Source: an uncultured bacterium (GTDB taxonomy: Bacteria; Armatimonadota; UBA5829). From it: 64,000 bases of DNA. Below are positions 1-64,000 of the stretch, one piece after another. The DNA lies in contig CALJES010000011.1 in NCBI GenBank assembly GCA_938074205.1, forward strand, positions 186,001-250,000. Reading direction: 5' to 3'. Within the stretch, counting starts at the first letter, position 1, and every line of letters begins with the position of its first letter. A program made the translations under genes and the position numbers. The notes below the pieces were generated by a model, which did no database searches, was not told the origin of the DNA, and was given only the letters and a program-made list of their open reading frames with translations.

Positions 1-1
1 A

Positions 2-2503
2 GAAGAGCTCGATGGACTGCGTCGAGCAGCCGAGGAGCAAAAATCATCCCATTTAGATCTAACGCGACGGCTTGCTGAGAAGCGGGGTGCTCTTCAAGCT
101 GTTACAGAGCGCGTCAAACAGATCGAGGCTAGTATTGGGGTCAAAAGCAGCCAGCTGGCCGATCTTCAAACTATGCGTCGCGAGACTGACCGCCACAGAG
201 CTGAAGCTCTGGTTCGAACGGATGAATTACGTCACAAAATCGAAACCTTGCAAAAGGAAATTGCTGAGTTAGAGGAAATGCGTGACGAATATGGGGCTCG
301 GGTAGAGAAACTGAAGGCGCAGGCAGACATAGTCTCGCGTGAGCTTGCCTCGCAAATGTCACGTCTTAATACCCTTCAGGAAATGGCGGAGAGTCACGAA
401 GGCTTTTTCGAAGGTGTGAAAAGCGTTATGGATGCTGCCGCCAAGGGTATCCTTGAGGGCGAGTACGCAGTGGTCGCCGACGTCATCACTGTTCCAGAAG
501 GACTCGAGACAGCAATTGAAACCGCGCTCGGTACCAGCTTGCAGGACATAATAACCAACTCCGTGGACGAGGCAAAGAAAGCCATCGAGTTTCTAAAAGC
601 TCAGCAGGCAGGCAGAGCTACGTTCTTGCCGCTCTCGGCGATACGAATTGCTGACAAGGAAATTCGTGGGGTTGCGGAGGGCAAAAATGGTTTGCTGGGA
701 ATTGCTTCAAGCCTTGTAAGTTTTCCTGCCAAATACGGCCCCGCGATTAGATCGTTGCTTGGAAGAGTGCTAATTGCAGACAACATAGACAGTGCTTTGT
801 CTATAGCGCGACTGGCTACTGGTTGGAGCAAGGTAGTTGCCGTCGAGGGCGAGCTCATTATGCCTACCGGTGCAATTACTGGAGGGGTTGTTAGAGGTAA
901 GGCTACAGGTTTGATTGCTAGAAAGCGGCTGCTCACAAAGCTCCAGGAGAGCGTGAAAGAGCTTAAGAAGCGGGCCGATGATATTGCTGCGCAGTTGGCC
1001 AAATATGAACAAGATATTGCGGAGTGCGTATCACAACTGCAATCTAGGCAAAACGCACTCGCAAGCAAGCACGCTGCTTTGAGTGAACAAGAAAAACTTG
1101 TGAGTCTTCTCGAACGTGATATTTCGTCAACCGATAAACAGATTGCGTCTGTCACGGCAGAGATTACAGAGTTGAATAAGCGACTCGAAGAGGAGCGCAA
1201 CCATAAATTGATACTGCAATCTGAGTTGTCAGATGTTGATCAACAGGACACCGGCTTGGATCAGGAGCTGGCTGATGCCGAACAAAGGTTACAGTTCCTG
1301 CAGGATAGGATTTCCGAGGAGCGCACGCTGCTTACTCAGCTTAAGGTCGACCACGCAAGTCTTGCGGAGCGCAATCGCGCGTTGGCAAAATCGGTGGAGG
1401 ACCATCGCGTTGCTATCGAGCAAATAGAGTGTGCCATCGCGGATCGAGCGCGTGAGGTGGACGCAATCGTGGCCGAAACCGAGGATGTGCGTGAGCAATT
1501 GAGCTCGTTCGATGCAGAACTTTTGATACAGCGTGATCTCCTACACGCGGCTGAACGCCGGTTGAACGAGCTAACGGCTAGTCGGGCTGATGCGCTGACG
1601 CGCACAGCTGAATTGGATGATAATATTCGGTTCTTAACCAACCAAAGAAACGAAAAGACGACTGAAGCTCACGAAGCCGAAGTCAAACTGGCGCGGCTGG
1701 AAGTTCAGCTCAACCAGATTGCAGATAGGCTATTTCAGGAGTATGAGCTCAGCTATGAGCAGGCTTTGGAATGGCCTGATGAAGAACTCGACGTCGAGCG
1801 CGGGGCAGCGGCAGAGGTGGCGCGGCTTCGTCGTGAACTCAAGGAAATGGGGGCGGTTAATACTGGTGCAATTCAGGAGTATCAGCGCATTAAGGAACGC
1901 TGGGATTTTCTTACTGAGCAGCGCACCGACCTCGAGAACGCAAAAGCACAGATCACAGAGGCCATCCGCGAGATAGACGCTAATACACGAGGAATGTTCC
2001 TGAATACATTCGCCGGTGTCTCGACGAGTTTCGAACTAACTTTCGCAAAGCTTTTCGGTGGAGGTACGGCGAAACTGGCTTTGACCGACCCCAACAATAT
2101 TCTAGAGACTGGCATCGAAATTTCAGTCCAACCGCCTGGCAAGAAAATGCAAGACTTGGCTTTACTTTCCGGCGGCGAGAAAGCTCTTACGGCCGCCGCT
2201 TTAATGTTTGCTCTACTTATGGTGAAACCAAGTCCTGTTATTGTGTTGGACGAGGTGGATGCACCTCTTGACGAAAGCAATGTCGAACGATTTGCTGATC
2301 TTCTGCGTTCGTTTGCCGCGAGGTCACAGTTTTTAGTGGTAACACACAACCGTGCCACTATGGAGGCAGCAGACAGCCTTTATGGCGTGACGATGCAAGA
2401 ACCAGGTGTAAGCAAGCTCGTGTCGGTACGCCTGGCTTCCGAGGGTTCCGCTAACGAAGAACCATTAACAGCTTCGCCGAGCCTTGGCTTGCGTGAATCT
2501 TGA
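2..2503 (+). CDS. smc: Chromosome segregation protein SMC, C-terminal part (gene starts before the window)
   Basis: SMC is the ATPase subunit of the bacterial condensin complex that compacts and segregates the chromosome. The reading frame is open from base 2, so the N-terminal ATPase half and the first coiled coil lie outside the window. What is visible, in order, is the end of a charged coiled coil, a hinge domain (roughly bases 390-880, with a Gly-rich segment near ITGGVVRG), a long Glu/Lys/Arg-rich second coiled coil, and the C-terminal ATPase lobe. That lobe has the ABC signature LLSGGEKALTAAAL and the Walker B stretch VIVLDEVDAPLD followed by the H-loop VVTHN. It ends with a short, low-complexity tail. 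It stands apart from the downstream glycan genes, with over 220 bp between them. The identity is very secure. Confidence 0.96.
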   Translation, partial: EELDGLRRAAEEQKSSHLDLTRRLAEKRGALQAVTERVKQIEASIGVKSSQLADLQTMRRETDRHRAEALVRTDELRHKIETLQKEIAELEEMRDEYGARVEKLKAQADIVSRELASQMSRLNTLQEMAESHEGFFEGVKSVMDAAAKGILEGEYAVVADVITVPEGLETAIETALGTSLQDIITNSVDEAKKAIEFLKAQQAGRATFLPLSAIRIADKEIRGVAEGKNGLLGIASSLVSFPAKYGPAIRSLLGRVLIADNIDSALSIARLATGWSKVVAVEGELIMPTGAITGGVVRGKATGLIARKRLLTKLQESVKELKKRADDIAAQLAKYEQDIAECVSQLQSRQNALASKHAALSEQEKLVSLLERDISSTDKQIASVTAEITELNKRLEEERNHKLILQSELSDVDQQDTGLDQELADAEQRLQFLQDRISEERTLLTQLKVDHASLAERNRALAKSVEDHRVAIEQIECAIADRAREVDAIVAETEDVREQLSSFDAELLIQRDLLHAAERRLNELTASRADALTRTAELDDNIRFLTNQRNEKTTEAHEAEVKLARLEVQLNQIADRLFQEYELSYEQALEWPDEELDVERGAAAEVARLRRELKEMGAVNTGAIQEYQRIKERWDFLTEQRTDLENAKAQITEAIREIDANTRGMFLNTFAGVSTSFELTFAKLFGGGTAKLALTDPNNILETGIEISVQPPGKKMQDLALLSGGEKALTAAALMFALLMVKPSPVIVLDEVDAPLDESNVERFADLLRSFAARSQFLVVTHNRATMEAADSLYGVTMQEPGVSKLVSVRLASEGSANEEPLTASPSLGLRES

Positions 2504-2622
2504 CAAAACTGAAAAGCAATTGCGCTGAGCGACCTTTGGGGTAATAATGCGCTACCGGAGATGGAAAAGTTCCTCAGGGAACATTTAATATGCGGGTTGG
2601 CGTAATCACATGCAACAGGTAG

Positions 2623-2636
2623 TAATTAATAATTAA
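2623..2636. repeat. Tandem heptamer TAATTAA x2
   Basis: Two perfect copies of TAATTAA stand end to end in the AT-rich gap between smc and the export gene. This is too short to call a mobile or structural element. It is noted because another, longer heptamer array occurs at 18011. Confidence 0.5.
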
Positions 2637-2670
2637 TAGGTGTTGCGAAGCTAAAGAAGGGTTCCTTGAA

Positions 2671-2689
2671 AGCAATAATACGTATTGCT
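2671..2689. promoter_or_regulatory. Operator-like dyad before the exopolysaccharide locus
   Basis: A perfect 7-bp inverted repeat, AGCAATA, five bases, TATTGCT, with the 10-bp palindrome AATACGTATT at its centre. It lies about 40 bp before the start of the first gene of the glycan locus. It has no U-run and is too weak to be a terminator, so a dimeric regulator site is the likelier reading. No convincing -35/-10 pair was found in the 2504-2730 gap, so the role is inferred only from position and symmetry. Confidence 0.35.
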
Positions 2690-2730
2690 AGTCACAAACT
2701 AGGTGTAAGGGTCGCTAAGGAGGTATGCGC

Positions 2731-3705
2731 GTGGAGAGGCTGATAGCTACTGTAGTAATCGGCGTGTGTGTTGCAGCACTGCTGGTTGGTTTGGCATTGC
2801 CTGCTGTGGGGCAGGACTCCAATTCCGTGGCTAGCTCAGTCGAATCTCTGGTAACGTCTGCTGCAGGTGATAACTACCGGTTAACTGAGGAAGACGTGAT
2901 CCAACTCGATGTGTGGAATGAGCCTCAGCTATCCAAACAGCAGCTTCAGATAACTCCTGATGGCAAAGCGAACATAGCGTTCATTGGGGAGGTTCAAGCT
3001 GCAGGCCTAACCCAGAAAGAGCTTGCAGATCTTGTCTCCAAGAAACTGGAAGAGGCCGGTATTGTAGCGAATGCCAAGGTGCAGATAACGTTGCTTTCTA
3101 TACATAAGCCTCGCTGCCGCGTGCTCGGAGCCGTCAATCGGCCGGGAGAAGTCATATTCAAAGAGGGCGACACCATAATGGATGCAATTGCCCAAGCAGG
3201 GAGCTATCAAGAGAATGCTTGGTTGGAGAAAGCAACCCTCACGCGTAAAGGTTCGGATGAACCCATGCCGATTGATTTGCGCAAACTATTCAATTATGGT
3301 GACCTGTCTCAGAATTTGGAACTCAAAAATGGCGACACAATCTTCATACCTCCTGCGATATACTCGAGTCAGATATACGTCCTGGGCTTCGTAGCTCGTC
3401 CAGGCATTTATCCGTTGAAGGAGAAAACGACTGCACTCGCTGCGATTACTCTGGCAGGCGGTCCCACTGACCGAGGCAGACTTACCGGTACTGTGGTAAT
3501 TCGCGGTGCGCCCGGTAGTCCGCGTCGTGTGCCATGTGATTTGGCGAAATTGATAAATGAAGGCGATCTGAGTCAAGATGTTGTTCTGGAGCCGGGTGAC
3601 GTCGTAATTGTCCCAGAAACAAAAAGACCAAGATGGGACGTCATATCGCAGTTGCTTAACACAGTTGTCAACATAGGCTACCTTCGCCGCTATGGAATAT
3701 TCTGA
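2731..3705 (+). CDS. Wza-like polysaccharide export protein with SLBB domains
   Basis: Predicted periplasmic/outer-envelope export protein that would carry the finished polysaccharide across the outer barrier, working with the Wzc-like protein next door. The N-terminus is a signal peptide (hydrophobic stretch ending near ALPAVGQ). A poly_export (PES) domain follows at about residues 45-130 (YRLTEEDVIQLDVW, then ITPDGKANIAFIGEVQAAG), then two SLBB-type repeats (RVLGAVNRPGEVIF and YVLGFVARPGIYPL). I chose GTG 2731 rather than ATG 2725: the AAGGAGG site at 2717-2723 is 1 base from the ATG but 7 from the GTG. Length (about 325 residues) is normal for the smaller Wza relatives. There is no lipobox Cys after the signal peptide, unlike E. 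coli Wza, so membrane anchoring may differ. Confidence 0.9.
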   Translation: MERLIATVVIGVCVAALLVGLALPAVGQDSNSVASSVESLVTSAAGDNYRLTEEDVIQLDVWNEPQLSKQQLQITPDGKANIAFIGEVQAAGLTQKELADLVSKKLEEAGIVANAKVQITLLSIHKPRCRVLGAVNRPGEVIFKEGDTIMDAIAQAGSYQENAWLEKATLTRKGSDEPMPIDLRKLFNYGDLSQNLELKNGDTIFIPPAIYSSQIYVLGFVARPGIYPLKEKTTALAAITLAGGPTDRGRLTGTVVIRGAPGSPRRVPCDLAKLINEGDLSQDVVLEPGDVVIVPETKRPRWDVISQLLNTVVNIGYLRRYGIF

Positions 3706-3799
3706 GGGAGTTCATACACTCATCGGATGCGCTTTTTGGTACCTGTTCGATTCATAAAGCACAGCAGACATTTCAGGGCAATAGGTCAGGAGGCACGTA

Positions 3800-5899
3800 G
3801 TGGAATTCTGGCGTTACTACAGGATCATACGTAGAAGGCGATGGCTTATCATACTTGGTATGGTTGTGTGTATCGGTGCAGTGGCCTCCCATATCATTTT
3901 CTCTCCTCAAATGTACACGGGGCGTACAACGCTTATGGAATCCTTAGGGATGTCCAAAGAGGGAGTATCCCCGTTTCCGGAAATGCGATCTCCTTTACTT
4001 TTGGATATTCAGGTTCGGCTATCCAACCTGGCAAGTCTTGCCACCAGCAACAAGGTCATGCAAGACGCTATCATGATGCTTAGGGATCTTGGTTCGGTTT
4101 ATTCCGACCAGGAGCTCTTGGCTGCAACAAAAGTCGAGCCTGTTAGAGATACGAATATTTTGGCAATAGAAGTAACTTTGCCTGATCCGGTGGAGGCAAA
4201 AAAGGCGGCCGATGTCATAGCAAGTGCCTTCAAGAACGCGTATAAAGAGCTCAATACCGAAGCGGTTGAGAAAAGTCGGGAGTTCATAGAGGCTCAGATC
4301 GAATCTACGCGTAGGGAAATGATAAGGGCGCAGAACGCGCTAAGACGGTTCAAGGAACAGAATCAGATAGTTGACGTTCAGTTGGCTAGCCAGTCTGTTG
4401 TGCAGCGCCTCGCTCAGGTAAAGAGCGAGTTGAACAGTGCTAATGCTGCCTACGAAGCCGCTAGAGCCAGCGCAAAGAGGTTAGAAGCTGACCTGGCAAA
4501 AATGCCGCAGTGGCAGGAAGCCAGCCGCCAAACATCTAGAGACCCGATTTGGCAAAGCTTGATGGATCAACTGGTCAAACTTGAAGCGGCGCGCGCTTCG
4601 ATGACTTCCGGCGGTCCTGGACAATATAGGCGCTTACCGAATCACCCCGACGTTGTAGCGATTGATAGCCAGATTCAAGATGTGAAAGCCAAGTTGCAAA
4701 AGGTTCAGGAAACCTCTGTTGCGGCCGTGACAATGGCGCAGAACCCCAACCGGACTTCCGCAATAGACAGATGGATAGTGGCGAAAGTTGAGGAGGCGAG
4801 TGCGGATGCCAGACGCAGAGCTATGAATAGGGTTCTTCAGGATGTGCGTCAAGAGCTGTCTACCTTACCTGAAAAGGAAGCCAAGCTAGCTGAGTTAGAT
4901 ACGGATGTCAAAGCTGCTACGCAGACCTACGGTTTAATGAGATCAAAGCTGGATGAGGCGAGGATCAGCGAGCAGCAGGCGAAACAGGAGCGGGCGCTGA
5001 AGACAATCGACCCTGCGTACGTTTTTCCTGTGAGCAAGAGACCTCTACTCAAACTAATACTGGCTTTGTTGCTGAGCCCGATTCTTGGCATTGGATTAGC
5101 GTTCTTGCTTCACTACACGGACAACACAGTCAGAACACCCCAAGATGCAGAAAAACTGCTAGGGCTCCCTGTGCATGCGGCGATTCCTGCATCTCGAGCA
5201 CACTCGCTTCCGCGTCAAAAGTGCCCGGAGATCGTTAGTGTTGCGTACCAGATGCTGACGTCAAACCTGTGGATCGCGAATCAGAATCAAGGGGTTAACT
5301 CTGTCGCGTTGGTGAGCGCAGAACCCGACGTGGGCAGAAGCATTACCGCTTCTAATCTGGCTGTAGCTCTTGCTGGGGAGGGCGCTAGGGTTATACTCGT
5401 GGATGCCGATTTTAGGCAGCCCGCTCAGCACTTGATATTTGGCGTAGACAACAAAGTTGGTTTGAGTAATTTGCTCAGCGGTGGCGCGGTGATGGAAGAT
5501 GTACTAGCAGCCACGAGGGTGCAGGGTCTCCTGCTGGTGCCCTCGGGTCCCATACCCGACAACCCCGTGAAGTTGCTGCGTGCTCCGGAGATGAGGGAAT
5601 TCGTAGACCAGGCGAGACAAGTAGCCGACTTCGTTATCTATGATACCCCCGCTGGAGTTACCTTCCCCGATGCAGTGCTTGTCGCTGCTCACGTCGGCAA
5701 TGCCGTCATCGTGCATTGTGCGGGGCGGGTGCCCAGAGGCAGCGAGGAAGAGTTTAAGACAAGGCTCGAATCAGCCGGCGTCCGGTTACTTGGAACCGTG
5801 CTAAACAAGGTTGGGCGAGAAGATTTCAGCGGGTACGTCCATTACTACCGCTCGTATGAGGGGGTTGCTGTCCCGCAGTTGCCTGGCAAGAAAGCCTGA
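3800..5899 (+). CDS. Wzc-like chain-length regulator / BY-kinase with altered Walker A
   Basis: Polysaccharide co-polymerase fused to a bacterial tyrosine-kinase-like domain; it would set chain length and gate export with the Wza-like protein. Order: Wzz domain with a first membrane segment (about residues 14-34), a long periplasmic coiled coil (residues 150-410), a second membrane segment (about 415-440), then the kinase-like domain. Walker A' (VILVDADFRQP) and Walker B (FVIYDTPAG) are intact. The P-loop reads SAEPDVGRSITASN, so the usual catalytic Lys is Arg513 and the second Ser/Thr is Ile. The C-terminus has a Tyr cluster (Y679, Y682, Y683, Y686), the normal autophosphorylation site. It begins with GTG behind a good AGGAGG site. 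The Lys to Arg change suggests weak or lost kinase activity; the structural role could persist. Confidence 0.92.
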   Translation: MEFWRYYRIIRRRRWLIILGMVVCIGAVASHIIFSPQMYTGRTTLMESLGMSKEGVSPFPEMRSPLLLDIQVRLSNLASLATSNKVMQDAIMMLRDLGSVYSDQELLAATKVEPVRDTNILAIEVTLPDPVEAKKAADVIASAFKNAYKELNTEAVEKSREFIEAQIESTRREMIRAQNALRRFKEQNQIVDVQLASQSVVQRLAQVKSELNSANAAYEAARASAKRLEADLAKMPQWQEASRQTSRDPIWQSLMDQLVKLEAARASMTSGGPGQYRRLPNHPDVVAIDSQIQDVKAKLQKVQETSVAAVTMAQNPNRTSAIDRWIVAKVEEASADARRRAMNRVLQDVRQELSTLPEKEAKLAELDTDVKAATQTYGLMRSKLDEARISEQQAKQERALKTIDPAYVFPVSKRPLLKLILALLLSPILGIGLAFLLHYTDNTVRTPQDAEKLLGLPVHAAIPASRAHSLPRQKCPEIVSVAYQMLTSNLWIANQNQGVNSVALVSAEPDVGRSITASNLAVALAGEGARVILVDADFRQPAQHLIFGVDNKVGLSNLLSGGAVMEDVLAATRVQGLLLVPSGPIPDNPVKLLRAPEMREFVDQARQVADFVIYDTPAGVTFPDAVLVAAHVGNAVIVHCAGRVPRGSEEEFKTRLESAGVRLLGTVLNKVGREDFSGYVHYYRSYEGVAVPQLPGKKA

Positions 5900-6046
5900 A
5901 AAGGTCCGTTGAGACCGTAGGAGGTAGGAGGTTGCTGCAGTCCAACCCGGGACGAGTTACATCCATCTTTTGAACCCTGAGCTTTCCTGGGAGCTTTGTA
6001 GTATAGATCAGCCCTAGTTATTGGTGGAGAAGGCCGAAATTTCAAG

Positions 6047-7681
6047 ATGCGAGAGTCAATAGCAGAGAGTAAGGAAATTGTAGTTGACAAAGGTGCGTCT
6101 GTGTATGTACGGCACCGTGTGGGACTGCTTATTGCTACCGGATTGCTATTTCTGGTCGTGCAGTGGCCTCAGCTCAAGGAGTGGTGGAAGGTCTGGGAAG
6201 CACCTTATAGCTACTTCTCACACGGACCTCTGGTGCCGTTTATCGCAGCTTATATGGCGTGGGCTAACAGGAAGCGGCTTGCGGCCATGCGGCTTCATTA
6301 CTGGTGGCCTGGGTGCGTGGTCCTACTGGTTTCGGTGGCGGCGCTTGTCACCGGGAACTGGATAGAGTCTGCGTCGGTGCGGGCGGGGGCGTTCCTATTG
6401 ATGATATTTGGTATCCTCCTCTCGCTTTTGGGGCCTACCGCTACTCGGATACTCGCCGTGCCGGTGCTGTTTCTCATCACGATGATTCCTCTCGCTCCCA
6501 GCGTGTTGGATAGCGCAACTGGTCGGTTGCAGATCCAGTCGGCAGCAGTGGCGGCAAAAGTTTTTCAGCTTACTGGACACGAGGCACAGCTTCAGGGCTC
6601 GACCATATACTCTTCTGACCTTCCTGAGCCGCTAATAGTAGGAATCCCCTGTAGCGGACTCAGAACTTTCATCTCATTGACTACGTTCACGATCTTCTTC
6701 ATATATTTAATACGAGCCGCTTGGTGGAAGAAGGTAGTTCTACTCGCTATGGCTTTTCCGCTGAGCATACTAACCAATTCCCTTCGCATAGCAATGATTG
6801 GTTACGTGGGTTTTTGGTCCGGCTCTGCGGAAGCCATGCATAAATTCCACGATTACAGCGGGTATATCGGATTGGCGATATGCTTCGCAATATTATTCGG
6901 AATAGCTAAGTTGATCAAAGCGAACACGTTTGGTCTGCAGGAACCCAAAACCCCGCGTCCGTCGTTTGAAATGGTTACCCGCAGACCGGTTCACGATGCT
7001 CTTGTTGGTGTCCTTGTAATAGTCCTGGTTGGCGGAGCAGGCTTTGCTCAAGCGTACGGCAGTCCGTTGGCGCCGAAGACAAAAGGTCGTATCAACAGGG
7101 CGGCGATACCAATGGCTTTTGGGAAATGGGTTGGTCAGGATGCGGAGATAGACAAACTGACTAGAGAGTGGCTAAAATCCGGCGATTTGTTGCACCGGGT
7201 CTATGTGGAGCATTCAGACTATGGACGTGAAGTGGACGTTTTCATAACGGCTTCCAAAGACCCCGATGCCTTCCACGACCCTCATATGTGCTTGCAGGGC
7301 GGTGGAAGTCCGATATCAGACGACAAGATGATAACCCTCAAGTTTACACGGCCCAAACCCATAGTTGTTCGCGCCACGTTTCTGGAGTCCGCCAACGATT
7401 ATGATCACTTTATAGTCGTCTACTGGTATATGTTGGGAGCCGACAGCATGCCCAGAACGAACGATGTCTGGGCGAGAAATAGGGCTGAGTTGGTTAAGGA
7501 TCTTAAATGGCTAATGCTGAACCCAGGAGCTACTGAGGAATTGAAACGGCGTGTCGAGTCTAGGCAGTTCAAATGGTATAGGTTCTCTACTATGGTCCTG
7601 ACCGATACGGAAACCGACCTGCGGTATCTAAAAGAATTTATTCGGGAGTTCGTGGCACATACAAAGGACTTCGGGGAATGA
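6047..7681 (+). CDS. Exosortase fused to EpsI domain
   Basis: Exosortases are multi-membrane-span cysteine transpeptidases that cut C-terminal sorting tags (PEP-CTERM type) and are usually found beside exopolysaccharide genes; EpsI is their usual partner. Here both are in one 544-residue protein. The N-terminal half has about eight membrane segments, the SYFSHGPLVP motif (residues 55-64) and the predicted catalytic triad: Cys202 in GIPCSGLRTF, Arg247 in NSLRIAMIGY and His268 in HDYSGYIG. The EpsI part starts near residue 310 with a membrane segment and carries the conserved DPHMCLQGGGSPI stretch. The stop overlaps the start of the next gene by 4 bp (ATGA), so translation is probably coupled. 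No PEP-CTERM protein is encoded in this window. The family call is firm; the substrate is unknown. Confidence 0.93.
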   Translation: MRESIAESKEIVVDKGASVYVRHRVGLLIATGLLFLVVQWPQLKEWWKVWEAPYSYFSHGPLVPFIAAYMAWANRKRLAAMRLHYWWPGCVVLLVSVAALVTGNWIESASVRAGAFLLMIFGILLSLLGPTATRILAVPVLFLITMIPLAPSVLDSATGRLQIQSAAVAAKVFQLTGHEAQLQGSTIYSSDLPEPLIVGIPCSGLRTFISLTTFTIFFIYLIRAAWWKKVVLLAMAFPLSILTNSLRIAMIGYVGFWSGSAEAMHKFHDYSGYIGLAICFAILFGIAKLIKANTFGLQEPKTPRPSFEMVTRRPVHDALVGVLVIVLVGGAGFAQAYGSPLAPKTKGRINRAAIPMAFGKWVGQDAEIDKLTREWLKSGDLLHRVYVEHSDYGREVDVFITASKDPDAFHDPHMCLQGGGSPISDDKMITLKFTRPKPIVVRATFLESANDYDHFIVVYWYMLGADSMPRTNDVWARNRAELVKDLKWLMLNPGATEELKRRVESRQFKWYRFSTMVLTDTETDLRYLKEFIREFVAHTKDFGE

Positions 7682-9303
7682 GAATTGCGAGACTGATAGG
7701 GTCGCTTTCTGAGGGTGTCACCAGGCTTTTTGAAGGTTCTGGAGGTGTTCCGGCCAAGTACGGACAGGTCCTCAGCATTCTGAGGAGATTAAGGTTCGCT
7801 CTATCTCCCGCATGGCGCAAGTTCGTTAGGGTTTTGACCATAATCATCGGTCTTGCACTTTTCTTAGGGACGCAGCTCGTGCTCGGACGGGCAATCGCCA
7901 ATGCGGAGAGATGGTGGTTCTTGATACTGATGGGCTACGTGTCGCTGGGAGCTGCCATCCTGGCGATCAGATCGGTTGTCTTAATGATTGCTATCTGGCT
8001 CGTTCTAATTCCGTGGACGTGGCATTACCCAATCAGGTCAGCAAAGTACTATTTCAGTTTCGATCTTCTTGCCTTTACATTGGTTACCGTTATTGTAGTA
8101 GCTAGGGTGTTGTCGAGGAGAGTGCGACTGCCCTCGCTTTGTCCGGCTGAGTGGTTGCTCTTGTTATCCATGGGCTACGTTAACCTTTGGCCTGTGATAC
8201 AGAAAAGAATCCAGGAAGGCTCTTGGGGTTTGGGAGCACTCGGCGACGTTTGGCGTATCGTTCTTGTACCTCCTGTCGTCTATTTTGTAGTTCGTAGCGC
8301 TCTAGAGTCAGAGCGCAACATTCGGCTTCTTGTCTATACTCTTGTAGTCGTAGGTGTTCTATGGACAATCTCTAGCTTTTATGAGCATTACACCGGTTAC
8401 CAATGGCACAGTGCGCTAACCGGCAGACCTGTGCTTTTGGAGTGGCGCGACGTAGGGAAAGGACGCGCAATAGGGCCTTCAGACGGACAGCTACCGCCAG
8501 GCATAGTTTTCTGTGCAACTATCTTGATGACGCTGCACGTTGCAACCTTCGCGAGGCGGTTTATTGGATTGGTTTTTTGGTACGCGTTGGCCGGATTAAT
8601 GACAGCAGCCTTGTTCTTCACTTACACGCGCACCTCTTATGCAGCTTTTGTTGTGGCATTGCTCATCATGGTGGCCATCGGGCGCGGGCGCCGCGGATAC
8701 TATCTCGTTTACCTGGTGGCCTTGTTGGCCGTATTTATAGCGATGATGCCAACCCTATTGGGAATACAGCAGTTCTTTACAAGGATTACCGACCCAGAGA
8801 ATTACTACGGTCGAATGGCAATGTCTAGGACGGCGTGGAATATTGCGAAGGACCACTTCTGGTTTGGCGCAGGAGATCTGCGCGATCAGTCATTACTTTT
8901 CCGATACGTAAGTTCGTGGAAGCACCCTGGCGGGCGACACGGCAAACCGTATTACTATCCCGATAACGACTATTTGGTGGTTTTTGGCGAGCGCGGTATA
9001 TTCGGGTTCCTGCTTTACTATGGCGCGCTTATAGGTTTTGCTTGGCTCTTCTTGCGAGTTCGAAACGAGCTTCCACGAGGTGATTTGCTCGGCACCAACT
9101 TGGCATCCACAGCTCTTGCATTCTCAGTGGCAGTCTTTATTGCGGCAGCATTTACTCAACTTCGTTACAATCCTTACCTGTATTATCTCCTTTTTACTTA
9201 TGCTGCTCTTGTGGTTCGTTCTAGGCAGATTCACGGTGCCGAGCAGCCTGCCAAAATTGAGAGGGCTCCCTCAGCGAGTGCGGCCTTCGTTCCTGTGCGC
9301 TAG
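7678..9303 (+). CDS. O-antigen ligase / Wzy-like polymerase membrane protein
   Basis: Integral membrane protein of about 541 residues with some 11-12 hydrophobic segments and a large loop near residues 365-430, the layout of the Wzy/WaaL (O-antigen ligase) family. The loop contains the MSRTAWNIAKDHFWFGAGDL and KPYYYPDNDYLVVFGERGIFG stretches; the second resembles the family's H/N-xxL...GxxG segment. The protein either polymerises glycan repeat units on the outer face of the inner membrane or attaches glycan to an acceptor; sequence alone cannot separate the two. It overlaps the exosortase gene by 4 bp, as seen in other exosortase-linked EPS loci. The first 45 residues are soluble and poorly conserved, so the true start could be slightly downstream. 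Confidence 0.85.
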   Translation: MRIARLIGSLSEGVTRLFEGSGGVPAKYGQVLSILRRLRFALSPAWRKFVRVLTIIIGLALFLGTQLVLGRAIANAERWWFLILMGYVSLGAAILAIRSVVLMIAIWLVLIPWTWHYPIRSAKYYFSFDLLAFTLVTVIVVARVLSRRVRLPSLCPAEWLLLLSMGYVNLWPVIQKRIQEGSWGLGALGDVWRIVLVPPVVYFVVRSALESERNIRLLVYTLVVVGVLWTISSFYEHYTGYQWHSALTGRPVLLEWRDVGKGRAIGPSDGQLPPGIVFCATILMTLHVATFARRFIGLVFWYALAGLMTAALFFTYTRTSYAAFVVALLIMVAIGRGRRGYYLVYLVALLAVFIAMMPTLLGIQQFFTRITDPENYYGRMAMSRTAWNIAKDHFWFGAGDLRDQSLLFRYVSSWKHPGGRHGKPYYYPDNDYLVVFGERGIFGFLLYYGALIGFAWLFLRVRNELPRGDLLGTNLASTALAFSVAVFIAAAFTQLRYNPYLYYLLFTYAALVVRSRQIHGAEQPAKIERAPSASAAFVPVR

Positions 9304-9333
9304 GTTGGAACGAACGATTGAAGGTGCAAGCTT

Positions 9334-10494
9334 GTGAAAGTTCTGATCGTATCGCCGTATCCGCTCCTGAAACCTATTCGAATCAGAGGCGGAGTCGAGG
9401 CAGCTGCTTATTACCTTGCAAAAGGGCTCAGCAGTCTTGAGCACGTGAGGATATCTGTTCTGTGCGACACAAAGGCTGTAAACAAACCTCTTTCGTATCA
9501 GGATAACGGGGTTTCCATACACTACATCCCTAACCCTCGAATCCGATTGGTTCCGAATGTGTTGCTCAACGTCTACCGCTTGAGCCGCCTAATCAAGACT
9601 ATCGATCCGGACATAGTGCACAGCCACGCAGCGTGGGGTACTTTGGCAAGCCTAAAGGCTCGTTATCCTACAGTCCACACTATTCACGCGGTTGTACATA
9701 GAGAAGAACGTTACGTTCCGAATAGCATGTCAAGCAAACTCAGTGCAAAATTGCTCGGTTATCTGTGCCACAGGGCAATTACCTCGGCGCACGAGTGCAT
9801 CGCTGTAAGCGGCTACGTTCAAAACACTTACTCCCCGATGGCGCGCAGAATAACCGTTATTCCGAACGCTGTCGACGACTGTTACTTTGACATAACTGTG
9901 CGACGGGGCAGCGGCCGGTTGTTGCAAGTGGGGTTTATTGGAAAACGAAAAAACACCTTAGGCTTGGTTCGCGCATTCAATAGGGTAAAGAAAGTGCACC
10001 CGGATGCCAAACTTGTGATTGCTGGTCCGATACGTGATGAGCGCTACTATCAGCAGGTAGTTGATTACATCACTTCTCAAGCTCTGCAGGGGAGTGTTCA
10101 CTTCCTAGGACAGGTGGATCAACCTAGGCTTGTGCAAGAATATGCCTCAGCTGATATTGTTTGCGCCTTTTCTTGGCATGAGACTTTTTCTATAGCTTTA
10201 GCACAGGGCATGGCTGCGGGGAATGCCTTGGTGGGCACGAATTGCGGTGGACCATCAGATTTTGTTATTGAAGGTGTAACAGGTTACTTGGTGCCGCCTG
10301 GCGATGAAGAGGCGTTTGCCGATCGTTGCTGCTACCTGCTATGCAATCCTGAAGTAGTTAACGAAGTGGGAAGTCGGGCCAAGCTGGAAGCGCATGAGCG
10401 TTTTCGAAAGGAGGCTGTCGCCGCGAAGACAATGGAGGTATACAGGCGGGTGTTGGACGAGACATGTCGAGCGGCGTCTGTCAACTTGGAATAG
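9334..10494 (+). CDS. Glycosyltransferase, GT4 family
   Basis: Cytoplasmic retaining glycosyltransferase of the GT-B fold that would add one sugar to the growing lipid-linked repeat. The N-terminal acceptor half opens with VSPYPLLKPIRIRGGVEAAAYYLAKG and includes DIVHSHAAWG. The donor half includes VGFIGKRKNTLGLVRAF, then the typical GT4 E-x7-E region (HETFSIALAQGMAAGNALVG) and GVTGYLVPPGDEEAFA. It starts with GTG behind an AAGGTG site, 30 bp after the polymerase gene, and its stop abuts the start of the next glycosyltransferase, so the two are likely co-translated. Donor and acceptor sugars cannot be read from the sequence. Confidence 0.92.
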   Translation: MKVLIVSPYPLLKPIRIRGGVEAAAYYLAKGLSSLEHVRISVLCDTKAVNKPLSYQDNGVSIHYIPNPRIRLVPNVLLNVYRLSRLIKTIDPDIVHSHAAWGTLASLKARYPTVHTIHAVVHREERYVPNSMSSKLSAKLLGYLCHRAITSAHECIAVSGYVQNTYSPMARRITVIPNAVDDCYFDITVRRGSGRLLQVGFIGKRKNTLGLVRAFNRVKKVHPDAKLVIAGPIRDERYYQQVVDYITSQALQGSVHFLGQVDQPRLVQEYASADIVCAFSWHETFSIALAQGMAAGNALVGTNCGGPSDFVIEGVTGYLVPPGDEEAFADRCCYLLCNPEVVNEVGSRAKLEAHERFRKEAVAAKTMEVYRRVLDETCRAASVNLE

Positions 10495-11679
10495 ATGGCG
10501 CGGGCTAAAAGAATATGTCATGTGCTTCACGGTCCTTATCTTACTGACCCCCGTGTCAGACGCGAAGCGGAAGCGCTTGCTGAAGCGGGTTGGGAGGTCG
10601 ACGTTATATGTCTTCATGAAGACGGTAAACCACGCAGGGACTCTGTCAACAATGTGCGCATTCTGCGATTGCCGCTGGCGCGAAGACGGGGCTCAGTGGT
10701 CCGTTACCTTTTCGAATACGTCGCATTCTTTGCGATGACTGCCGGTGTTCTGGTTACAAGGCTAACAAAACGCTACCAGGTTATCCACGTAAACAACATG
10801 CCCGACTTCCTCGTCTTTGCTGCAATTCTGCCGAAACTTTTTGGTGCCAAAATACTACTTGATGTTCACGATCCCATGCCTGAGCTGTTTCAGTCCAAGT
10901 ACGGCTTTAGCAGCAGCTCTTTCGTTATACGCTTTCTAAGGTGGCAGCTAAAATGGAGCATGCGATTTGCCGATGCCGTGATGACTGTTTCCGACGAAAT
11001 GCGCAGGTTACTTAATGAACTACTGCCTGCCGTTGAGATTTCGGTAGTAATGAACATGCCGAACGCAAGCTTTATTAATCTGGGTCAAATCCCTGAGGAA
11101 AAGCGATTCGCCAACAAAAATGGTTTTCGGCTGCTTTACACAGGTACTGTCGCGGAAAGATACGGGGTTAGGGTGGCTGTAGAAGCGATGCCGGCTCTCA
11201 AGAAACTCATTCCTGGCGTTTCGCTTTGCGTTGTGGGTTCAGGCGACCAAATTGAGGAGCTAAAGCGGCTTGCTCAGGATCTTGGCGTCGCCGATTGTAT
11301 TGAATTTCGCGGCGCACTGCCCTGGACAGAAATTCCCAAACTGATTCAGGAGTCCGATCTCGGCGTTTCTGTGCTGCTAAAGGATCCGCATACCGACCTA
11401 TGTTTCACGAACAAGGTAGTTGAGTATGTCACGTGCGGTTTGCCTACGGTGGTTTCTCGTACGCGAACCTCCGAGACGTATTACTCGGAGGATACAGTTC
11501 GGTTTGTGGAACCAGGTGATGTTGAGTCTTTTGTCAATGCCGTCCTAGAGCTCTATCAGGATCCAGAGAAGCGCAAGGACATGTCGCGGAAAGGCATGGT
11601 TCTTGCGGGAAAATGGAACTGGGATAATGAGAAAGCCAAGTATATCCAGCTGGTAGAAAAGCTCGCTAGTTCGAGCTAG
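10495..11679 (+). CDS. Glycosyltransferase, GT4 family
   Basis: A second GT-B retaining glycosyltransferase whose ATG directly follows the stop of the previous one with no spacer. N-terminal features are CHVLHGPYLTDPRVRREAEAL and the segment NNMPDFLVFAAILPKLFGAK followed by LDVHDPMPELF, a pattern common in WbuB/WcaL-like GT4 enzymes of capsule and O-antigen loci. The C-terminal half has LLYTGTVAERYGVRVAVEAM and ends with a FTNKVVEYVTCGLPTVVSRT donor-binding region, in which the usual second Glu is retained as VVEYV. It is normal in length. The specificity is unknown. Confidence 0.91.
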   Translation: MARAKRICHVLHGPYLTDPRVRREAEALAEAGWEVDVICLHEDGKPRRDSVNNVRILRLPLARRRGSVVRYLFEYVAFFAMTAGVLVTRLTKRYQVIHVNNMPDFLVFAAILPKLFGAKILLDVHDPMPELFQSKYGFSSSSFVIRFLRWQLKWSMRFADAVMTVSDEMRRLLNELLPAVEISVVMNMPNASFINLGQIPEEKRFANKNGFRLLYTGTVAERYGVRVAVEAMPALKKLIPGVSLCVVGSGDQIEELKRLAQDLGVADCIEFRGALPWTEIPKLIQESDLGVSVLLKDPHTDLCFTNKVVEYVTCGLPTVVSRTRTSETYYSEDTVRFVEPGDVESFVNAVLELYQDPEKRKDMSRKGMVLAGKWNWDNEKAKYIQLVEKLASSS

Positions 11680-11779
11680 CCAAGCGACAGCTTATAACGT
11701 CAATCGACGCAAATCCCTCCCGATATGGGCAATTCGTTCGGCTGATAATCTGCAGCCGCGAGAATGGAGGTTAGTTACT

Positions 11780-13051
11780 ATGAATGTGACCGTTGTAGGC
11801 GGCGGCAAGATGGGGCTTCCGCTCGCTTGTGTGTTTGCTTCAAGGGGTGCCACCGTTACCGTTTGCGACGTAGATTCCACAAAGGTTGCGAACATCAACG
11901 CAGGTGTCTGTCCTTTTGAGGAACCTGGCGTAGATGAACTGCTGGCAGACGGAGTTAAGAAAGGCGTTCTTACGGCGACCACGGATACGGCATCGGCTAT
12001 CCGAAAGAGCGAGGTGGTAGTTGTTATAGTTCCGGTTATGTTGTCGGATGCGCGTGAAGCCGATTTGACGCTAATCGACCAAGTAGCTGAGATTGCGTCG
12101 ACCAGCTTGAAACCCGGATCTATGATTTCGTTTGAGACCACGCTTCCTGTTGGCGGCACGAGAAGATTAGGCGGAATTATAGACAAGGGTGGACTACGCG
12201 CGGGAGTGGATTACGACTTGGTGTTTTCTCCCGAGCGTGTGAAAAGCCTTTACGTGCTTGCAAACCTTTTCAAGAATCCAAAAATCGTCGGTGGCATAAC
12301 GCCTGAATCGGCAGCACGAGGCGAGGAATTCTATTCAAGATACCTCGGAGCTCCCGTCATAAACGTTGGCAGCCTTGAAGCTGCCGAGCTGGTGAAGCTC
12401 GCGGGGATGATCTACCGGGACGTTAACATTGCGCTCGCGAACGAACTCGCTCTGTTTGCGGAGCGGATGGGCCTAGACTTCGAACCCATCAGAGCTGCTG
12501 CGAATACAGACGGAGAATCAAATCTCTTGTTGCCCGGTATCGGTGTAGGTGGGCACTGTACTCCAGTGTATCCGTACTTCCTGATCAACGAGGCAAGAAC
12601 CAGGGGTATCCCCGTTGAGCTTGCGGAGCTCGGCCGAAAGATTAATGCTTCACAGCCGCGGAAAATTCTCGACAAAATTGGCAATGTGAAAGGCAAGAAA
12701 TGCATAGTACTGGGCGTTAGCTTCCGGCCGCAAGTAAAAGAAAGCGCTTACTCGCCTGCATTTACTCTGGTTACTGAACTCGAGCAGCGCGGGGCTGAGG
12801 TGACGGTTCACGACCCTCTGTATACAGAGGACGAGCTACGCAAACTGGGTTTGAATCCTGGCGAAATCGCTGGGAATGAAATAATTGTTTTGAACACAGC
12901 GCATACCGCATACTGCCATCTTGACTTCGGGCAACTCGCACAGGCTGGACTGCGATGCGTTGTAGACGGCAGGAATCTGTGGGATCCTGAAGAGATAACT
13001 AAGCACGGGGTATCCTATGTCGGAGTTGGACGGGTTCCGAGATGGCAATAG
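11780..13051 (+). CDS. Nucleotide-sugar 6-dehydrogenase (UDP-glucose/GDP-mannose dehydrogenase family)
   Basis: Twofold NAD-dependent oxidation of a nucleotide sugar at C6 to give the uronic acid. It has the N-terminal Rossmann motif VVGGGKMGLPLACVFASRG (residues 4-22), the central dimerisation helix (AAELVKLAGMIYRDVNIALANEL) with the conserved Lys and Asn, the catalytic Cys in GIGVGGHCTPVYPYF, and a C-terminal UDP-binding domain starting GVSFRPQVKESAYSPAF. A strong GGAGG site precedes the ATG. A second enzyme of this family lies at 20668. They are clearly different: this one has GHCTPVYP where the other has GHCIPIDP. It is closer to WecC-type or unassigned members than to UDP-glucose dehydrogenase; the exact substrate is uncertain. 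Confidence 0.9.
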   Translation: MNVTVVGGGKMGLPLACVFASRGATVTVCDVDSTKVANINAGVCPFEEPGVDELLADGVKKGVLTATTDTASAIRKSEVVVVIVPVMLSDAREADLTLIDQVAEIASTSLKPGSMISFETTLPVGGTRRLGGIIDKGGLRAGVDYDLVFSPERVKSLYVLANLFKNPKIVGGITPESAARGEEFYSRYLGAPVINVGSLEAAELVKLAGMIYRDVNIALANELALFAERMGLDFEPIRAAANTDGESNLLLPGIGVGGHCTPVYPYFLINEARTRGIPVELAELGRKINASQPRKILDKIGNVKGKKCIVLGVSFRPQVKESAYSPAFTLVTELEQRGAEVTVHDPLYTEDELRKLGLNPGEIAGNEIIVLNTAHTAYCHLDFGQLAQAGLRCVVDGRNLWDPEEITKHGVSYVGVGRVPRWQ

Positions 13052-13102
13052 TCGCTATATTTACAGCCTTCTGATTCCAAGCCGAATCGCGTTTGGCTTC
13101 TA

Positions 13103-14059
13103 ATGCGCGTGCTTGTCATAACCAACATGTATCCTTCCGAACGAAGACCTTACCAGGGTATTTTCGTTCGCGAGTCGGTTGACGCCCTCAGGTCCCTAGG
13201 TGTTGATGCTGATGTCATGGTGATTGACAACTCGAATAAGTTGAACTACCTTCTCGCGGTCTTTCGCCTTTGGCGCATCATAAAGCGCAAATCGTTCGAT
13301 CTTATTCACGCCCACTACGTGCACAGCGGATGGATAGCCAGGATGCAGCGCAAGCTACCCATTGTAGTTACTTCGCACGGCTCCGATACAACAGGCCATG
13401 AAGGTTGGTTCTTACGGCGCCTTTATCCGATTGTAGATGCTGTCACCATAACCTCGAAGAACAACCAGGAACGAATAGGGCTACCCGATACTTACTTGCT
13501 CCCTTGCGGTGTCGATGTGGAACTGTTCAAGCCTATGAGTCAGGCTGAAGCGAGAAAGGCTTTAGGGTGGAACGATTGCCGTAGGAAAATGCTATATGTG
13601 GGGCGCGAGTCGCCTTTAAAGCGCTTGGATATCATTCGAGGTGCTCATGAGATCGTAGCTTCCAAGCGCGGCGATACGGACTTGGTGATAGCCGGTTCAG
13701 TTCCACACGAGGAAGTTCCGCTCTATATGAATGCTGCCGACGTGTTCGTATTCGCATCGGAAAGCGAGGGGGCTCCTGTGGTTATCAAGGAAGCCCTAGC
13801 ATGCAACCTGCCCATAGTATCGGTCGACGTTGGTGATGTGCGTGAAGTTATCGAAGGTGTGGAAAACTGTTATGTGTGCGAGAGAACTCCAGAATCTATG
13901 GCTGAAGCCGTTCTTCGCGTCTTGGAATCCGAGAGGAGATCAGACGGCCGAAAAGTAGCGTTGCGCTTCAGCACTGTGGAAATGGCCCGCAGAACGATGG
14001 AAATATACGAGGCTGTGCTGTCTGCTAGAACCGGATCGTCCAGACAGACCGGTCGTTGA
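13103..14059 (+). CDS. Glycosyltransferase, GT4 family
   Basis: GT-B retaining glycosyltransferase of 318 residues, a little shorter than its neighbours. It opens with the MRVLVITNMYPSERRPYQG stretch typical of this family, then DLIHAHYVHSGW and VVTSHGSDT. The donor half has MLYVGRESPLKRLDIIRGA and the E-x7-E motif SESEGAPVVIKEALACNLP. The start region has only a weak ribosome-binding site. It sits between the dehydrogenase and the WbsX-like gene, both likely contributors to the same repeat unit. It resembles EpsD/EpsF-like enzymes of EPS loci; specificity is not assignable. Confidence 0.9.
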   Translation: MRVLVITNMYPSERRPYQGIFVRESVDALRSLGVDADVMVIDNSNKLNYLLAVFRLWRIIKRKSFDLIHAHYVHSGWIARMQRKLPIVVTSHGSDTTGHEGWFLRRLYPIVDAVTITSKNNQERIGLPDTYLLPCGVDVELFKPMSQAEARKALGWNDCRRKMLYVGRESPLKRLDIIRGAHEIVASKRGDTDLVIAGSVPHEEVPLYMNAADVFVFASESEGAPVVIKEALACNLPIVSVDVGDVREVIEGVENCYVCERTPESMAEAVLRVLESERRSDGRKVALRFSTVEMARRTMEIYEAVLSARTGSSRQTGR

Positions 14060-14101
14060 GGCTAGACAGAGTACTTGTAAGCAGTTGGAGGTTAGTAACA
14101 G

Positions 14102-15244
14102 GTGTCTGAGACATCGCGATTGATCCGGGCTATAGCTTTATATTTGCCGCAATACCATCCGATCCCGGAAAACGATGAGTGGTGGGGCAAGGGATTCACC
14201 GAATGGACGCATGTGACAAGAGCTAAGCCGCTCTTTCGCGGGCACGTTCAGCCAAAGTTTCCTGCCGACCTTGGTTACTATGATCTTAGAGTGCCCGAGA
14301 CTCGGATTGCGCAGGCTGAGCTGGCTCGCCGTTACGGGATAGAAGGCTTTTGTTATTGGCACTACTGGTTTGCTGGTCGGCGCCTCCTCGAAAGACCTTT
14401 TAACGAAGTGCTCCGGTCGGGGCAGCCCGATTTCCCCTTCTGTCTGGCGTGGGCAAATCACTCGTGGAACGCAGCCTGGATTGGCCTGCCTCAAAAGGTG
14501 TTTCTCGAGCAGACGTACCCAGGCAAGGAAGATTACATTGCTCATTTTGAGGCTTTGCTTCCGGCGTTCTGCGACCCCAGATACATTAAGGTTGATGGCA
14601 AGCCGCTGTTCGTAATATTCCGCCCATCTTTCATCCCAGATCCCGTCGCGTTTACCGATCTCTGGCGGGAGCTGGCCACGAAATCTGGGTTGAATGGCCT
14701 ATACATATTAGGAATGTGCTGCAGTCCGTGGAATAGGAGTCCCTGGCGTCCAGAGGAGTACGGTCTTGATGGCTGTATAACGGTGACCGGCCAGTCCCCG
14801 GAAAGCAGATTTGGGGAGAAGCACGACAAACTAGTCAACAAAAGGACCCTAAAAGAACGGATTCGAATTTTCCTCCGACGGCCTTGTATCGAGAGCTACT
14901 CCGCGCTTGTCGCACACGCTTTTGAACCGAAACCGCTGCCGCGTAATGTCTATCCGTCCGCGCTGTCAAATTGGGACAGCACTCCTCGACACGGAATTCG
15001 CGGAACAGTGCTCACCGGATGTTGTCCGGACGCATTCAGACGGCACCTCTTGGACGCGGCCCGATGCGTTATTGATCGAGAATGGGATCACAGGCTTGTG
15101 TTCATAAAATCATGGAACGAATGGGCTGAGGGCAACTACCTAGAACCTGATGCCCAATTTGGTCACGGTTGGCTTGAGGCGGTCAAATCCGTAGTTTCCA
15201 ATGAGTGCGGTGACTTGGAAACCGCGGACAGCAAAAACGCCTAG
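14102..15244 (+). CDS. WbsX-like protein (GH99-like TIM barrel)
   Basis: Member of the WbsX family, found in O-antigen and rhamnan loci and structurally related to GH99 endo-mannosidases. It is soluble, with no signal peptide. It opens with ALYLPQYHPIPENDEWWGKG, then FTEWTHVTRAKPLFRGH, then YGIEGFCYWHYWFAGRRLLE and LAWANHSWNAAW, and ends with SWNEWAEGNYLEPD. All are hallmark segments of this family. Starts with GTG behind a GGAGG site. The family is often annotated as a glycosyltransferase, but its fold is that of a hydrolase, so it may be a transglycosylase or a glycosyltransferase-like enzyme. Reaction not proven for the family. Confidence 0.9.
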   Translation: MSETSRLIRAIALYLPQYHPIPENDEWWGKGFTEWTHVTRAKPLFRGHVQPKFPADLGYYDLRVPETRIAQAELARRYGIEGFCYWHYWFAGRRLLERPFNEVLRSGQPDFPFCLAWANHSWNAAWIGLPQKVFLEQTYPGKEDYIAHFEALLPAFCDPRYIKVDGKPLFVIFRPSFIPDPVAFTDLWRELATKSGLNGLYILGMCCSPWNRSPWRPEEYGLDGCITVTGQSPESRFGEKHDKLVNKRTLKERIRIFLRRPCIESYSALVAHAFEPKPLPRNVYPSALSNWDSTPRHGIRGTVLTGCCPDAFRRHLLDAARCVIDREWDHRLVFIKSWNEWAEGNYLEPDAQFGHGWLEAVKSVVSNECGDLETADSKNA

Positions 15245-15538
15245 TTTGAGCTTGTCATTCGCTGCTTTTGTTTGGGATAAGTTGGGACTAAAGTTCGGCA
15301 TCCAGTTAGTTACAGCGTGGCGTCGGGATGCCACTTGAAATCTCAGTCAAACTACCAAAAGGACAAACGCGGCTATCTCTCCTTAAACCATATTCGCGTC
15401 ACGCAATTAACCGTACAATGTTAGGGTTCATTTGTTTCGTATAGCCGAATTGCTCGTATGGCATAACCAATTAAGGACTGATTGTGTTTTCAAGGTTCAG
15501 CATCGTTTCGAGTCAATGGAAAGGAGTTGCTTGCGCAA
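15245..15538 (+). other. Non-coding gap with a weak promoter-like element
   Basis: About 290 bases with no supported gene. A TACAAT hexamer at 15414-15419 is a possible -10 box, but no good -35 lies at the right distance. An AAGGAG site at 15521-15526 belongs to the next gene. No hairpin terminator follows the WbsX-like gene. Confidence 0.4.
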
Positions 15539-17884
15539 ATGATTTTTGTGCACCGCGGCGGGTCGTGCATAGCCTCGTTGGGTGCGATTGGTCGAATAGG
15601 GGTGTTAATCCTGGCGTTGATATGCGCGGGTTCCTGTTTTGCCTCAGCCGTACGCGTAGATCTTTTGGAAGGGTTGGGAGATTTCGAGCGTGTAGCTCCG
15701 GTTACTGAGTGGGAGTCGTATTATCGACTGCCGACCTTTGACAATCCGGACTACGACTTCGATTCGAACTCTCTCTACTTTACGGAAAGCAGAGGCACCT
15801 ATTCTTACCGTTCTGGAGTCAGTGCTCCGACAGTTGGAGATAGGATTGCTATGGGTTGGAGACGTGTTACGGGAGGCACCATAAACCCCGGCAAAAACAT
15901 TGTCTATGACGTGGTCGCTGGTGGAATCGGTGGTACCAGTTGTCAATACATGGCGATGAAAGACCTGGGCGAAGGGCTGAGTGGGCGCGTTGAGCTGGAG
16001 AGCCTGCGCCACTACGTTGCAAGGCTCCGACAGGGTTTGTCGCCCGGGGATGAGGTGATATTTGCTGTTGAGTATATTAGGATGAGCGATTATGAAGGGA
16101 TCTCAGGTTTAAGTTACCGCATTTGCATACAGACGAACCTAGGAGTTACCTCCCAGCGACTTTATCCCTCGACCAGCCCTTTTTCCGCGGAAGTTAGAAC
16201 CACGATAGATGAGAGCGTGACTTTTGTATCTGCGAAAGTGATTGTAGAGGGAACCGTTCCTACAGGACGTCAGCCGGGTATTTTCGTTGACGGTGCTCAC
16301 CTGTACATAAGGCGTGCCGGTTCAGAAAACTATGAGACTCGAGAGAAGCCCTTAGCCAAAACGAGGTCCGTCAACACAGTTGGCGTGCTTTACAATAATG
16401 CTCTTGAAGATGCCCTTTCAGTTGCCTCCAACAGTGATTATGTGGTCCTGGGTATGGCTTCAGACTATGCATGGGCGAAGCATCTTAAGTCGCTCAATCC
16501 CAACATAAAACTGTACACATACCAAAACTCTCGCCCTACCAAGCAGGGCACAAAAGATCCCTATTTTTCAAACAGTGCTATTGGCTATTACTTCGCATCT
16601 ACTCAACACCCTGAATGGCTATTCTTACGAAACGAGCAAATTCCCGGCGAGTATGCATTCTGCCCCGAATGGCCCTCGGAGTATTGGGCGCGATTGGGGC
16701 TTGATGACTATTCGAGTACGTGGGCGACCAGGGCTCTCGCCCGTGTCCAGTCCGCCCAATGCGATGGTGTATTCGTTGACAACCTGAGTCCTGCAAACAA
16801 GGTTACGGATTCAAACGGCAACTTGCTCTACCCCCAGCTAGACGTTTGGCAGGTTCAGAAGTTCTTACGCACAATATGCCAGGCTTTCGGGTCGGTAGGT
16901 CTGGAGGTTATGGGCAACGCTTGTGGTTTCGACCTGAATTCCGGATCGGGTAGCGCCATATTTGATCCTTTCTGGCAGCCCGTTGAGCCCTACACAGGCC
17001 CTGATTACACTGCCAATTCGCCGGAAACCACCGTGAAGCACATATTTCAAGAATGGTCATTTGTTCGGCCGATAGGTGGCAAGATGGTTTACGACAAGGG
17101 TTTCTGGATGGTTTGCATTCGCAACATGGAAGCGGTCAAACGATGGAACCAGACAATGGCTCAGAGGCAGCTAGATCCTCGTTTATACAAGTACTTACAC
17201 GTTTATGTAGATCTCTCCGCTGCTACCTATGAAAGCGCGTTTGGGCCCGACGGTTGGCGGCGTTTTGCATTATGCAGCTATCTACTAGCACAGAACGAAT
17301 GGACCACTTTTGGCTGGAGCGCGGCAAGTCTGAGCGCATTATGCTCGCTTGATCTGGGTTTCACCGCATTAATGGGAGAGGCGTTGGGCGATCATCAGTC
17401 CTATAATGGAGATGAATACGTCCGTATCAGAAAGTACGGCCGCCCGTCTGATGGAACCGTGTTGGCGGTGGTAGTGGTTAACGCCAATCCTGACAACGCC
17501 CGCACTTACGTTGCGGAATTTGACGGTGTAGACGATCTGGGCCAGCAAGTCAGCAAAGGCCAGCAAATCACATTGCCTCCTTGTAGTGGTAGAGTTTTTC
17601 TCAAACAGACAGGTTCGGTGGTAGTACGTGTGCGAACATCCGCTCAAAACGTTAAGCCAGGACAAACTGTGACAGTTAGCGTGGATTACACATGTACGGG
17701 CGATGCAGAAGCACATAATGTCGTGATAAAATCGCAGGTCCCTATGCAAATGAACTATGTACTCGGTAGCGCAGAAAAGTCGGGTGGGAAATATGATCCT
17801 AACACCAACACGGTTTCCTGGGTTATTGGGACAGTAGCTCCGGGTCAATCCGGAACTCGGACTTTCCAGGCAGTCGTGAAATAA
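15539..17884 (+). CDS. Secreted glycoside-hydrolase-like protein (GHL15-type barrel) with DUF11-like tail
   Basis: Exported protein. The frame is open from a TTG at 15482, but ATG 15539 gives a clean signal peptide (hydrophobic core IGVLILALICAGSCFASA) and lies 12 bases after GGAG, so I take that start. Roughly residues 45-290 form a jelly-roll-like N-terminal region. Then comes a TIM-barrel-like domain with the segments NTVGVLYNNALEDAL, LNPNIKLYTYQNSRPT, CDGVFVDNLSP (a likely catalytic or substrate-binding Asp) and GLEVMGNACGFD. This pattern resembles hypothetical glycosyl hydrolase family 15 and, distantly, GH114-type alpha-galactosaminidases. The last 80 residues (VVVRVRTSAQNVKPGQTVTV onward) form a DUF11/CARDB-like beta-sandwich. 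Being inside the synthesis locus and next to a deacetylase suggests polymer trimming. The family is not firmly assignable. Confidence 0.72.
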   Translation: MIFVHRGGSCIASLGAIGRIGVLILALICAGSCFASAVRVDLLEGLGDFERVAPVTEWESYYRLPTFDNPDYDFDSNSLYFTESRGTYSYRSGVSAPTVGDRIAMGWRRVTGGTINPGKNIVYDVVAGGIGGTSCQYMAMKDLGEGLSGRVELESLRHYVARLRQGLSPGDEVIFAVEYIRMSDYEGISGLSYRICIQTNLGVTSQRLYPSTSPFSAEVRTTIDESVTFVSAKVIVEGTVPTGRQPGIFVDGAHLYIRRAGSENYETREKPLAKTRSVNTVGVLYNNALEDALSVASNSDYVVLGMASDYAWAKHLKSLNPNIKLYTYQNSRPTKQGTKDPYFSNSAIGYYFASTQHPEWLFLRNEQIPGEYAFCPEWPSEYWARLGLDDYSSTWATRALARVQSAQCDGVFVDNLSPANKVTDSNGNLLYPQLDVWQVQKFLRTICQAFGSVGLEVMGNACGFDLNSGSGSAIFDPFWQPVEPYTGPDYTANSPETTVKHIFQEWSFVRPIGGKMVYDKGFWMVCIRNMEAVKRWNQTMAQRQLDPRLYKYLHVYVDLSAATYESAFGPDGWRRFALCSYLLAQNEWTTFGWSAASLSALCSLDLGFTALMGEALGDHQSYNGDEYVRIRKYGRPSDGTVLAVVVVNANPDNARTYVAEFDGVDDLGQQVSKGQQITLPPCSGRVFLKQTGSVVVRVRTSAQNVKPGQTVTVSVDYTCTGDAEAHNVVIKSQVPMQMNYVLGSAEKSGGKYDPNTNTVSWVIGTVAPGQSGTRTFQAVVK

Positions 17885-18010
17885 TTGTGATTGTATGCCT
17901 TATAATTACGTGGGCTTTTCGAGCCAGGGCTAGGCCAGAGGGGTTGAGACGCTGTTACTGTTTGCTGTTGTGTTACACGGAATTGTGTCCTGTGGGTCGC
18001 ACTAGCTTAG

Positions 18011-18038
18011 AATTGACAATTGACAATTGACAATTGAT
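18011..18038. repeat. Tandem heptamer array (AATTGAC)x3 + AATTGAT
   Basis: Four consecutive heptamers, the last with one base changed. Each full unit regenerates both CAATTG and a perfect -35 hexamer TTGACA (18013, 18020 and 18027). The array lies in the 256-bp gap before the deacetylase gene. It could arise by slippage. Confidence 0.9.
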
Positions 18039-18055
18039 AGTTGTTAGTTTAAACT
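18027..18055 (+). promoter_or_regulatory. Candidate sigma70 promoter inside the heptamer array
   Basis: The last TTGACA of the array (18027-18032) is followed after 17 bp by TAAACT (18050-18055), a 4/6 match to TATAAT. This would give a transcript start near 18062 and a leader of about 80 bases before the deacetylase gene. The -35 is perfect and the -10 mediocre, so the call rests on spacing. Confidence 0.42.
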
Positions 18056-18140
18056 GAAATTGACTAAGAAACCCTCGCTCTCGCTAGAGAGCCGAATTTC
18101 AGGCGAAGAGAACCATACAGCCAGGTTTTTGTAATCTTGT

Positions 18141-20276
18141 ATGCGAAACTGCAAGAAAGCGGGCTTACTTGACAATCAGGCGCGTGTAGTTGCGTTTTTA
18201 CTTCTTGCTGCTAGCTTTCTGACGTTGGCCACGAGAAGTGCGTTCGCTTCCGTCGTCTTCGACAACACCCCGATGGTGGTTCTTCGTATAGACGATGGCA
18301 GAGCGTCCTGGCGCCAGCCCTTCAATGGGCTTGGAGGGTTGAGTGCCCTTGATTATTGCAAGCTAAAGCAAGTCCCCATAACGTGGGCTGTCGTTTCGGA
18401 TTGGGCAAGCAATAAGTATAATTGGAATCCTCCCCCGCTCAGTTGGTCGGAGTTGATAGACTACGTGAACACTGCGGGTGGAGAACTGGCGAGTCATTCG
18501 GTTCGCCACCAACCGGAAAATTCCCAGTCGGACTACATAAGAGAGCTCATAAATAGTAAAGCGGAAATAGAGGCGAAAGCTCCAGGTTTTTTGTGTAAAA
18601 CATTCATTCAACCTGGTGTGTGGACAGGTGAGGCCTACCTTGATTCCTTCCAAAAGTTAGACCTACCTATTGCCGCCGCCATTAAGGCAAACTACTCCCA
18701 GAGTATGGCATATGTCGGTGGTGGTTGGACTATTGGCGGGGTTTACCATCGCTTTGGCTTTAGCTCGAACATTTGTCTCGATCGGGGTAGCTGTCCGACT
18801 CTAGCTGCGATTTTCGCTACGCTGGACGTGGTAGCTGCTACCCCAGGTTGTATCTTTGTGCTTTACGGTCACGGTATACAGGAAGCAGGCGGACAGAACA
18901 GAGGCGACATATGTGCCGACGTTCTGAAGGCCGTTGTGGACTATTTGGTAAACCTGCGTGATCAAGGAAAAGTGCGTCTTGTTTCGCTGAGCGAAGCGTG
19001 TTCGACCTCTGTTGATCCATCGGTGAATCGATTGGCTGATGGCGACTTGGAGGTTGTCAAGCCTGGAGCGCTAAATCCGATGGGACCGGTGACTCTTGTT
19101 GGCAACGCGTATATTGCCGATCACGGCGGGATGGATGATTCTCGGTGTGCCGTATTGCCAGGGGGGCCGCTATCTAAAGTTCACTGGCGTAGCTGGCTTG
19201 CTCCGGGCAGATATAAAATCAGTTGGTGGCAAAAACTGGATTCTGGTTCAACTGCCGCACCGGTATTTGTGGGAATCTCTGCCTATGGCAATGGAAACCC
19301 TGCTACTTGGCCTGTTCGTTACAAAACTGTGAGGAATGTAGAATCGGGAGTTTGGGAGCATAAAGAACTATATGCGCTGCTGCCTGAGAGCACGCCGGAC
19401 ACAGGAATATTTTTCCAACAATCAAATACCAGCTCATCATTCTGCATAGATCGTGTGGCGTTAACCCTAGAGCCTTTAGATTCCAGCCATGCCCCTACAG
19501 AAACGCGGGTCTCGGCTGTGTGTGGTCAGTACGTGGTTTCCTGGAATACACCAGCTAATACCGAAATCACTCGCGTAGTTGTCAGATACGATACTCAGGC
19601 GTGTCCAACAAGCCCCGCTGATGGCGTAGCTTTTGGTGAGGTTGAGGCCATCAGTGGAACCCGTCAGAGTGTAAGTGGAAACGTTGTTATGTCGCCGAGC
19701 GGCTTCGTTTACTTCAGCGTGTTCGCTGTGAAGTCTGACGGGACATACACCGGTCCCGACCTTGCCTTCATCGCATGTGACACGACGCCGCCGAGTCAGC
19801 CGGTAGTCAGTATTGGGTTTACCAACGATGGTCGAATGCGTGCAACTTGGATGGTTTCGGATGCTGAGTCCGGAGTATGCGAGTACTCGTACGGACTAGG
19901 CACGTCGCGGGCATTTCCAAACTTGACCGGCTGGATCAACTCTTCAGAGACAGAAGCTGTTTTTTCTGAGCTCCCTACGGGGACGTTTTACCTGTTTGTA
20001 AAAGCAAGAAATAATGTTGGTCTGTGGTCGGAAGTCTCATCTGTGCAGATCTCAACTGCAGAGGCCGTGTTTTCCACGGCTGACGGTGTGCAGGTGGTAG
20101 TCACCGGCATGGTAACAGCTAGGTTTGCGGACTGCTTCTACATAAGGCTCGAAGGTTGCCCGCGCGGCTTGAAAATAATCGGAAACTCCGCTGCCTACGA
20201 GGAAGGAACAAATGTTACTGTCAGCGGCCTGCTGACAACCATAGATGGAGAACGTGCTGTTATAGTTTCGCCGTAA
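18141..20276 (+). CDS. Secreted polysaccharide deacetylase (NodB-like) with C-terminal sandwich and OB-like domains
   Basis: Exported protein with a signal peptide ending near SAFA-SVV. The NodB/CE4 domain occupies about residues 40-290: the metal-binding Asp pair in RIDDG (D51-D52), the HSVRH motif (H119, H123), a modified third motif (CKTFIQPGVW) and LYGHG near the end. It therefore looks catalytically competent for removing N- or O-acetyl groups. Next is a jelly-roll-like region (HWRSWLAPGRYKISWWQ), then FN3-like repeats (VSAVCGQYVVSWNTPAN; MRATWMVSDAESG) and a final OB-fold-like stretch (VVVTGMVTARF to the end). No clear ribosome-binding site precedes ATG 18141. Located among nucleotide-sugar genes and after a secreted hydrolase-like gene, it probably modifies the polymer after export. 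Confidence 0.82.
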   Translation: MRNCKKAGLLDNQARVVAFLLLAASFLTLATRSAFASVVFDNTPMVVLRIDDGRASWRQPFNGLGGLSALDYCKLKQVPITWAVVSDWASNKYNWNPPPLSWSELIDYVNTAGGELASHSVRHQPENSQSDYIRELINSKAEIEAKAPGFLCKTFIQPGVWTGEAYLDSFQKLDLPIAAAIKANYSQSMAYVGGGWTIGGVYHRFGFSSNICLDRGSCPTLAAIFATLDVVAATPGCIFVLYGHGIQEAGGQNRGDICADVLKAVVDYLVNLRDQGKVRLVSLSEACSTSVDPSVNRLADGDLEVVKPGALNPMGPVTLVGNAYIADHGGMDDSRCAVLPGGPLSKVHWRSWLAPGRYKISWWQKLDSGSTAAPVFVGISAYGNGNPATWPVRYKTVRNVESGVWEHKELYALLPESTPDTGIFFQQSNTSSSFCIDRVALTLEPLDSSHAPTETRVSAVCGQYVVSWNTPANTEITRVVVRYDTQACPTSPADGVAFGEVEAISGTRQSVSGNVVMSPSGFVYFSVFAVKSDGTYTGPDLAFIACDTTPPSQPVVSIGFTNDGRMRATWMVSDAESGVCEYSYGLGTSRAFPNLTGWINSSETEAVFSELPTGTFYLFVKARNNVGLWSEVSSVQISTAEAVFSTADGVQVVVTGMVTARFADCFYIRLEGCPRGLKIIGNSAAYEEGTNVTVSGLLTTIDGERAVIVSP

Positions 20277-20667
20277 GTCTTTCGGAGGCAGACTGCTGTT
20301 CCTCCAGTTGACAGATGGCACAAGCGGTTTTACAAGCGGTTTTCCCACAAAGTTTCTTCTCTTCCTCGGACTTTTCACTACAAGAAACTTGCTCACTCTG
20401 AAATGCAGTATATGCTTTTAGCGGTTCTTTACCGATAAGAATGTGTGAGCGCTGAGTGTAGCTAGTTCGGCTCCGCGTTGACTTTAAACTCGAATGCAGC
20501 TTTCGAACCACTGACTCGCGTTTTTCAGAAGGTTGGCCGCCACATGATATAATCAAGGGCAGTCATTTTGCGAACTGCTGCAGATCCGGTCTTTGCTTGA
20601 CTCGCAATCCGAGCACGCTTTCTTTGATCAAAATGGGATTGGTGCGTTCTAGGGAGGCTTGAGAAAA
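20277..20667 (+). other. Non-coding gap with tandem 12-mer and weak promoter elements
   Basis: A 391-bp stretch with no supported gene. It holds a perfect tandem repeat of ACAAGCGGTTTT at 20320-20343. TTGACA at 20308-20313 is followed 17 bp later by TACAAG (20331-20336), a possible promoter whose -10 lies in that repeat. A perfect TATAAT at 20548-20553 lacks a good -35. A minus-strand open frame of 98 codons here is rich in Ser/Glu/Lys/Cys, has no recognisable domain or ribosome-binding site, and was not accepted. The AGGGAGG at 20651-20657 belongs to the next gene. Confidence 0.5.
20320..20343. repeat. Tandem 12-mer ACAAGCGGTTTT x2
   Basis: Two perfect adjacent copies in the gap between the deacetylase and dehydrogenase genes. 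No third copy was noticed in the gap. Confidence 0.85.
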
Positions 20668-22002
20668 GTGAAAAGTCCTACTAGTAGCTCACAAACCAGA
20701 TCGTGGGAAAATACGCTAGAGAGAATCAAAACCGGGACGGCTAGAGTTGCTGTGATCGGTTTGGGATACGTGGGATTACCATTGGCAACGGCATTCGCGC
20801 GCAAGGGATTTCACGTGATCGGGTTCGATGTTGACAGCGAAAAAGTGTCTGCCCTTACAGATGGCAGGTCGTACGTTCTAGACGTACCATCGGACACTGT
20901 TGCAGAAGTTGTCGGTTCCGGTGCTTTCGAGCCTACAAGTGATGCACAAGCGCTCCGCGGAGCAGACGCAATTGTTATATGTGTGCCAACGCCATTCACT
21001 GTCGATAGAGCTCCGGACCTCAGCTACATCGAGTCGGCAGCAAAAACCATAGCATCCGTTCTCGAACCGCCTTGTCTGATCGTCTTGGAGAGTACCAGCT
21101 ATCCCGGAACTACTGAGGAGCTGCTTGTTCCCATTCTCGAATCGTCGGGAAGAAAGCTGCACGAAGATTTTGAGGTGGCTTTTTCACCGGAACGCGTGGA
21201 CCCCGGCAACAAACGTTACCATATCGAGAATACGCCGAAAGTTGTCGGGGGGTTGGGTAACAGGGCTGGCGATCTTGCTTGCGCGTTGTACGGGTCTGTT
21301 GTGGACAAGGTCGTGCGCGTGGACTCACCGCGAGACGCCGAGATGGCAAAGCTAATAGAGAATACTTTCCGTCAGGTAAACATTGCCTTAGTTAACGAGC
21401 TTGCTTTAATTGCCAAACGTTTGGGCGTTAACATATGGAAGGCTATTGAAGCTGCGGCATCCAAACCGTTTGGCTATATGCCTTTCTATCCAGGTCCAGG
21501 GGTCGGCGGTCATTGCATTCCAATAGATCCGCACTATCTTGCCTGGAAAGCCCGCGAGCTGGGCTGCGAGATCAGTTTCATCGAGCTTGCCGAGCGTATT
21601 AATCAGAGCATGCCGATACACGTTGTGCGGCTAACAGAAGAAGCTGTGGCAATGTCGGGCAAGAAGCTGGCCGAAGCGAAAGTGCTGATTCTCGGGGTCT
21701 CATATAAACGCGATATTGATGACCTTCGAGAGTCGCCAGCTTTGGCGATAATAGAGCAATTGCAGAAAGAAGGCGCCGAGATTTCCTACCACGACCCTTA
21801 TGTTCCGGTGTATCGGCGGGGGAATATCGAACTGAAATCTGTAGACCTGACGCCGGATACTATCGAGTCAGCTGACTGCGTACTACTAGTCACCGATCAT
21901 TCAATAATCGACAAAGATCTTGTAGCGCGACATGCGAAAGCCATTGTTGATACCAGAAACGCATTTGCCAACTACCAACAGGACAACATAATCCGGTTGT
22001 AG
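20668..22002 (+). CDS. UDP-N-acetylglucosamine 6-dehydrogenase (WbpA/TviB-like)
   Basis: Predicted to oxidise UDP-GlcNAc at C6 to UDP-GlcNAcA, the entry step to amino-uronic acids. The Rossmann motif is VIGLGYVGLPLATAFARKGF. The catalytic Cys is in GPGVGGHCIPIDPHYLAWKA, a segment typical of the WbpA/TviB branch, and the C-terminal domain begins LGVSYKRDIDDLRESPAL. I prefer GTG 20668 over TTG 20659: AGGGAGG at 20651-20657 is 1 base from the TTG and 10 from the GTG. The next gene is a TviC/WbpP-like epimerase, as in Vi-antigen type clusters, and WlbA/B/C-like genes lie 8-12 kb downstream. Together these could lead to UDP-GalNAcA or UDP-2,3-diacetamido-glucuronate. The branch assignment is by motif recognition only. 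Confidence 0.88.
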   Translation: MKSPTSSSQTRSWENTLERIKTGTARVAVIGLGYVGLPLATAFARKGFHVIGFDVDSEKVSALTDGRSYVLDVPSDTVAEVVGSGAFEPTSDAQALRGADAIVICVPTPFTVDRAPDLSYIESAAKTIASVLEPPCLIVLESTSYPGTTEELLVPILESSGRKLHEDFEVAFSPERVDPGNKRYHIENTPKVVGGLGNRAGDLACALYGSVVDKVVRVDSPRDAEMAKLIENTFRQVNIALVNELALIAKRLGVNIWKAIEAAASKPFGYMPFYPGPGVGGHCIPIDPHYLAWKARELGCEISFIELAERINQSMPIHVVRLTEEAVAMSGKKLAEAKVLILGVSYKRDIDDLRESPALAIIEQLQKEGAEISYHDPYVPVYRRGNIELKSVDLTPDTIESADCVLLVTDHSIIDKDLVARHAKAIVDTRNAFANYQQDNIIRL

Positions 22003-22032
22003 CCGTTCTTTGATCTAGCAGGAGTTTCTTCG

Positions 22033-22980
22033 ATGAAAGTTCTCGTCACTGGTGGTGCAGGGTTCATCGGATCGCATCTGGTCGAATCTCTTCTCAGATT
22101 GGGATATGAGGTTCGTGTTATGGACAATTTATCCACAGGCCGCCTAGAAAACCTAAAAGCAGTGCGCGACGAGGTTGAGTTTCTAGAATCAGACGTGAGG
22201 GACTTCGCGCAGTGCAAGTTGGCGTGTAAGGGGATAGAGAAGGTTTGGCACTTGGGTGCTTTGGGTTCCGTTCCGCGGTCAGTGGCAGACCCGCTTACAA
22301 CCCACGAAGTGAATCTTACTGGCACGCTCAACATGCTTTTGGCAGCTCGAGATGCCGGTGTGGAACGTTTCGTGTTCGCATCGTCCAGTTCGGTTTACGG
22401 TGCGAATCCTGAACTGCCGAGGGAGGAAAACCAGCACCCGATGCCAATGTCTCCGTACGCAAATACCAAACTTGCGGCTGAAACCTATGTAAGGCAGTTT
22501 GCGCATCTCTACGGATTGCAAACTGTGTCTCTTCGTTACTTCAACGTCTACGGACCCAGGCAGGACCCAACCAGCCAGTACGCAGCCGTAGTTCCTCGTT
22601 TCTTTTCGGCGCTGTTATCTGGCAAGCGTCCGGTGATCTATGGTGACGGGGAACAAACACGTGAGTTCACTTTTGTAGACGACTGCGTTGAGGCGACCAT
22701 CGCAGCCGGCTTGGTTGAGCCGACTCGGATAGTTGGCGAGAATTTCAATATTGCGGCAGGCAATCCTCATTCCGTAAATGAGCTGTTGAGCATCGTACAG
22801 AGAGTTTTGGGGACGGAGATCGAACCGGAGTACGCACCTCCCAGACCAGGCGACGTTAAGTGCTCAGACGCTTGTGTCGAAAAGGCAGCCGAAAAACTGG
22901 GATTCCGAGCAAAATGGTCTTTAGAAGACGGCATTGCCAAGACGGCAGAATGGTATTTGTCCAAGGAGGCTCGAGTTTAG
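22033..22980 (+). CDS. UDP-sugar 4-epimerase, extended SDR (WbpP/TviC-like)
   Basis: NAD-dependent extended short-chain dehydrogenase that inverts C4 of a UDP-sugar. It has the nucleotide motif TGGAGFIGSHL (residues 6-16), the Ser of ASSSSVYG, the catalytic YANTK (in MSPYANTKLAAE) and the substrate-binding stretches RYFNVYGPRQDP and YGDGEQTREFTFVDDC. The last of these is a signature of the WbpP/TviC group acting on UDP-GlcNAc or UDP-GlcNAcA. An AGGAG site precedes the ATG. It lies 30 bp after the WbpA/TviB-like dehydrogenase, the same pair order as in Vi antigen synthesis. UDP-glucose 4-epimerase activity cannot be excluded. Confidence 0.88.
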   Translation: MKVLVTGGAGFIGSHLVESLLRLGYEVRVMDNLSTGRLENLKAVRDEVEFLESDVRDFAQCKLACKGIEKVWHLGALGSVPRSVADPLTTHEVNLTGTLNMLLAARDAGVERFVFASSSSVYGANPELPREENQHPMPMSPYANTKLAAETYVRQFAHLYGLQTVSLRYFNVYGPRQDPTSQYAAVVPRFFSALLSGKRPVIYGDGEQTREFTFVDDCVEATIAAGLVEPTRIVGENFNIAAGNPHSVNELLSIVQRVLGTEIEPEYAPPRPGDVKCSDACVEKAAEKLGFRAKWSLEDGIAKTAEWYLSKEARV

Positions 22981-23832
22981 TTGAGTAGGTCAATGGTATC
23001 TGAGGTTGTATACGAGCCCGATAACTGTCTCAGACAGGGTTATAAGGGATTGCTCAGGGATGTCTTTAGAGACGTATGGGACAACCGCTGGCTGACGATG
23101 CAAATCCTGCGTCGGGACATTTTTGCGGTTTACAGGCAGTCAGCAGCTGGACTGCTTTGGCTCTTCATTAACCCGCTTTTGATGATAGGAACTTTCGTGA
23201 TCCTGGGGAGGTCCCAGGTGTTTAACTTGGGTGATGTTCGTGCTCCGTACCCGATATATGCCGTACTAGGTATGTCTCTGTGGCAGTTGTTCTCAGTAGG
23301 ACTGACCTCAAGCGCGAACTCGCTGGTCGCGGCAGGCGCGATGATTGCTAAGATCAACTTTTCCAAAAAGTCTCTCGTGATTGCATCCCTAGGCAGTTCG
23401 GCGTTGGCGTTTCTTATCCAATTTGCAATAGTCGTGTTTCTGTTTATCGGATATCGCGTCACTCCCACCTTCTTCATCGTGTTGGTGCCGTTACTGGCGA
23501 TACCGATGGCAGTATTAACTTTGGGAGTAGGCTTCATAGTTTCTCTTTTTAACGCGGTCTTGCGGGACGTGGGTGTGGCAATACCGGTGCTCATACAATT
23601 TCTGTTGCTCTTGACACCTGTCCTATACGCGCCAAGGGCTGGAATCATAGGAAAGTTGACCCATTACAATCCGCTTTACTATTTGGTTTCAGTGCCGCGA
23701 GATCTGGTATTGCGAGGGCACTCCGACAACCTGGTAGGCTATCTTGCGGCTTCGGCTCTGGCGTTTATCGTTTTTCTGTTCTGTCTAACGACGTTTCATC
23801 TTACTGAAACACGTATAGCTGAGAGGGTGTAG
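22981..23832 (+). CDS. wzm: ABC-2 type polysaccharide/polyol transporter permease (Wzm-like)
   Basis: Membrane half of an ABC exporter that moves lipid-linked polysaccharide across the inner membrane. It has an amphipathic N-terminus (LRDVFRDVWDNRWLTMQILRRDIFAVYRQS) and six hydrophobic segments, with the family stretch PVLYAPRAGIIGKLTHYNPL between segments 4 and 5. Start: TTG 22981 sits directly after the stop of the epimerase and 11 bases behind AAGGAGG; ATG 22993 is the alternative. The ATP-binding partner follows after 66 bp. Wzm/Wzt exporters normally serve Wzy-independent pathways, so their presence with Wza, Wzc and a Wzy-like protein is unusual. Confidence 0.92.
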   Translation: MSRSMVSEVVYEPDNCLRQGYKGLLRDVFRDVWDNRWLTMQILRRDIFAVYRQSAAGLLWLFINPLLMIGTFVILGRSQVFNLGDVRAPYPIYAVLGMSLWQLFSVGLTSSANSLVAAGAMIAKINFSKKSLVIASLGSSALAFLIQFAIVVFLFIGYRVTPTFFIVLVPLLAIPMAVLTLGVGFIVSLFNAVLRDVGVAIPVLIQFLLLLTPVLYAPRAGIIGKLTHYNPLYYLVSVPRDLVLRGHSDNLVGYLAASALAFIVFLFCLTTFHLTETRIAERV

Positions 23833-23898
23833 GTTTAGACTTCCCTTTCAATTTCATCGTTTCTAGTCTGCTAGGAAGTCGAATTCGGGTGTTGGTTT

Positions 23899-25194
23899 AT
23901 GCAGAGTGATGTGCTTGTTTCAGTTGAGCACGTTTCGAAGAAATACTGCAAATCTATCAAGCGAAGCATGGCTTATGCAGTTACGGATATCACGAGAAAT
24001 CTGCTGCGGATGAGTTCGAAGCCAGACCGCTTGCGACCCGCTGAGTTTTGGGCGGTGGACGACGTGTCGTTTGAGATGCGTCGAGGCGAGAGCGTGGGGC
24101 TTGTTGGACCGAACGGTTCAGGCAAGACTACACTCCTGCAGCTGATAAACGGTATATTCTGGCCCGACAAAGGGAGAGTAACCGTAAGGGGCAGAGTCGG
24201 AGCTCTAATTGCTGTGGGCGCCGGGTTTCATCCTATGCTCACCGGCAGGGAGAACATATACGTCAACGCCGCGATATTGGGCATGACCAAGGAGGAGGTC
24301 CAAAAGAAGTTTGATGCCATCGTAGAGTTTGCGGACATAGGCGATTTTCTTGATACGCCTGTAAAGTACTACTCGAGCGGCATGTTCGTAAGGCTCGGAT
24401 TTGCAGTCGCAGCCCACTGCGAACCAGATATTTTGCTTGTCGACGAAGTCTTAGCTGTCGGGGATGCGAGATTCCAGAGGAAATGCTTGAACCGTCTGAC
24501 GGAACTGCGCAAACAAGGTGTCAGCTTCATTCTGGTAAGCCACAACATGCAGTCGGTCGAAGGAGTTGCAACCAGAGGCATTGCTCTCAGACAAGGTAAA
24601 GTCGTATACGAGGGAGATGTCAGAGAGGCAATTGCAAAGTATGAGTTGATGATGCTGAGGGAGGGAACCGTAACCGAAGATTCCTCGGAGCAGGTTTGGG
24701 ACGATCCCAATGCTCTAGCGTTGGTGAAGAGATATCCAGGCTACGGAACCGACGAAATACGTGTAGAGAAGATGCATGTTTTGAATTCTGACGGAATCCC
24801 CAAGAAGCTGTTCTATTCTGAAGATTCACTGACGGTAGCTGCTACTGTTACGAGCGATGTTAGCGATAAGGTTCGCTTGCTCGTAAATTTCATTAACGAG
24901 CGTGGCGTCATATGTTTAGGGACAACTCAAGTAGTCGACGTAGAACCAGGGCGCTGGCGCATTCTTCTCAGGTTTGAGCCAATACAGCTGTCCACGGGTC
25001 GATACAAGCTTACATTTCACGTGTTTGATTCCTCGTTTACAAACCCATACAGCAATGGCCACTATGGTTGGTTCGAGGTCGAGAAAAGACATGCAGTGAA
25101 CGTGCCAGGCGTGAACTCGCCACTATGTTGGACAGAGCCGGAAGTTGCCGTGGTTAGTGCTGAAGAGGAGATTCGCGGTGGCGAAAATAGATAG
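23899..25194 (+). CDS. wzt: ABC exporter ATP-binding protein with C-terminal carbohydrate-binding domain (Wzt-like)
   Basis: ATPase subunit partnering the Wzm-like permease. The Walker A is GPNGSGKT (residues 70-77), the signature YSSGMFVRLGFAVA and the Walker B ILLVDEVLAVGD. There is an extra segment before Walker A (residues 20-50), as is normal for Wzt/TagH. About 170 residues follow the ATPase domain (from YPGYGTDEIRVEKM). They match the Wzt C-terminal beta-sandwich that recognises the non-reducing end of the finished glycan, so export is probably coupled to a specific chain terminus. The 3' end overlaps the next gene by 17 bp. The ribosome-binding site is weak. Confidence 0.93.
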   Translation: MQSDVLVSVEHVSKKYCKSIKRSMAYAVTDITRNLLRMSSKPDRLRPAEFWAVDDVSFEMRRGESVGLVGPNGSGKTTLLQLINGIFWPDKGRVTVRGRVGALIAVGAGFHPMLTGRENIYVNAAILGMTKEEVQKKFDAIVEFADIGDFLDTPVKYYSSGMFVRLGFAVAAHCEPDILLVDEVLAVGDARFQRKCLNRLTELRKQGVSFILVSHNMQSVEGVATRGIALRQGKVVYEGDVREAIAKYELMMLREGTVTEDSSEQVWDDPNALALVKRYPGYGTDEIRVEKMHVLNSDGIPKKLFYSEDSLTVAATVTSDVSDKVRLLVNFINERGVICLGTTQVVDVEPGRWRILLRFEPIQLSTGRYKLTFHVFDSSFTNPYSNGHYGWFEVEKRHAVNVPGVNSPLCWTEPEVAVVSAEEEIRGGENR

Positions 25195-26443
25195 TACCCA
25201 ACCAGGGTTAAGAGTTCTCATCTTGTCCCCCAACCTAAAGGATTGGGCGTGTCCTGCGCTTTACTATGAGCAGCAAGCCATCCTCAATGCGTTGCCCGGT
25301 AGCGTTATCTATGGCCCCGGATTTCAGTACAACACTAACTTTGTCCCTGACATAATCAAAGAAACTTTTGGGGGCGACAGCCCGGATTTTATTATGTGCT
25401 ATGTCAATGAGAGGCGACTGCTAGGTGAGCCCATGGATGACGCCATCATTCAGCAATACAAGCTCACCGGCGACATGTGCATTTTCCCGAGAGGGCTTGA
25501 AAAAACCGATGTTCCTAAGATTGCGTGGATCAACGACTTTTGGGGCTGCACTCAGCAGGAGTGGGACCAGATACTTTTAGGCAACAGGTTTGATTTTGCG
25601 TTTGCCACGTACTGTCCACCGTTTTCGCGAAATGAGGTTTTCTTGCGCTTCTTCAGCCGGCAGGTGAGGGCAGCCGTAAGGTTCATTCCATGGCCTCGAG
25701 CAATGTCCCCCATTATTTACCGCGATTATGGCTTGGATAAGACCTACGACGTAACGCTCTTGGGCGCGTTGCAACCAGAAAGAATCTATCCGTTACGTAA
25801 CATTATGCATCGCACCTTTGCTGCACGACCAGATATAAACTATTTTCACCAGAATCATCCAGGGTATCGGTATGTCGCTTCCGAAAATGCGTTGGTCGGC
25901 GAACAGTATGCCAAAGCTATCAACCGGTCGAAAATATTTGCGACGTGCACCAGTGTGTACCGGATTCCTATTATGAAGCTTTATGAGGTAATAGCCTGCC
26001 GGACCTTACTGATGGCCGATCCACCTTGTGGAGCGGAGCTTCTAGGGCTCGTTGACGGTGAAACTTTTGTTGCCGTGGACAAACGCAATTTCCTTGATAA
26101 GACGATCTGGTACCTGAGTAACCCCGATGAGATCGAGAGAGTGTCAAGCGCGGGAATGAGATTGTTCCAAGCACGGCACACTGTGGATATACGAGCTGAG
26201 GAGTTTCGAGAGATCACAACAGCGCTGTTGCATGGACGAGATCCAGGTTCATACGCAGCACTTTTCTCACCGGAGCAGGCAGTCGCTTTGGACAGGTTTG
26301 TTTCTTACTGGGATCTGAGGAGGGTTCCTATACCCTCTAAGCTGGCCAACAAGTGGACACCCACGAGGTTGGCGCGCAGAGTCCTCTCTGGGCTGAAAAA
26401 GAGACTGGTAACACCATACCGGCGATTCGTAGGACAAAAGTGA
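25178..26443 (+). CDS. CgeB-like glycosyltransferase (GT1/GT4-like)
   Basis: Probable cytoplasmic glycosyltransferase with a diverged GT-B fold. The N-terminal half (VLILSPNLKDWACPALYYEQ; DFIMCYVNERRL) is not close to the other glycosyltransferases here. The C-terminal part has YDVTLLGALQPERIYPLRN, then TSVYRIPIMKLYEVIACRTL and DETFVAVDKRNFLDK-like spacing, typical of the CgeB/DUF3880 group (LGNGETFVAVD replaced by LVDGETFVAVD). The frame is open from TTG 25145, but GTG 25178 lies 8 bases after GAAGAGGAG and is the better start. It overlaps wzt by 17 bp, so it is translationally linked to the exporter. Confidence 0.75.
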   Translation: MAKIDSTQPGLRVLILSPNLKDWACPALYYEQQAILNALPGSVIYGPGFQYNTNFVPDIIKETFGGDSPDFIMCYVNERRLLGEPMDDAIIQQYKLTGDMCIFPRGLEKTDVPKIAWINDFWGCTQQEWDQILLGNRFDFAFATYCPPFSRNEVFLRFFSRQVRAAVRFIPWPRAMSPIIYRDYGLDKTYDVTLLGALQPERIYPLRNIMHRTFAARPDINYFHQNHPGYRYVASENALVGEQYAKAINRSKIFATCTSVYRIPIMKLYEVIACRTLLMADPPCGAELLGLVDGETFVAVDKRNFLDKTIWYLSNPDEIERVSSAGMRLFQARHTVDIRAEEFREITTALLHGRDPGSYAALFSPEQAVALDRFVSYWDLRRVPIPSKLANKWTPTRLARRVLSGLKKRLVTPYRRFVGQK

Positions 26444-26525
26444 GTTTGTGTGCTCGGAGAAGCCGCTTTCGCTGTTGATTTGCGGTTTTAGCTGAGCCAT
26501 TTCGTGTATTAGACGGTGGTAAATA

Positions 26526-28004
26526 ATGCTTAGGCGCTTAGGCAAGGACGAATCCGTTGCAACATCTTATCTCGGTTGTTTTTGCCCGTACTGGACTTTT
26601 GCTGATGATGGCGTCGTTATCAGCGACATCGCCTCGGAAATCATTACTTCGATTCCGGAGCAGCATCGTCTAATCGATCCCACTGCGGTTTTAGAACTTC
26701 TTTACTACAACTACGTGCTAGGCAACAGGAGCATGGTTCAAAATGTGCAGCGCATGCCGTGGCGGGCCAAGCTTACTGGCGACGGATCGATTATTAGGCT
26801 TAAGCAGATTCCTCACGGTGAGAGGCGAGTTGAACCTGAGGAATTTGCGAAGAAGCTAAGAGAACTCCTCGAGGAAGAGCTATGGGATGTTAGCCGGAAT
26901 GCAAAACGGCTTTGGCTTTTGCTGAGCGGTGGGTTGGACAGTAGAGTGGTAGCAGGGATCCTAAAACAACTGGAGTCTTCTATTGGGTGCTCGATCGCGT
27001 GCGTGACTTGGGGACAGGATAGTTCCCGTGATGTTGAATACGCAAGGCGAATTGCGTTGCGGTACGGCTGGCAGTTTGTGCACGTTCCCTATGATGCAGA
27101 CCTGCTTTGGCGGAACATCGAACGCGCTGCAGTGTGGGGTGGGGCGGAAATCGCGGGAATCCATCTGCACGGAATGGACTGGTTTAGAAATGCTTCTCCG
27201 GAAGACCTGGTCATAGCAGCCAGCTTTGGCGACGGAATAGGTAGAGCGGAGTACAATTCACAGCACTTGTTGAGAATAAGGCCGAGCACTCCAGTTAACG
27301 TGTATGACCTCATCCATCCCAGTCTGGTCTCAGAGTCAATTGAAAAAGCGCGACAGGATCTTAAATCTGCTTGGGAAGGTGAGGAGGCGTCTCCACAATG
27401 GGTAAAGGCCGAACTCGACATGCAGGAAAACTATATGCGCCGTATGATCTGCCACGCCATGGACTATATTCGCCAATTTTGTAGATTGCATCAGGCGTTT
27501 ACGAGCGAAAAAGTTGTGTCATATGTTTGGTCGATATCTCCTGACTGCCGCGGCGATAAAACTTACGATTTTCTCCTTAAAGATATCGATCCTTGGCTTC
27601 ATTCCCTGCCTTGGGCACGCACTGGTGTGGCATTCGATGGTTCGACAGAATCAAACAGTTCTCTCACGAAGGGTTACCATCGAGCTGGAGACTGGTTGCG
27701 CGGAGAGCTAAGGGACAAGCTTGAGCCACTGGTGTTTTCTGATGAACTCTTTCGGCTTGGAGTGTTCTATGCACCTGCCGTGCACCGCTTTTGGAAACGT
27801 TGGTTGTCCGAGCCAGATCCGGAAAACAGACGAGGCGAGATTATCGTGAAGATCGCGGGAATTGAATTAGCGCGGCGAGCTTTTCATCTCCAGCCGTGCC
27901 GACAGCCGACGCCGTGGCAAGATTGTTTGAGCTACTTTCCGCGTCTCGGAGGAAAAGGGATCCGTCGGCTATTGGGCAAGAGCCTGCGATTAAGCGCAGG
28001 CTGA
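26526..28004 (+). CDS. Asparagine-synthase-like amidotransferase with degenerate glutaminase half
   Basis: The C-terminal half is an asparagine synthetase B-type PP-loop ATPase: LLLSGGLDSRVVAGIL (pyrophosphate loop at residues 134-140), with further family residues around VTWGQDSSRDVEYARR. The N-terminal 110 residues lie where the class II glutaminase domain should be, but the sequence begins MLRRLG and has no Cys at position 2, so glutamine hydrolysis by the normal N-terminal nucleophile is impossible. In O-antigen loci, related proteins (WbpS/WbmI-like) are thought to turn uronic acid carboxyls into amides. That fits the uronate pathway genes nearby. It may use free ammonia or a separate donor, or do another ATP-dependent ligation. 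The ribosome-binding site is weak. Confidence 0.82.
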   Translation: MLRRLGKDESVATSYLGCFCPYWTFADDGVVISDIASEIITSIPEQHRLIDPTAVLELLYYNYVLGNRSMVQNVQRMPWRAKLTGDGSIIRLKQIPHGERRVEPEEFAKKLRELLEEELWDVSRNAKRLWLLLSGGLDSRVVAGILKQLESSIGCSIACVTWGQDSSRDVEYARRIALRYGWQFVHVPYDADLLWRNIERAAVWGGAEIAGIHLHGMDWFRNASPEDLVIAASFGDGIGRAEYNSQHLLRIRPSTPVNVYDLIHPSLVSESIEKARQDLKSAWEGEEASPQWVKAELDMQENYMRRMICHAMDYIRQFCRLHQAFTSEKVVSYVWSISPDCRGDKTYDFLLKDIDPWLHSLPWARTGVAFDGSTESNSSLTKGYHRAGDWLRGELRDKLEPLVFSDELFRLGVFYAPAVHRFWKRWLSEPDPENRRGEIIVKIAGIELARRAFHLQPCRQPTPWQDCLSYFPRLGGKGIRRLLGKSLRLSAG

Positions 28005-28016
28005 GGACCAGAGCAA

Positions 28017-29195
28017 ATGGCGAGTAGTTCCTACAATGTGCTTTCCGACCAGCTAGGACAGGGCACCCGAGTAGTATTCGTCTTCGACATGCTCGAACTC
28101 GGCGGTGCGGAGCGGCAAGCTATGCTGCTTGCGCGCCACCTGCGAAAAGAAACCGGCGCGGTAGTTGAAATAGTGGGTTTTTCACATCCGGGAGCGCTGA
28201 CTAAGATCTGCGAGCAGGAAGGCTTTCAATGGCACATAGTTCGCTCCTCTTCCGAGTGCAGCACACGGAGATTTCCGGGAAGCGTTGTAAGATTCATCCT
28301 GGGTGTAAGAAGGTTAAAACCTGACGTTCTCTTACCATACACGATACACCCCAACGTAATGTGCGGCGCGTTTTGGCGCTACACCGGGGCAAAAGCCTGT
28401 ATCTGGAATCAACGAGATGCCCATCAGCAGTCTAGCAGACTCTGGTTGCAGAAAATCGCAGTCAGAAGAACGCCGAAGTTCATAGCCAATTCTCGTTCGA
28501 GTGCTCGGTTCTTGACCGATACTCTGGGCGTGAATCCCGCAAAGGTCGAAATCGTGCCCAACGGGGTCGTGTTATCTGAACCTCAAGCGACGCGTGCCGA
28601 ATGGCGGCAAAAGCTCGGTATCTCAGAGGATGTTGTTGTCTGCTGTATGCTCGCAAACCTTACTAAGAACAAAGATCACCGTACGCTACTCGAGGCGTGG
28701 AATCTCTTGGCGAGGGATCCTGCCATTAACGGTTGCAAGATTGCCCTCGTTTTGGCAGGCAGACACGACGAAACTGCAGAGGAACTTCAGCATATGGCTC
28801 GCGAGATGGGTTTGGCCGATTCGGTACATTTCATCGGCGCGGTGGATGATGTCGCTGGACTGTTGTCTGCCTGTGATGTCGGAGTTCACAGCTCACTTTC
28901 TGAGGGCTGCCCAAACAGTGTTCTTGAAATGATGGCGAAGGGTTTGCCGGTGGTCGGAACCGATATCCCAGGTATCCGAGATGTGGTATCTCCAGAAAGC
29001 TACTGCTTGCTTGCGCCGCCGCGTGATGCGCCAGCACTAGCCGACCGGCTCAAGTTATTAATTCTGTCGCTTGACCTGCGGAGGCAATACGGGTCGCTCA
29101 ATGCTCGTCGCGTGCAGAATCATTTTAGCCCTCAGGTGATGTGCGAGAAAACCACGGGTATCATTCTGAATACTTTAGCGCATTGCGAAACTTGA
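28017..29195 (+). CDS. Glycosyltransferase, GT4 family
   Basis: GT-B retaining glycosyltransferase, 392 residues. Acceptor-half landmark: VVFVFDMLELGGAERQAMLLARHL, the GGAER motif of many GT4 enzymes. Donor-half landmarks: CMLANLTKNKDHRTLLEAW, VHFIGAVDDVAGLLSACDVGVHSS (split over two strands of the fold) and the E-x7-E stretch SEGCPNSVLEMMAKGLPVV. It starts 12 bp after the amidotransferase stop. Probably cytoplasmic and part of repeat-unit assembly; the sugar is unknown. Confidence 0.92.
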   Translation: MASSSYNVLSDQLGQGTRVVFVFDMLELGGAERQAMLLARHLRKETGAVVEIVGFSHPGALTKICEQEGFQWHIVRSSSECSTRRFPGSVVRFILGVRRLKPDVLLPYTIHPNVMCGAFWRYTGAKACIWNQRDAHQQSSRLWLQKIAVRRTPKFIANSRSSARFLTDTLGVNPAKVEIVPNGVVLSEPQATRAEWRQKLGISEDVVVCCMLANLTKNKDHRTLLEAWNLLARDPAINGCKIALVLAGRHDETAEELQHMAREMGLADSVHFIGAVDDVAGLLSACDVGVHSSLSEGCPNSVLEMMAKGLPVVGTDIPGIRDVVSPESYCLLAPPRDAPALADRLKLLILSLDLRRQYGSLNARRVQNHFSPQVMCEKTTGIILNTLAHCET

Positions 29196-29246
29196 TGCCG
29201 CGCGGACAGTTGTCAGATGCTGGATGGGGGTTGAGGAAGCAAAAGC

Positions 29247-30353
29247 GTGAGGGTCTTGCATATAGGATTAGTCTGCGCCTTCGGGGGTGCTGAGACGTTT
29301 CTTGCTACGCTGGTTCGCGAGCAAAGAAAAGTCGGCATCGAAGCCGACGTGTTTTTCACGACGGATCTCGGCGCATCGTCCCAGTTTAGTGGCTTGTGTA
29401 GGGTGGGTTTTGCCGACAAGGAACTATTGGCGGAAACTATATTGCGCGGCGGCTACGACATTCTCCACCTATCAAACCACGCCGTCCCTTGGACTTCGCG
29501 TACGCTTCGTTTGATCAAGTGCGACGTGCCGATCGTCGTGACTTATCACTCTCTGGGGCGCTATGAAAGCAAAGTTTCGGCTGATGCGGTAGTGGCGGTG
29601 TCAAATGCAGTTGCCAAACATATCGGACCGTATTGCGATAAACAAGTTCGGGTGATCTACAACGGCGTCGATACCCAGCTTTTCTCGCCTGGCGGCAGTG
29701 AGTCGTCCGAACGCCCGATTATGGCTTGGGTGGGTCGAAGCAATGACCTGAGGAAGGACATAGCGGGCCTTGTTGCCGTGGCGAGCTGTGCGTTTGCTCG
29801 GGAGTTCCAGGTGGCCGTGGTTGACGGCTCCCCTCCTGGTGAAGAATGCAGTCCTTATTGGCTGCCTAAAGATGCGCTTATAGAGACCCGCAAACCCAAT
29901 GCCGAAATGCCCAGTTTCTATCGAAAAGTCGTAGCTTCGAAGGGATTCTTGTTGTCTACATCTCGCTCCGAAGCGCACCCGGTGAATATTTTAGAGGCAC
30001 AGGCTTGCGGTTGTCCCGTCATTGCCCCGTCGGTGGGAGGGATTCCAGAGACAGTCGAGCACCTCGTAACTGGTTTCGTTTATGATCCTCGTGGTGGGGT
30101 TCAGGCGGTTGAGGAAGGTGTTAAGTGGCTGTATTCCGGAGACAACTATACCAGAGCGTCTGAAGCAGCAGTGGTGAGGATAAGAAGGCACTTCAGTTCG
30201 GAGCGTATGTGCCGAGAGTATGCGGATCTCTACTCGGAATTGATAGACGGACGTCGACGCAGACTGTCCACAAGGCTGTACCAAATCGGGTTGAAACCTG
30301 TTCTGCCGGTAGTGCGCTGGGCTGTGCTGACTTATCAGCGCTCAAAGAGGTGA
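29247..30353 (+). CDS. Glycosyltransferase, GT4 family
   Basis: GT-B retaining glycosyltransferase, 368 residues, starting with GTG behind GAGGAA. N-terminal motif VLHIGLVCAFGGAETFLATL, then DILHLSNHAVPW. Donor half: MAWVGRSNDLRKDIAGLVAV and the E-x7-E region STSRSEAHPVNILEAQACGC. The C-terminus is basic (LTYQRSKR) and may touch the membrane, as in other GT4 enzymes acting on lipid-linked acceptors. Like its four GT4 relatives in this locus it cannot be given a specificity from sequence. A 127-bp gap separates it from the amino-sugar genes that follow. Confidence 0.91.
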   Translation: MRVLHIGLVCAFGGAETFLATLVREQRKVGIEADVFFTTDLGASSQFSGLCRVGFADKELLAETILRGGYDILHLSNHAVPWTSRTLRLIKCDVPIVVTYHSLGRYESKVSADAVVAVSNAVAKHIGPYCDKQVRVIYNGVDTQLFSPGGSESSERPIMAWVGRSNDLRKDIAGLVAVASCAFAREFQVAVVDGSPPGEECSPYWLPKDALIETRKPNAEMPSFYRKVVASKGFLLSTSRSEAHPVNILEAQACGCPVIAPSVGGIPETVEHLVTGFVYDPRGGVQAVEEGVKWLYSGDNYTRASEAAVVRIRRHFSSERMCREYADLYSELIDGRRRRLSTRLYQIGLKPVLPVVRWAVLTYQRSKR

Positions 30354-30480
30354 TTCTTTTATGGCATGACGCAACAGTCTGATAGGTGCCTTACCAGCCT
30401 AAAGGGTACAAGACGGTTGACTACAACCTAAAAGCGTGGAATAACTATCCAAGTAGAATTACAGATGGGAGTGGAAGACA

Positions 30481-31119
30481 ATGGAAAAAGGTGACGTGAT
30501 CATCGGTGCCAACGCGCGCGTGGACGAAGATGTGATTCTAGGTTATCTCACCGGGCGCAAGATCAAGGACTACACTCTTCGTATAGGTGACGATGCAACA
30601 ATACGTTCAGGTACTGTAATCTACGGCGGCACAACCATCGGAAATCGCCTTGCTACAGGTCACAACGTTACCATACGCGAGGAAAACCAGATCGGCGATA
30701 ATTTCCAAGTTTGGAACTGCACCACCATCGACTACGGTTGCAAAATTGGCAACAATGTAAAGATTCACTGCAACTGCTACGTAGCTCAATTTACCGTAAT
30801 AGAGGACAACGCGTTTATGGCACCGGGAGTTACTATTGCTAACGATATACACCCAGGATGCTTATATTCGGCAGAGTGCATGCGGGGGCCCTACATCGAG
30901 GAAGGTGTGGAAATCGGGGTGAATGTAACGATTCTGCCATTTGTGAGAATCGGAGCCCATTCGCTGATTGGCTCCGGGGCAGTAGTTGTTAAAGATGTGC
31001 CGCCGGAGTCGGTGGTTGTAGGGAATCCTGGGAGGGTAATTTGCAGTATTCATGACCTGAAATGCCAGTCCGGTTTAACCGACAGACCATACAGCCATCT
31101 GCTTCAAGGACGCGACTAA
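30481..31119 (+). CDS. UDP-2-acetamido-3-amino-glucuronate N-acetyltransferase (WlbB/WbpD-like)
   Basis: Left-handed beta-helix acetyltransferase built of hexapeptide repeats (for example IRSGTVIYGGTTIGNRLATG, then IGDNFQVWNCTTIDYG and IGNNVKIHCNCYV). It ends in the closing coil IGAHSLIGSGAVVVKDVPPE. The HNVTIREENQIGDN segment resembles WlbB, which acetylates the 3-amino group of UDP-GlcNAc3NA using acetyl-CoA. It is immediately followed by the matching aminotransferase and, 2 kb later, by the WlbA-like oxidoreductase, which supports this assignment over a generic serine or galactoside acetyltransferase. Good GGAG site before the ATG. Confidence 0.85.
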   Translation: MEKGDVIIGANARVDEDVILGYLTGRKIKDYTLRIGDDATIRSGTVIYGGTTIGNRLATGHNVTIREENQIGDNFQVWNCTTIDYGCKIGNNVKIHCNCYVAQFTVIEDNAFMAPGVTIANDIHPGCLYSAECMRGPYIEEGVEIGVNVTILPFVRIGAHSLIGSGAVVVKDVPPESVVVGNPGRVICSIHDLKCQSGLTDRPYSHLLQGRD

Positions 31120-31134
31120 TGAAAGGAGTTTGAC

Positions 31135-32238
31135 ATGGTTCCCCTAATCGACCTTAGAGCTCAACATAGCTCAATCGCAGCTGAAGTGGAAGCTGCCATA
31201 AAAAATGTGTGTGAGAACGCCGCTTTCATTCTAAGCGACGAGATGAAGGCTTTTGAGGCGGAGTTTGCCCAATATTGCGGAGCCAGACACGGTATCGGGG
31301 TGGCTAACGGCACTGAGGCACTTTTCTTGGCGTTGAAAGCGCTGGATATCGGTCCAGGCGATGAGGTGATCGTTCCTGCCAATACGTTTATAGCTACTGC
31401 CGCGGCTGTATCTCACACGGGTGCCACGCCGGTTTTTGTCGACTGTGACCCAGAAACATATTGCATCGACCCTTCAAAGATTAGCGCGGCTATAACCACT
31501 CGAACCAAAGCAATAATGCCCGTTCACCTATACGGTCATGCCGCGGACATGGAGTGTATACTGTCTTTGGCGAGAGCAAATGGCTTGAAAGTGATCGAAG
31601 ACTGTGCTCAAGCTCACGGAACACATTATAAAGGCAAGCAGGTCGGCGTGTTTGGCGACGCTGCCGGGTTCAGTTTCTATCCAAGTAAGACTCTGGGAGC
31701 CTACGGCGACGCCGGAATGGTGGTTACTAACTCCGATGAGACAGCAGACAAACTCAAACTTCTTCGCGATAACGGACGCACAACGTGGTATGAGCATGCA
31801 ATCATAGGGTACAACTCACGTTTAGACGGCATACAGGCAGCAGTTCTCAGAATCAAGCTGCGCCGATTGGATGGGTGGGTTGAAGCGAGGCGTCGACACG
31901 CTAGGCGCTACGATGAGCTCCTGGGTAATGTTGCTGATGTAGTGCTTCCAAAGGAGCGCCCGGATGTTCGGCATTCCTACTACGTTTACGTGGTACGGGT
32001 CAAGAACAGGGATGCCTTTATGGCGAAGTTGAAAGAAAAGGGCATAGGCTGCGGAGTTCACTATCCGGTCCCACTTCATCTACAGCCGGCATATGCGTTC
32101 CTGGGTGGAAAGGAAGGGGATTGTCCGGTTTCAGAACGCTATGCCAAAGAAATTGTTTCTATTCCAATGTATCCCGAATTGACTGACGAGCAAGTGGTGG
32201 AAGTAGCAACGGCCATTCGAGAAGCGGTGGCTGCTTAA
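31135..32238 (+). CDS. DegT/DnrJ/EryC1/StrS aminotransferase (WlbC/WbpE-like)
   Basis: PLP-dependent sugar aminotransferase. The cofactor Lys is K185 in FSFYPSKTLGAYGDAG. Other family landmarks are the PLP-phosphate binding ANGTEALFLAL, PANTFIATAAAV, EDCAQAHGTHYKGKQVG, the substrate-contacting GYNSRLDGIQAAVL and YYVYVVR. It begins 15 bp after the acetyltransferase behind AAAGGAG. Together with the neighbouring WlbA- and WlbB-like enzymes it would transfer an amino group to the 3-keto intermediate of UDP-GlcNAcA. Other NDP-keto-sugars are possible substrates, but the gene trio makes this the best reading. Confidence 0.9.
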   Translation: MVPLIDLRAQHSSIAAEVEAAIKNVCENAAFILSDEMKAFEAEFAQYCGARHGIGVANGTEALFLALKALDIGPGDEVIVPANTFIATAAAVSHTGATPVFVDCDPETYCIDPSKISAAITTRTKAIMPVHLYGHAADMECILSLARANGLKVIEDCAQAHGTHYKGKQVGVFGDAAGFSFYPSKTLGAYGDAGMVVTNSDETADKLKLLRDNGRTTWYEHAIIGYNSRLDGIQAAVLRIKLRRLDGWVEARRRHARRYDELLGNVADVVLPKERPDVRHSYYVYVVRVKNRDAFMAKLKEKGIGCGVHYPVPLHLQPAYAFLGGKEGDCPVSERYAKEIVSIPMYPELTDEQVVEVATAIREAVAA

Positions 32239-32276
32239 GCTTGAAGCTCGGCAGTTCTGCAAGATGGTGTGGCAAA

Positions 32277-32972
32277 ATGGCCGAAGGAGTTGTTGACAGC
32301 GGAAGAAGCGATGCCAAAAGCAAAGCCAAGCCCTTCAAGCAGTATAGAATGAAAAGACCCCTCGATTTGATCGCCGCGTGCATAGGACTCATAGTCGCAG
32401 CGCCGATCGCCGCTGTCATAGCACTCCTTATCAAGCTGACTAGTCCTGGCCCAGTGCTCTTCAAGCAAGTTCGAGTTGGAAAAGATGGACGCGAGTTTGT
32501 CCTATACAAGTTCAGGAGCATGTATGTCGGAAGCGACGATTCGCGTCACCGCGAGTACATTAAGCTGTTCATAGAGGGCCGTGACGAAGAACTCAGAAAA
32601 CTACAAGGCGACAAGAAGCTCTACAAGATGACGTCAGACGATAGGGTTACACTGGTCGGTAAGTTTCTCCGGCGCACTAGTCTTGACGAGCTACCCCAAC
32701 TTATAAACGTGCTTCGCGGCGAGATGAGTATGGTAGGTCCGAGACCTCACCTGCCATACGAGGTCGAGCTTTACAAGGATTGGCACAGACGCAGGTTGGA
32801 AGGTATGCCTGGAATCACTGGTTGGTGGCAGATACACGGAAGAAGCAGGGTTCCGTTCGATGAGGCCGTGCGCATGGATTTATGGTATCTCGAACATCAG
32901 TCACTTATCTTGGACATCCGGATCATGCTTCGTACTATAACAAAAGCGATAGTAGGCAGAGGGGCTTGTTGA
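32277..32972 (+). CDS. Priming sugar-1-phosphate transferase (PglC/WcaJ-type, short form)
   Basis: Monotopic phosphoglycosyltransferase that links the first sugar-1-phosphate to undecaprenyl phosphate. Landmarks: [20 protein letters not shown] (re-entrant membrane helix), [20 protein letters not shown], the catalytic Asp-Glu in [18 protein letters not shown] and [11 protein letters not shown], then [13 protein letters not shown]. The N-terminal multi-span domain of WcaJ is absent, so it is the small PglC-like form, but it has an insertion of about 30 charged residues after FRSM. The frame is open from TTG 32241; ATG 32277 was chosen, and ATG 32349 is also possible. No clear ribosome-binding site distinguishes them. 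Confidence 0.93.
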
Positions 32973-33025
32973 ACCAAGCAATCCTGCCTGTTATCACTAC
33001 GTTTCTTAGAAAGGAGTAGGAATCT

Positions 33026-34039
33026 ATGAGTATAAGGGTGGCTGTCGTTGGAGCGGGTTATTGGGGTCCAAACCTCATAAGGAACTTCAACCAGATCCCG
33101 ACTTGCGATATGGCTGTGTGCTGCGACCTCGACGAAAGGCGCCTGAAGCACATAAAAAGCCTTTATCCCCATATTCAAGTAACCACCAACTTCGACGATG
33201 TAGTAGCAGATAAGTCTATCGACGCCGTTGCGGTATGTACTCACGTAAGTGCACATTATCCGCTGGCGAAAAAAGCTTTGGAAGCCGGCAAGCATGTGTT
33301 GGTTGAAAAACCTTTCACTGCCAAAGTGGATGAAGCGGAGGAACTGGTCGAACTTAGCAAGAAGAATGGTTGCATTGTCATGGTGGATCACACGTTCGAG
33401 TACACCGCCGGCGTGAACAAGATGAAGGAGATAATAGAAAACGGCCTGCTCGGCGATGTCCTCTACGTTCATTGTGCCAGACTTAACCTCGGGATATTTC
33501 AGAGGGACATAAACGTTGTGTGGGACCTTGCTCCTCATGACCTGTCAGTTATACTATACGCAACAGGTCTCAAGCCCAAATCCATTCGTACTATTGGGAT
33601 GCGATTGATGCATCCAAAAGTCGAAGACGTAGCTATAGTCACGCTCAATTGCGGTAGTGCCAGTGCCGTTATACACGTAAGCTGGGTTGACCCTCTCAAA
33701 GTGCGACGCGTCAGCGTGGTTGGTACCAGACAAATGTTGGTTTATGACGATCTTGATCCCATGGCAAAAATTCAGATCTACGATAAGGGCGTAGAGAAAC
33801 CACCGCACTACGATACGTTTGGCGAATTTCTTTGCTCGTATCGCTACGGGGACATTCATCTGCCCCGGCTTCAAGAATCAGAGCCGTTGAGCGTGATGTG
33901 CAAGCATTTCTTGGAGTGCATCGAGAACGGGACATCGCCACGTAGTGATGGTGAAAGCGGGCTGCGCATGGTTAGACTCTTGGAGGCGTCTGATAGATCA
34001 ATAGCTCAGAACGGTGCAGAAGTGCCGGTTTCACTCTAA
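33026..34039 (+). CDS. Gfo/Idh/MocA oxidoreductase (WlbA-like UDP-GlcNAcA 3-dehydrogenase)
   Basis: NAD-dependent sugar oxidoreductase. The nucleotide-binding motif is VAVVGAGYWGPNLIRNF and the EKP motif lies at residues 94-96 (VLVEKPFTAK). The catalytic region VWDLAPHDLSVILYATG contains the D-x-x-PHD stretch seen in WlbA-type enzymes. It would oxidise C3 of UDP-GlcNAcA to the ketone used by the aminotransferase encoded just upstream. An AAAGGAG site precedes the ATG. It is the last gene of the synthesis locus; a second Gfo/Idh member at 52430 lacks this PHD context and serves the catabolic region. Confidence 0.87.
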   Translation: MSIRVAVVGAGYWGPNLIRNFNQIPTCDMAVCCDLDERRLKHIKSLYPHIQVTTNFDDVVADKSIDAVAVCTHVSAHYPLAKKALEAGKHVLVEKPFTAKVDEAEELVELSKKNGCIVMVDHTFEYTAGVNKMKEIIENGLLGDVLYVHCARLNLGIFQRDINVVWDLAPHDLSVILYATGLKPKSIRTIGMRLMHPKVEDVAIVTLNCGSASAVIHVSWVDPLKVRRVSVVGTRQMLVYDDLDPMAKIQIYDKGVEKPPHYDTFGEFLCSYRYGDIHLPRLQESEPLSVMCKHFLECIENGTSPRSDGESGLRMVRLLEASDRSIAQNGAEVPVSL

Positions 34040-34061
34040 ACACTTTTTGCTCGCAAGGCCA

Positions 34062-34090
34062 TTGACAAAAGAAACTTTTCAGGGTAAGCT
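34062..34090 (+). promoter_or_regulatory. Candidate sigma70 promoter upstream of the secreted paralog pair
   Basis: A perfect TTGACA at 34062-34067 and, after 17 bp, TAAGCT at 34085-34090 (3/6 match). The transcript would start near 34097 and give a leader of about 230 bases that contains the two structured elements listed next. Confidence 0.4.
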
Positions 34091-34177
34091 TCAAAAGGTA
34101 GAATAATTGGCTGACTGACCTAACCATGGAAGTTCGTCATTGGTTAAGTGTAGTCAGCGTCGTAGTGGCCGGACGGG

Positions 34178-34192
34178 CGTAATTAAATTACG
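34178..34192. promoter_or_regulatory. Palindrome CGTAATT-A-AATTACG
   Basis: Perfect 7-bp inverted repeat with a one-base centre, followed by a partial direct copy (ATTACGTGATTACGT). Its position in the presumed leader makes a DNA-binding site plausible, but nothing else supports that. Confidence 0.4.
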
Positions 34193-34226
34193 TGATTACG
34201 TCCAGAAGTGGTTGCACCTATGGTCG

Positions 34227-34272
34227 TCGCTGCTGCGAGGGGGTCGTTTTTAGGTTTACCTCGCGGCAGCGA
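34227..34272 (+). promoter_or_regulatory. Long leader stem-loop before the secreted protein gene
   Basis: TCGCTGCTGCGAGG pairs with CCTCGCGGCAGCGA over 14 bp with one G-U pair and an 18-base loop containing TCGTTTTTAGG. It ends 55 bases before the start codon and has no U-run on its 3' side, so it is not a simple terminator. It could protect the mRNA end or control translation. Confidence 0.5.
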
Positions 34273-34327
34273 TGAGAACCGGACTGACGATTTCTAGCAA
34301 ACTATGAGCAGAAAGGAGAAAGGACAA

Positions 34328-35653
34328 ATGAGAACGGTAGGAGCGATCTTGTCTGCCTTGCTTCTGTTGGCGGCAACAGCAAGTGCGGAAATCACTTACC
34401 AGACAATCACGGTCTTCAACGATCCTAACCTGGCGGGGTATCCGCCAAATGCCGCGCAGTACGACTGGATTTCTGCAAAGGGCAGGCTGAACCAAGGCGG
34501 CACTTGGACATGGCTCAATATGCCTGGTCCTAGTGCTATCGTATTCTCGCAGTTGGCTGAGGGTGGAGCTCCCTCTCCCCCCGGCGCGTTCTACTGCAAG
34601 CACGGGACCAGCTATCAACGCATAGATCAAAGCTGGTTGGGAACGAACAACTATTTGGGTGTGAAGGCGTCCGACATTACTCACCTATCGTATTACACAT
34701 ATACGACGATCAGAGGATACGGCTCAGCGAATGAGCCTAATAGATGTGATACTTGGGATCATATGGTCCAGCAACCCATCCATTTGGAAATCACCTTCAA
34801 ACCCAGTCCTGACAGCAACCAGTACATCCACCTGATACATCGTCCTTGGGGGCTTCGCGGTGAAAAGAGATCGTTCTACCATTTTGAGGTGTGGCAGTAC
34901 TGGGATGCACTTGCACCGGACCAGGTTTGGTGGGATGCACTTCCTGAGAACGGTGGTTCCCAAGAAGGAAGCTATGGCAACTGGGACTACTTCTTCAATC
35001 CTATTACCGGAAAGTATCCTAATGCGGTAATAGCGGCTCCGTGTCCCGGCGAATATGATGGCAAGTGGGGCGAGAACGAATGCACTCCCACCACTAGCTA
35101 TAGGACTGCCAATGGAAAGAGTCTAAACCTGGTTGTCGGCGCGAAGGATTTCAGTGTTACCTATCCAGGTTCTCCTTCATCTTCCGCCTGGTGGCAGGAG
35201 TCAGACTATTTTGAGGGATATGCAGACAACCTAACCATAGGCGTGCGCGATGAGTTGGGCAACGAGACCATCACAACCTGGGATTTCGAGCGCTACGATC
35301 CGCAGTATTATGCAAACACCAACCAGTCCATAGGCGGAACTTATGGCATCAAGAATTCTAGTCTTACTAGCCCCTCTGTAACGGGCAATGCTCGCTACAG
35401 ACAGTACTTTGTAATGTGGGGCAAGGTGATTGACGCCTCACAAGTGCCGAATAAGTTCACCATAGATGATGGGTCGGGCAATCCGGTGCTGGTTATCGCG
35501 AGCGGCGGAGATGCGTTCGTGATGCAAAATGACTATGTCAGAGTTGAAGGTGCCGTTTCGAAGAGAAGGACGCGATGCCCGCAGTATCAAATCGGCTACT
35601 ACTTTACTGCTAAGCCGGAGGGCGTCTGGATCATAGACCGGCCGTTTTTCTGA
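34328..35653 (+). CDS. Secreted protein of unknown function with OB-fold-like C-terminus (paralog A)
   Basis: Exported protein of about 441 residues; I chose ATG 34328 because it is preceded by AAAGGAGAAAGGA and opens a clear signal peptide (MRTVGAILSALLLLAATASA). The body is very rich in Trp, Tyr, Gly and Asn and has no enzyme motif I recognise. Segments such as AFYCKHGTSYQRIDQSWLGT, then LSYYTYTTIRGYG and YGNWDYFFNPITGKYPNAVI match the next gene in order, so the two are tandem paralogs. The last 90 residues (YFVMWGKVI, then FTIDDGSGNPVL and YVRVEGAV) look like an OB-fold module also seen in other secreted proteins of the window. A carbohydrate-binding or matrix role is possible, but no function is assigned. 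Confidence 0.8.
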   Translation: MRTVGAILSALLLLAATASAEITYQTITVFNDPNLAGYPPNAAQYDWISAKGRLNQGGTWTWLNMPGPSAIVFSQLAEGGAPSPPGAFYCKHGTSYQRIDQSWLGTNNYLGVKASDITHLSYYTYTTIRGYGSANEPNRCDTWDHMVQQPIHLEITFKPSPDSNQYIHLIHRPWGLRGEKRSFYHFEVWQYWDALAPDQVWWDALPENGGSQEGSYGNWDYFFNPITGKYPNAVIAAPCPGEYDGKWGENECTPTTSYRTANGKSLNLVVGAKDFSVTYPGSPSSSAWWQESDYFEGYADNLTIGVRDELGNETITTWDFERYDPQYYANTNQSIGGTYGIKNSSLTSPSVTGNARYRQYFVMWGKVIDASQVPNKFTIDDGSGNPVLVIASGGDAFVMQNDYVRVEGAVSKRRTRCPQYQIGYYFTAKPEGVWIIDRPFF

Positions 35654-35691
35654 TGGGTAGTGGCTTGTAGAGCAGCTTTCTTGGATTCGCA

Positions 35692-35721
35692 GCCGCGGAA
35701 GCGGCCTGCCGCTTCCGCGGC
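35692..35721 (+). terminator. Perfect 13-bp GC-rich hairpin between the paralogs
   Basis: GCCGCGGAAGCGG, loop CCTG, CCGCTTCCGCGGC: a perfect 13-bp stem 38 bases after the stop of paralog A and 46 before the start of paralog B. There is no U-run, so it is not a standard Rho-independent terminator. It may stabilise the upstream mRNA, attenuate transcription, or be a REP-like palindrome. Confidence 0.6.
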
Positions 35722-35767
35722 GAACAACTGTTGCTCCTACTCGCGACAAAGGGGAGGCGAATAACAA

Positions 35768-37030
35768 ATGCGGTGCTGTGTGCTCGCAGGTGCGATTTTA
35801 GTTTTGACGTGTGCACAGGCTTTCTCAGCTGTGGTGCAGGTTACTGATTCGGATACCAGGGGATGGGTTTGGTACGCATATAACGGTGCAAAATGCGGCC
35901 TGTATGACTACACAAACCCACCTCTTCCCGAACTGCCTCTCGGTGTACCGGCAGGTTGTCCGCTGCCCTGGGGAGCTTTTTACGGCGACTGTGGATGGTC
36001 GGGTTCGGGCACCGGTCAAGTGCCTGGGAGTTGCTGGCTGGGCACCGATAATATCGAGGGTCGTTCATTGGACGGACTTCCCTGCAAGTATATTACCAAG
36101 CTGACTTATAGCACTTATCTGGCCTGGAGGGGATGTGAGTTCCCTGAAACGCCACCGTATCCCCAAGGTCATCCGGCGATGCAGCCCTGGCAACTGCAAA
36201 TCGCCATCAGAAAAACTGCCACGGATCCCAACTATCGATGGCTTATGTTTAGGCCCAACGGCCTTCTGGGAAATGACTTTCAAATAAGCAGATACGAACG
36301 ATGGATCACGTGGGATTGCTTGTCTCCAAATGCCTTATGGTACGAGCCATTTACGGGCAAGCAGGGCAACTGGGACTTCTGGTTCAATCCAGTCACGGGC
36401 TATTACAAGAATGCCGTGATCGCCAATCCGTGTGACCCAACGCCAAATGCCAGTTGGAACATGTCTACCAGTTGTGGGCCAGGCTATGGGTTCTGGACTG
36501 GAACAGGTAAGGCTCTTAATTTCGAAATAGGAGCGCGAATTCAAACTACCAACATATTTGGGCAGACCGGTTATGCTTGGTGGCGCGAGTCTTTCCGAGC
36601 ACTCTCGTTCCTGGATAACTTTACTATCGAAGCTATCGATACTTCGGATCCAGCTAATCCAGTGACTTTGATACCGGAGACTACGTACGATTTCGAACTT
36701 GATCCCACCAGGCAACACGGACAGTACGGATTGACGAATGCGGCCTGCTATGATGCGCCGGTTTCCGTCAGCCGATATCAAAACTGGTATGTTGTCTGGG
36801 GTAGAGTGCTCCTTGACGATGCCTATATAATTGGCGTCAGCTTCAGGATCGACGATGGCTCTGGCAAGCCGATAAAGGTAATGACAAATCAGTATGTGCC
36901 GGACGGTGCCTACGTGCGCGTCAAGGGACAACTGGAATACCCGCCCGTCAACCCCGGAAACGAGCCGAAGAACTATAGGGTGATGGTTGCTGATCCCAAC
37001 GAACCTATTTTGTGGATTTCGGAGCCATAA
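35768..37030 (+). CDS. Secreted protein of unknown function with OB-fold-like C-terminus (paralog B)
   Basis: Exported protein, 420 residues, signal peptide MRCCVLAGAILVLTCAQAFS. Same architecture as the previous gene: Trp/Tyr/Gly-rich body with matching landmarks (SCWLGTDNIEGRSLDGL; KYITKLTYSTYLAWRG; GNWDFWFNPVTGYYKNAVIA) and a C-terminal OB-like module (YVVWGRVL, then SFRIDDGSGKPIKV and YVRVKGQLE). Relative to paralog A it has several extra Cys residues. GGAGG lies about 10 bases before the ATG. The pair stands between the glycan synthesis locus and the catabolic genes; co-expression with either is not shown. Function unknown. Confidence 0.8.
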   Translation: MRCCVLAGAILVLTCAQAFSAVVQVTDSDTRGWVWYAYNGAKCGLYDYTNPPLPELPLGVPAGCPLPWGAFYGDCGWSGSGTGQVPGSCWLGTDNIEGRSLDGLPCKYITKLTYSTYLAWRGCEFPETPPYPQGHPAMQPWQLQIAIRKTATDPNYRWLMFRPNGLLGNDFQISRYERWITWDCLSPNALWYEPFTGKQGNWDFWFNPVTGYYKNAVIANPCDPTPNASWNMSTSCGPGYGFWTGTGKALNFEIGARIQTTNIFGQTGYAWWRESFRALSFLDNFTIEAIDTSDPANPVTLIPETTYDFELDPTRQHGQYGLTNAACYDAPVSVSRYQNWYVVWGRVLLDDAYIIGVSFRIDDGSGKPIKVMTNQYVPDGAYVRVKGQLEYPPVNPGNEPKNYRVMVADPNEPILWISEP

Positions 37031-37093
37031 GAAATACGGGTGGGCTTGCGTCAGATTTCATCAATAACAAGATACTGGGACAAGGACGGACTA

Positions 37094-37777
37094 ATGGCTA
37101 TGCAGGTCAAAAAACTTGAACCTCTGAAGAGAACGAGTCTCACTTCACAAGTTATGGAGGCGGTAAAGTCATACATTGTCGACAACAATCTTCAGCCTGG
37201 TGATCGTCTCCCAACGGAAAAGGAGCTTGTTACTACGCTCGGAGTGAGTCGAAATATCTTGCGCGAGGCTCTTAAGTCGCTTGAAGCTGTAGGTCTCATT
37301 GAAATCAAAGTGGGCGACGGTATGTACGTTTCGGACTTCGATTATTCGAGCGTAGTCACACACATATCATTCGCTTTGGCGCGAAACGGGAAAGAACTCG
37401 AGCACTTTCTTGAAGCTCGCTTGGTCATCGAGGTAGGTGCTTTGGACTTTGTCGTTGAACGCCTGAGCGAGGATGATATCCGCGGGCTTGAACAGCTAAA
37501 CGCTCGTGTCAGCAAGGCTGAGAATGTCGAAGAAAGGGCACAGGCTGACCTGGAGTTCCACAAGAGCCTACTTGCCATTGCCGGAAATCCTGTTCTTAAC
37601 GAGTTCGGTGCGTTCCTGGCTAGATTCTTCACGGAGACTCAGGCGTTAACGGATCGACACAACACCCAAGTGACTGCGTCTGCTCACTGGGCTCTTATCG
37701 AAGCTCTAAGAAATAGAGATGTAGACGCTGCCAAACAGATAATGCGTAAGCACATCCTTACTTGGAAAGAAGGATAA
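37094..37777 (+). CDS. GntR family transcriptional regulator, FadR/FCD subgroup
   Basis: Dimeric DNA-binding repressor or activator of sugar-acid metabolism. The N-terminal winged helix reads SQVMEAVKSYIVDNNLQPGD, then RLPTEKELVTTLGVSRNILR and EALKSLEAVGLIEIKVGDG. The C-terminal all-helical FCD domain begins near FLEARLVIEVGALDF and keeps the metal/ligand-site pattern (DLEFHKSLLAIAGN and later HWALIEALRNRD, MRKHI). ATG 37094 is 7 bases after AAGGA; an upstream GTG at 37040 would add 18 residues that do not fit the family. It is followed by an aldolase and a symporter, and FCD regulators often sense uronates or aldonates, which suggests it controls them. Confidence 0.92.
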   Translation: MAMQVKKLEPLKRTSLTSQVMEAVKSYIVDNNLQPGDRLPTEKELVTTLGVSRNILREALKSLEAVGLIEIKVGDGMYVSDFDYSSVVTHISFALARNGKELEHFLEARLVIEVGALDFVVERLSEDDIRGLEQLNARVSKAENVEERAQADLEFHKSLLAIAGNPVLNEFGAFLARFFTETQALTDRHNTQVTASAHWALIEALRNRDVDAAKQIMRKHILTWKEG

Positions 37778-37868
37778 GCACCGCAGAAATCGGGTGGGGG
37801 GGACAGAGTCAACAGGGTGTACAGGAAACCCGCGGCTTTGTCCCCTTTCCGTGTGTAGAGGAGACAAT

Positions 37869-38699
37869 ATGCATATTCGTCCAAGTCGCGTACTGCGGAA
37901 GCTTCGAACAGGCGAAATAGTAAGTTGCTTCAAACTAAACCTGACTTGTTCTCGGGTGGCAGATTTGGCGTCGGCATTGGGTTTCGATTGCATTTGGGTT
38001 GATATGGAGCATACGTCTATCGATTGGTCCGACGTCGAGAAAATGATTCTGGCTGCGAAAACGCATGACGCTGATGTTATGGTGCGGATAGCTAGAGGAA
38101 GCTACAGTGATTACATTAGGCCGCTAGAGCTGGACGCCGCTGGAATAATGGTGCCCCATTGTATGTGCGCTGAGGACGCGCGCTCGATCGTGCGAACTAC
38201 GCGGTTTCAACCGTTGGGAAGAAGGCCTGTGGACGGCGGAAATGCTGACGGCGTTTACTGCAACGTGCCGTTCTTCGAGTATCTCCGAGAGGCTAACGAG
38301 CAGCGATTCGTTGTGATACAAATTGAAGATCCGGAGCCTTTGGAAAAGATAGATGAAATTGCGTCAGTTCCAGGTATCGATATGTTATTCTTCGGGCCAA
38401 GCGACTTTAGTCATGCCATAGGTGTACCGGGCGAACTGAACCATCCTCGCGTGGTTGATGCGCGCAGGCGCGTAGCAAAAGCTGCACTGGCACATAATAA
38501 GTTCGCAGGGACAATGGCCAATTCTGACAACCTCGAAGACCTGATTGATATGGGCTACCGGTTTTTGAATCTAGGGGCGGATGTTCTTGGGCTCAGCAGT
38601 TATTGCCGTGAGCTCATCGAGCGCTTCCAAGAGCAGTCTGGGCCTTTGATTAACTTGAGCACTGCTAGCATACTGGACTCGTCCAGCTCCCATTCCTGA
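37869..38699 (+). CDS. HpcH/HpaI-family aldolase (2-keto-3-deoxy sugar acid aldolase-like)
   Basis: Metal-dependent class II aldolase of the HpcH/HpaI family, which splits 2-keto-3-deoxy acids into pyruvate and an aldehyde. Landmarks: FDCIWVDMEHTSIDWSDVE (general-base His in MEH), MVRIARGSY, AAGIMVPHCMCAEDA, VVIQIEDPEPLEKI (metal Glu) and DMLFFGPSDFSHAIG (metal Asp). ATG 37869 has AGAGGAG in front; the open frame upstream to 37794 encodes an unrelated-looking stretch. Sitting between a FadR-type regulator and a sodium symporter, it likely handles a deoxy-aldonate derived from an imported sugar acid. The exact substrate (rhamnonate, glucarate or other) cannot be told. Confidence 0.9.
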   Translation: MHIRPSRVLRKLRTGEIVSCFKLNLTCSRVADLASALGFDCIWVDMEHTSIDWSDVEKMILAAKTHDADVMVRIARGSYSDYIRPLELDAAGIMVPHCMCAEDARSIVRTTRFQPLGRRPVDGGNADGVYCNVPFFEYLREANEQRFVVIQIEDPEPLEKIDEIASVPGIDMLFFGPSDFSHAIGVPGELNHPRVVDARRRVAKAALAHNKFAGTMANSDNLEDLIDMGYRFLNLGADVLGLSSYCRELIERFQEQSGPLINLSTASILDSSSSHS

Positions 38700-38740
38700 A
38701 CTACCTCGCTGACAACCCCTCAATGAAAGGTTGATATAGG

Positions 38741-40387
38741 TTGGCCGCTGAGTATCACACAGGACTATCTCTCTGGGATTACATTGTGGTTTTGCTGTAC
38801 GGCGTAGGGGTGGTGGCAGTAGGGGTATTCTACTCACGCAGTCAGAGGAACTTAAACGAATACTTTCTCGGTGGCAGAAAGCTGAATCCCATCTTGGTAG
38901 GAATATCCACGATGGCGACTCTTGTGAGTACGATCAGCTATTTAACTACGCCTGGCGAAATCATCAAGAATGGTTTCGGTATCATTTGGGCCATGGTGTC
39001 TATTGTCCCTGCATACTTTGTTATAGGCTACGTCATAATTCCTCGAATAATGGAGAACCGCGTAGTTTCGGGATATCAACTGCTGGAGGAGCGCTTCGGT
39101 TTGGGCGTAAGACAAGCCGCTGCTTCGCTGTTCGCGCTTATAAGAATTGCGTGGGTAGGCTTGGTCGTGTACACATGCAGTGTGGCGCTTACCGCGATGA
39201 CTGGGTGGCCATTGGAATATTTGCTGATCGGCGTAGGGCTGGTGACGACACTTTACACAGTCCTGGGCGGAATAAGGGCTGTAATAATAACCGATGTTGT
39301 GCAGGCAATAATTCTGTTCTTGGGTGCGGTTTGCGTAGTAGCGTTTGCTGTGTGGAAGGCTGGCAGCTTATTTGGCTGGTTGCCTAGTTTACATAACCCA
39401 GAGGTAAAAGCTGGACTCAACTGGCCAAAAGTTCCCTGGCTGTCCTTTAGTATGGCGATTCGGATTTCAGTGTTCGGTATGATTCTCCACCAGTTCATGT
39501 GGTGGATTCTGACAGCTAGCTCGGATCAACTTGCAATACAGCGTTACCTGAGCACGAGAGATGCTAGGAATGCAAGGAATAGCTTTTTAGTAAACGGCAT
39601 CGCCAATGCCGTGGTCAGCGTGTGCTTGGTGTTGACTGGCGTTGCACTTCTCGGCTTCTTTTTGAATCCTTCCAGGCCGATTCCGCCGCTAACCGATTTA
39701 CTGCCTCCGCAGGCAGCAGCCGGCCTCTCTGAGTTGAGCGCTAGAGCCGCAAGCCTGCCTGAGCTTCAATGGAAGGCGCGCGTTCTTGCTGAGGGCGGAG
39801 ACAGGGTCTTTCCATGGTTCATAGCTCACGTGTTGCCGTCGGGTTTGTCTGGACTTCTGCTCGCTGCCCTGTTCTCAGCGGCGATGTCGAGTGTCTCGAG
39901 TGGCATCAACTCTATAACCACAGTCATAATGATCGATTTCCCGCGCGTTTTTGCGAGGTTTTCTGCAGATCAGGCCAAGGTAAAAGCAGCCAGGTGGCTT
40001 GGCGTAGTTGTCGGTTTCGTAACCACCGGGGTGAGTTTTCTGCTGCAGTACATAAGAGGCAACTTTATGGACGTCGCCCAAAAGATCAACCTGTTCTTCG
40101 TAGCTCCTTTAGGGGCTTTGTTCTTCATGGCGTTTTTCATGAAACGAGCCAACCGATACGGAGGTTGGGCAGCAATATTGTCCGGTTTCGTGGTGGGCTT
40201 GGGAATGGCATACTATGGCGAGTTGTATAATTGGCTCACCGGCAGGGAGATTCGCGCGACGTTTACTTACACCCTTGCAGCGTCGTTTGCGGCTAGTATT
40301 GTGGTGGGATACGCAGCCAGCCTCCTGTTTTCCCGCTCTGGTTCGCCTACGAAGGAGCAGATCAGATCAGCCCCGCCGTACCGCTGA
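38741..40387 (+). CDS. Sodium:solute symporter (SSS family)
   Basis: Sodium-coupled uptake permease with about 13 membrane helices and LeuT-like fold. Family landmarks: EYFLGGRKLNPILVGISTMA near the first helices, then STISYLTTPGEIIKNGFG, TVLGGIRAVIITDVVQAIIL, SSDQLAIQRYLSTRDARNAR and FSAAMSSVSSGINSITTVIM, the last containing the Na2-site Ser residues. It starts with TTG, 10 bases after AAAGG. SSS members of this size commonly import sugars, sialic acid or sugar acids. With the adjacent GntR regulator and aldolase it forms a plausible import-cleave unit. It is followed by a convergent prepilin-like gene only 40 bp away. Confidence 0.93.
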   Translation: MAAEYHTGLSLWDYIVVLLYGVGVVAVGVFYSRSQRNLNEYFLGGRKLNPILVGISTMATLVSTISYLTTPGEIIKNGFGIIWAMVSIVPAYFVIGYVIIPRIMENRVVSGYQLLEERFGLGVRQAAASLFALIRIAWVGLVVYTCSVALTAMTGWPLEYLLIGVGLVTTLYTVLGGIRAVIITDVVQAIILFLGAVCVVAFAVWKAGSLFGWLPSLHNPEVKAGLNWPKVPWLSFSMAIRISVFGMILHQFMWWILTASSDQLAIQRYLSTRDARNARNSFLVNGIANAVVSVCLVLTGVALLGFFLNPSRPIPPLTDLLPPQAAAGLSELSARAASLPELQWKARVLAEGGDRVFPWFIAHVLPSGLSGLLLAALFSAAMSSVSSGINSITTVIMIDFPRVFARFSADQAKVKAARWLGVVVGFVTTGVSFLLQYIRGNFMDVAQKINLFFVAPLGALFFMAFFMKRANRYGGWAAILSGFVVGLGMAYYGELYNWLTGREIRATFTYTLAASFAASIVVGYAASLLFSRSGSPTKEQIRSAPPYR

Positions 40388-40427
40388 CAGCTGATGCACC
40401 CGTCGTCAGTATACTCAGCACGCGGCC

Positions 40428-41234
40428 TTATTTGGAGTGACCAGGGTCCTGGTCCATCCAGAGTTTCGTGTAACCTACAGGTGCCCAGGCGTGACCCATT
40501 CTCTTTCTTTCTGCGTGGCCGTCTGCATACACAAAGACGCTGCCATCACCGTGTGGGTAATCCGGAAACATATTCTGCTTCCAGTCTTGCCCACCAGATG
40601 CAATGAGTTGGTTTCCGTAGTCGCCGAATGCGTAACACATCCACATAATTTTCTTGGATGGTGGCAGATTGCGAGGTCCACAGGCAGTTTCGTGATTGTT
40701 CAGATCTAAGGCATAGACCTCGTTTATCGTTCTTCCGCTAGCGGCTGCGCCTGGTGCCTTGGGTGGCTCCCAAAAGCCACGATCTCCATCAACAAAATCG
40801 TCCGTACCTCTGGGAAGCCAACTGCACTGGAATCCGTAAGCGTAGCGCTTAGTGTAATCCCCTTTAGGGCTAGGACAAATCCAAATATCCTTGTTTCGAA
40901 CGTAAGGCTTCAACTGAAACTGCTTCATCTGCGAAATACTTGGGTCCCAGTAGGTCTCGACCCTGGTGGGCGTGCCGGGCCAATCATAGGGACCAGGCTT
41001 TTCGAGCTTGTTGATTTCGTCTTGGGTGAGCGGTCTTGGGAAGCGTCCATCCCACTCGTCCATATACATAAAGCAAGCTTTTGCTAGCTCGAAGCCATGC
41101 GAAACGCACTTTGCCGTTTTAGCATTGTCTGTTACTCTGGCGAAAACGGGAAATAGAATTGCTGCTAATATAGCTATGATTGCTATGACGACTAATAACT
41201 CAATCAGCGTAAAGCCTTTTCTCCGCATTGACAA
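40428..41234 (-). CDS. Type IV prepilin-like protein, DUF1559 / H-X9-DG group
   Basis: Secreted pseudopilin-like protein. The N-terminus MSMRRKGFTLIELLVVIAII is a class III prepilin signal cut after Gly, and the helix continues AAILFPVFARVTDNAKTAKC. The C-terminal H-X9-DG signature appears as PHGDGSVFVYADGHAERKR. This protein type is multiplied in Armatimonadota and Planctomycetota and is often linked to carbohydrate genes; its function is poorly defined. The start is TTG 41234 or ATG 41228; an AGAGGTGA site suits the TTG better. It is the only minus-strand gene within the left part of the catabolic region and converges on the symporter. Confidence 0.92.
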   Translation of the reverse strand: MSMRRKGFTLIELLVVIAIIAILAAILFPVFARVTDNAKTAKCVSHGFELAKACFMYMDEWDGRFPRPLTQDEINKLEKPGPYDWPGTPTRVETYWDPSISQMKQFQLKPYVRNKDIWICPSPKGDYTKRYAYGFQCSWLPRGTDDFVDGDRGFWEPPKAPGAAASGRTINEVYALDLNNHETACGPRNLPPSKKIMWMCYAFGDYGNQLIASGGQDWKQNMFPDYPHGDGSVFVYADGHAERKRMGHAWAPVGYTKLWMDQDPGHSK

Positions 41235-41609
41235 AATATATCACCTCTTTTCCAAAGAAAAAACCTCGTGCAAAGCGAATAGTCAAACGTGGTTGTTAGG
41301 TGAAGTCGAAAGAAGTGCAATATATCATCTACCCAACTGCACGCTTTGCGGCAGCTGAGCATTGCAGCACGAGCTGCGTCCGTTCAACACTCCCGTCTAA
41401 CCGCATTTTATCCCGAATAGCCGCGATTGTCAATTGTTCCTTCTGTGAGTTGCTGGTATCTATCCCATCATACTACATCCAGCAGGAATTCCTGTTTATT
41501 CCGGATAATCAATTTATCGGACTACGGAGTGTGCTACTGTAGTCCGAATAGAACTTAGTCGTTCCCACTATTGCCGCTGGGAAGCAAGGTCTATTGTTTA
41601 GGAGACGAT
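41235..41609. promoter_or_regulatory. Divergent intergenic region with two dyads
   Basis: A 375-bp divergent gap between the prepilin and the CBM9/GH123-like gene, with no gene seen in it. Near its right end are two inverted repeats: GATAA-TCAAT-TTATC (41504-41518) and CGGACTAC-N13-GTAGTCCG (41518-41546), sharing one base. Neither is followed by a U-run. They lie 64-106 bp before the start of the + operon, an operator-like position. The GGAG at 41601 is the ribosome-binding site of the downstream gene. No clear -35/-10 pair was identified. Confidence 0.45.
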
Positions 41610-44240
41610 ATGAACCGACTATCCTACCTGGTTTTTTTGTGTGTCTTCGCGAGTTTGGGGTGCTGCGCAGAAAATTCCTTTACCCTTACGAGAGATCCGG
41701 TGGCTTTGTGCTCCAGGGTTGCGACAGCGCCGGTGATCGATGGGCGATTGGATGAACAGTGTTGGAAAAAGCCTCCTTCTATAACGCAATTTGTACAGTC
41801 TAGGAGCAGCGAATCGCTCCAATGTCAAACGCACGTGTTACTAGCCTACAACGAAAAGGGTCTATTCGTTGCATTCAGGTGCTTTGAGCCTGAGATCTCG
41901 AAGCTCGTAACGGGTCAGCAGTTCGTTTGGCGAAATGACTCAGTTGAAATATTGATCGACGCAGACCGCGACCGCGCGGGCTACATTCAACTGATTGGAG
42001 ATGTAACCGGAGCCACGTTCCAGCAATTGGCTGGGATACCCGCTGAAACGCCGAATCAGCAGTGGACCGCAGACTGGAAGTTCGCCGCCGCACGGGGGTT
42101 GCACGAGTGGACAGCAGAGGTATTCGTGCCTGCTGAGGCTCTTCGGGTTCGGATGCGTGATGGCACCGTGATCCGCGCCAACTTTGCACGAAACCGCAAG
42201 CCTGTGCTGGAATCCAGTTCCTGGACACGGCGTACGGGTGAGATCTGCCAGGCTTTGTACTTCGGAAATGTTGTTCTAGGTTCGAAACTCTCTGATGCAA
42301 ATGCTTCCTTAGAACAGTTTCGCTTCGTGAGATATGAAGAGGGTCGCGCTGAGCTCGTAATTAGCAGCAGCGCCCGAAAAACAACCGTTACACCGCGCAT
42401 AAAAATCTTTCCCGAAAGGGGTGTCAAAGATCATATTCTACCTCCTGTTTCGATAGAGAGTAGCCGTGTGCGTAAACTCCCCATCAAAATTCACCTTCCC
42501 GACGAATATAGGTTTGGTCTGGAGATATGGGGTCAAGCTAGCGGGAAAGACGAGACCAAGTTCCTAGGAAGCTACCTTGTAACACGTGCACCCTCGATCC
42601 CGCGTATATATGGAGCTGTCTTGGCTTCACGTGAATGGGGAACGGTTTGGGAGGCGAATGCCACTTGCAAGGTACTGCCGAATTCTCCAATTGCAGAGGA
42701 CAAGGCCCAGGTCATTCGTGTGTTCGCGGCAAGAAACGAATTCGAACCTTTCCAATTGGTTATTACGCCTCGGCGCGACCTACGCAATCTTACGGCTGCA
42801 GTAACAGATCTCGTGGGACCGGCAAGAGTATCGAAGGAGCAGATTAGCGTAAGGCTTGTTGAGACTGTGCCAGTTACTGTACCAACGAGCCCTGACTGTG
42901 CACCAGGCGACTATCCAGATCCCTTAGTTCCATTCGAGTCCACTACGGCGAAAGCCGGTCGAAATACAGCGTTGTGGTTTACGATCCGCGTCTTGCCTAA
43001 TGTTCTTGCCGGTGATTACCGCGGGAGTGTGCGCATTAGCGCAGACGGTATAGCTCCTGTTGAGATTCCTATTCAGCTTAGGGTTTGGGATTTCACGCTG
43101 CCTGATGTCAGTCGTTTGCGGACTGCCTATGGATGCGACTACGAAGCCATATGCCGCTGGCACGGCGTCTCCTCGTTGGAAGATAAACGTAAGATTGCCA
43201 CTCTCACAAATCTGAACTTCATCGAGCACAGGGTGTGCCCTATTAACCCATTGCCGTTCTGGTCGTTCGATGACGATATCGTTGACGGCAAGATGGTGAT
43301 CAGGTGGGATGAATACGATCAAGGAGCTGAACTATTTTTACCCAAAATGAATTCCTTTAACTTACCGGGCGCGTTCATGAGCTCCGTCAGGAATAAACGC
43401 GCGAAGGAGCCAGGCTATGCTGAGGAGAAGAAAGAGTTCCTGCAATTGGTCGCTGCGCATCTCAAGGAAAAAGGCTGGTTTGAGAAAGGCTACAACTACA
43501 TATTCGATGAGCCGAACCCAGATCAGTATGGCGACATCGTTCGTGAGGCTGAGATATGGCATGCGGCAGACCCACAGTTCAAGATACTTGTTACAGAGCA
43601 ACCGGAGCCCGAACTCTTTGGAGCCATCAATATTTGGGTGCCAGTTCTTGACGCGTATATACGTCCCATTTGTCAGTCGCGGCAGTCGTTTGGTGAAGAA
43701 GTCTGGTGGTACGTTTGCTGCGGCCCGCATCACCCTTACCCGAACAACTTTATCGATTATCCGGCCATAGACCATAGGATTCTTCATTGGATGAATTGGA
43801 AATACGGTGTCACAGGCGTACTTTATTGGCAGACGACGTTCTGGCGCAGAGATCCCTGGTTGTATCCTATGAACGATGAAGGGGGAAAGAATCTCGGTAA
43901 TGGTGACGGTACGCTTTTGTATCCGCATGTCCGAAAACCTTCTGACAAACCGCTCATTCAAGGTCCACTCGACTCAATTAGATGGGAAATGATACGCGAG
44001 GGAATAGAAGACTACGATTACTTAGTGATGCTCAGCGATGCAATAAAAGCCGCACAGGCGCGAGGGACTGACAAGAAGCTCATAACCGCTGCAATGAATG
44101 CTTTGTCAGAGGTCAACGCTGTAGTGAGAAGTGTTACCGACTACGAGAAGGACCCGCGCCGACTTGGCGCTGTACGGGTGAAGGTTGCTAGCGCCCTAGA
44201 GTCACTGCTTTGTAGTAGTCGCAATATGAGTGAGAAATAG
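41610..44240 (+). CDS. Secreted CBM9-like + GH123-like (DUF4091) protein
   Basis: Exported protein of about 876 residues. ATG 41610 follows GGAG closely and opens a signal peptide (MNRLSYLVFLCVFASLGCC), possibly a weak lipoprotein signal. Residues 30-230 form a CBM9/DOMON-like carbohydrate-binding sandwich (PVIDGRLDEQCWKKPPSITQ; NDSVEILIDADRDRAGYIQL). After a linking beta-rich region the C-terminal half is a DUF4091 barrel related to GH123 N-acetylgalactosaminidases. It contains GYNYIFDEPNPDQYG with a likely catalytic Asp-Glu pair, then GVTGVLYWQTTFW and the terminal SIRWEMIREGIEDYDYLVML. It heads a five-gene + operon and overlaps the next gene by 11 bp. The domain calls are good, the substrate is unknown; N-acetylated hexosamine is a guess from the family. 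Confidence 0.85.
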   Translation: MNRLSYLVFLCVFASLGCCAENSFTLTRDPVALCSRVATAPVIDGRLDEQCWKKPPSITQFVQSRSSESLQCQTHVLLAYNEKGLFVAFRCFEPEISKLVTGQQFVWRNDSVEILIDADRDRAGYIQLIGDVTGATFQQLAGIPAETPNQQWTADWKFAAARGLHEWTAEVFVPAEALRVRMRDGTVIRANFARNRKPVLESSSWTRRTGEICQALYFGNVVLGSKLSDANASLEQFRFVRYEEGRAELVISSSARKTTVTPRIKIFPERGVKDHILPPVSIESSRVRKLPIKIHLPDEYRFGLEIWGQASGKDETKFLGSYLVTRAPSIPRIYGAVLASREWGTVWEANATCKVLPNSPIAEDKAQVIRVFAARNEFEPFQLVITPRRDLRNLTAAVTDLVGPARVSKEQISVRLVETVPVTVPTSPDCAPGDYPDPLVPFESTTAKAGRNTALWFTIRVLPNVLAGDYRGSVRISADGIAPVEIPIQLRVWDFTLPDVSRLRTAYGCDYEAICRWHGVSSLEDKRKIATLTNLNFIEHRVCPINPLPFWSFDDDIVDGKMVIRWDEYDQGAELFLPKMNSFNLPGAFMSSVRNKRAKEPGYAEEKKEFLQLVAAHLKEKGWFEKGYNYIFDEPNPDQYGDIVREAEIWHAADPQFKILVTEQPEPELFGAINIWVPVLDAYIRPICQSRQSFGEEVWWYVCCGPHHPYPNNFIDYPAIDHRILHWMNWKYGVTGVLYWQTTFWRRDPWLYPMNDEGGKNLGNGDGTLLYPHVRKPSDKPLIQGPLDSIRWEMIREGIEDYDYLVMLSDAIKAAQARGTDKKLITAAMNALSEVNAVVRSVTDYEKDPRRLGAVRVKVASALESLLCSSRNMSEK

Positions 44241-46260
44241 GATTATCGAAGCGATGAAGACAGTTCAAGAAGAACAACCATCAACAGTTGCTGGTACTTG
44301 CTCGACTGATCATCAGCTCAGCGGTATAACCCTTCGCGGGGTTCTTATAGGCCTCATTTTGGTAGCAATCACATGCCTGTGCGTCTGCTGGGCTGAACTG
44401 GTGCTGAAGACCATACAAATCGGTTTTCTGCAGATGCCGCCTGCAGCAATCGGAATATTTTTCTTTTTGGTTTTGCTCAACAAGGCGATGCGGCAGATGG
44501 GAGAGCGTTTCAGGCTCGGTCCCAACGAGCTTCTAATGATCTACATGATGATGGTTGTTGCGTGTATGGTCTCCTCACGGGGCATTATGGAGAAGATCAT
44601 TCCTCTTTTCGTGACACCAAATTACTACGCCAACAGCAGCAACCAATGGGCTGAGCTAATGTTCCCTCACATAAAGAAATGGATAGTGGCTTTCGATCCG
44701 GCTGGTCCTCCGCAGCAGCCTGTGGCAAAGGCGTTTTTCGAAGGACTGCGCGCCGGTGAATCCATCCCGTGGCAGTTGTGGGTTACTCCGTTAGTTTGTT
44801 GGGGAGTGCTGGTGTTCCTAGTTATTTTTGCTTTTATGTGCGTGGCGACCATGCTCCGTAGGCAGTGGGTGGACAACGAAAAACTGAGCTTTCCACTGGT
44901 TCAGTTGCCGCTTGAGCTTGCAAAGGGAGAACACAACCAGGACATCCTAAAAAACAAGCTCCTCTGGGGCGGTGTAGCGGTTCCGGCCATCGTTTTCACA
45001 ATCAACGGCGTTCACAACGTAATACCTGCCGTACCTGAAATAACGCTGAGCTTATACCTTAACCCGTTCTTCGTAAACCGTCCGTGGAGCGAAATATACT
45101 GGACCACTATTTTCCTTTCCTTTGCAGCAATAGGATTTTTCTTCTTGTTGCCTACTGAGATAATCTTCTCTCTGTGGTTTTTTGCTCTTTTTGCACGTTT
45201 TCAGGATGTAGTATCTGCGTCGTTTGGTATGGATATGCCTCGGATGCCAATGTACGGTACACATGCTTATGTGGCTTATCAGGTGGTCGGGGCATACGTC
45301 GTTCTAGCCGGATATCTTTTCTTTGTGGCTTTGCCCCATCTGAAACGAGTCATGCGTTCAGTGTGGCACGGACTGAGTACCCCTGAGGACAAAAATGAAC
45401 TACTCCCCTACCCAGTCGCCTTCTGGGGATTGCTTATAAGCTTTGCACTAATCCTGCTTTGGTGCAGGTTGGCTGGTATGTCTACGTGGCTTGCAGTGCT
45501 TCAGTTCTTCGTGTTTCTTTTCATTGTCGCTATAGTGATGACTCGAAGTACAGCAGAAGCCGGCGTACTTATGACGGAAACCTCATTTCGGCCTGTCGAT
45601 TTCTACCGCATGTTTGCTCCCGCCACAAACCTGGGTCCCGCCAATCTGACGGTCATGGCTTTCACGGATGCTGCTTTTATGCGTGACCAACGCGGCCTAC
45701 TGCTGACTGGCTTTATGGACGGCTTGAAGATCGCCGACGGTGGACGTATGAGCCGTGCGGCAATGCGATGGATCTTCTTGTTCGGAGTCGTTGCAGCCAT
45801 GTTCGTTGCAGGTGCTATACACATATGGCTTCCGTATACGAAAGGAGCAATAAACCTCTATACCTATCCATACAGTGGCAACAACTACTGGGCCTTTCAC
45901 GAGGCAGAGTCGCAAATTCGCGGTGCTCCGTTGCCTGATTGGCAGCCCAAAACGTTCTTTGTCGTAGGTGTGCTTTTCACGCTGTTCTTGTCCTATATGC
46001 GAGCGGCGTACTATTGGTGGCCTTTCCATCCGCTTGGCTACGCCCTCTGCATCTCCTGGACGATGAGCGTCTTCTGGTTCTCGTGTCTTATAGCTTGGAT
46101 CATAAAGACTGTTATTCTACGCTATGGGGGCATGAAGTTGTACATCAAAGCAAGGCCGTGGTTCTTGGGAATGGTGTTAGGTGAATTTGGGATGGCTGTA
46201 ATATGGGCTCTGATTAGCGGAGTTACTGGCATTACGGCCCCGACGTTCCCTTGGCCTTGA
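44230..46260 (+). CDS. DUF6785-family multi-span membrane protein (possible transporter)
   Basis: Integral membrane protein of about 670 residues with roughly 14 hydrophobic segments. I recognise the DUF6785/DUF6784 pattern (ITLRGVLIGLILVAITCLCV; RLGPNELLMIYMMMVVACMV; RRQWVDNEKLSFPLVQLPLE; MTRSTAEAGVLMTETSFRP). This family is common in Armatimonadota and Planctomycetota, often beside glycoside hydrolases, and resembles oligopeptide-transporter-like folds. No transport substrate is established. The gene overlaps the upstream stop by 11 bp (GTG 44230) or starts at ATG 44254. In this operon it is the only membrane protein, so an uptake role for the released sugars is the natural hypothesis. Confidence 0.85.
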   Translation: MRNRIIEAMKTVQEEQPSTVAGTCSTDHQLSGITLRGVLIGLILVAITCLCVCWAELVLKTIQIGFLQMPPAAIGIFFFLVLLNKAMRQMGERFRLGPNELLMIYMMMVVACMVSSRGIMEKIIPLFVTPNYYANSSNQWAELMFPHIKKWIVAFDPAGPPQQPVAKAFFEGLRAGESIPWQLWVTPLVCWGVLVFLVIFAFMCVATMLRRQWVDNEKLSFPLVQLPLELAKGEHNQDILKNKLLWGGVAVPAIVFTINGVHNVIPAVPEITLSLYLNPFFVNRPWSEIYWTTIFLSFAAIGFFFLLPTEIIFSLWFFALFARFQDVVSASFGMDMPRMPMYGTHAYVAYQVVGAYVVLAGYLFFVALPHLKRVMRSVWHGLSTPEDKNELLPYPVAFWGLLISFALILLWCRLAGMSTWLAVLQFFVFLFIVAIVMTRSTAEAGVLMTETSFRPVDFYRMFAPATNLGPANLTVMAFTDAAFMRDQRGLLLTGFMDGLKIADGGRMSRAAMRWIFLFGVVAAMFVAGAIHIWLPYTKGAINLYTYPYSGNNYWAFHEAESQIRGAPLPDWQPKTFFVVGVLFTLFLSYMRAAYYWWPFHPLGYALCISWTMSVFWFSCLIAWIIKTVILRYGGMKLYIKARPWFLGMVLGEFGMAVIWALISGVTGITAPTFPWP

Positions 46261-46289
46261 TAGGACTGCACGGATCGGAGGAGATCACC

Positions 46290-47765
46290 GTGGTTTTCAG
46301 AGATAACAGACTTCTATTCATTGATACGCGTGAAATAGCTTCGATGGAGAATATTACGCTAAGAATGAATTCGCCCGAGAAGAGGGGTGTATGCTTAGCT
46401 GTGGAGACTCCTTGGGAGCTGTCAATAGTTCGCGCGTCCAGCATAGTGTATTGGGAAGGAGAGTACCGCCTTTACTATACAGTGAAACTTGACGAGATGC
46501 ATCATGCGCTCGCCTTCGCAGTTTCCAAGGACGGGATCATTTGGGATAGGCCTGAACTCAATGCAGTAGAATTTAAAGGCTCTAAGAAAAACAACCTGGT
46601 CGACATCGAGGGCATGTGCCCAGACGAAACGTGCGTCTTCGTTGACCCGACCGGTCCTGATGAGCACAGATTCAAACTCATATGCCATTCGCCTTACAAG
46701 GGGACCTGGTTGATGACTTCGGCGGATGGAATGCGCTTCAAGTATGCGGGTGGCGCTTTGATTGAAAGGGCGACCGACAATCATATGTCCGTTTTTTATG
46801 ATCCTACCATCGGCAAGTACAGACTCTATCTACGAGGGAGCGACAAAAGCAGACCTATAATGGGTTGGAGCGGAAGTCGTAGCGTGGTCTACGCGGAAAC
46901 CGACGATCTGTTTAAGCCCATACCCATTGATGAGAATGCGCCCGATCCTCACGAACGTGGTATGGTTCGACCTGGTCCGGACGGGAAGCCTATTCAACCG
47001 CTTGCTGCCATAAATCGCGAGCTTCCCAAAGTTCTGTTTATGGACGAAAAGGATCCTCCGCAGGCCGATATGTACCAGCCTGCCGTTCACCTATATTGCC
47101 CCGCTGCCTACGTGGCTTTCCCAACGCTTTACTACCACTATCCTGGTCTCGACCAGGGTGGGTTCCATAACGATGGCGTGCTGGATATTCAATTCGCGAC
47201 CAGCCGAGACGGATATTTGTGGCGCCGCGACTTCCGAGGTTCTTATGTTCGCCTGGATTTGCCCGGCGGCCGAACTACAAAGCAGATGCATATGCTCCTG
47301 GGCATGGTGGCTCACGAGCACACCCTTAGCCAGTATTATTGTGGAAGCAACCGCACACATGGCGAAGGTCGCACAGTCGACAATCCGAAGGGTATAGGGT
47401 TCCATGAACCGAAACTAGGTGATCCAATTGCTCTTCGACTGGAACAGCGAATCGACGGCTTCGTTTCAGCCGACAGTGACTACTGCGGCGGGTCGCTTGT
47501 CACTCAGCCCTTTAAGCTGCAAAGTTCTGAGTTGTGTATAAATGTCGACACGTCTGCAAGCGGTGTCGCCTGGGCTGCACTGTTGGATGAGAACGGATGG
47601 GAAGTCCCCGGCTGCCGACTGGAGGAATCTGACAGAATTCAAGGTAACGACACCAGATACAAGCTTTCCTGGCAGGGCAAATCAGACCTTTCCCGTCTAG
47701 TTGGAAAGAACATTCGCCTGCTCATAAAAAGCCGCAACACCAGGCTATTCGCAGTTTATCCGTAG
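46290..47765 (+). CDS. GH32/43-like five-bladed beta-propeller protein (cytoplasmic)
   Basis: Predicted glycosidase or phosphorylase-like protein of about 492 residues with no signal peptide. GTG 46290 lies 7 bases after CGGAGGAG, better than the upstream TTG 46251. Propeller-blade segments: IVRASSIVYWEGEYRLYYTV, FAVSKDGIIWDRPEL, VFVDPTGPDEHRFKLICHSP and MSVFYDPTIGKYRLYLRGSD, typical of the GH43/GH32/GH130 superfamily. The last 90 residues form a beta-sandwich (FKLQSSELCINVDTSASGVA; KNIRLLIKSRNTRLFAVYP) that is matched in the propeller protein at 57566, so these two are distant paralogs in opposite operons. Substrate unknown. Confidence 0.78.
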   Translation: MVFRDNRLLFIDTREIASMENITLRMNSPEKRGVCLAVETPWELSIVRASSIVYWEGEYRLYYTVKLDEMHHALAFAVSKDGIIWDRPELNAVEFKGSKKNNLVDIEGMCPDETCVFVDPTGPDEHRFKLICHSPYKGTWLMTSADGMRFKYAGGALIERATDNHMSVFYDPTIGKYRLYLRGSDKSRPIMGWSGSRSVVYAETDDLFKPIPIDENAPDPHERGMVRPGPDGKPIQPLAAINRELPKVLFMDEKDPPQADMYQPAVHLYCPAAYVAFPTLYYHYPGLDQGGFHNDGVLDIQFATSRDGYLWRRDFRGSYVRLDLPGGRTTKQMHMLLGMVAHEHTLSQYYCGSNRTHGEGRTVDNPKGIGFHEPKLGDPIALRLEQRIDGFVSADSDYCGGSLVTQPFKLQSSELCINVDTSASGVAWAALLDENGWEVPGCRLEESDRIQGNDTRYKLSWQGKSDLSRLVGKNIRLLIKSRNTRLFAVYP

Positions 47766-47809
47766 ACCACGAACGAGATCGTTTGGTTCTATCTAGGGAG
47801 GGATATCAA

Positions 47810-49027
47810 GTGGCGCAGCAAGTCTTCGACCAATCGTTTCTGCTTGACAGAGCTGTCAAATGCGGTGAATGGATGATACGCAATCAGATTACCGACCGCA
47901 TGGACGCCAACAAAGGCAGGTCCATACGCAGCTACGATGCGGATACCAAGGAACTCAGACTAACTGGAAACTGGATGTGCGGTACAATGGCAGCATCTTT
48001 GTGCGCACTGTATAAGCGCACATCTGACAAACGTTACCTAGACGGAGCCGTCAATGCTGCGCGTTACATATTGTCCCTGCAGGTTATGGACCAGACCGAT
48101 TGGCACTTTGGGGCAATTCGCGAGATAACTCCTCAGTCGATAGAATTCGCCCCTCGTGATGCAACCAGCGCAGCTTGGGGGTTGGTTTGGGTTGCTGAGG
48201 CGACCGGTGAGTCGATATATCTTGAGCGTGCTCGCCTCTTTGCGGACTGGCTCGTTGAAAAGGGAATGTATCGCGGTTGGCCTCTGTATGCCATATATAT
48301 GGATCCGAAACTAGACAATTTCTACTCTCGCGGCTCATTTCAGTCCGGGACTGGATTGTTCTTCTATGATCTTTTTCGAATGACCGGCGATACAAAATAC
48401 ATAGAGCGGGGCTTGTTACCCATCGCCACTATCTACAGAGATGAGTTTATCAAGGACGACGGACGGCTCATACTCGAGCGCGACCCCTTCACCGGGAAAG
48501 TTACGCATGCGGTCGAGGACCTTCAGGATCTTCCACAACACGCTCTTAACGATGACTTCGGAGTCACTATGATGATTGAGGCGTCGCGGTTCTTTGGCGA
48601 CAGGTCGTTCGTGGAAAAAGCAGCACTGTTCGCTCGTTGGGCTGCGTCTATTCAAGAAGAGGACGGAGGCTTCGTTCAGGGACGAATACCATCAGCAGTC
48701 CCCATGGCAGAAATGTATTTTCGCGACTTAGGTGAAGAGCTGGGTGACGATGCATTGATATCCGCAGCAGACAAGGCGCTCAGAAAACTGGTAACAATGC
48801 AGTGGCTGGACACTGGCGATCCAAAGCTGGATGGCGGTTTTCAGGGTGTCTACGAAGGTGTCGAACCGAATAAATGGGGGCGGCGGTGTGTTAACATGCG
48901 CACATCTGCATATGCCCTCGTGGCCCTTCTCAAGGCTGAAAGCGATCTCGCTGATATATGGTTGGGTACGCACAACAAGCCGTTCCAAGATCACAGATGG
49001 ATCGGTCTTCACGACTTGGTCTTCTAG
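47810..49027 (+). CDS. Six-hairpin (alpha/alpha)6-barrel glycosidase-like protein
   Basis: Cytoplasmic, about 405 residues. Start GTG 47810 is 8 bases after AGGGAGG. Helical-repeat landmarks: CGEWMIRNQITDRMD, TGNWMCGTMAASLCALYKRT, AARYILSLQVMDQTDWHFG, SAAWGLVWVAEATGESIYLE and FQSGTGLFFYDLFRMTGD. This is the pattern of the six-hairpin glycosidase superfamily (GH88/GH105-like, GH127-like or AGE epimerases). A catalytic residue cannot be named with confidence. It lies between the propeller hydrolase and the GH29 gene, with spacings of 45 and 41 bp. Unsaturated uronyl hydrolase is one possibility, beta-L-arabinofuranosidase-like another. Confidence 0.75.
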   Translation: MAQQVFDQSFLLDRAVKCGEWMIRNQITDRMDANKGRSIRSYDADTKELRLTGNWMCGTMAASLCALYKRTSDKRYLDGAVNAARYILSLQVMDQTDWHFGAIREITPQSIEFAPRDATSAAWGLVWVAEATGESIYLERARLFADWLVEKGMYRGWPLYAIYMDPKLDNFYSRGSFQSGTGLFFYDLFRMTGDTKYIERGLLPIATIYRDEFIKDDGRLILERDPFTGKVTHAVEDLQDLPQHALNDDFGVTMMIEASRFFGDRSFVEKAALFARWAASIQEEDGGFVQGRIPSAVPMAEMYFRDLGEELGDDALISAADKALRKLVTMQWLDTGDPKLDGGFQGVYEGVEPNKWGRRCVNMRTSAYALVALLKAESDLADIWLGTHNKPFQDHRWIGLHDLVF

Positions 49028-49067
49028 CGCGATTTGCAAATTCACTTAACTTTGAGGAACATCGGAC

Positions 49068-50357
49068 ATGAACGATTTTCCGCACGGTGACACTTCCTGG
49101 TTTGTTCACGACAGGTTTGGTCTCTTTATTCACTGGGGGATATTTTCGGCGGCTGGCCGACATGAGCAGGTAATGAGTCGCGAAAAAATGACGGTTGAGG
49201 AATACAGAAAGTACTTCGACCATTTTGATCCGGATCTTTTTGATCCTTACAGCTGGGCGCGCGAAGCAAAAAACGCTGGAATGAAGTACTTTGTCGTAAC
49301 GGCCAAGCACCACGACGGTTTTTGCCTGTTCGATTCTGCGCTGACAGATTACAAAGCTACAAACACCCTTGCCGGGCGCGACCTATTGCGCGAGATAATC
49401 GACGCGTTCCGCGATCAGGGATTTCGCGTCGGCATATACTATTCGCTTCTCGACTGGCATCACCCCGAGTTTCCTTTGGATGGTCGTCATCCGCTGCGTG
49501 ATAATCTCGAAGCGCGAGAGTGCGAAAAGCATCGTGATATAGCCAAATACCGTGAGTACATGTTCGGCCAGGTCAGAGAACTTCTGACCAAATACGGTCG
49601 CATTGACATCCTCTGGCTCGATTTTTCCTATCCTCATTCAGATTGGGGGTGGGCAAAGGGCAAGGGGCGCGATGACTGGGATTCCGAATCCTTGGTGCGC
49701 ATGGTTCGCAGTTTGCAGCCTCACGTAATTCTTAACGATCGCCTTGATCTGCCCGGAGCTGGCGACATTATCACGCCAGAGCAATTCCAACCGCCGGAAT
49801 GGCCAAAAGTGAATGGCAAGAAGGCGATATGGGAAGCTTGTCAGACGCTGAATGTAAGCTGGGGATACGACAGGGAAGCGTTGCACTGGAAGTCGCCTGA
49901 TATGCTGCTTCGCATGCTGATTGACTGTGTATCAAAGGGCGGAAATTTCCTTCTTAATGTTGGTCCTAACGGCCGGGGAGAATTCGAGCCGAAAGCTTTG
50001 GAACGACTGCGTTTCATTGGTGAATGGATGAGACTCCATTCGCGATCGATCTATGGTTGCACGGCGAGTGATTACGAACCGCCGCCCGACTGCCGTTATA
50101 CGCAGAGCGGTAACAGGTTATACCTGCATTTCTTTGCTTGGCCCTACAAACACGTGTATTTGAAAGGATTGGCGGGGAAGGTCGAATATGCCCAGTTGCT
50201 CAGTGACGGTTCAGAAGTCAAACACTTCACTTTGGATCCAGCAAAGCAGGTACACACTTCAGTGATGAGCGGACTGCCCGGAGCTGAGATCCTTGAGCTT
50301 CCAACGATTAAGCCCGAAGTGGCTGTGCCTGTAATCGAAATTTTCCTGAAAGAATGA
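49068..50357 (+). CDS. GH29 alpha-L-fucosidase (cytoplasmic)
   Basis: Retaining alpha-L-fucosidase family member without signal peptide. Hallmarks: WFVHDRFGLFIHWGIFSAAG (residues 11-30), FVVTAKHHDGFCLFDSALTD, GFRVGIYYSLLDWHHPEF, and RIDILWLDFSYPHSDWG in which Asp185 is the expected nucleophile. Later segments are TLNVSWGYDREALHWKSPD, KGGNFLLNVGPNGRGEFEP and a C-terminal beta-sandwich. The nucleophile motif is LDFS rather than the common LDG, a small deviation. ATG 49068 has GAGGAA in front. It is the last gene of the + operon and converges with the minus operon 11 bp away. Some GH29 members act on other 6-deoxy sugars, so strict fucose specificity is not certain. Confidence 0.93.
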   Translation: MNDFPHGDTSWFVHDRFGLFIHWGIFSAAGRHEQVMSREKMTVEEYRKYFDHFDPDLFDPYSWAREAKNAGMKYFVVTAKHHDGFCLFDSALTDYKATNTLAGRDLLREIIDAFRDQGFRVGIYYSLLDWHHPEFPLDGRHPLRDNLEARECEKHRDIAKYREYMFGQVRELLTKYGRIDILWLDFSYPHSDWGWAKGKGRDDWDSESLVRMVRSLQPHVILNDRLDLPGAGDIITPEQFQPPEWPKVNGKKAIWEACQTLNVSWGYDREALHWKSPDMLLRMLIDCVSKGGNFLLNVGPNGRGEFEPKALERLRFIGEWMRLHSRSIYGCTASDYEPPPDCRYTQSGNRLYLHFFAWPYKHVYLKGLAGKVEYAQLLSDGSEVKHFTLDPAKQVHTSVMSGLPGAEILELPTIKPEVAVPVIEIFLKE

Positions 50358-50368
50358 TCTTGGTCGCG

Positions 50369-52405
50369 CTACTTTTCAACTAGCTCGGTTTTCAGAGCTT
50401 GTACGTTTGCCGCGAACTTCTTTTCATAGAGAAATTGCAGCGCGCCGCGCAGATTCGAGTCTGAAGTCAGTATGATGAGCCTTGTAAGTTCCAAAGTGCC
50501 AAGGTCGAGCTCTATCGAGTGGCCGTCACGTTTCCAATTGACGTTTCTTGTGCCGTCGGCTGTTATCTCGAATGCGTCCGCGACGTTAATCCATGTTGGA
50601 GTCTGCAGCGAGATATTAGTTTTTTCGATAGGCTTGTAGACGGTACCCAGTCGATCGCAGAGAACGTTGTCGTTGGTAACAGCAACTACAATAGTATCGG
50701 TTCCCAGTGCTAGGCACCTAGCAGACACCAAGCGAGGGGCTTTGATCTCTAGCCTTACGGGTTGACTGAGAGTTAGCACGGGTCCTGCGGTTCGTAGCTC
50801 GGCACCCAGAAGTCCGACTTCTTTGTACAACGCTTTGGCTGCAGGTTCGCCCGACCCCATGCCATAGCAGTCACCGGCTGCTGTAAACCACCAATAAGAT
50901 ATTCCTTTGGCCCCAGCTCCAATGGCGTAATAGACCTCTAGTCGTTTTTCCTCAGGGGTTGGGTAGCGGCCCGTGTAGTCGCCCTGGGTCTTCTCATCGC
51001 GGTATCTAGTAGAGCACAGAATCACGTGAAGGGGTTTTGGTTGGCAGGCGGATTGACTGATAACCGTAACCGCGTAAACATACGTCGGCTTCGTGAAAGC
51101 TGCATATCGGCCCGGACGTTTGGTATAAACCATGTCCAACTCACCTTGGTAGTAGGGATCTATGCACGGTATGTCGGCAAGCTGGTGGTACATAGGCCAG
51201 TTTTCGGGCTTGTATGTTCCATCTACATTGAGCAATATCGGCGTCTTGGGGTCTAATCGGCGGAGTTCGTCAGCCCTTTCGACAAGCGCTTGTCCCAGCA
51301 AGCCCAGTCGCTCGTTCGGCGGCAGGTCGTCTATTCCATAGTCTTGTGCATCTGGCTCGTCCAGCAGGAAATAGAAAATAGGATTCCGGGCGTTGCCATA
51401 CCAAGTCGCCATGTTTCTGAAACCCAGCGACCGAAGAAATTCGAAACCTTTAGCATCAAGCGACAATTCCATCGTCGGCTTGTCCCCATGGCCCATATGT
51501 ACGTTGAAGTTATGAGCCGCCCAGTCTTTGTAGGCTGAATAAGGGTCGCCTCCCGATCCCCATATCCCGTATACAAACTCGTGTCCCCATGCTCTTACGC
51601 CCGTCGTGGCAGCCGTTCCATCAGGGAATCCTGCTCTCAGACAGTGATACGACATCAGATCGAGTGGTTTGGCAAGCTTGATGACTATCGGAACGATATC
51701 TACTTTTGGGTCAAAGCCCACTTTTGCAGAGGCAGTAACGTCCTTTCCATCCAAGTATATCCGGTTAGGTCTGACTGCGCCCTTGGGGTGCTTCAGGTAT
51801 GCGTAGATGGTGTTCAATTCTGGTGTGAAGTACACACCGGCAAATCTCGGATCAGACTTTGTCGTAAATACCTGGACTGAACCTATACCTTTGGACGGCT
51901 GTGTGAGTATTTCGAGCTTGATGTTTTCAACCTTAGGCTGTCTCTTCAAACGGATGACAATTTGCCCCAAGCCCTTCGGTGCCACAGTGCGAGGTTCTGC
52001 CTTCCACCAAACCGGCTCCCCCGCATTTCGCAGCTTTTGCTTTGCCGAGTCTGGAATCTTCGAAACAGCAATACTGTGACCGTAGAGTTCGCCGCACGCG
52101 TCGTTCGTTCGACCAAGCCCTTCACTAAGCTTTATGCCTTCTATGGCAATATCGGATATTGTTAATGGAGCTGTGCTTGAGTTTAGAAAGTGTATGAAGA
52201 CGTAAGCCCCAGGTGCATCTTGATGAGGCGGATAATCTTGCCCCTTAGCCAGTGCGAAACCTTCGTGCCAAAGCCCTCGAAACTCAGGAAAGGGAGTATC
52301 AGGATAATAGTGGGTTGCGAAAACTTTGAGTTCCTCGCAGTAACTGGTCAGCGCAAAAAGGGACAGCATTAGAGCCGCCCAAGTGACAACAGCGGCAAAT
52401 CGCAT
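50369..52405 (-). CDS. Secreted putative glycoside hydrolase of unassigned family (paralog 1)
   Basis: Exported protein, 678 residues, with signal peptide MRFAAVVTWAALMLSLFALT; a GAGGAGG site supports the start. The N-terminal half is beta-rich. The C-terminal half looks like a TIM barrel: GNARNPIFYFLLDEPDAQDY (possible catalytic Asp-Glu), then TPILLNVDGTYKPENW, DIPCIDPYYQGELDMV, PTPEEKRLEVYYAIGAGAKG and ISYWWFTAAGD. It ends with a beta-sandwich. The gene at 54380 has the same order and shares DEPDA(Q/H)D, PTPEE and (Y)A(I/L)G-x-G-x-KGI. I do not recognise an established family; the DEP motif is reminiscent of GH123. It is the last gene of the minus operon. Confidence 0.75.
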   Translation of the reverse strand: MRFAAVVTWAALMLSLFALTSYCEELKVFATHYYPDTPFPEFRGLWHEGFALAKGQDYPPHQDAPGAYVFIHFLNSSTAPLTISDIAIEGIKLSEGLGRTNDACGELYGHSIAVSKIPDSAKQKLRNAGEPVWWKAEPRTVAPKGLGQIVIRLKRQPKVENIKLEILTQPSKGIGSVQVFTTKSDPRFAGVYFTPELNTIYAYLKHPKGAVRPNRIYLDGKDVTASAKVGFDPKVDIVPIVIKLAKPLDLMSYHCLRAGFPDGTAATTGVRAWGHEFVYGIWGSGGDPYSAYKDWAAHNFNVHMGHGDKPTMELSLDAKGFEFLRSLGFRNMATWYGNARNPIFYFLLDEPDAQDYGIDDLPPNERLGLLGQALVERADELRRLDPKTPILLNVDGTYKPENWPMYHQLADIPCIDPYYQGELDMVYTKRPGRYAAFTKPTYVYAVTVISQSACQPKPLHVILCSTRYRDEKTQGDYTGRYPTPEEKRLEVYYAIGAGAKGISYWWFTAAGDCYGMGSGEPAAKALYKEVGLLGAELRTAGPVLTLSQPVRLEIKAPRLVSARCLALGTDTIVVAVTNDNVLCDRLGTVYKPIEKTNISLQTPTWINVADAFEITADGTRNVNWKRDGHSIELDLGTLELTRLIILTSDSNLRGALQFLYEKKFAANVQALKTELVEK

Positions 52406-52429
52406 TATGGGCGAAACCTCCTCTTCGGG

Positions 52430-53431
52430 TTACAATTCGACTGCCCGGCCGGTCTTTGACGATTGCTGGGCAGCCAACATAACTTCTACTGCTCGGGCTC
52501 CAGCTTCTATGTCCACAGGAACGGGCGCACGCGAAACACAAGCCTCAAGGAAGATCCTATCCTCAGTGCGAAACATGTCGTCACGGTCAGTCTTTATCTC
52601 TTTATGAGTCCATTGTTTCTTGTTTGCTTCGTATATCGAGACTGTGCACTCGTCCCATTTGGCAAACTCAACTATGATCGTCCCGTCAGTACCAAACAAC
52701 TCCGTTTGCCGATGTCTGACACGCTCAAAGAAATCAAGGTGCACGCTTGCTGCACACTTTTCCTCAAATTCAATTATCATCTCCGCCAGATCCGGCGACT
52801 CCATAGGCACGTCACTGAATCTCCCATCTAAGCCGAACACTCTCTTGGGTTTCTGACCGGCAAACCAGAGGGCAAGGTCGATGTCGTGCATAAGCTCGTA
52901 AGCTCCACTGTATTTGGAGACGTAGCGGTTCAGATAATCGGGCATCACCTCCGGTATGTACTCGCCGAAAACGCAGCGGATAGATATAAGACGGCCTATG
53001 CGTCCTGCATCTAACCACTTCTTAGCGCGCACTAGCCCGTCGTGGAAGCGAAAACAATGGGCAACCATCACAACGCTCCGACGTTCGGAGACCAGAGACT
53101 TCAGATTGTCCACACCTTCGAGCTTTGTCGAAAGCGGTTTTTCGATCATTACATCTGCGCCGGCTTGCACAGCAGCGGCTGCTTGTTCAACATGCATACC
53201 AGTCGGAGAACAAACAAATACCGTGTCCGGCTTGTCCGCCAGAGCATCTTCAACCGACGAGTACGTTTTCTCGATCCCCAGTTCTCCGCGAGCGGCATTG
53301 AGTCTTTCGGGTATCGTTTCACAAACTCGAACGTCGCGCACTCCTATTTCTTTCAGTACTCGTGCGTGTCTGCGTCCGATAGATCCGAAGCCGATCACGA
53401 GAGCGCTCTTTTCTTGCCATTCCTGTGCCAT
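52430..53431 (-). CDS. Gfo/Idh/MocA-family oxidoreductase
   Basis: NAD(P)-dependent sugar oxidoreductase, 333 residues. The Rossmann motif is ALVIGFGSIGRRHARVLKEI, the EKP motif is in ADVMIEKPLSTKLEG, and the catalytic region YSGAYELMHDIDLALWFAG carries the HDIDLA stretch. ATG 53431 is 7 bases after GAGGA; the TTG six bases upstream is a poorer start. It is the fifth gene of the minus operon, after an SDR, and likely oxidises or interconverts a sugar or inositol freed by the hydrolases. The substrate is unknown. Unlike the WlbA-like enzyme at 33026 it lacks the PHD catalytic context. Confidence 0.9.
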   Translation of the reverse strand: MAQEWQEKSALVIGFGSIGRRHARVLKEIGVRDVRVCETIPERLNAARGELGIEKTYSSVEDALADKPDTVFVCSPTGMHVEQAAAAVQAGADVMIEKPLSTKLEGVDNLKSLVSERRSVVMVAHCFRFHDGLVRAKKWLDAGRIGRLISIRCVFGEYIPEVMPDYLNRYVSKYSGAYELMHDIDLALWFAGQKPKRVFGLDGRFSDVPMESPDLAEMIIEFEEKCAASVHLDFFERVRHRQTELFGTDGTIIVEFAKWDECTVSIYEANKKQWTHKEIKTDRDDMFRTEDRIFLEACVSRAPVPVDIEAGARAVEVMLAAQQSSKTGRAVEL

Positions 53432-53455
53432 CTGCAAATCCTCGCTTACCTACGT

Positions 53456-54271
53456 CTACCAAACTGTAAACCCGCCATCTACTACCAGGTTATGTCCTGT
53501 TACGTAGCTCGACGCGTCGGATGCCAAGAAAACAACCGGTCCTTTCATTTCTAATCCGTCGATGCCCATTCGTCCCATGGGAGTAGCACTGCAATAGGCT
53601 TTGACGAATGGTTCCGGCTGGTTTCTGAAGAAACCCCCTGGGCTGATGCAGTTGACCCTTATGTTGTAGCGAGCAAGATACACTGCCATATCCCGAGTCA
53701 TAGCTATCACGCCTCCTTTGGCAGCTTCGTAATCGACTGTCGAGCCGCCCATATCGGTACCTTCATAGACTCTGCGGTCTCGCCCTATAATACCGGCTAT
53801 GGATCCGATATTGATGATATTGCCCTTATTGGCAGGTATCATGGCTTTTCGAACCACGTGCTTGCTGCACAAGAACGTTCCTGTCAAGTTGACGTTTATT
53901 GTATTGAGCCACTCCTCTAGAGGTCTATCCTCAATCTGAGCAGTCTCGGGCTTGCTGACGACATTGCCGGCATTGTTCACCAGTATGTCTATCTTGCCAA
54001 ACTCCTTCAGGCAAGCATCTACTGCGGATGCTACTTGGTCTTCGTTAGTGACATCAAGTTCGAGAGGCAATACTCTCTTCTCGGTTCTGCGAGCAATGTC
54101 AGCAGCGGATTTCTCGGCAGACTCAAGATTTCGAGATGTTATACACACGTCAGCTCCTGCCTCAGCCAGTGCCAGAGCCATGTCAAAGCCCAGGTTTCTT
54201 GCCCCGCCGGTCACCAGCGCAACACGACCGTCAAGCCTGAACAACTCCATCACGTTCGGAAACTCTTGCAT
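53456..54271 (-). CDS. Short-chain dehydrogenase/reductase (classical SDR)
   Basis: Classical SDR. Cofactor motif ALVTGGARNLGFDMALALAE (TGxxxxxG), NNAGNVV motif, catalytic Ser region INIGSIAGIIG, active-site YEAAKGG (Tyr and Lys) and the C-terminal YVTGHNLVVDGGFTVW. It resembles gluconate 5-dehydrogenase or 2-deoxygluconate dehydrogenase-type enzymes. There is a small insertion (RDRRVYEGTDMGGSTVD) between the Ser and Tyr. ATG 54271 has GGAGGAG 8 bases upstream; a TTG 18 bases further up is disfavoured by spacing. In the operon it is followed by the Gfo/Idh gene, so the two probably act in sequence on one sugar. Confidence 0.92.
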   Translation of the reverse strand: MQEFPNVMELFRLDGRVALVTGGARNLGFDMALALAEAGADVCITSRNLESAEKSAADIARRTEKRVLPLELDVTNEDQVASAVDACLKEFGKIDILVNNAGNVVSKPETAQIEDRPLEEWLNTINVNLTGTFLCSKHVVRKAMIPANKGNIINIGSIAGIIGRDRRVYEGTDMGGSTVDYEAAKGGVIAMTRDMAVYLARYNIRVNCISPGGFFRNQPEPFVKAYCSATPMGRMGIDGLEMKGPVVFLASDASSYVTGHNLVVDGGFTVW

Positions 54272-54379
54272 CGCTCCGCTCCTCCGCAACTCCTTAGGTC
54301 AATAATTCTGTCGGAATTTCCTTTAGCAGGATATCAGTTTTCTCACTCGAGTAGACTGTGAAAGACCTATCTGCTGGTT

Positions 54380-56266
54380 TCATTTCTTTCTCACGAGGAA
54401 CACACGTGCTGCGTCTAGTGAGTCAAGATCCAGTGTCAACCGATCCTTCTTGACACTAGACGGGAACGGCCGCATCACACCATCAACGATCTCTTCCACC
54501 TTAACAGACTTGAATCCAGGGGGCAACTCCACCTCAGCACGGACTTTCTTCAGAGGGAAGTGGAAAGAGGTTTCTCGTTGCGTCTCGAATGCTATGTAGT
54601 GATGGGTGTTGACCAAAACAGCAACTGCGGCGTCCGGTCCGCACATAAGAGTTCGCACCCACACCTTATTCTGAATCGAGTATGCCCCTGCCGGGCATCC
54701 TATTGATAAGAACGGTGCAAGCGTCGCTATTTCTTTGTTTGCTTGCCCAACGGCTTCCCACAGTGGCTTGATATCGGACAATCCGACGAATTGTCCCTCG
54801 CCGGTTTCTCTCGTCATATCGATAAAGTAGCCAATTCCTTTGACTCCGCACCCCAGCGCGTAATGTATCATCATCCGCATTTCCTCGGGTGTAGGGGCGT
54901 TGCTGCCGAACTTCCTTTTGCCTCCCAAGCTGCAAGCCCAAAGCACCGCAACTACCGGTCGTGGCGTAGAAGCATCGCGCGCACACTCTAAGGCGTGGTA
55001 AACATAGTCCACTTGCCTGCCGTTTAAGGGCACGTAGGGATCGGTGCTGAATATGTCGGGAATCTGTCCGTACACATAGTAATTTAGAGGCTTGTATGTG
55101 TTGTCGACCAACAGCAAGTTAGGTACAGTGGGCAGTACTCGTCGTTGAAGCCTCTGCGCGGGAATCACCTCCGGTATCGCGTTCAGACCCAGCCGGTCAG
55201 GGAAGGGGATTGCGTCTCCTCTAGACGCATCGTGCGCATCCGGTTCGTCCTTGTTATATAGAAAAAGCACACCTTTTCTTGAACCGAGAGTTCTCGGCTT
55301 CCATTGTGCAGATGCGCCGTGAGGTATGCTGCACATCTCAGCTTCATCAAGGATGTCTGAAACATACCAGAAATATGTGTTTATACCTTTTTCCTTTGCT
55401 GCCTCCACATGTTCTTTGTCAGCTGTGCCAAAAAGACCGATGCAAAAATATCCGTCCCACGCCCTTACTGGCTCTACCAACCTTTCGCCGTCCGATTCTG
55501 CTTCGACTAAATGGAACGACCCGTACTTCCATGCAGGCGTCAGTTTCGCGGTAACCAAGACTAATCCAGAGGACAAAGGTCCCGCGGTAACCTTCGAGCT
55601 CACGGCCTTTCCGTCAAGTCGCAGCTTTGCATATTTCACCCTCTGTCTTGTCAGCGAGCGGATGTAAATGTAGATCGTGTCGATGTCGGGTGAGAATGAA
55701 ATGGACTCAATTCGCGTCTTGGGTGCCCGAGGTTCCACTTTGACTACAAGATTTTCTCCTGAGCCGGTGCGGAAACCGACTGTGCACGTTTTTGTTGGTG
55801 TATTGCGTAGGCGCAGAGTGCAGGTCACCCATTCACCTGGAGGCACGTCCTTTTGTATGTTCAAATCGGTGTCGTCGGGTCGTTGTGGATCTACCGGTAG
55901 CTGAGGAGACTCAATCAGGTACCAAACTACCTCGCCCAGCGATTTCTCACTGGTTGAGACTTCCGCCAGTGGTTTTCCGTTGAAGGAGATCAGAGAGATG
56001 GAATCCTTTTTGCCGGAGTGATTGCGCAGCACTATGTGCACGCTTCCCGCAGGGCGCATATACTTTGGATAAAACTGTTCCTCGAAACCCCAACCTTCCG
56101 TCCAAATGTAGTTTTCCCAAACTTGCTTTGCCGCATACAGATTCGCATCTGGTCGCCACCTCGCGTCCAGAACATCCCATTTTGCTGATGCGATCGCGCT
56201 GAGAGGCACGAGCAGGAGCCCTAGCACCAAGATGATAAGGCGCGTTCCATTTCCGAAATTACTCAT
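54380..56266 (-). CDS. Secreted putative glycoside hydrolase of unassigned family (paralog 2)
   Basis: Exported protein of about 628 residues. ATG 56266 is 6 bases after AAGGAG and opens a signal peptide (hydrophobic LIILVLGLLLVPLSAIASA). The N-terminal half is a beta-sandwich region (VHIVLRNHSGKKDSISLISF) with a segment matching the paralog at 50369 (SFSPDIDTIYIYIRSL against YFTPELNTIYAYLKHP). The barrel-like half has GVLFLYNKDEPDAHDASRGD, LLVDNTYKPLNYYVYGQIPD, IFSTDPYVPLNGRQVDYVYH and PTPEEMRMMIHYALGCGVKG. Two different secreted relatives in one operon suggest distinct substrates or subsites. No known family could be named. Confidence 0.75.
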   Translation of the reverse strand: MSNFGNGTRLIILVLGLLLVPLSAIASAKWDVLDARWRPDANLYAAKQVWENYIWTEGWGFEEQFYPKYMRPAGSVHIVLRNHSGKKDSISLISFNGKPLAEVSTSEKSLGEVVWYLIESPQLPVDPQRPDDTDLNIQKDVPPGEWVTCTLRLRNTPTKTCTVGFRTGSGENLVVKVEPRAPKTRIESISFSPDIDTIYIYIRSLTRQRVKYAKLRLDGKAVSSKVTAGPLSSGLVLVTAKLTPAWKYGSFHLVEAESDGERLVEPVRAWDGYFCIGLFGTADKEHVEAAKEKGINTYFWYVSDILDEAEMCSIPHGASAQWKPRTLGSRKGVLFLYNKDEPDAHDASRGDAIPFPDRLGLNAIPEVIPAQRLQRRVLPTVPNLLLVDNTYKPLNYYVYGQIPDIFSTDPYVPLNGRQVDYVYHALECARDASTPRPVVAVLWACSLGGKRKFGSNAPTPEEMRMMIHYALGCGVKGIGYFIDMTRETGEGQFVGLSDIKPLWEAVGQANKEIATLAPFLSIGCPAGAYSIQNKVWVRTLMCGPDAAVAVLVNTHHYIAFETQRETSFHFPLKKVRAEVELPPGFKSVKVEEIVDGVMRPFPSSVKKDRLTLDLDSLDAARVFLVRKK

Positions 56267-56311
56267 TCTTTTCTCCTTAAGCACCGATCCATTATTTCTA
56301 GCGAAGCTCTT

Positions 56312-57523
56312 CTATTCCACGAGTTTGGGGTCCACTTTGTTGACTTGCACAAACCGCCACACTGCGTTGTAGAAGTGGTAGTATTCGCCCTGGTCCTCCA
56401 GAAAGAATCCGTATGTCAAGTCACGCCAGTGCTGTTCAGGATGGAAGCCTTCGATGGAACACAGCAGCCGCGGTTCAGAGAATGCTAGTGGCTGGCCTTC
56501 TTTGGAACCTGTTTCTCTTCCAATAGTTATGTAGACCGGTTGCCGGTTCTTCGTGTGATCGAAAGGATCTGCACCTCCGAACGCAGTGCCGTCGTTGTTG
56601 CAGAAGAGCAGTGCATACCTATTGCCCGACAACTTCGTTAGAGGGCACGGACAGTTGGGATGAAGAATCCGTGGTCCCCCTTCGAAGTAACAGAGCGGCC
56701 GTGCTTCTCGCCAGTTCCGCCCCAAGTCTTCTGACACAGTGTAATAGATGCAACCGTTTCCCGTCCTGCATACGGAAAACAGTCTGCCGTCAGAGAGTTG
56801 GACTACCTGCGGTTCCTGTCCTAATGATTCAGCGGGTGCCGACTCGAGCGGCACCTTGACTCCGTGCGGAGGCGGCGGGTAGAACTGGAACGTGATCTCA
56901 GCCGGATCTTCAGCTGTCAGCACGTTTCTTGATATCGCAAAAACCAGCTCAGATCTGATTTCCGAAAGCGGCAGTGGGTCTGTCGATACGTTCATTGGCA
57001 GAAGCCACTCCGCGTATGCGCTGCTGCCTGCTTGCGACATGTCAGAATATATCGTTATGCCCGGGGCCATTAGATGCCAGCCGTCTCTTTGAGGCGACAG
57101 CTCATAGGTCGGTGTTTCAAGGCTGTACAGACTCCCGGGGCCTTCCGGACCCTCCCAGCTTCTGCCGTCGTCGTAGCTGACTGTATACCTGAGCTCGCCA
57201 AACCTCGTGTCAACGCGGGTGTGCTGAATGTGAAACTGATAAATCTTGTCTTCAAGCGGCAATAATTGCCCCATCTCTATTGTCTTGCCGGGTTCCAGCT
57301 TTCCTGGTTCGATTACGTAAACGCGGTCTTCCCACGTCTTCCCCCGGTCTACACTTCGGCGAGTATATGTTGTACCCCACCGGCTGTGGCCTATGGTTAC
57401 GCTGATCAGCCAAGTGCCCTGCTTTGTAATACAAAAGGAGTTTATGTACTGGCCATGTTCCGGACCGGCGTCATCAATGACAGAATAGGGTTTAAGTGCG
57501 CTCGTGCTGTAGTTATCTTCCAT
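56312..57523 (-). CDS. Sialidase-like beta-propeller (BNR/Asp-box) protein, cytoplasmic
   Basis: 403 residues, no signal peptide. Three Asp-box-type repeats are visible: SVDRGKTWED, SYDDGRSWEG and SEDLGRNWRE. With the surrounding strands they indicate a six-bladed sialidase-like propeller. The arginine triad of true sialidases cannot be placed with confidence, so it may act on another substrate or be a lyase-like relative. It is the second gene of the minus operon, 42 bp after the GH32/43-like gene. Lack of a secretion signal fits intracellular processing of imported oligosaccharides. Confidence 0.78.
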   Translation of the reverse strand: MEDNYSTSALKPYSVIDDAGPEHGQYINSFCITKQGTWLISVTIGHSRWGTTYTRRSVDRGKTWEDRVYVIEPGKLEPGKTIEMGQLLPLEDKIYQFHIQHTRVDTRFGELRYTVSYDDGRSWEGPEGPGSLYSLETPTYELSPQRDGWHLMAPGITIYSDMSQAGSSAYAEWLLPMNVSTDPLPLSEIRSELVFAISRNVLTAEDPAEITFQFYPPPPHGVKVPLESAPAESLGQEPQVVQLSDGRLFSVCRTGNGCIYYTVSEDLGRNWREARPLCYFEGGPRILHPNCPCPLTKLSGNRYALLFCNNDGTAFGGADPFDHTKNRQPVYITIGRETGSKEGQPLAFSEPRLLCSIEGFHPEQHWRDLTYGFFLEDQGEYYHFYNAVWRFVQVNKVDPKLVE

Positions 57524-57565
57524 AGCCTTGCTAAGTCCCCTATTATCTTTAGACTCGTTCCTCTA

Positions 57566-59062
57566 CTAATTCTGCGGCCACTGCGGCTCGTAATTCGCTA
57601 CTTTGAACGCGTAGAGTTTCGCATTCCTCAAATAGAACCTGAAGCGGATATCCTCGGCAAAACGCAAAAAGTTCCCACGGCTGAAGTACTGTCCAGGTCC
57701 CGCTTTGAAAGCTACTACTGTCCGTATGTGGTTGCCTGTTATGGGTATACAATCGTTCCTAGTAACCCCTTCGATCGGGTTTCCATCTGTATCGGTAATT
57801 TCCACTACTACCTGGCCATTGGTAGCGTCGACGTTGAGAATCAAGTGTGTTGCCGAACCGGGTTTTGGCGGACGGAATGGTATGGTCGTGATAACCCCTT
57901 CGGCCTCCCCCGCTTCGTAGCAAACAAAACCATCACGGCGAAGAGTACCCGTACCCATTGCGCCATATCCAGCCTGGTAGTGAGGCGCGTTCTTGCCGGC
58001 ATACCAGAAGCGCATTCTATCACCCATAGGATGGGGCGGATTGTGCGTCAGCGCAACGTGTTTTGAATCCCAATCACCCTCGTTGCCACGTTCAAGTATT
58101 GGTTTCCTTTCCGGCAGCCTTTTCCAGTTTGTCAGATCGCGGCTGATAGCAAGCTGCACGTCCAGCGTCATTTCGTGCGTGTAGAACATCAGCAATTGTC
58201 CAAGGTAAAGATGCCCATAGGGGACGATGTACATTAGATAAATCTGAGCGTCGTCAGGGTCTTGGTTGTCGACTTCTAGTATCGTCGTTGCCGCCGTCCA
58301 ATGAATAAGATCTCTGCTTCTGAAAAGCGCTATATGTCGTTTCCAGGGCTTGCCCCACCTTCGGCACAGATTCCCGTATTCGTGGGAGCGTGTGGTTAGC
58401 AGAAACGTGCGTGTCACAGGATCCCAGCAGAAACCGTGGCAGTCGCCTTCATATGTGAGTACAGGCGGAAAATGCATTCGCCAGTGGATTCCATCCGGAC
58501 TATAGCACATCGTTATACCGTGGCTGTACAAATCGTCCGGATAACTTGACTGTAGGCTCGCGACAAACTTGTCTTCTCCGTTGGGGAATTCGTAAGGCAC
58601 CACGTTCCATACCTGTTCGCCTAGGTTGGAAGTACCTTCCGTATGTACGTCCTTGAAGCGCAATATATTGTTCTGCAGCGATCCTTCGTATAAAACCTCT
58701 CCGATCTCAGGCTTAATCCAATTGATACCGTCTTCGGAGATAGCGTACCTGCAGCTGTATCCTTGGTCAACAACTGGCGGGCTGTACATCCGATTGGCGA
58801 ACCTGTCGTACACGTTGTACCAGGCCTTGAAGAATTTGTCTGAAGGATCGTACAGCACGATTCCATAGAATGGGTCCTGAAGAGATGTCACGCTGCCGTC
58901 AGGTGCGACGCCCTCCCAGGGCTTCTCGGGCTTTATTACAGGTTCGCTTTCTTTATCTATTCGGCAAAGGCGTCGACTTGCGTTTTTACACTCGCTAACT
59001 AGGTCGGCGTCTACAAGTAGATAAAGATCCGGTTCTGCCCAGGTATGCGCTCGGATTGACAT
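57566..59062 (-). CDS. GH32/43-like beta-propeller protein (first gene of the minus operon)
   Basis: 498 residues, no signal peptide, preceded by a perfect AGGGAGG site. Propeller landmarks: DPFYGIVLYDPSDKFFKAWY, CRYAISEDGINWIKPEIGEV, CYSPDGIHWRMHFPPVLTYE, FCWDPVTRTFLLTTRSHEYG and LFRSRDLIHWTAATTILEVD, a repeated pattern of the GH32/GH43/GH130 superfamily. The last 90 residues are a beta-sandwich (LILNVDATNGQVVVEITD; IRFRFYLRNAKLYAFKVA) equivalent to that of the protein at 46290. A well-formed promoter lies directly upstream. It opens an operon with a sialidase-like protein, secreted hydrolases and two oxidoreductases. Substrate unknown. Confidence 0.82.
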   Translation of the reverse strand: MSIRAHTWAEPDLYLLVDADLVSECKNASRRLCRIDKESEPVIKPEKPWEGVAPDGSVTSLQDPFYGIVLYDPSDKFFKAWYNVYDRFANRMYSPPVVDQGYSCRYAISEDGINWIKPEIGEVLYEGSLQNNILRFKDVHTEGTSNLGEQVWNVVPYEFPNGEDKFVASLQSSYPDDLYSHGITMCYSPDGIHWRMHFPPVLTYEGDCHGFCWDPVTRTFLLTTRSHEYGNLCRRWGKPWKRHIALFRSRDLIHWTAATTILEVDNQDPDDAQIYLMYIVPYGHLYLGQLLMFYTHEMTLDVQLAISRDLTNWKRLPERKPILERGNEGDWDSKHVALTHNPPHPMGDRMRFWYAGKNAPHYQAGYGAMGTGTLRRDGFVCYEAGEAEGVITTIPFRPPKPGSATHLILNVDATNGQVVVEITDTDGNPIEGVTRNDCIPITGNHIRTVVAFKAGPGQYFSRGNFLRFAEDIRFRFYLRNAKLYAFKVANYEPQWPQN

Positions 59063-59091
59063 AAGGCCTCCCTTATCTGAGAATCGGTAGG

Positions 59092-59120
59092 ATTATACCA
59101 TGTTCCCCTTTGGGCGGCAA
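59092..59120 (-). promoter_or_regulatory. Sigma70-type promoter of the minus operon
   Basis: Read on the minus strand: TTGCCG (59120-59115), 17-bp spacer, perfect TATAAT (59097-59092). The predicted transcript start near 59085 leaves a leader of about 23 bases before the ATG at 59062, with AGGGAGG in between. Spacing and position make this the best promoter seen in the window. Confidence 0.62.
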
Positions 59121-59126
59121 ATTTCA

Positions 59127-59156
59127 TTGACAATATCTAGAAATCGGAGGTAAGAT
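59127..59156 (+). promoter_or_regulatory. Candidate promoter of the large GHL10 gene
   Basis: TTGACA (59127-59132), 18 bp, TAAGAT (59151-59156, 4/6). It is divergent from, and adjacent to, the minus-operon promoter. The GGAGG at 59146-59150 just before ATG 59155 would overlap this -10, so the short open frame there and the promoter cannot both be used. Confidence 0.4.
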
Positions 59157-59215
59157 GCAATCAGAGGGAAGAGGATTTGGGCACTCGCCGTAGAATGTGC
59201 TACGGCTGAGACAAG

Positions 59216-59262
59216 GCGGGCAGGTAAAGTGCCCGCATGCTCTTTACATAAAGAGTCCTTTT
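59216..59262 (+). promoter_or_regulatory. Leader with two hairpins, the second terminator-like
   Basis: First hairpin GCGGGCA-GGTAAAG-TGCCCGC (59216-59236); second CTCTTT-ACAT-AAAGAG (59240-59255) followed by TCCTTTTT. A 12-codon frame (ATG 59155 to TAG) with a GGAGG 4 bases before its start precedes them. The layout resembles an attenuator, but the second stem is short and AU-rich, so termination would be weak. Confidence 0.3.
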
Positions 59263-59309
59263 TCTCCTCGTGCGTCGATCTATTGCATGGTCGTAAGGGG
59301 GTTTAGTGC

Positions 59310-62300
59310 ATGTATGCATTTTCTAGGCGCAGCGTGCGTCAGTGGATGGTCATCTTGTTTGCCTCATTTGTGACTTCTGCCCTTACCTGTGCGTCTGCCG
59401 ACGAATTCCGGGCTTTTTGGGTTGACGCCTGGGGTAATGGTATTCTCAGCCAGTCACAAGTTGATGATTTGCTTGGAGTCGTCGGTGATCCCAATAGCCT
59501 GGGCAAAATAAGACAGGCGAACTGCAATGCCGTTGTGGTACAAGTTCGTCGAAGAGCTGACGTGTGCTATCCGTCTGCGGTAGGGGAGCCTTATTTTTCT
59601 GGCTTATCACCTGCAAACTTCAACGCATTACAGGCGGTAATTAATGCTGCCCACGATACTACCGGCGGAAAGAAAAGAATAGAGGTTCACGCTTGGATAG
59701 TGACCTTTGCAACGAGTTCCAGCAGCTATACTTCTCCCGTGTACTACGAACACAACGACCCTTCAGACCCCGACAACTATTGGATTACTAGGGACGATTC
59801 GGGATCCGAGCCTTCGGACAAGCCCTTTGATCCTGGACATCCCAGGGCACTTGAGTACTTAGTGAACGTATGTATGGATCTGGTTACGAACTTCGACATC
59901 GACGGCTTGCACTTCGACTACATCCGATTTACAGGTCAGCGTCAGGGCTATAATCCCACAAGTATTGAGCGTTTCAAGGCGCGTTATGGTCGCACCAGCA
60001 CCCCGGCTTACAACGACGCCGAATTTGCCCAATGGAGACGCGATCAGGTTACGGCCCTGGTGCGTCAGGTTTATGCCAGGATTCAGGCCGTCAAGCCCCA
60101 TGTAAAGCTTTCAGGTGCATTTGTTACGTGGAATCCTTCGCCTACCTCTTCTACTCGGAGCGCGTTTATGAACACGCGTCCCTATTACGAGGTGTATTCC
60201 GACTGGGACAGTTGGATGCAAGAGGGTATCATAGACATCGGGATTCCGATGACCTACTACAACTATGCCTCCTATCCCAACGACTATGTGAAGTGGATGA
60301 ATTTCCAAAAGGACCGAAAGGGCAATAGGCACGTCGCCGTAGGTGCAGGCATCTATCTGAATTCTCTAGACAACGCTATTCTCGAACTGAAAATGACTAG
60401 GGATCCTTCGGCGAACGGTAATTACGCCCAGGGTTTCTGTGGCTACTCCTATCGCGTGCCGTATAGCGGAGGAACGTGGTCGACGTTTAGTCCTCGCTTG
60501 GTTTCTGAGGTTACACCTACTTGGGCAGATATTCCGCCTATGCCATGGAAAGTTTCGCCGACCAAGGGACATATCAGTGGTCAGGTAACCTTAGCTCCCT
60601 CGGGGGCGTGGGCTGACGGTGCATATGGTGCTCAGGTAAGTATAACTGGTCCGGAAAATCGTACGATGCGCTGCGACGGGATGGGTTGGTACGCGTTTAT
60701 CGATCTGACTCCAGGCACCTATACTGTTACAGCAGTTTACCCTGGCTATCAGAGTCAGAGCAGGCAAGTTGTCGTAAACATAGGCGAAGTCACTGGAAAC
60801 ATGTACGTAACCCACTTCGAGCTTAGCACAAATGCTCCGCCTCAGATATCCGACGTGAGAGCTGAGAATATCACATCGTCCTCGGCTCAAATCAAGTGGA
60901 ATACAGACATTCCGTCTACGAGTCAAGTGGAGTACGGCTTGACCACCTCATACGGCCAAATTACGGCTTTGGATTCCAACCTTGTCACTTCTCACAGCAT
61001 GACTCTTACAAATCTGATCTCGAGCAAGACTTATCACTACCGTGTCCGCAGCAAGAACAGCTCAGGTGTTGAGTCCGTATCCGGTGATTATACCTTTTCA
61101 ACTGCGGCTGATACTACTGCTCCAACCATATTCAATGTGCAGGTTTCGAACATAACGGGCAATTCGGCTAGAATCACTTGGCTTACAGACGATTTATCAC
61201 TGGGTGAAGTTGAATATGGTTTAACTACGGCTTATGGTAGGTCAGTTGCCGAAAACAATGGATATCTGACCAGTCATTCCGTCGAGCTTACTGGTCTAAC
61301 GCAGAACACCCTGTATCACTTCCGAATCAAGGCTACGAACGGATCTGGTCTCGTGTCTTATTCACAGGACTTCACGTTTTCCACGACCGGACAAGTAGAC
61401 GATATTATCATCGATGATGCCGATCCGGCCTGCACTTTTACCGGCAGCTGGTCAATAGGCACATACGCCGGTGGATGGCCGCCGTCGGCAAGTTCATATC
61501 ATTGGATTGGGACCCAGGGGTCGCCTACCGGTACTGCTAGATGGACTCCCAACATACTTGCACCCGGCAAGTATGACATATATACCTACTATCTACAGGG
61601 ATCCAATCGCTCAACAGCTGCGCCTTTCAGCGTAGTGCATTCAAACGGCGCGAGCTACTACACGATTAACCAGCAGCAGAACGGGTCTCAGTGGTATAAG
61701 TTTGCCAGTGGAATAGAGTTCAAAGCCGGTACTGCAGGCTACGTAGAGCTACACAATGGCACCGGCGAATCCACCAAGGTTGTTATTGCAGACGCTATCA
61801 AGTTCGTATATGTCGGTCCCGAAACCACCCCTCCTTCATCTCCGTCGGGGCTGACAGCAGTTGCAGTTTCTCCTAACCGGATTGATCTTTCCTGGAATCC
61901 ATCTACCGACAACTTTGGTGTTGCCGGCTACCGAGTATATAGAAACGGAGTTTGTATCGATAGTTCACTGACTACGAGTTATACCGATACAGGGTTGGCG
62001 CCGAACACTCAGTATACTTACAGGGTTTCCGCATTCGACGATGCAGGTAACGAATCAGCGTTATCAAATCAAGTAAGTCGTTACACGCTTTCCGCGCCAC
62101 CTACCGATGCAAATGTAACCTGCAATCGTGCTGTCGGAGTCTGGTACAACACCGGAACCTTCACATTCCAATGTAGCGGTTTTGGACCGGGTAACGTTGC
62201 GTACTTTAGATATGCTTGGGATCAATCTCCTACTCATTCGTGGACTGGTAGCGAGCCTCAGTGGATGAGCGGATCTCTCAGCTTGCAGGCGTCTTCCAGC

Positions 62301-63266
62301 AAAAACGGTTGGTATCTGCACGTCCGCGGGTACAACGCTGAGGGCGTTCCCAATGGTACTCTCGATAAAGGTCCTTACTACTTTGATGGAGATGCGCCAG
62401 TAGTTACCCAAATTGACGTGCCGAGGTACGCTGCAATACGAAATGGGACGTATGATGACCTTACGTGTTCATGGGCTGGCGCAGACGCAACATCCGGGAT
62501 AGCTGAGTATTACTATGCCATAGGTACATCTCCTGGCGCAACTGACGTTCTAAACTGGACTCTTGCGGGCGGCGAAACCGGTGCCGTTCATCGTTTGTCA
62601 AATCCGCCCGCTTCGGGACAGGTCTATTATTGGAGCGTGAAAGCTAAAGATGCTGCCGGTAATTGGAGCAGCGTGGCTTCGTCAGCCGGTACAAGCTACG
62701 GTAGAGCATATGGCAGGATAGCAGAGGCAACTAACAACCCGGATGGCAGCGTAGTAATCATCGATCAACCGAAGGTTGTTACCGCTGCATTCGACTCCTT
62801 CTTCTACATGCAGGAGCCCGATAGGACGAGAGGTCTGCGCGTTGTGAGCAGTGCTTCGGTTGCTCCGGGTGACTTAGTAAGTGTAGCTGGGCGGCTTTTC
62901 ACAAGCGGTGGCGAGCGGTGTGTCGTCGATGCAGAGGTGACAAAATTAGGTATCGGTGCCGTTCCGAGGCCGATAGCTCTCAGTATAAGCGCAATTGGCG
63001 GGTCTGCTCCGGATGTGTACACGCCAGCTATAGGGGGCGGAGGTGCATATAACATAGGGCTTCTCATTCGAACCACCGGGCGAGTCGTTGCCCGCGGTTC
63101 AGGGTGGTTTGAAATTGCTGATGGAAGCGGAGCTATCGCAAAAGTGCATTCTCTGGTTGTTCCGGATCAAGGTGCCTTCGTCGCAGTAACAGGTATTGCA
63201 AGCGTAGAAGCGGAAACCAGGCTGGTGATGACAACGGGCACCTTGGGCGTGACCATCTATTATTGA
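59310..63266 (+). CDS. Secreted GHL10-type hydrolase with FN3, golvesin-like and OB-like domains
   Basis: Exported protein of 1318 residues with a signal peptide ending near CASA-DEF. Order of domains: GHL10 (DUF187-like) TIM barrel, residues about 33-415 (EFRAFWVDAWGNGILSQSQV; NAVVVQVRRRADVCYPS; DGLHFDYIRFTG with a conserved Asp; IDIGIPMTYYNYASY); a carboxypeptidase-regulatory-like sandwich (about 420-507); two FN3 repeats (510-695); a golvesin C-terminal-like sandwich (about 697-837, ARWTPNILAPGKYDIYTYYL and VVIADAIKFVYVG); a third FN3 (839-927); further Ig-like regions; and two OB-like modules (about 1154-1318). Such proteins bind and cut cell-wall or envelope polysaccharides, though GHL10 activity is not well established. 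It starts behind AAGGGGG. Confidence 0.88.
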   Translation: MYAFSRRSVRQWMVILFASFVTSALTCASADEFRAFWVDAWGNGILSQSQVDDLLGVVGDPNSLGKIRQANCNAVVVQVRRRADVCYPSAVGEPYFSGLSPANFNALQAVINAAHDTTGGKKRIEVHAWIVTFATSSSSYTSPVYYEHNDPSDPDNYWITRDDSGSEPSDKPFDPGHPRALEYLVNVCMDLVTNFDIDGLHFDYIRFTGQRQGYNPTSIERFKARYGRTSTPAYNDAEFAQWRRDQVTALVRQVYARIQAVKPHVKLSGAFVTWNPSPTSSTRSAFMNTRPYYEVYSDWDSWMQEGIIDIGIPMTYYNYASYPNDYVKWMNFQKDRKGNRHVAVGAGIYLNSLDNAILELKMTRDPSANGNYAQGFCGYSYRVPYSGGTWSTFSPRLVSEVTPTWADIPPMPWKVSPTKGHISGQVTLAPSGAWADGAYGAQVSITGPENRTMRCDGMGWYAFIDLTPGTYTVTAVYPGYQSQSRQVVVNIGEVTGNMYVTHFELSTNAPPQISDVRAENITSSSAQIKWNTDIPSTSQVEYGLTTSYGQITALDSNLVTSHSMTLTNLISSKTYHYRVRSKNSSGVESVSGDYTFSTAADTTAPTIFNVQVSNITGNSARITWLTDDLSLGEVEYGLTTAYGRSVAENNGYLTSHSVELTGLTQNTLYHFRIKATNGSGLVSYSQDFTFSTTGQVDDIIIDDADPACTFTGSWSIGTYAGGWPPSASSYHWIGTQGSPTGTARWTPNILAPGKYDIYTYYLQGSNRSTAAPFSVVHSNGASYYTINQQQNGSQWYKFASGIEFKAGTAGYVELHNGTGESTKVVIADAIKFVYVGPETTPPSSPSGLTAVAVSPNRIDLSWNPSTDNFGVAGYRVYRNGVCIDSSLTTSYTDTGLAPNTQYTYRVSAFDDAGNESALSNQVSRYTLSAPPTDANVTCNRAVGVWYNTGTFTFQCSGFGPGNVAYFRYAWDQSPTHSWTGSEPQWMSGSLSLQASSSKNGWYLHVRGYNAEGVPNGTLDKGPYYFDGDAPVVTQIDVPRYAAIRNGTYDDLTCSWAGADATSGIAEYYYAIGTSPGATDVLNWTLAGGETGAVHRLSNPPASGQVYYWSVKAKDAAGNWSSVASSAGTSYGRAYGRIAEATNNPDGSVVIIDQPKVVTAAFDSFFYMQEPDRTRGLRVVSSASVAPGDLVSVAGRLFTSGGERCVVDAEVTKLGIGAVPRPIALSISAIGGSAPDVYTPAIGGGGAYNIGLLIRTTGRVVARGSGWFEIADGSGAIAKVHSLVVPDQGAFVAVTGIASVEAETRLVMTTGTLGVTIYY

Positions 63267-63443
63267 GTATATACACTAGCTATTTGATAATCATACGTAC
63301 CTTCCTCAATTATTGAGAGACCGGCTGCTGCCGAGCGTTGGCCTCGTCCGCAGGAATCCGCACATCCGCGTATAAGTCCGCAATAGTTGGAAGCTTTAGA
63401 TGAAATCCTCATTTTCAGTGCATTCGGATAGACGGAGTTACTT

Positions 63444-64000
63444 ATGAGCGAAAGTGCAGTCAAACGTTCGGAAGAGTTTCTCAAGATCGCTGATCAGTTC
63501 AAGCTGGGCGTACTTCTCACTGAGTCATCTCATCCAGTAACTGCGAATCTCAGTGAAGTCGCAAAACGGGACATCGTCGAAGCTCTCCGACTACTTTTCA
63601 AGGTCGATGAAGACGTTGTAAGGAAATATCGCGAATTTGCTGAAACCAGCCGCGCCATAGAAATTTCCAACGTATTAATAGATGCACTGACATTCGGCGG
63701 CAAAGTATTCTTCACAGGCTGCGGCTCGACCGGTAGGCTCTCCATTCAACTGGTCTCAATATGGAGGGGCTTTTGGCAAACCTACCGGCGGACTGTCCCC
63801 GGTGGCGCGGACCTTGCGGATTCTATGGAGCATAGGGCATTCAGTGTAATGGCTGGCGGCGACTTCGCACTGATAAAAGCTGTAGAGGGTTTCGAGGATT
63901 TCGCAGAGTTTGGTAAGAAGCAGATTGGTGATCTTGGAGTCACAAAAGGCGACGTGGTTTTCGCGATTACGGAGGGCGGCGAAACATCGTTTGTGATCGG
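63444..64000 (+). CDS. MurQ/GCKR-like SIS-domain protein, N-terminal part (runs off the window)
   Basis: Open from ATG 63444 to the last base, 185 residues visible. The sequence has TESSHPVTANLSEVAKRDIV near the start, where MurQ etherases have their conserved Thr-Glu. Next come the phosphosugar-binding SIS loop KVFFTGCGSTGRLSIQL and a second SIS-type stretch VVFAITEGGETSFVIG. This is the MurNAc-6-phosphate etherase / glucokinase-regulator-like family. The loops differ from classical MurQ: TEGGETSFVIG stands where MurQ has ASGRTPYVIG. It may therefore be a diverged amino-sugar-6-phosphate enzyme or sugar-phosphate sensor. It fits a locus that breaks down amino-sugar glycans. Confidence 0.82.
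   Translation, partial: MSESAVKRSEEFLKIADQFKLGVLLTESSHPVTANLSEVAKRDIVEALRLLFKVDEDVVRKYREFAETSRAIEISNVLIDALTFGGKVFFTGCGSTGRLSIQLVSIWRGFWQTYRRTVPGGADLADSMEHRAFSVMAGGDFALIKAVEGFEDFAEFGKKQIGDLGVTKGDVVFAITEGGETSFVI

Follow-up and report, generated by a model that had tools for sequence, protein, structure and literature searches.

In the canonical PNAG system, PgaB carries a CE4 deacetylase and a GH153 domain fused in one chain. In A. fumigatus, agd3 and ega3 are adjacent genes; in 30 of the 35 bacterial species of one tree, agd3 is within or close to operons that encode carbohydrate-active enzymes, with GH114 co-occurring consistently (PMC7229062). The PelA deacetylase is active without the Arg of motif 3, and a His two residues before the catalytic base has been proposed as its replacement (PMC12022489). 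Among the hydrolases, an equivalent Asp/Glu pair has been described for GH114, GH135, GH166, and GH191 (PMC12054363); in the GH168 enzyme FunA, D206 and E264 are reported to be essential (PMC10778895, PMC11943901), and the GH168 enzymes of known substrate cleave sulfated fucans rather than amino sugars (PMC11943901). Here, we describe a hydrolase-like barrel gene and a deacetylase-like gene in an exopolysaccharide (EPS) locus of an Armatimonadota genome (3.02 Mb, 97.9% complete); "the window" refers to the whole stretch of 64,000 nucleotides that was analyzed.

The gene pair in its EPS locus

The barrel and the deacetylase are encoded by two separate ORFs, with the stop codon of gene 1 ending at 17884 and gene 2 starting at 18141. 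For gene 1, we used the ATG at 15539 as the start, while the mechanically called ORF opens earlier, at a TTG at 15482. A WbsX gene lies on one side of the pair and a gene for a UDP-sugar dehydrogenase on the other, all inside a long run of EPS genes:

14102 to 15244, + strand: WbsX-family (PF14307) gene, upstream of the pair (E = 1.3e-132)
15539 to 17884, + strand: gene 1, predicted exported GHL15 barrel protein of 781 aa (ORF; PF14885, E = 1.5e-11; 81% orthologue in congener G002)
18141 to 20276, + strand: gene 2, predicted exported NodB-fold deacetylase-like protein of 711 aa (ORF; 71% orthologue in congener G002)
20659 to 22002, + strand: UDP-sugar dehydrogenase of the UDP-HexNAc dehydrogenase type (NCBIfam, below all equivalog cut-offs)
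22033 to 22980, + strand: epimerase, best NCBIfam match TviC, below cut-off
22981 to 25194, + strand: ABC-2 transporter-like (weak permease match) and Wzt-type ABC ATPase genes of a polymer exporter

The locus contains genes for export and assembly (Wza, Wzc, exosortase, Wzy_C, and Wzt), sugar genes (glycosyltransferases, two UDP-sugar dehydrogenases, an epimerase, and DegT), as well as genes for a hexapeptide acetyltransferase and a polyprenyl-phosphate sugar transferase. Because the flanking dehydrogenase and epimerase always scored below the equivalog cut-offs, substrate names for these enzymes are not warranted. In the window and in G002, no importer adjoins the pair, and both genes lie within the same-strand EPS run. 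An earlier note on this DNA had described two exported proteins, a barrel and a deacetylase, encoded side by side in an EPS locus. The ORFs agree with this description, and the N-termini of both proteins, as read by eye, resemble signal peptides.

Across the 20 kb compared, every gene of G002 is in the same order as in the window. Between the two congeners, dN is 0.115 for gene 1 and 0.182 for gene 2; dS is saturated, and dN/dS is therefore not given. Based on these values, both genes look constrained. Scans for promoters (7 matches versus 5.0 in shuffled sequences, s.d. 2.5) and terminators (9 versus 6.0, s.d. 2.5) were both within approximately 1 s.d. of the shuffles. Short tandem TTGACAA repeats in the intergenic gap at 18010 to 18045 are the source of two overlapping promoter-like matches; they are not kept as an array in the congener. 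Elsewhere in the window, the EPS locus encodes an exosortase with DUF3485 (6047 to 7681; XrtD/XrtW-like, below cut-off), and a GH123-like protein with a CBM9 domain is encoded downstream of the locus (41571 to 44240).

Folds and candidate active sites of the two proteins

From its N- to its C-terminus, the gene 1 protein has a predicted signal peptide, a beta domain, the GHL15 TIM barrel, and a DUF11 domain:

15644 to 16318, + strand: N-terminal beta-rich domain, approximately residues 36 to 260, without Pfam match; CBM-like by secondary structure only
16358 to 17608, + strand: TIM barrel with C-terminal beta extension, residues 274 to 690, GH168/GHL15-like by structure comparison
16778 to 16780, + strand: Asp414 codon, end of beta4 (strand 410 to 414), aligning with the catalytic-position Asp of GH168
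17051 to 17053, + strand: Glu505 codon, just after beta6 (strand 501 to 504), invariant in 11 of 11 members
17624 to 17878, + strand: C-terminal DUF11 domain, residues 696 to 780 (PF01345, E = 1.9e-8)

GHL15 (PF14885) scored 45.2 bits against a gathering cut-off of 27 and covers only residues 317 to 424, whereas GH114 (PF03537) reached 16.2 of the 27 bits needed, and nothing in the genome matched GH114 at E ≤ 0.001. No barrel relative was found in the viral collection searched. Other large proteins of the phylum have segments that match this DUF11 domain.

For the fold comparison, we used Foldseek and VIA-align 2 on an AlphaFold2 model built from five sequences (mean pLDDT 64.3). Most of the barrel was modelled at 70 to 90, with lower values in loops, and the N-terminal beta domain at low confidence (mostly <60 before residue 170); the numbering of beta-strands is our own count. 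The top matches were all 13 GH168-type entries (Z 24.1 to 25.3 over 299 to 315 residues at 3.1 to 3.8 Å, with 13 to 19% identity in the structural alignments), and the similarity extends over the entire barrel together with the C-terminal sheet. These were followed by GH191 (Z 16.8), the PelA hydrolase 5tcb (GH166; 15.8), Ega3 6oj1 (15.6), and fungal GH114 (15.5), which were interspersed with further barrel families of comparable Z. Thus, GH168 is nearer to the barrel than GH191, GH166, or GH114 by approximately 8 Z units, and the modelled barrel is structurally nearest to GH168 endo-fucanases and not specifically PelA- or GH114-like. Of the GHL15/GH114-like barrel put forward in the earlier note, the GHL15 assignment holds by its Pfam score, while in structure the model is closer to GH168 than to GH114.

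A profile search against the GH168-type chains found the same chains with marginal E values (0.0016 to 0.021), and its alignment pairs D409 and D414 of the barrel with their DGxFxD motif. FunA D206 aligned directly to D414, while FunA E264 was matched to E505 by position after beta6 only. A D171A entry among the GH168 matches would, judged from the numbering, fit the same Asp if its chain carries 36 extra N-terminal residues. Y328, D409, D414, N460, and E505 (window numbering) are invariant in the alignment of 11 barrels; the alignment of full-length proteins had nine members. Y328 and N460 are likely counterparts of Y115 and N234, which are highly conserved in GH168. A third GH168 residue, N117, is not conserved in the gene 1 barrel family, which suggests a different substrate. 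Together, the alignments suggest that Asp414 and Glu505 occupy the catalytic positions of the GH168/GH114/GH166/GH191 superfamily. A barrel without a catalytic pocket, which the earlier note had named as evidence against its reading, is not what the invariant D414 and E505 indicate at the level of residues.

The gene 2 protein consists of a predicted signal peptide, a NodB-type deacetylase core, an Fn3 domain, and an OB-like tail:

18261 to 19010, + strand: deacetylase core, approximately residues 41 to 290 (PF10096, E = 4.7e-4; PF01522, E = 0.0087; both below cut-off)
18285 to 18296, + strand: motif 1 as R49-I-D51-D52, its Arg preceding the base by two residues (all four homologues keep R49 and D52, three keep D51)
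18495 to 18509, + strand: H119-S-V-R-H123 metal-binding motif (both His invariant in 4 of 4)
18609 to 18611, + strand: Q157 at the motif-3 position, Arg in canonical enzymes (Q, Q, E, and Q in the four homologues)
18870 to 18872, + strand: H244, candidate catalytic acid of motif 5 (invariant in 4 of 4)
19770 to 20048, + strand: Fn3/Y_Y_Y-like domain, approximately residues 544 to 636 (PF07495, E = 3.3e-4, below cut-off)
20073 to 20273, + strand: C-terminal OB-like tail, approximately residues 645 to 711, fold named by eye only

The protein scored below the cut-offs of both DUF2334 (PF10096; 20.2 versus 26 bits) and Polysacc_deac_1 (PF01522; 16.5 versus 23.1 bits), and PF01522 matched three of the four homologues at E ≤ 0.1 (best 2.7e-4). 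The deacetylase had been called intact in the earlier note. This holds for the metal triad and the catalytic His (D52, H119, H123, and H244), which are invariant in all four homologues down to 32% identity, but not for the base D51, which is Gly in the G003 copy, nor for motif 3, which reads F-[IL]-[QE]-P-G-x-W in the four homologues, without the Arg usual in CE4. The combination of R-x-[D/E]-D in motif 1 with no Arg in motif 3 was present in gene 2 and in all five DUF2334 exemplars of the phylum that we inspected, while the one classical-looking protein inspected (L126 in G121) has TFDD in motif 1. These comparisons argue for a deacetylase center of the DUF2334 type rather than of the standard NodB/CE4 type. 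R49 lies at the same offset from the base as His526 of PelA and, by analogy, may stand in for the missing Arg of motif 3. A structure model of the deacetylase from two sequences had a pLDDT of 36.7 and was unusable; its profile searched against the PDB gave Fn3 matches and one deacetylase at an E of only 0.91.

The OB-like tail is also present on many other proteins of the phylum, in which related Fn3-like repeats are numerous, and in the window the C-terminal part (C11:248460-248927) of a 1,318-aa protein encoded at 59310 to 63266 matches the Fn3/OB-like tail of gene 2. This tail may be a shared surface module.

Occurrence of the pair in the phylum

Using the deacetylase core as the query against 291 genomes of the phylum, we found matches in 7 genomes, 4 of them strong (the window genome G000, G002, G014, and G003) and 3 weak (G011, G007, and G121). 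Each of the four strong homologues directly follows, on the same strand, a close barrel gene, with gaps of 101 to 259 bp that depend on the start codon chosen; with gaps of this size, the two genes may, but need not, be co-transcribed. Near the weak match in G011, there was no barrel gene in the stretch examined, and G007 and G121 were not, among the matches listed, in the 111 of 291 genomes that match GHL15 as a Pfam family. Conversely, the barrel profile identified 14 strong places in 9 genomes, of which 4 are paired and 10 are without a deacetylase. In a tree of 15 barrels, the paired ones fall into two distinct clades, both supported (G000 with G002, and G003 with G014), and the paired or unpaired state requires at least two changes, as expected if the pair arose twice or if an old pair was later lost in some lineages. 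The hydrolase-deacetylase pairing is thus real and recurrent, but optional. The earlier note had held that two genes never co-occurring in relatives would speak against its reading; the pair is present in four genomes of two clades, yet most close barrel genes stand without a deacetylase.

The surroundings of the pair differ outside the genus. A placement next to WbpA/TviB-like genes, which the earlier note had proposed to check, is conserved in the two congeners but not beyond. In G003, the pair is at a contig end, and the same contig carries exosortase, FemAB-like, hexapeptide, and glycosyltransferase genes. In G014, a hexapeptide gene lies upstream of the pair and genes for beta-helix proteins downstream, followed at a greater distance by GHMP-kinase, GT2, and DegT genes. 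Unpaired barrel genes are part of EPS loci in G008 and G011 (C117) and adjoin UDP-sugar dehydrogenase/epimerase genes in G004, whereas those of G005 (with a GH5-like neighbor), G009, and G011 (C142, beside BipA) are not within an EPS locus. A wider contig scan with one pattern returned four loci, apparently C139 of G002, C117 and C60 of G011, and C222 of G005. Some GHL15 barrels (L070, L071, and L073, in G011, G008, and G004) are fused behind a long, right-handed beta-helix-like repeat region and Fn3, and the exosortase/EPS locus of G003 contains, with the pair, a second polysaccharide deacetylase gene (L063:4055-5305; PF01522, E = 1.2e-4).

We also asked whether GHL15 and DUF2334 are generally paired throughout the phylum and rejected this idea: among the matches listed, only C387 of G048 had both within 20 kb (approximately 16 kb apart). 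This comparison is weak, as rows were compared by eye and PF10096 misses gene 2 of the window itself.

Proposed function of the pair and comparison with known systems

We give a probability of roughly 0.5 to the reading that the two genes constitute an optional two-enzyme editing module for the locus's own exopolysaccharide, the presumed substrate. Both proteins would be secreted across the inner membrane, as their N-termini suggest. The barrel would act as a retaining endo-hydrolase that cuts an alpha-linked backbone using Asp414 and Glu505, while the deacetylase would bind a metal via D52, H119, and H123 and remove N-acetyl groups with D51 as the base and H244 as the acid, R49 presumably filling the role of the motif-3 Arg as His526 may in PelA. 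Judging from the UDP-HexNAc dehydrogenase, epimerase, acetyltransferase, and aminotransferase genes of the locus, the polymer would consist of N-acetylated amino sugars or amino-uronic acids. Partial de-N-acetylation could give it positive charge and promote surface adhesion, and cleavage could set its length or release it. In favor of the module are the pairing of all four strong homologues, its presence in two barrel clades, the EPS context, the invariant D414 and E505, the GH168 match at Z ~25, the metal triad, the amino-sugar genes, and the constraint on both genes. Against it are the Gly in place of D51 in G003, the 10 of 14 barrels that are unpaired, the barrels outside EPS loci, the gaps between the two genes, and the sulfated fucans that the GH168 enzymes of known substrate cleave.

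Alternatively, the barrel could be a feeding or defense hydrolase for foreign alpha-linked, fucan-like polysaccharides, with the deacetylase helping to degrade the same polymer and the EPS setting being incidental. We regard this as possible but unlikely. The best structural relatives of the barrel are indeed polysaccharide-degrading fucanases, some of them from Planctomycetes; several close barrel genes are not in an EPS locus, and one of these adjoins a GH5-like gene; and the GH123-like gene at 41571 lies further downstream. However, in the window and G002 the pair is inside a one-strand EPS run with no adjoining importer, and G008 and G011 likewise keep the barrel gene in EPS loci. It is doubtful that one or both proteins are instead non-enzymatic binding or scaffold proteins that hold EPS at the surface via their beta, DUF11, Fn3, and OB-like domains. 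The many accessory domains, the recurrence of the same C-terminal domains on many other proteins, the absence of the motif-3 Arg from all four deacetylases, and the absence of the base from one would fit such a role, but D414 and E505 are invariant in all 11 barrels and the metal triad in all four deacetylases, and PelA is described as active without that Arg (PMC12022489). That the pair processes plain poly-alpha-1,4-GalNAc like PelA or Ega3/Agd3 is improbable, since the adjacency of agd3 and ega3, the GH114 genes that accompany bacterial agd3 (PMC7229062), and the GH191, GH166, and GH114 matches (Z 15.5 to 16.8, among other barrels) are set against the absence of any PelG (PF16933) match in the one genome searched, the subthreshold GH114 score, the occurrence in the locus of Wzy, Wza/Wzc, and ABC genes in place of a synthase system, and the closer fit of GH168 by some 8 Z units.

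The idea of a split PelA- or PgaB-like system, raised in the earlier note, survives in that a separate barrel and deacetylase are present in an EPS locus; homologous descent as a split PelA or PgaB was rejected, given the better structural fit to GH168 and the lack of a PelG match in the one genome searched. For the editing module, a chain of amino-uronic acids resembling Vi is an appealing guess at the substrate because TviB/TviC-like genes follow the pair directly in the two congeners, with the caveat that these matches fall below cut-off and the other barrel-bearing EPS loci differ. The full proposal combines an alpha-endo-hydrolase of the GHL15/GH168-like kind with a DUF2334-type deacetylase whose activating Arg has shifted to a place beside the base, the two acting jointly on a Vi-like N-acetylated amino-uronic-acid polymer of an exosortase/ABC-type EPS locus; it is tentative and on balance rather unlikely.

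Our analyses link GHL15, an uncharacterised barrel family, to the structurally known GH168, provide residues to test, and offer a proposal for the new position of the Arg that DUF2334-type deacetylases lack in motif 3. In the literature searched, we found no prior report of DUF2334 as a deacetylase. If correct, the full proposal would give a first function, as far as the literature was searched, to this GHL15 branch and to DUF2334. If the two genes do form an editing module, the combination of a hydrolase with a deacetylase would be a solution that has recurred with different enzyme families as building blocks, and Armatimonadota polymers would become easier to predict from sequence.

As in PgaB, a deacetylase and a barrel would be used together in EPS processing, although in PgaB they are fused in one protein. 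The GH168 endo-fucanases (FunA/Fun168A and PbFucA) are the best structural match (Z 24 to 25), with the catalytic Asp position the same by alignment, but the sequence scores are marginal, and gene 1 is multidomain and in a different genetic setting. The gene 2 protein resembles DUF2334 (PF10096) proteins in its R-x-[DE]-D motif 1, its HxxxH, and its motif 3 without Arg, as in the five exemplars, yet it scores below the family cut-off. PelA (GH166 and CE21) has the same predicted pair of activities, a barrel with an Asp/Glu catalytic pair, and a deacetylase that has no motif-3 Arg and carries a basic residue two positions ahead of the base (PMC12022489); unlike the two genes here, it is one protein of the pel system, and in this genome no PelG was found and the barrel fold is closer to GH168. 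Agd3 (CE18) and Ega3 (GH114), in the galactosaminogalactan cluster and in bacterial operons, are likewise a secreted deacetylase and an alpha-endo-hydrolase encoded by separate, adjacent genes in an EPS cluster (PMC7229062), while here the hydrolase is GHL15/GH168-like, the deacetylase DUF2334-like, and the synthesis and export genes are different. Separate, adjacent hydrolase and deacetylase genes for EPS are thus already known from ega3/agd3, and here they are built from other enzyme families.

Follow-up and report, generated by a model that had tools for sequence, protein, structure and literature searches.

A GH42-related protein family with an Asp-Glu pair on barrel strand 4 in Armatimonadota and other phyla: possible substrate-assisted glycosidases

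Several described glycoside hydrolase (GH) families bear comparison with the two proteins reported here. GH66 enzymes have two catalytic residues, Asp on barrel strand 4 and Glu on barrel strand 6. In GH42 the residue E160 is the acid/base and its neighbour N159 contacts the sugar O2, D285 also contacts sugar O2, and the exchange Y287F lowers kcat 80-170-fold (PMC10688820). In substrate-assisted GH123 enzymes an Asp and a Glu are adjacent, the Asp holding the acetamido group and the Glu being the acid/base (PMC11087588).

Our analysis of a stretch of 64,000 nucleotides from an uncultured member of the Armatimonadota (contig CALJES010000011.1, positions 186,001 to 250,000; hereafter the window) did reveal two minus-strand genes for related proteins, A (50369-52405, ATG start, 678 aa) and B (54380-56284, GTG start, 634 aa). 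An earlier note on this DNA had described two secreted paralogs with shared motifs, and this description held. Both open reading frames were found, BLASTP aligned A and B over 618 residues with 26% identity (E 2e-36), a similarity well above chance that confirms them as paralogs, and all motifs named occur in both proteins in the same order, namely DEPDAQD/DEPDAHD, DGTYKPEN/DNTYKPLN, IDPY/TDPY, PTPEE and KGISY/KGIGY. Both N-termini read as signal-peptide-like hydrophobic segments, that of B ending in ASA, and by this feature A and B are secreted proteins. The length of 678 residues given for A was also correct, whereas the approximately 628 residues given for B follow from an alternative start at 56266, with a protein beginning MSNF, and not from the GTG start.

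Searches of Pfam and NCBIfam returned no match for A or B, and a literature search found no paper on the family. Members are present in 60 of 291 Armatimonadota genomes, with four paralogs in the source genome, as well as in Planctomycetota, Sumerlaeota, Verrucomicrobiota and Kiritimatiellota, while a plasmid search for the family gave zero copies. The family alignment comprises 58 sequences, and counts per column refer to those members that have a residue there. In the numbering of A, the invariant positions are D349, E350, P351 (56/56), T397, Y406, D411, Y418 (57/57) and P456, and D352 (55/56), D416 (56/57), E486 (56/57) and R480 (53/57) are nearly so.

AlphaFold2 models were obtained for A (pLDDT 92.4, pTM 0.92) and B (pLDDT 89.2). 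In both predictions beta-domains at the N-terminus precede a (beta/alpha)8 barrel, which is followed by a further beta-domain at the C-terminus; the barrel of A covers about residues 276-545 (50771-51580, minus strand) according to DSSP on the model and the profile match to GH42. DSSP placed its strands at residues 278-282, 302-303, 330-333, 344-349, 390-394, 412-415, 460-464 and 501-505. Structure prediction had been suggested as a check on whether the Asp-Glu of the DEP motif lies at the C-terminal end of a barrel strand, and in both models it does so on strand 4. D349 in the DEPD of A (residues 349-352; 51350-51361, minus strand) is the last residue of this strand, and the DEPD of B (residues 346-349; 55238-55249, minus strand) is found at the end of its strand 4 (residues 342-346). 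The end of strand 6 carries D416-P-Y418 in A (51152-51160, minus strand) and D415-P-Y417 in B (55034-55042, minus strand). Strand 7 of A, with the residues HVILC (460-464; 51014-51028, minus strand), is the expected site of the nucleophile Glu of clan GH-A, and the following helix starts with PTPEE (residues 482-486; 50948-50962, minus strand), E486 being predicted to lie on the catalytic face of the barrel.

Profile comparison by hhalign related the family barrel to GH42 with a probability of 96.4% (local) and 98.0% (global), or 96.5% and 97.9% when the alignment was built B first, and to GH2 with 91-95%, whereas GH29, GH123, GH66, GH5 and reversed sequences all gave 5% or less. Judged from these profiles, the barrel of A and B very probably belongs to clan GH-A with GH42 as its nearest family (probability 96-98%). 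Among solved structures, VIA-align likewise ranked GH42 first for A, with Z 20.1 and an rmsd of 3.2 across 315 residues, and for B it shares this rank with GH164. A PDB sequence search with A and B gave no significant match, and a search with the family profile returned only 5xb7, a GH42 enzyme, with E 0.011 over strands 7-8. In the alignment to GH42, D349-E350 pair with N159-E160 and D416-x-Y418 with D285-x-Y287. The earlier view that the two proteins could not be placed is not supported: Pfam and NCBIfam gave no match, but the profiles relate the barrel to GH42 within clan GH-A.

The strand 7 nucleophile appears to have been lost. In the family alignment, whose register on this strand is uncertain by one residue, no acid was found at position 463 (0/57) and Glu at position 464 in four of 57 members. 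Strand 7 thus carries no conserved acid, and the residue in place of the nucleophile varies with the clade among C, W, N, H and Q. A new GH family requires demonstrated activity, and the earlier proposal of such a family is retained here in part: A and B appear to be secreted, enzyme-like barrel proteins, but they are related to GH42 and, because the expected GH-A nucleophile is missing, hydrolysis is a step that we infer. We suggest, at a probability of roughly 0.4, that A and B represent an undescribed GH42-like family of secreted glycosidases in which the Asp-Glu pair of strand 4 serves substrate assistance on 2-acetamido sugars. The enzymes would cleave glycosidic bonds with E350 as the proton donor, the 2-acetamido group of the substrate itself would act as the nucleophile that the enzyme lacks, and D349 together with Y418 would orient this group, as in GH20, GH84 and GH123.

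The absent nucleophile with its clade-specific replacements, together with the four paralogs in one genome, would also fit non-catalytic proteins whose barrel binds or displays carbohydrate. We consider this improbable, since E350, D349, the Asp-x-Tyr of strand 6 and E486 are near-invariant across family branches with identities of only 21-30%, which is atypical of pseudoenzymes.

A GH42-like glycosidase might also employ another catalysis, either inverting or retaining by way of a displaced D416 or E486, perhaps in a GH66-like manner. The D349/E350 pair alone is no proof of acetamido chemistry, both D416 and E486 are near-invariant, and E486 could be an unrecognised catalyst. Furthermore, GH66 dextranases were the top Foldseek matches (E 4.1e-14 for A, 5.1e-14 for B), and in the model D349 and D416 of A span strands 4 and 6, albeit with Asp at residue 416 where GH66 has Glu. 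However, D416 is invariant in GH42 too, where it is a sugar O2 contact and no catalyst, the Foldseek superpositions with GH66 were poor (TM 0.3-0.4, rmsd 14-18), and hhalign gave 0.1% against GH66 (PF13199), which was represented by only four reference sequences. Membership in GH66, as dextranase or CITase, was rejected on account of the profile result and the superpositions, and we regard the wider set of other catalytic modes as unlikely, while leaving them an appreciable chance.

The minus-strand operon begins with a GH43/GH130-like propeller gene (57566-59062; weak GH43 similarity, NF052550 below cut-off), followed by a BNR-repeat gene for a sialidase-type propeller protein (56312-57523; PF13088, E 1.5e-8), B, a short-chain dehydrogenase (SDR) gene (53456-54289; PF13561, E 4.3e-54), a Gfo/Idh/MocA-type oxidoreductase gene (52430-53437; PF01408, E 2.9e-21) and A. 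Among the B-type loci examined for synteny, the BNR gene adjoins B in four of five and a relative of the GH43/GH130-like gene is near B in all five, while outside the class the gene context is conserved only in part. The earlier note had placed A and B in one operon with hydrolases. A clear hydrolase, a GH29 alpha-L-fucosidase (49068-50357; PF01120, E 4.4e-84), is indeed adjacent, but it is encoded on the plus strand, converging on A, and lies outside the operon; GH29 also adjoins A-type genes in two other genomes (L005 and L109). Pfam assigned sulfatases to six of 78 neighbours of family members, a motif scan beside family members detected none, and in view of the Pfam count we gave sulfatases no weight. 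The GH29, BNR and GH123 neighbours weakly suggest fucosylated, sialylated or HexNAc-containing glycans as the likely targets of A and B.

We further propose, tentatively and with the odds leaning against it, that in a GH-A barrel descended from GH42 the loss of the nucleophile and the change from Asn to Asp converted double displacement to substrate assistance, independently of GH20, GH84 and GH123. Such independent Asp-Glu substrate-assisted machinery would, to our knowledge, be the first case in clan GH-A. If A and B are indeed substrate-assisted, a two-Glu retaining enzyme would have become a neighbouring-group enzyme by one residue lost and another changed, and the kinship to GH42 makes this mechanistic change testable by point mutants. 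Active proteins would constitute a broad glycosidase family of several phyla that is absent from Pfam and NCBIfam, and inactive ones a pseudoenzyme family of unusually strong conservation.

Among known systems, the GH164 beta-mannosidase Bs164 resembles A (Z 19.5) and B (Z 17.9) in fold across the barrel together with the C-terminal domain, but it shares 9-12% identity and gave no match in the PDB sequence search. With GH42 the family has in common the acid/base Glu at strand 4 (30/30 in GH42; 56/56 for E350), the Asp-x-Tyr of strand 6 (30/30 each in GH42; D416 in 56/57, Y418 in 57/57), an aromatic residue on strand 8 and a C-terminal beta-domain, which falls inside the VIA-align span. It differs in the residue before the acid/base, which is Asn in 30/30 GH42 sequences and Asp in 56/56 family members, and in the nucleophile Glu, conserved in 30/30 GH42 sequences but in none (463) or four (464) of 57 members; the large N-terminal beta-domains and the signal peptide are additions. 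Membership in GH42 fails because of the exchanged Asn and the lost strand 7 Glu. A view of the family as one more GH42-type beta-galactosidase subfamily, with both catalytic Glu residues, would accord with GH42 being the strongest profile relative, yet is hardly credible given the same two positions and the PF02449 search, in which A and B gave no match and weak hits were confined to two of the 58 members (lowest E 0.0019); the sequences already refute it unless both alignments misplaced the nucleophile. GH2 (PF02836), also of clan GH-A, has the Asn-Glu of its acid/base aligned with the DE of the family, but shows the same differences as GH42 and a weaker profile match.

A distant branch of GH123 (beta-N-acetylgalactosaminidases) would explain why the DEP context matches that of Armatimonadota GH123 proteins (SDEPHG), and would agree with the structure 8k2g among the Foldseek matches of B (E 1.9e-6) and with a bona fide GH123 gene elsewhere in the window (PF13320, E 1.2e-30). 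That gene served as positive control for PF13320, which matched neither A, B nor any of the 58 members, and hhalign gave GH123 a probability of 5% or less against 96-98% for GH42; membership, suggested by the DEP motif, was dropped on the hhalign result, and we judge such a branch very improbable. A and B are nevertheless like GH123/DUF4091 in the adjacent Asp-Glu at strand 4, followed by Pro in Armatimonadota GH123, in the N-terminal beta-domain and in the absence of a separate nucleophile, and since the profile relation is not significant, a mechanism common to A, B and GH123 would be convergent.

The two secreted paralogs A (minus strand, 50369-52405, an ORF of 678 residues) and B (minus strand, 54380-56284, an ORF of 634 residues with an internal ATG start giving a 628-residue version) aligned over 618 residues with 26% identity (BLASTP, E 2e-36), and all motifs for which the earlier note had proposed a candidate new glycoside hydrolase family were found in both, in the same order. 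Neither protein had a match in Pfam-A (2025) or NCBIfam (June 2026), and a weak GH42 signal was seen in only two of 58 family members (best E 0.0019). The family's novelty is limited to the resources compared (Pfam, NCBIfam and PDB sequences, together with the open literature covered by the searches) and does not extend to CAZy's own models. Homologs were found in 60 of 291 Armatimonadota genomes and also in Planctomycetota, Sumerlaeota, Verrucomicrobiota and Kiritimatiellota; the window's genome encoded four copies. A maximum-likelihood tree separated an A branch (26 rows) from a branch with the Q/E group and the B clade, the latter consisting of six rows from Armatimonadota only. A and B are old paralogs. 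L109 and L110 had two copies each, and a Phycisphaerae contig (L008:173-5919) carried three family genes in tandem, of which the third is truncated where the contig stops.

The earlier note could not place these proteins in a known family; profile comparison, however, relates them to GH42 and the clan GH-A type. The family barrel profile was compared by hhalign (E-values being those of single comparisons) with reference alignments of Armatimonadota proteins, reaching 96.4% (local) and 98.0% (global) with GH42, 91.9 and 93.1% with GH2, and 2 and 40% with GH35. Values for GH5 (0.2%), GH29 (0.7%), GH123 (5.2%) and GH66 (0.1%) were low, and reversed family sequences gave at most 0.4%. A B-first alignment behaved the same, and single-clade profiles gave 90% (A clade), 94% (Q/E clade) and 24% (six-row B clade). 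As a yardstick, GH42 itself reached 94.9% with GH5, 91.3% with GH2 and 94.5% with GH35. AlphaFold2, run on the family alignment, produced confident models of A (pLDDT 92.4, pTM 0.92) and B (89.2, 0.90). DSSP assigned eight strands to the A model (278-282, 302-303, 330-333, 344-349, 390-394, 412-415, 460-464 and 501-505), with D416-P-Y418 directly past strand 6; strand 4 ends with D349 of the DEP motif, in line with the earlier note's prediction. In VIA-align, GH42 and GH164 headed the ranking for A (Z 20.1 and 19.5, respectively) as well as for B (17.2 and 17.9), with matches across barrel and C-terminal beta-domain, in comparisons that use predicted models and in which a common fold does not mean a common function. 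Foldseek listed GH66 first, yet with TM-scores of 0.3-0.4 and rmsd of 14-18.

The operon runs from a GH43-like gene (57566-59062, minus) through BNR, B, SDR and Gfo/Idh/MocA genes to A, with short gaps; a GH29 fucosidase gene is convergent with A and lies outside the co-transcribed genes. GH29 adjoins A-type genes in the window, in the same genus and in one other family; in the B-type loci examined a BNR protein adjoins B in four of five and a GH43-like propeller is nearby in all five. A bona fide GH123 protein of 889 residues with a CBM9-like domain (41571-44240, plus; PF13320, E 1.2e-30) is encoded about 6 kb away, and counting this protein the genome has five GH123 matches. This context fits the breakdown of a complex fucosylated or HexNAc-bearing glycan and does not identify the substrate. 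The GH43-like protein and a related propeller protein (46251-47765, plus) match no Pfam family above cut-off; relatives of the pair recur near the family in several phyla (L006, L010, L019, L117-L119). A candidate transporter, the DUF6785/DUF6784 membrane protein (44230-46260, plus), has homologs adjoining A-type genes in L109, L114 and L011. Also encoded are a 414-residue protein (47783-49027, plus) whose sole matches, to GH127/GH76, are borderline and a 1318-residue protein (59310-63266, plus) with GHL10 hydrolase-like, fibronectin type III and Golvesin C-terminal domains.

Clan GH-A enzymes act with two Glu residues and retention; GH20 and GH84 are substrate-assisted. In the 58-row family alignment (A numbering), D349, E350 and P351 were conserved in 56/56 rows and D352 in 55/56; T397, Y406, D411, Y418 and P456 in 57/57; D416 and E486 in 56/57; and R480 in 53/57. 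Strand 8 carried an aromatic residue in 57/57 rows (W, Y or F). When the family was aligned jointly with 30 GH42 proteins, D349-E350 fell on the invariant Asn-Glu of GH42 (the register was the same with GH2) and D416-x-Y418 on its invariant Asp-x-Tyr. The GH42 nucleophile Glu aligns by sequence with residue 463, whereas strand 7 ends at residue 464 by DSSP, and in neither register was a conserved strand-7 Glu found among the 57 members: column 463 holds L, F, Y, P or T throughout, and column 464 holds Q (18), N (12), C (9), W (6), H (4), E (4) and others, clustering by clade in the tree. The four members with Glu at 464 (L038, L030, L031 and L074) may stand midway between a GH42-like form and one without the nucleophile. 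The nucleophile is lost, the acid/base is invariant, Asn is replaced by Asp, and the strand-6 Asp-x-Tyr and strand-8 aromatic are present. A and B belong to a clan GH-A-type family that is related to GH42 and lacks two of its defining features.

BiBga42A, a GH42 enzyme, works with Glu160 as acid/base and Glu318 as nucleophile; its Asn159 and Asp285 contact O2 of the galactose, and Tyr287 has an important part in catalysis (PMC10688820). The family is predicted to hydrolyse its substrate, whose 2-acetamido group may stand in for the missing nucleophile, because in GH42 the Asn that has changed here is in contact with the 2-position of the sugar, and because substrate-assisted enzymes such as GH123 use adjacent Asp-Glu. 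The argument for substrate assistance is one by analogy with GH123, in which the Asp of the adjacent Asp-Glu pair holds the acetamido group (PMC11087588).
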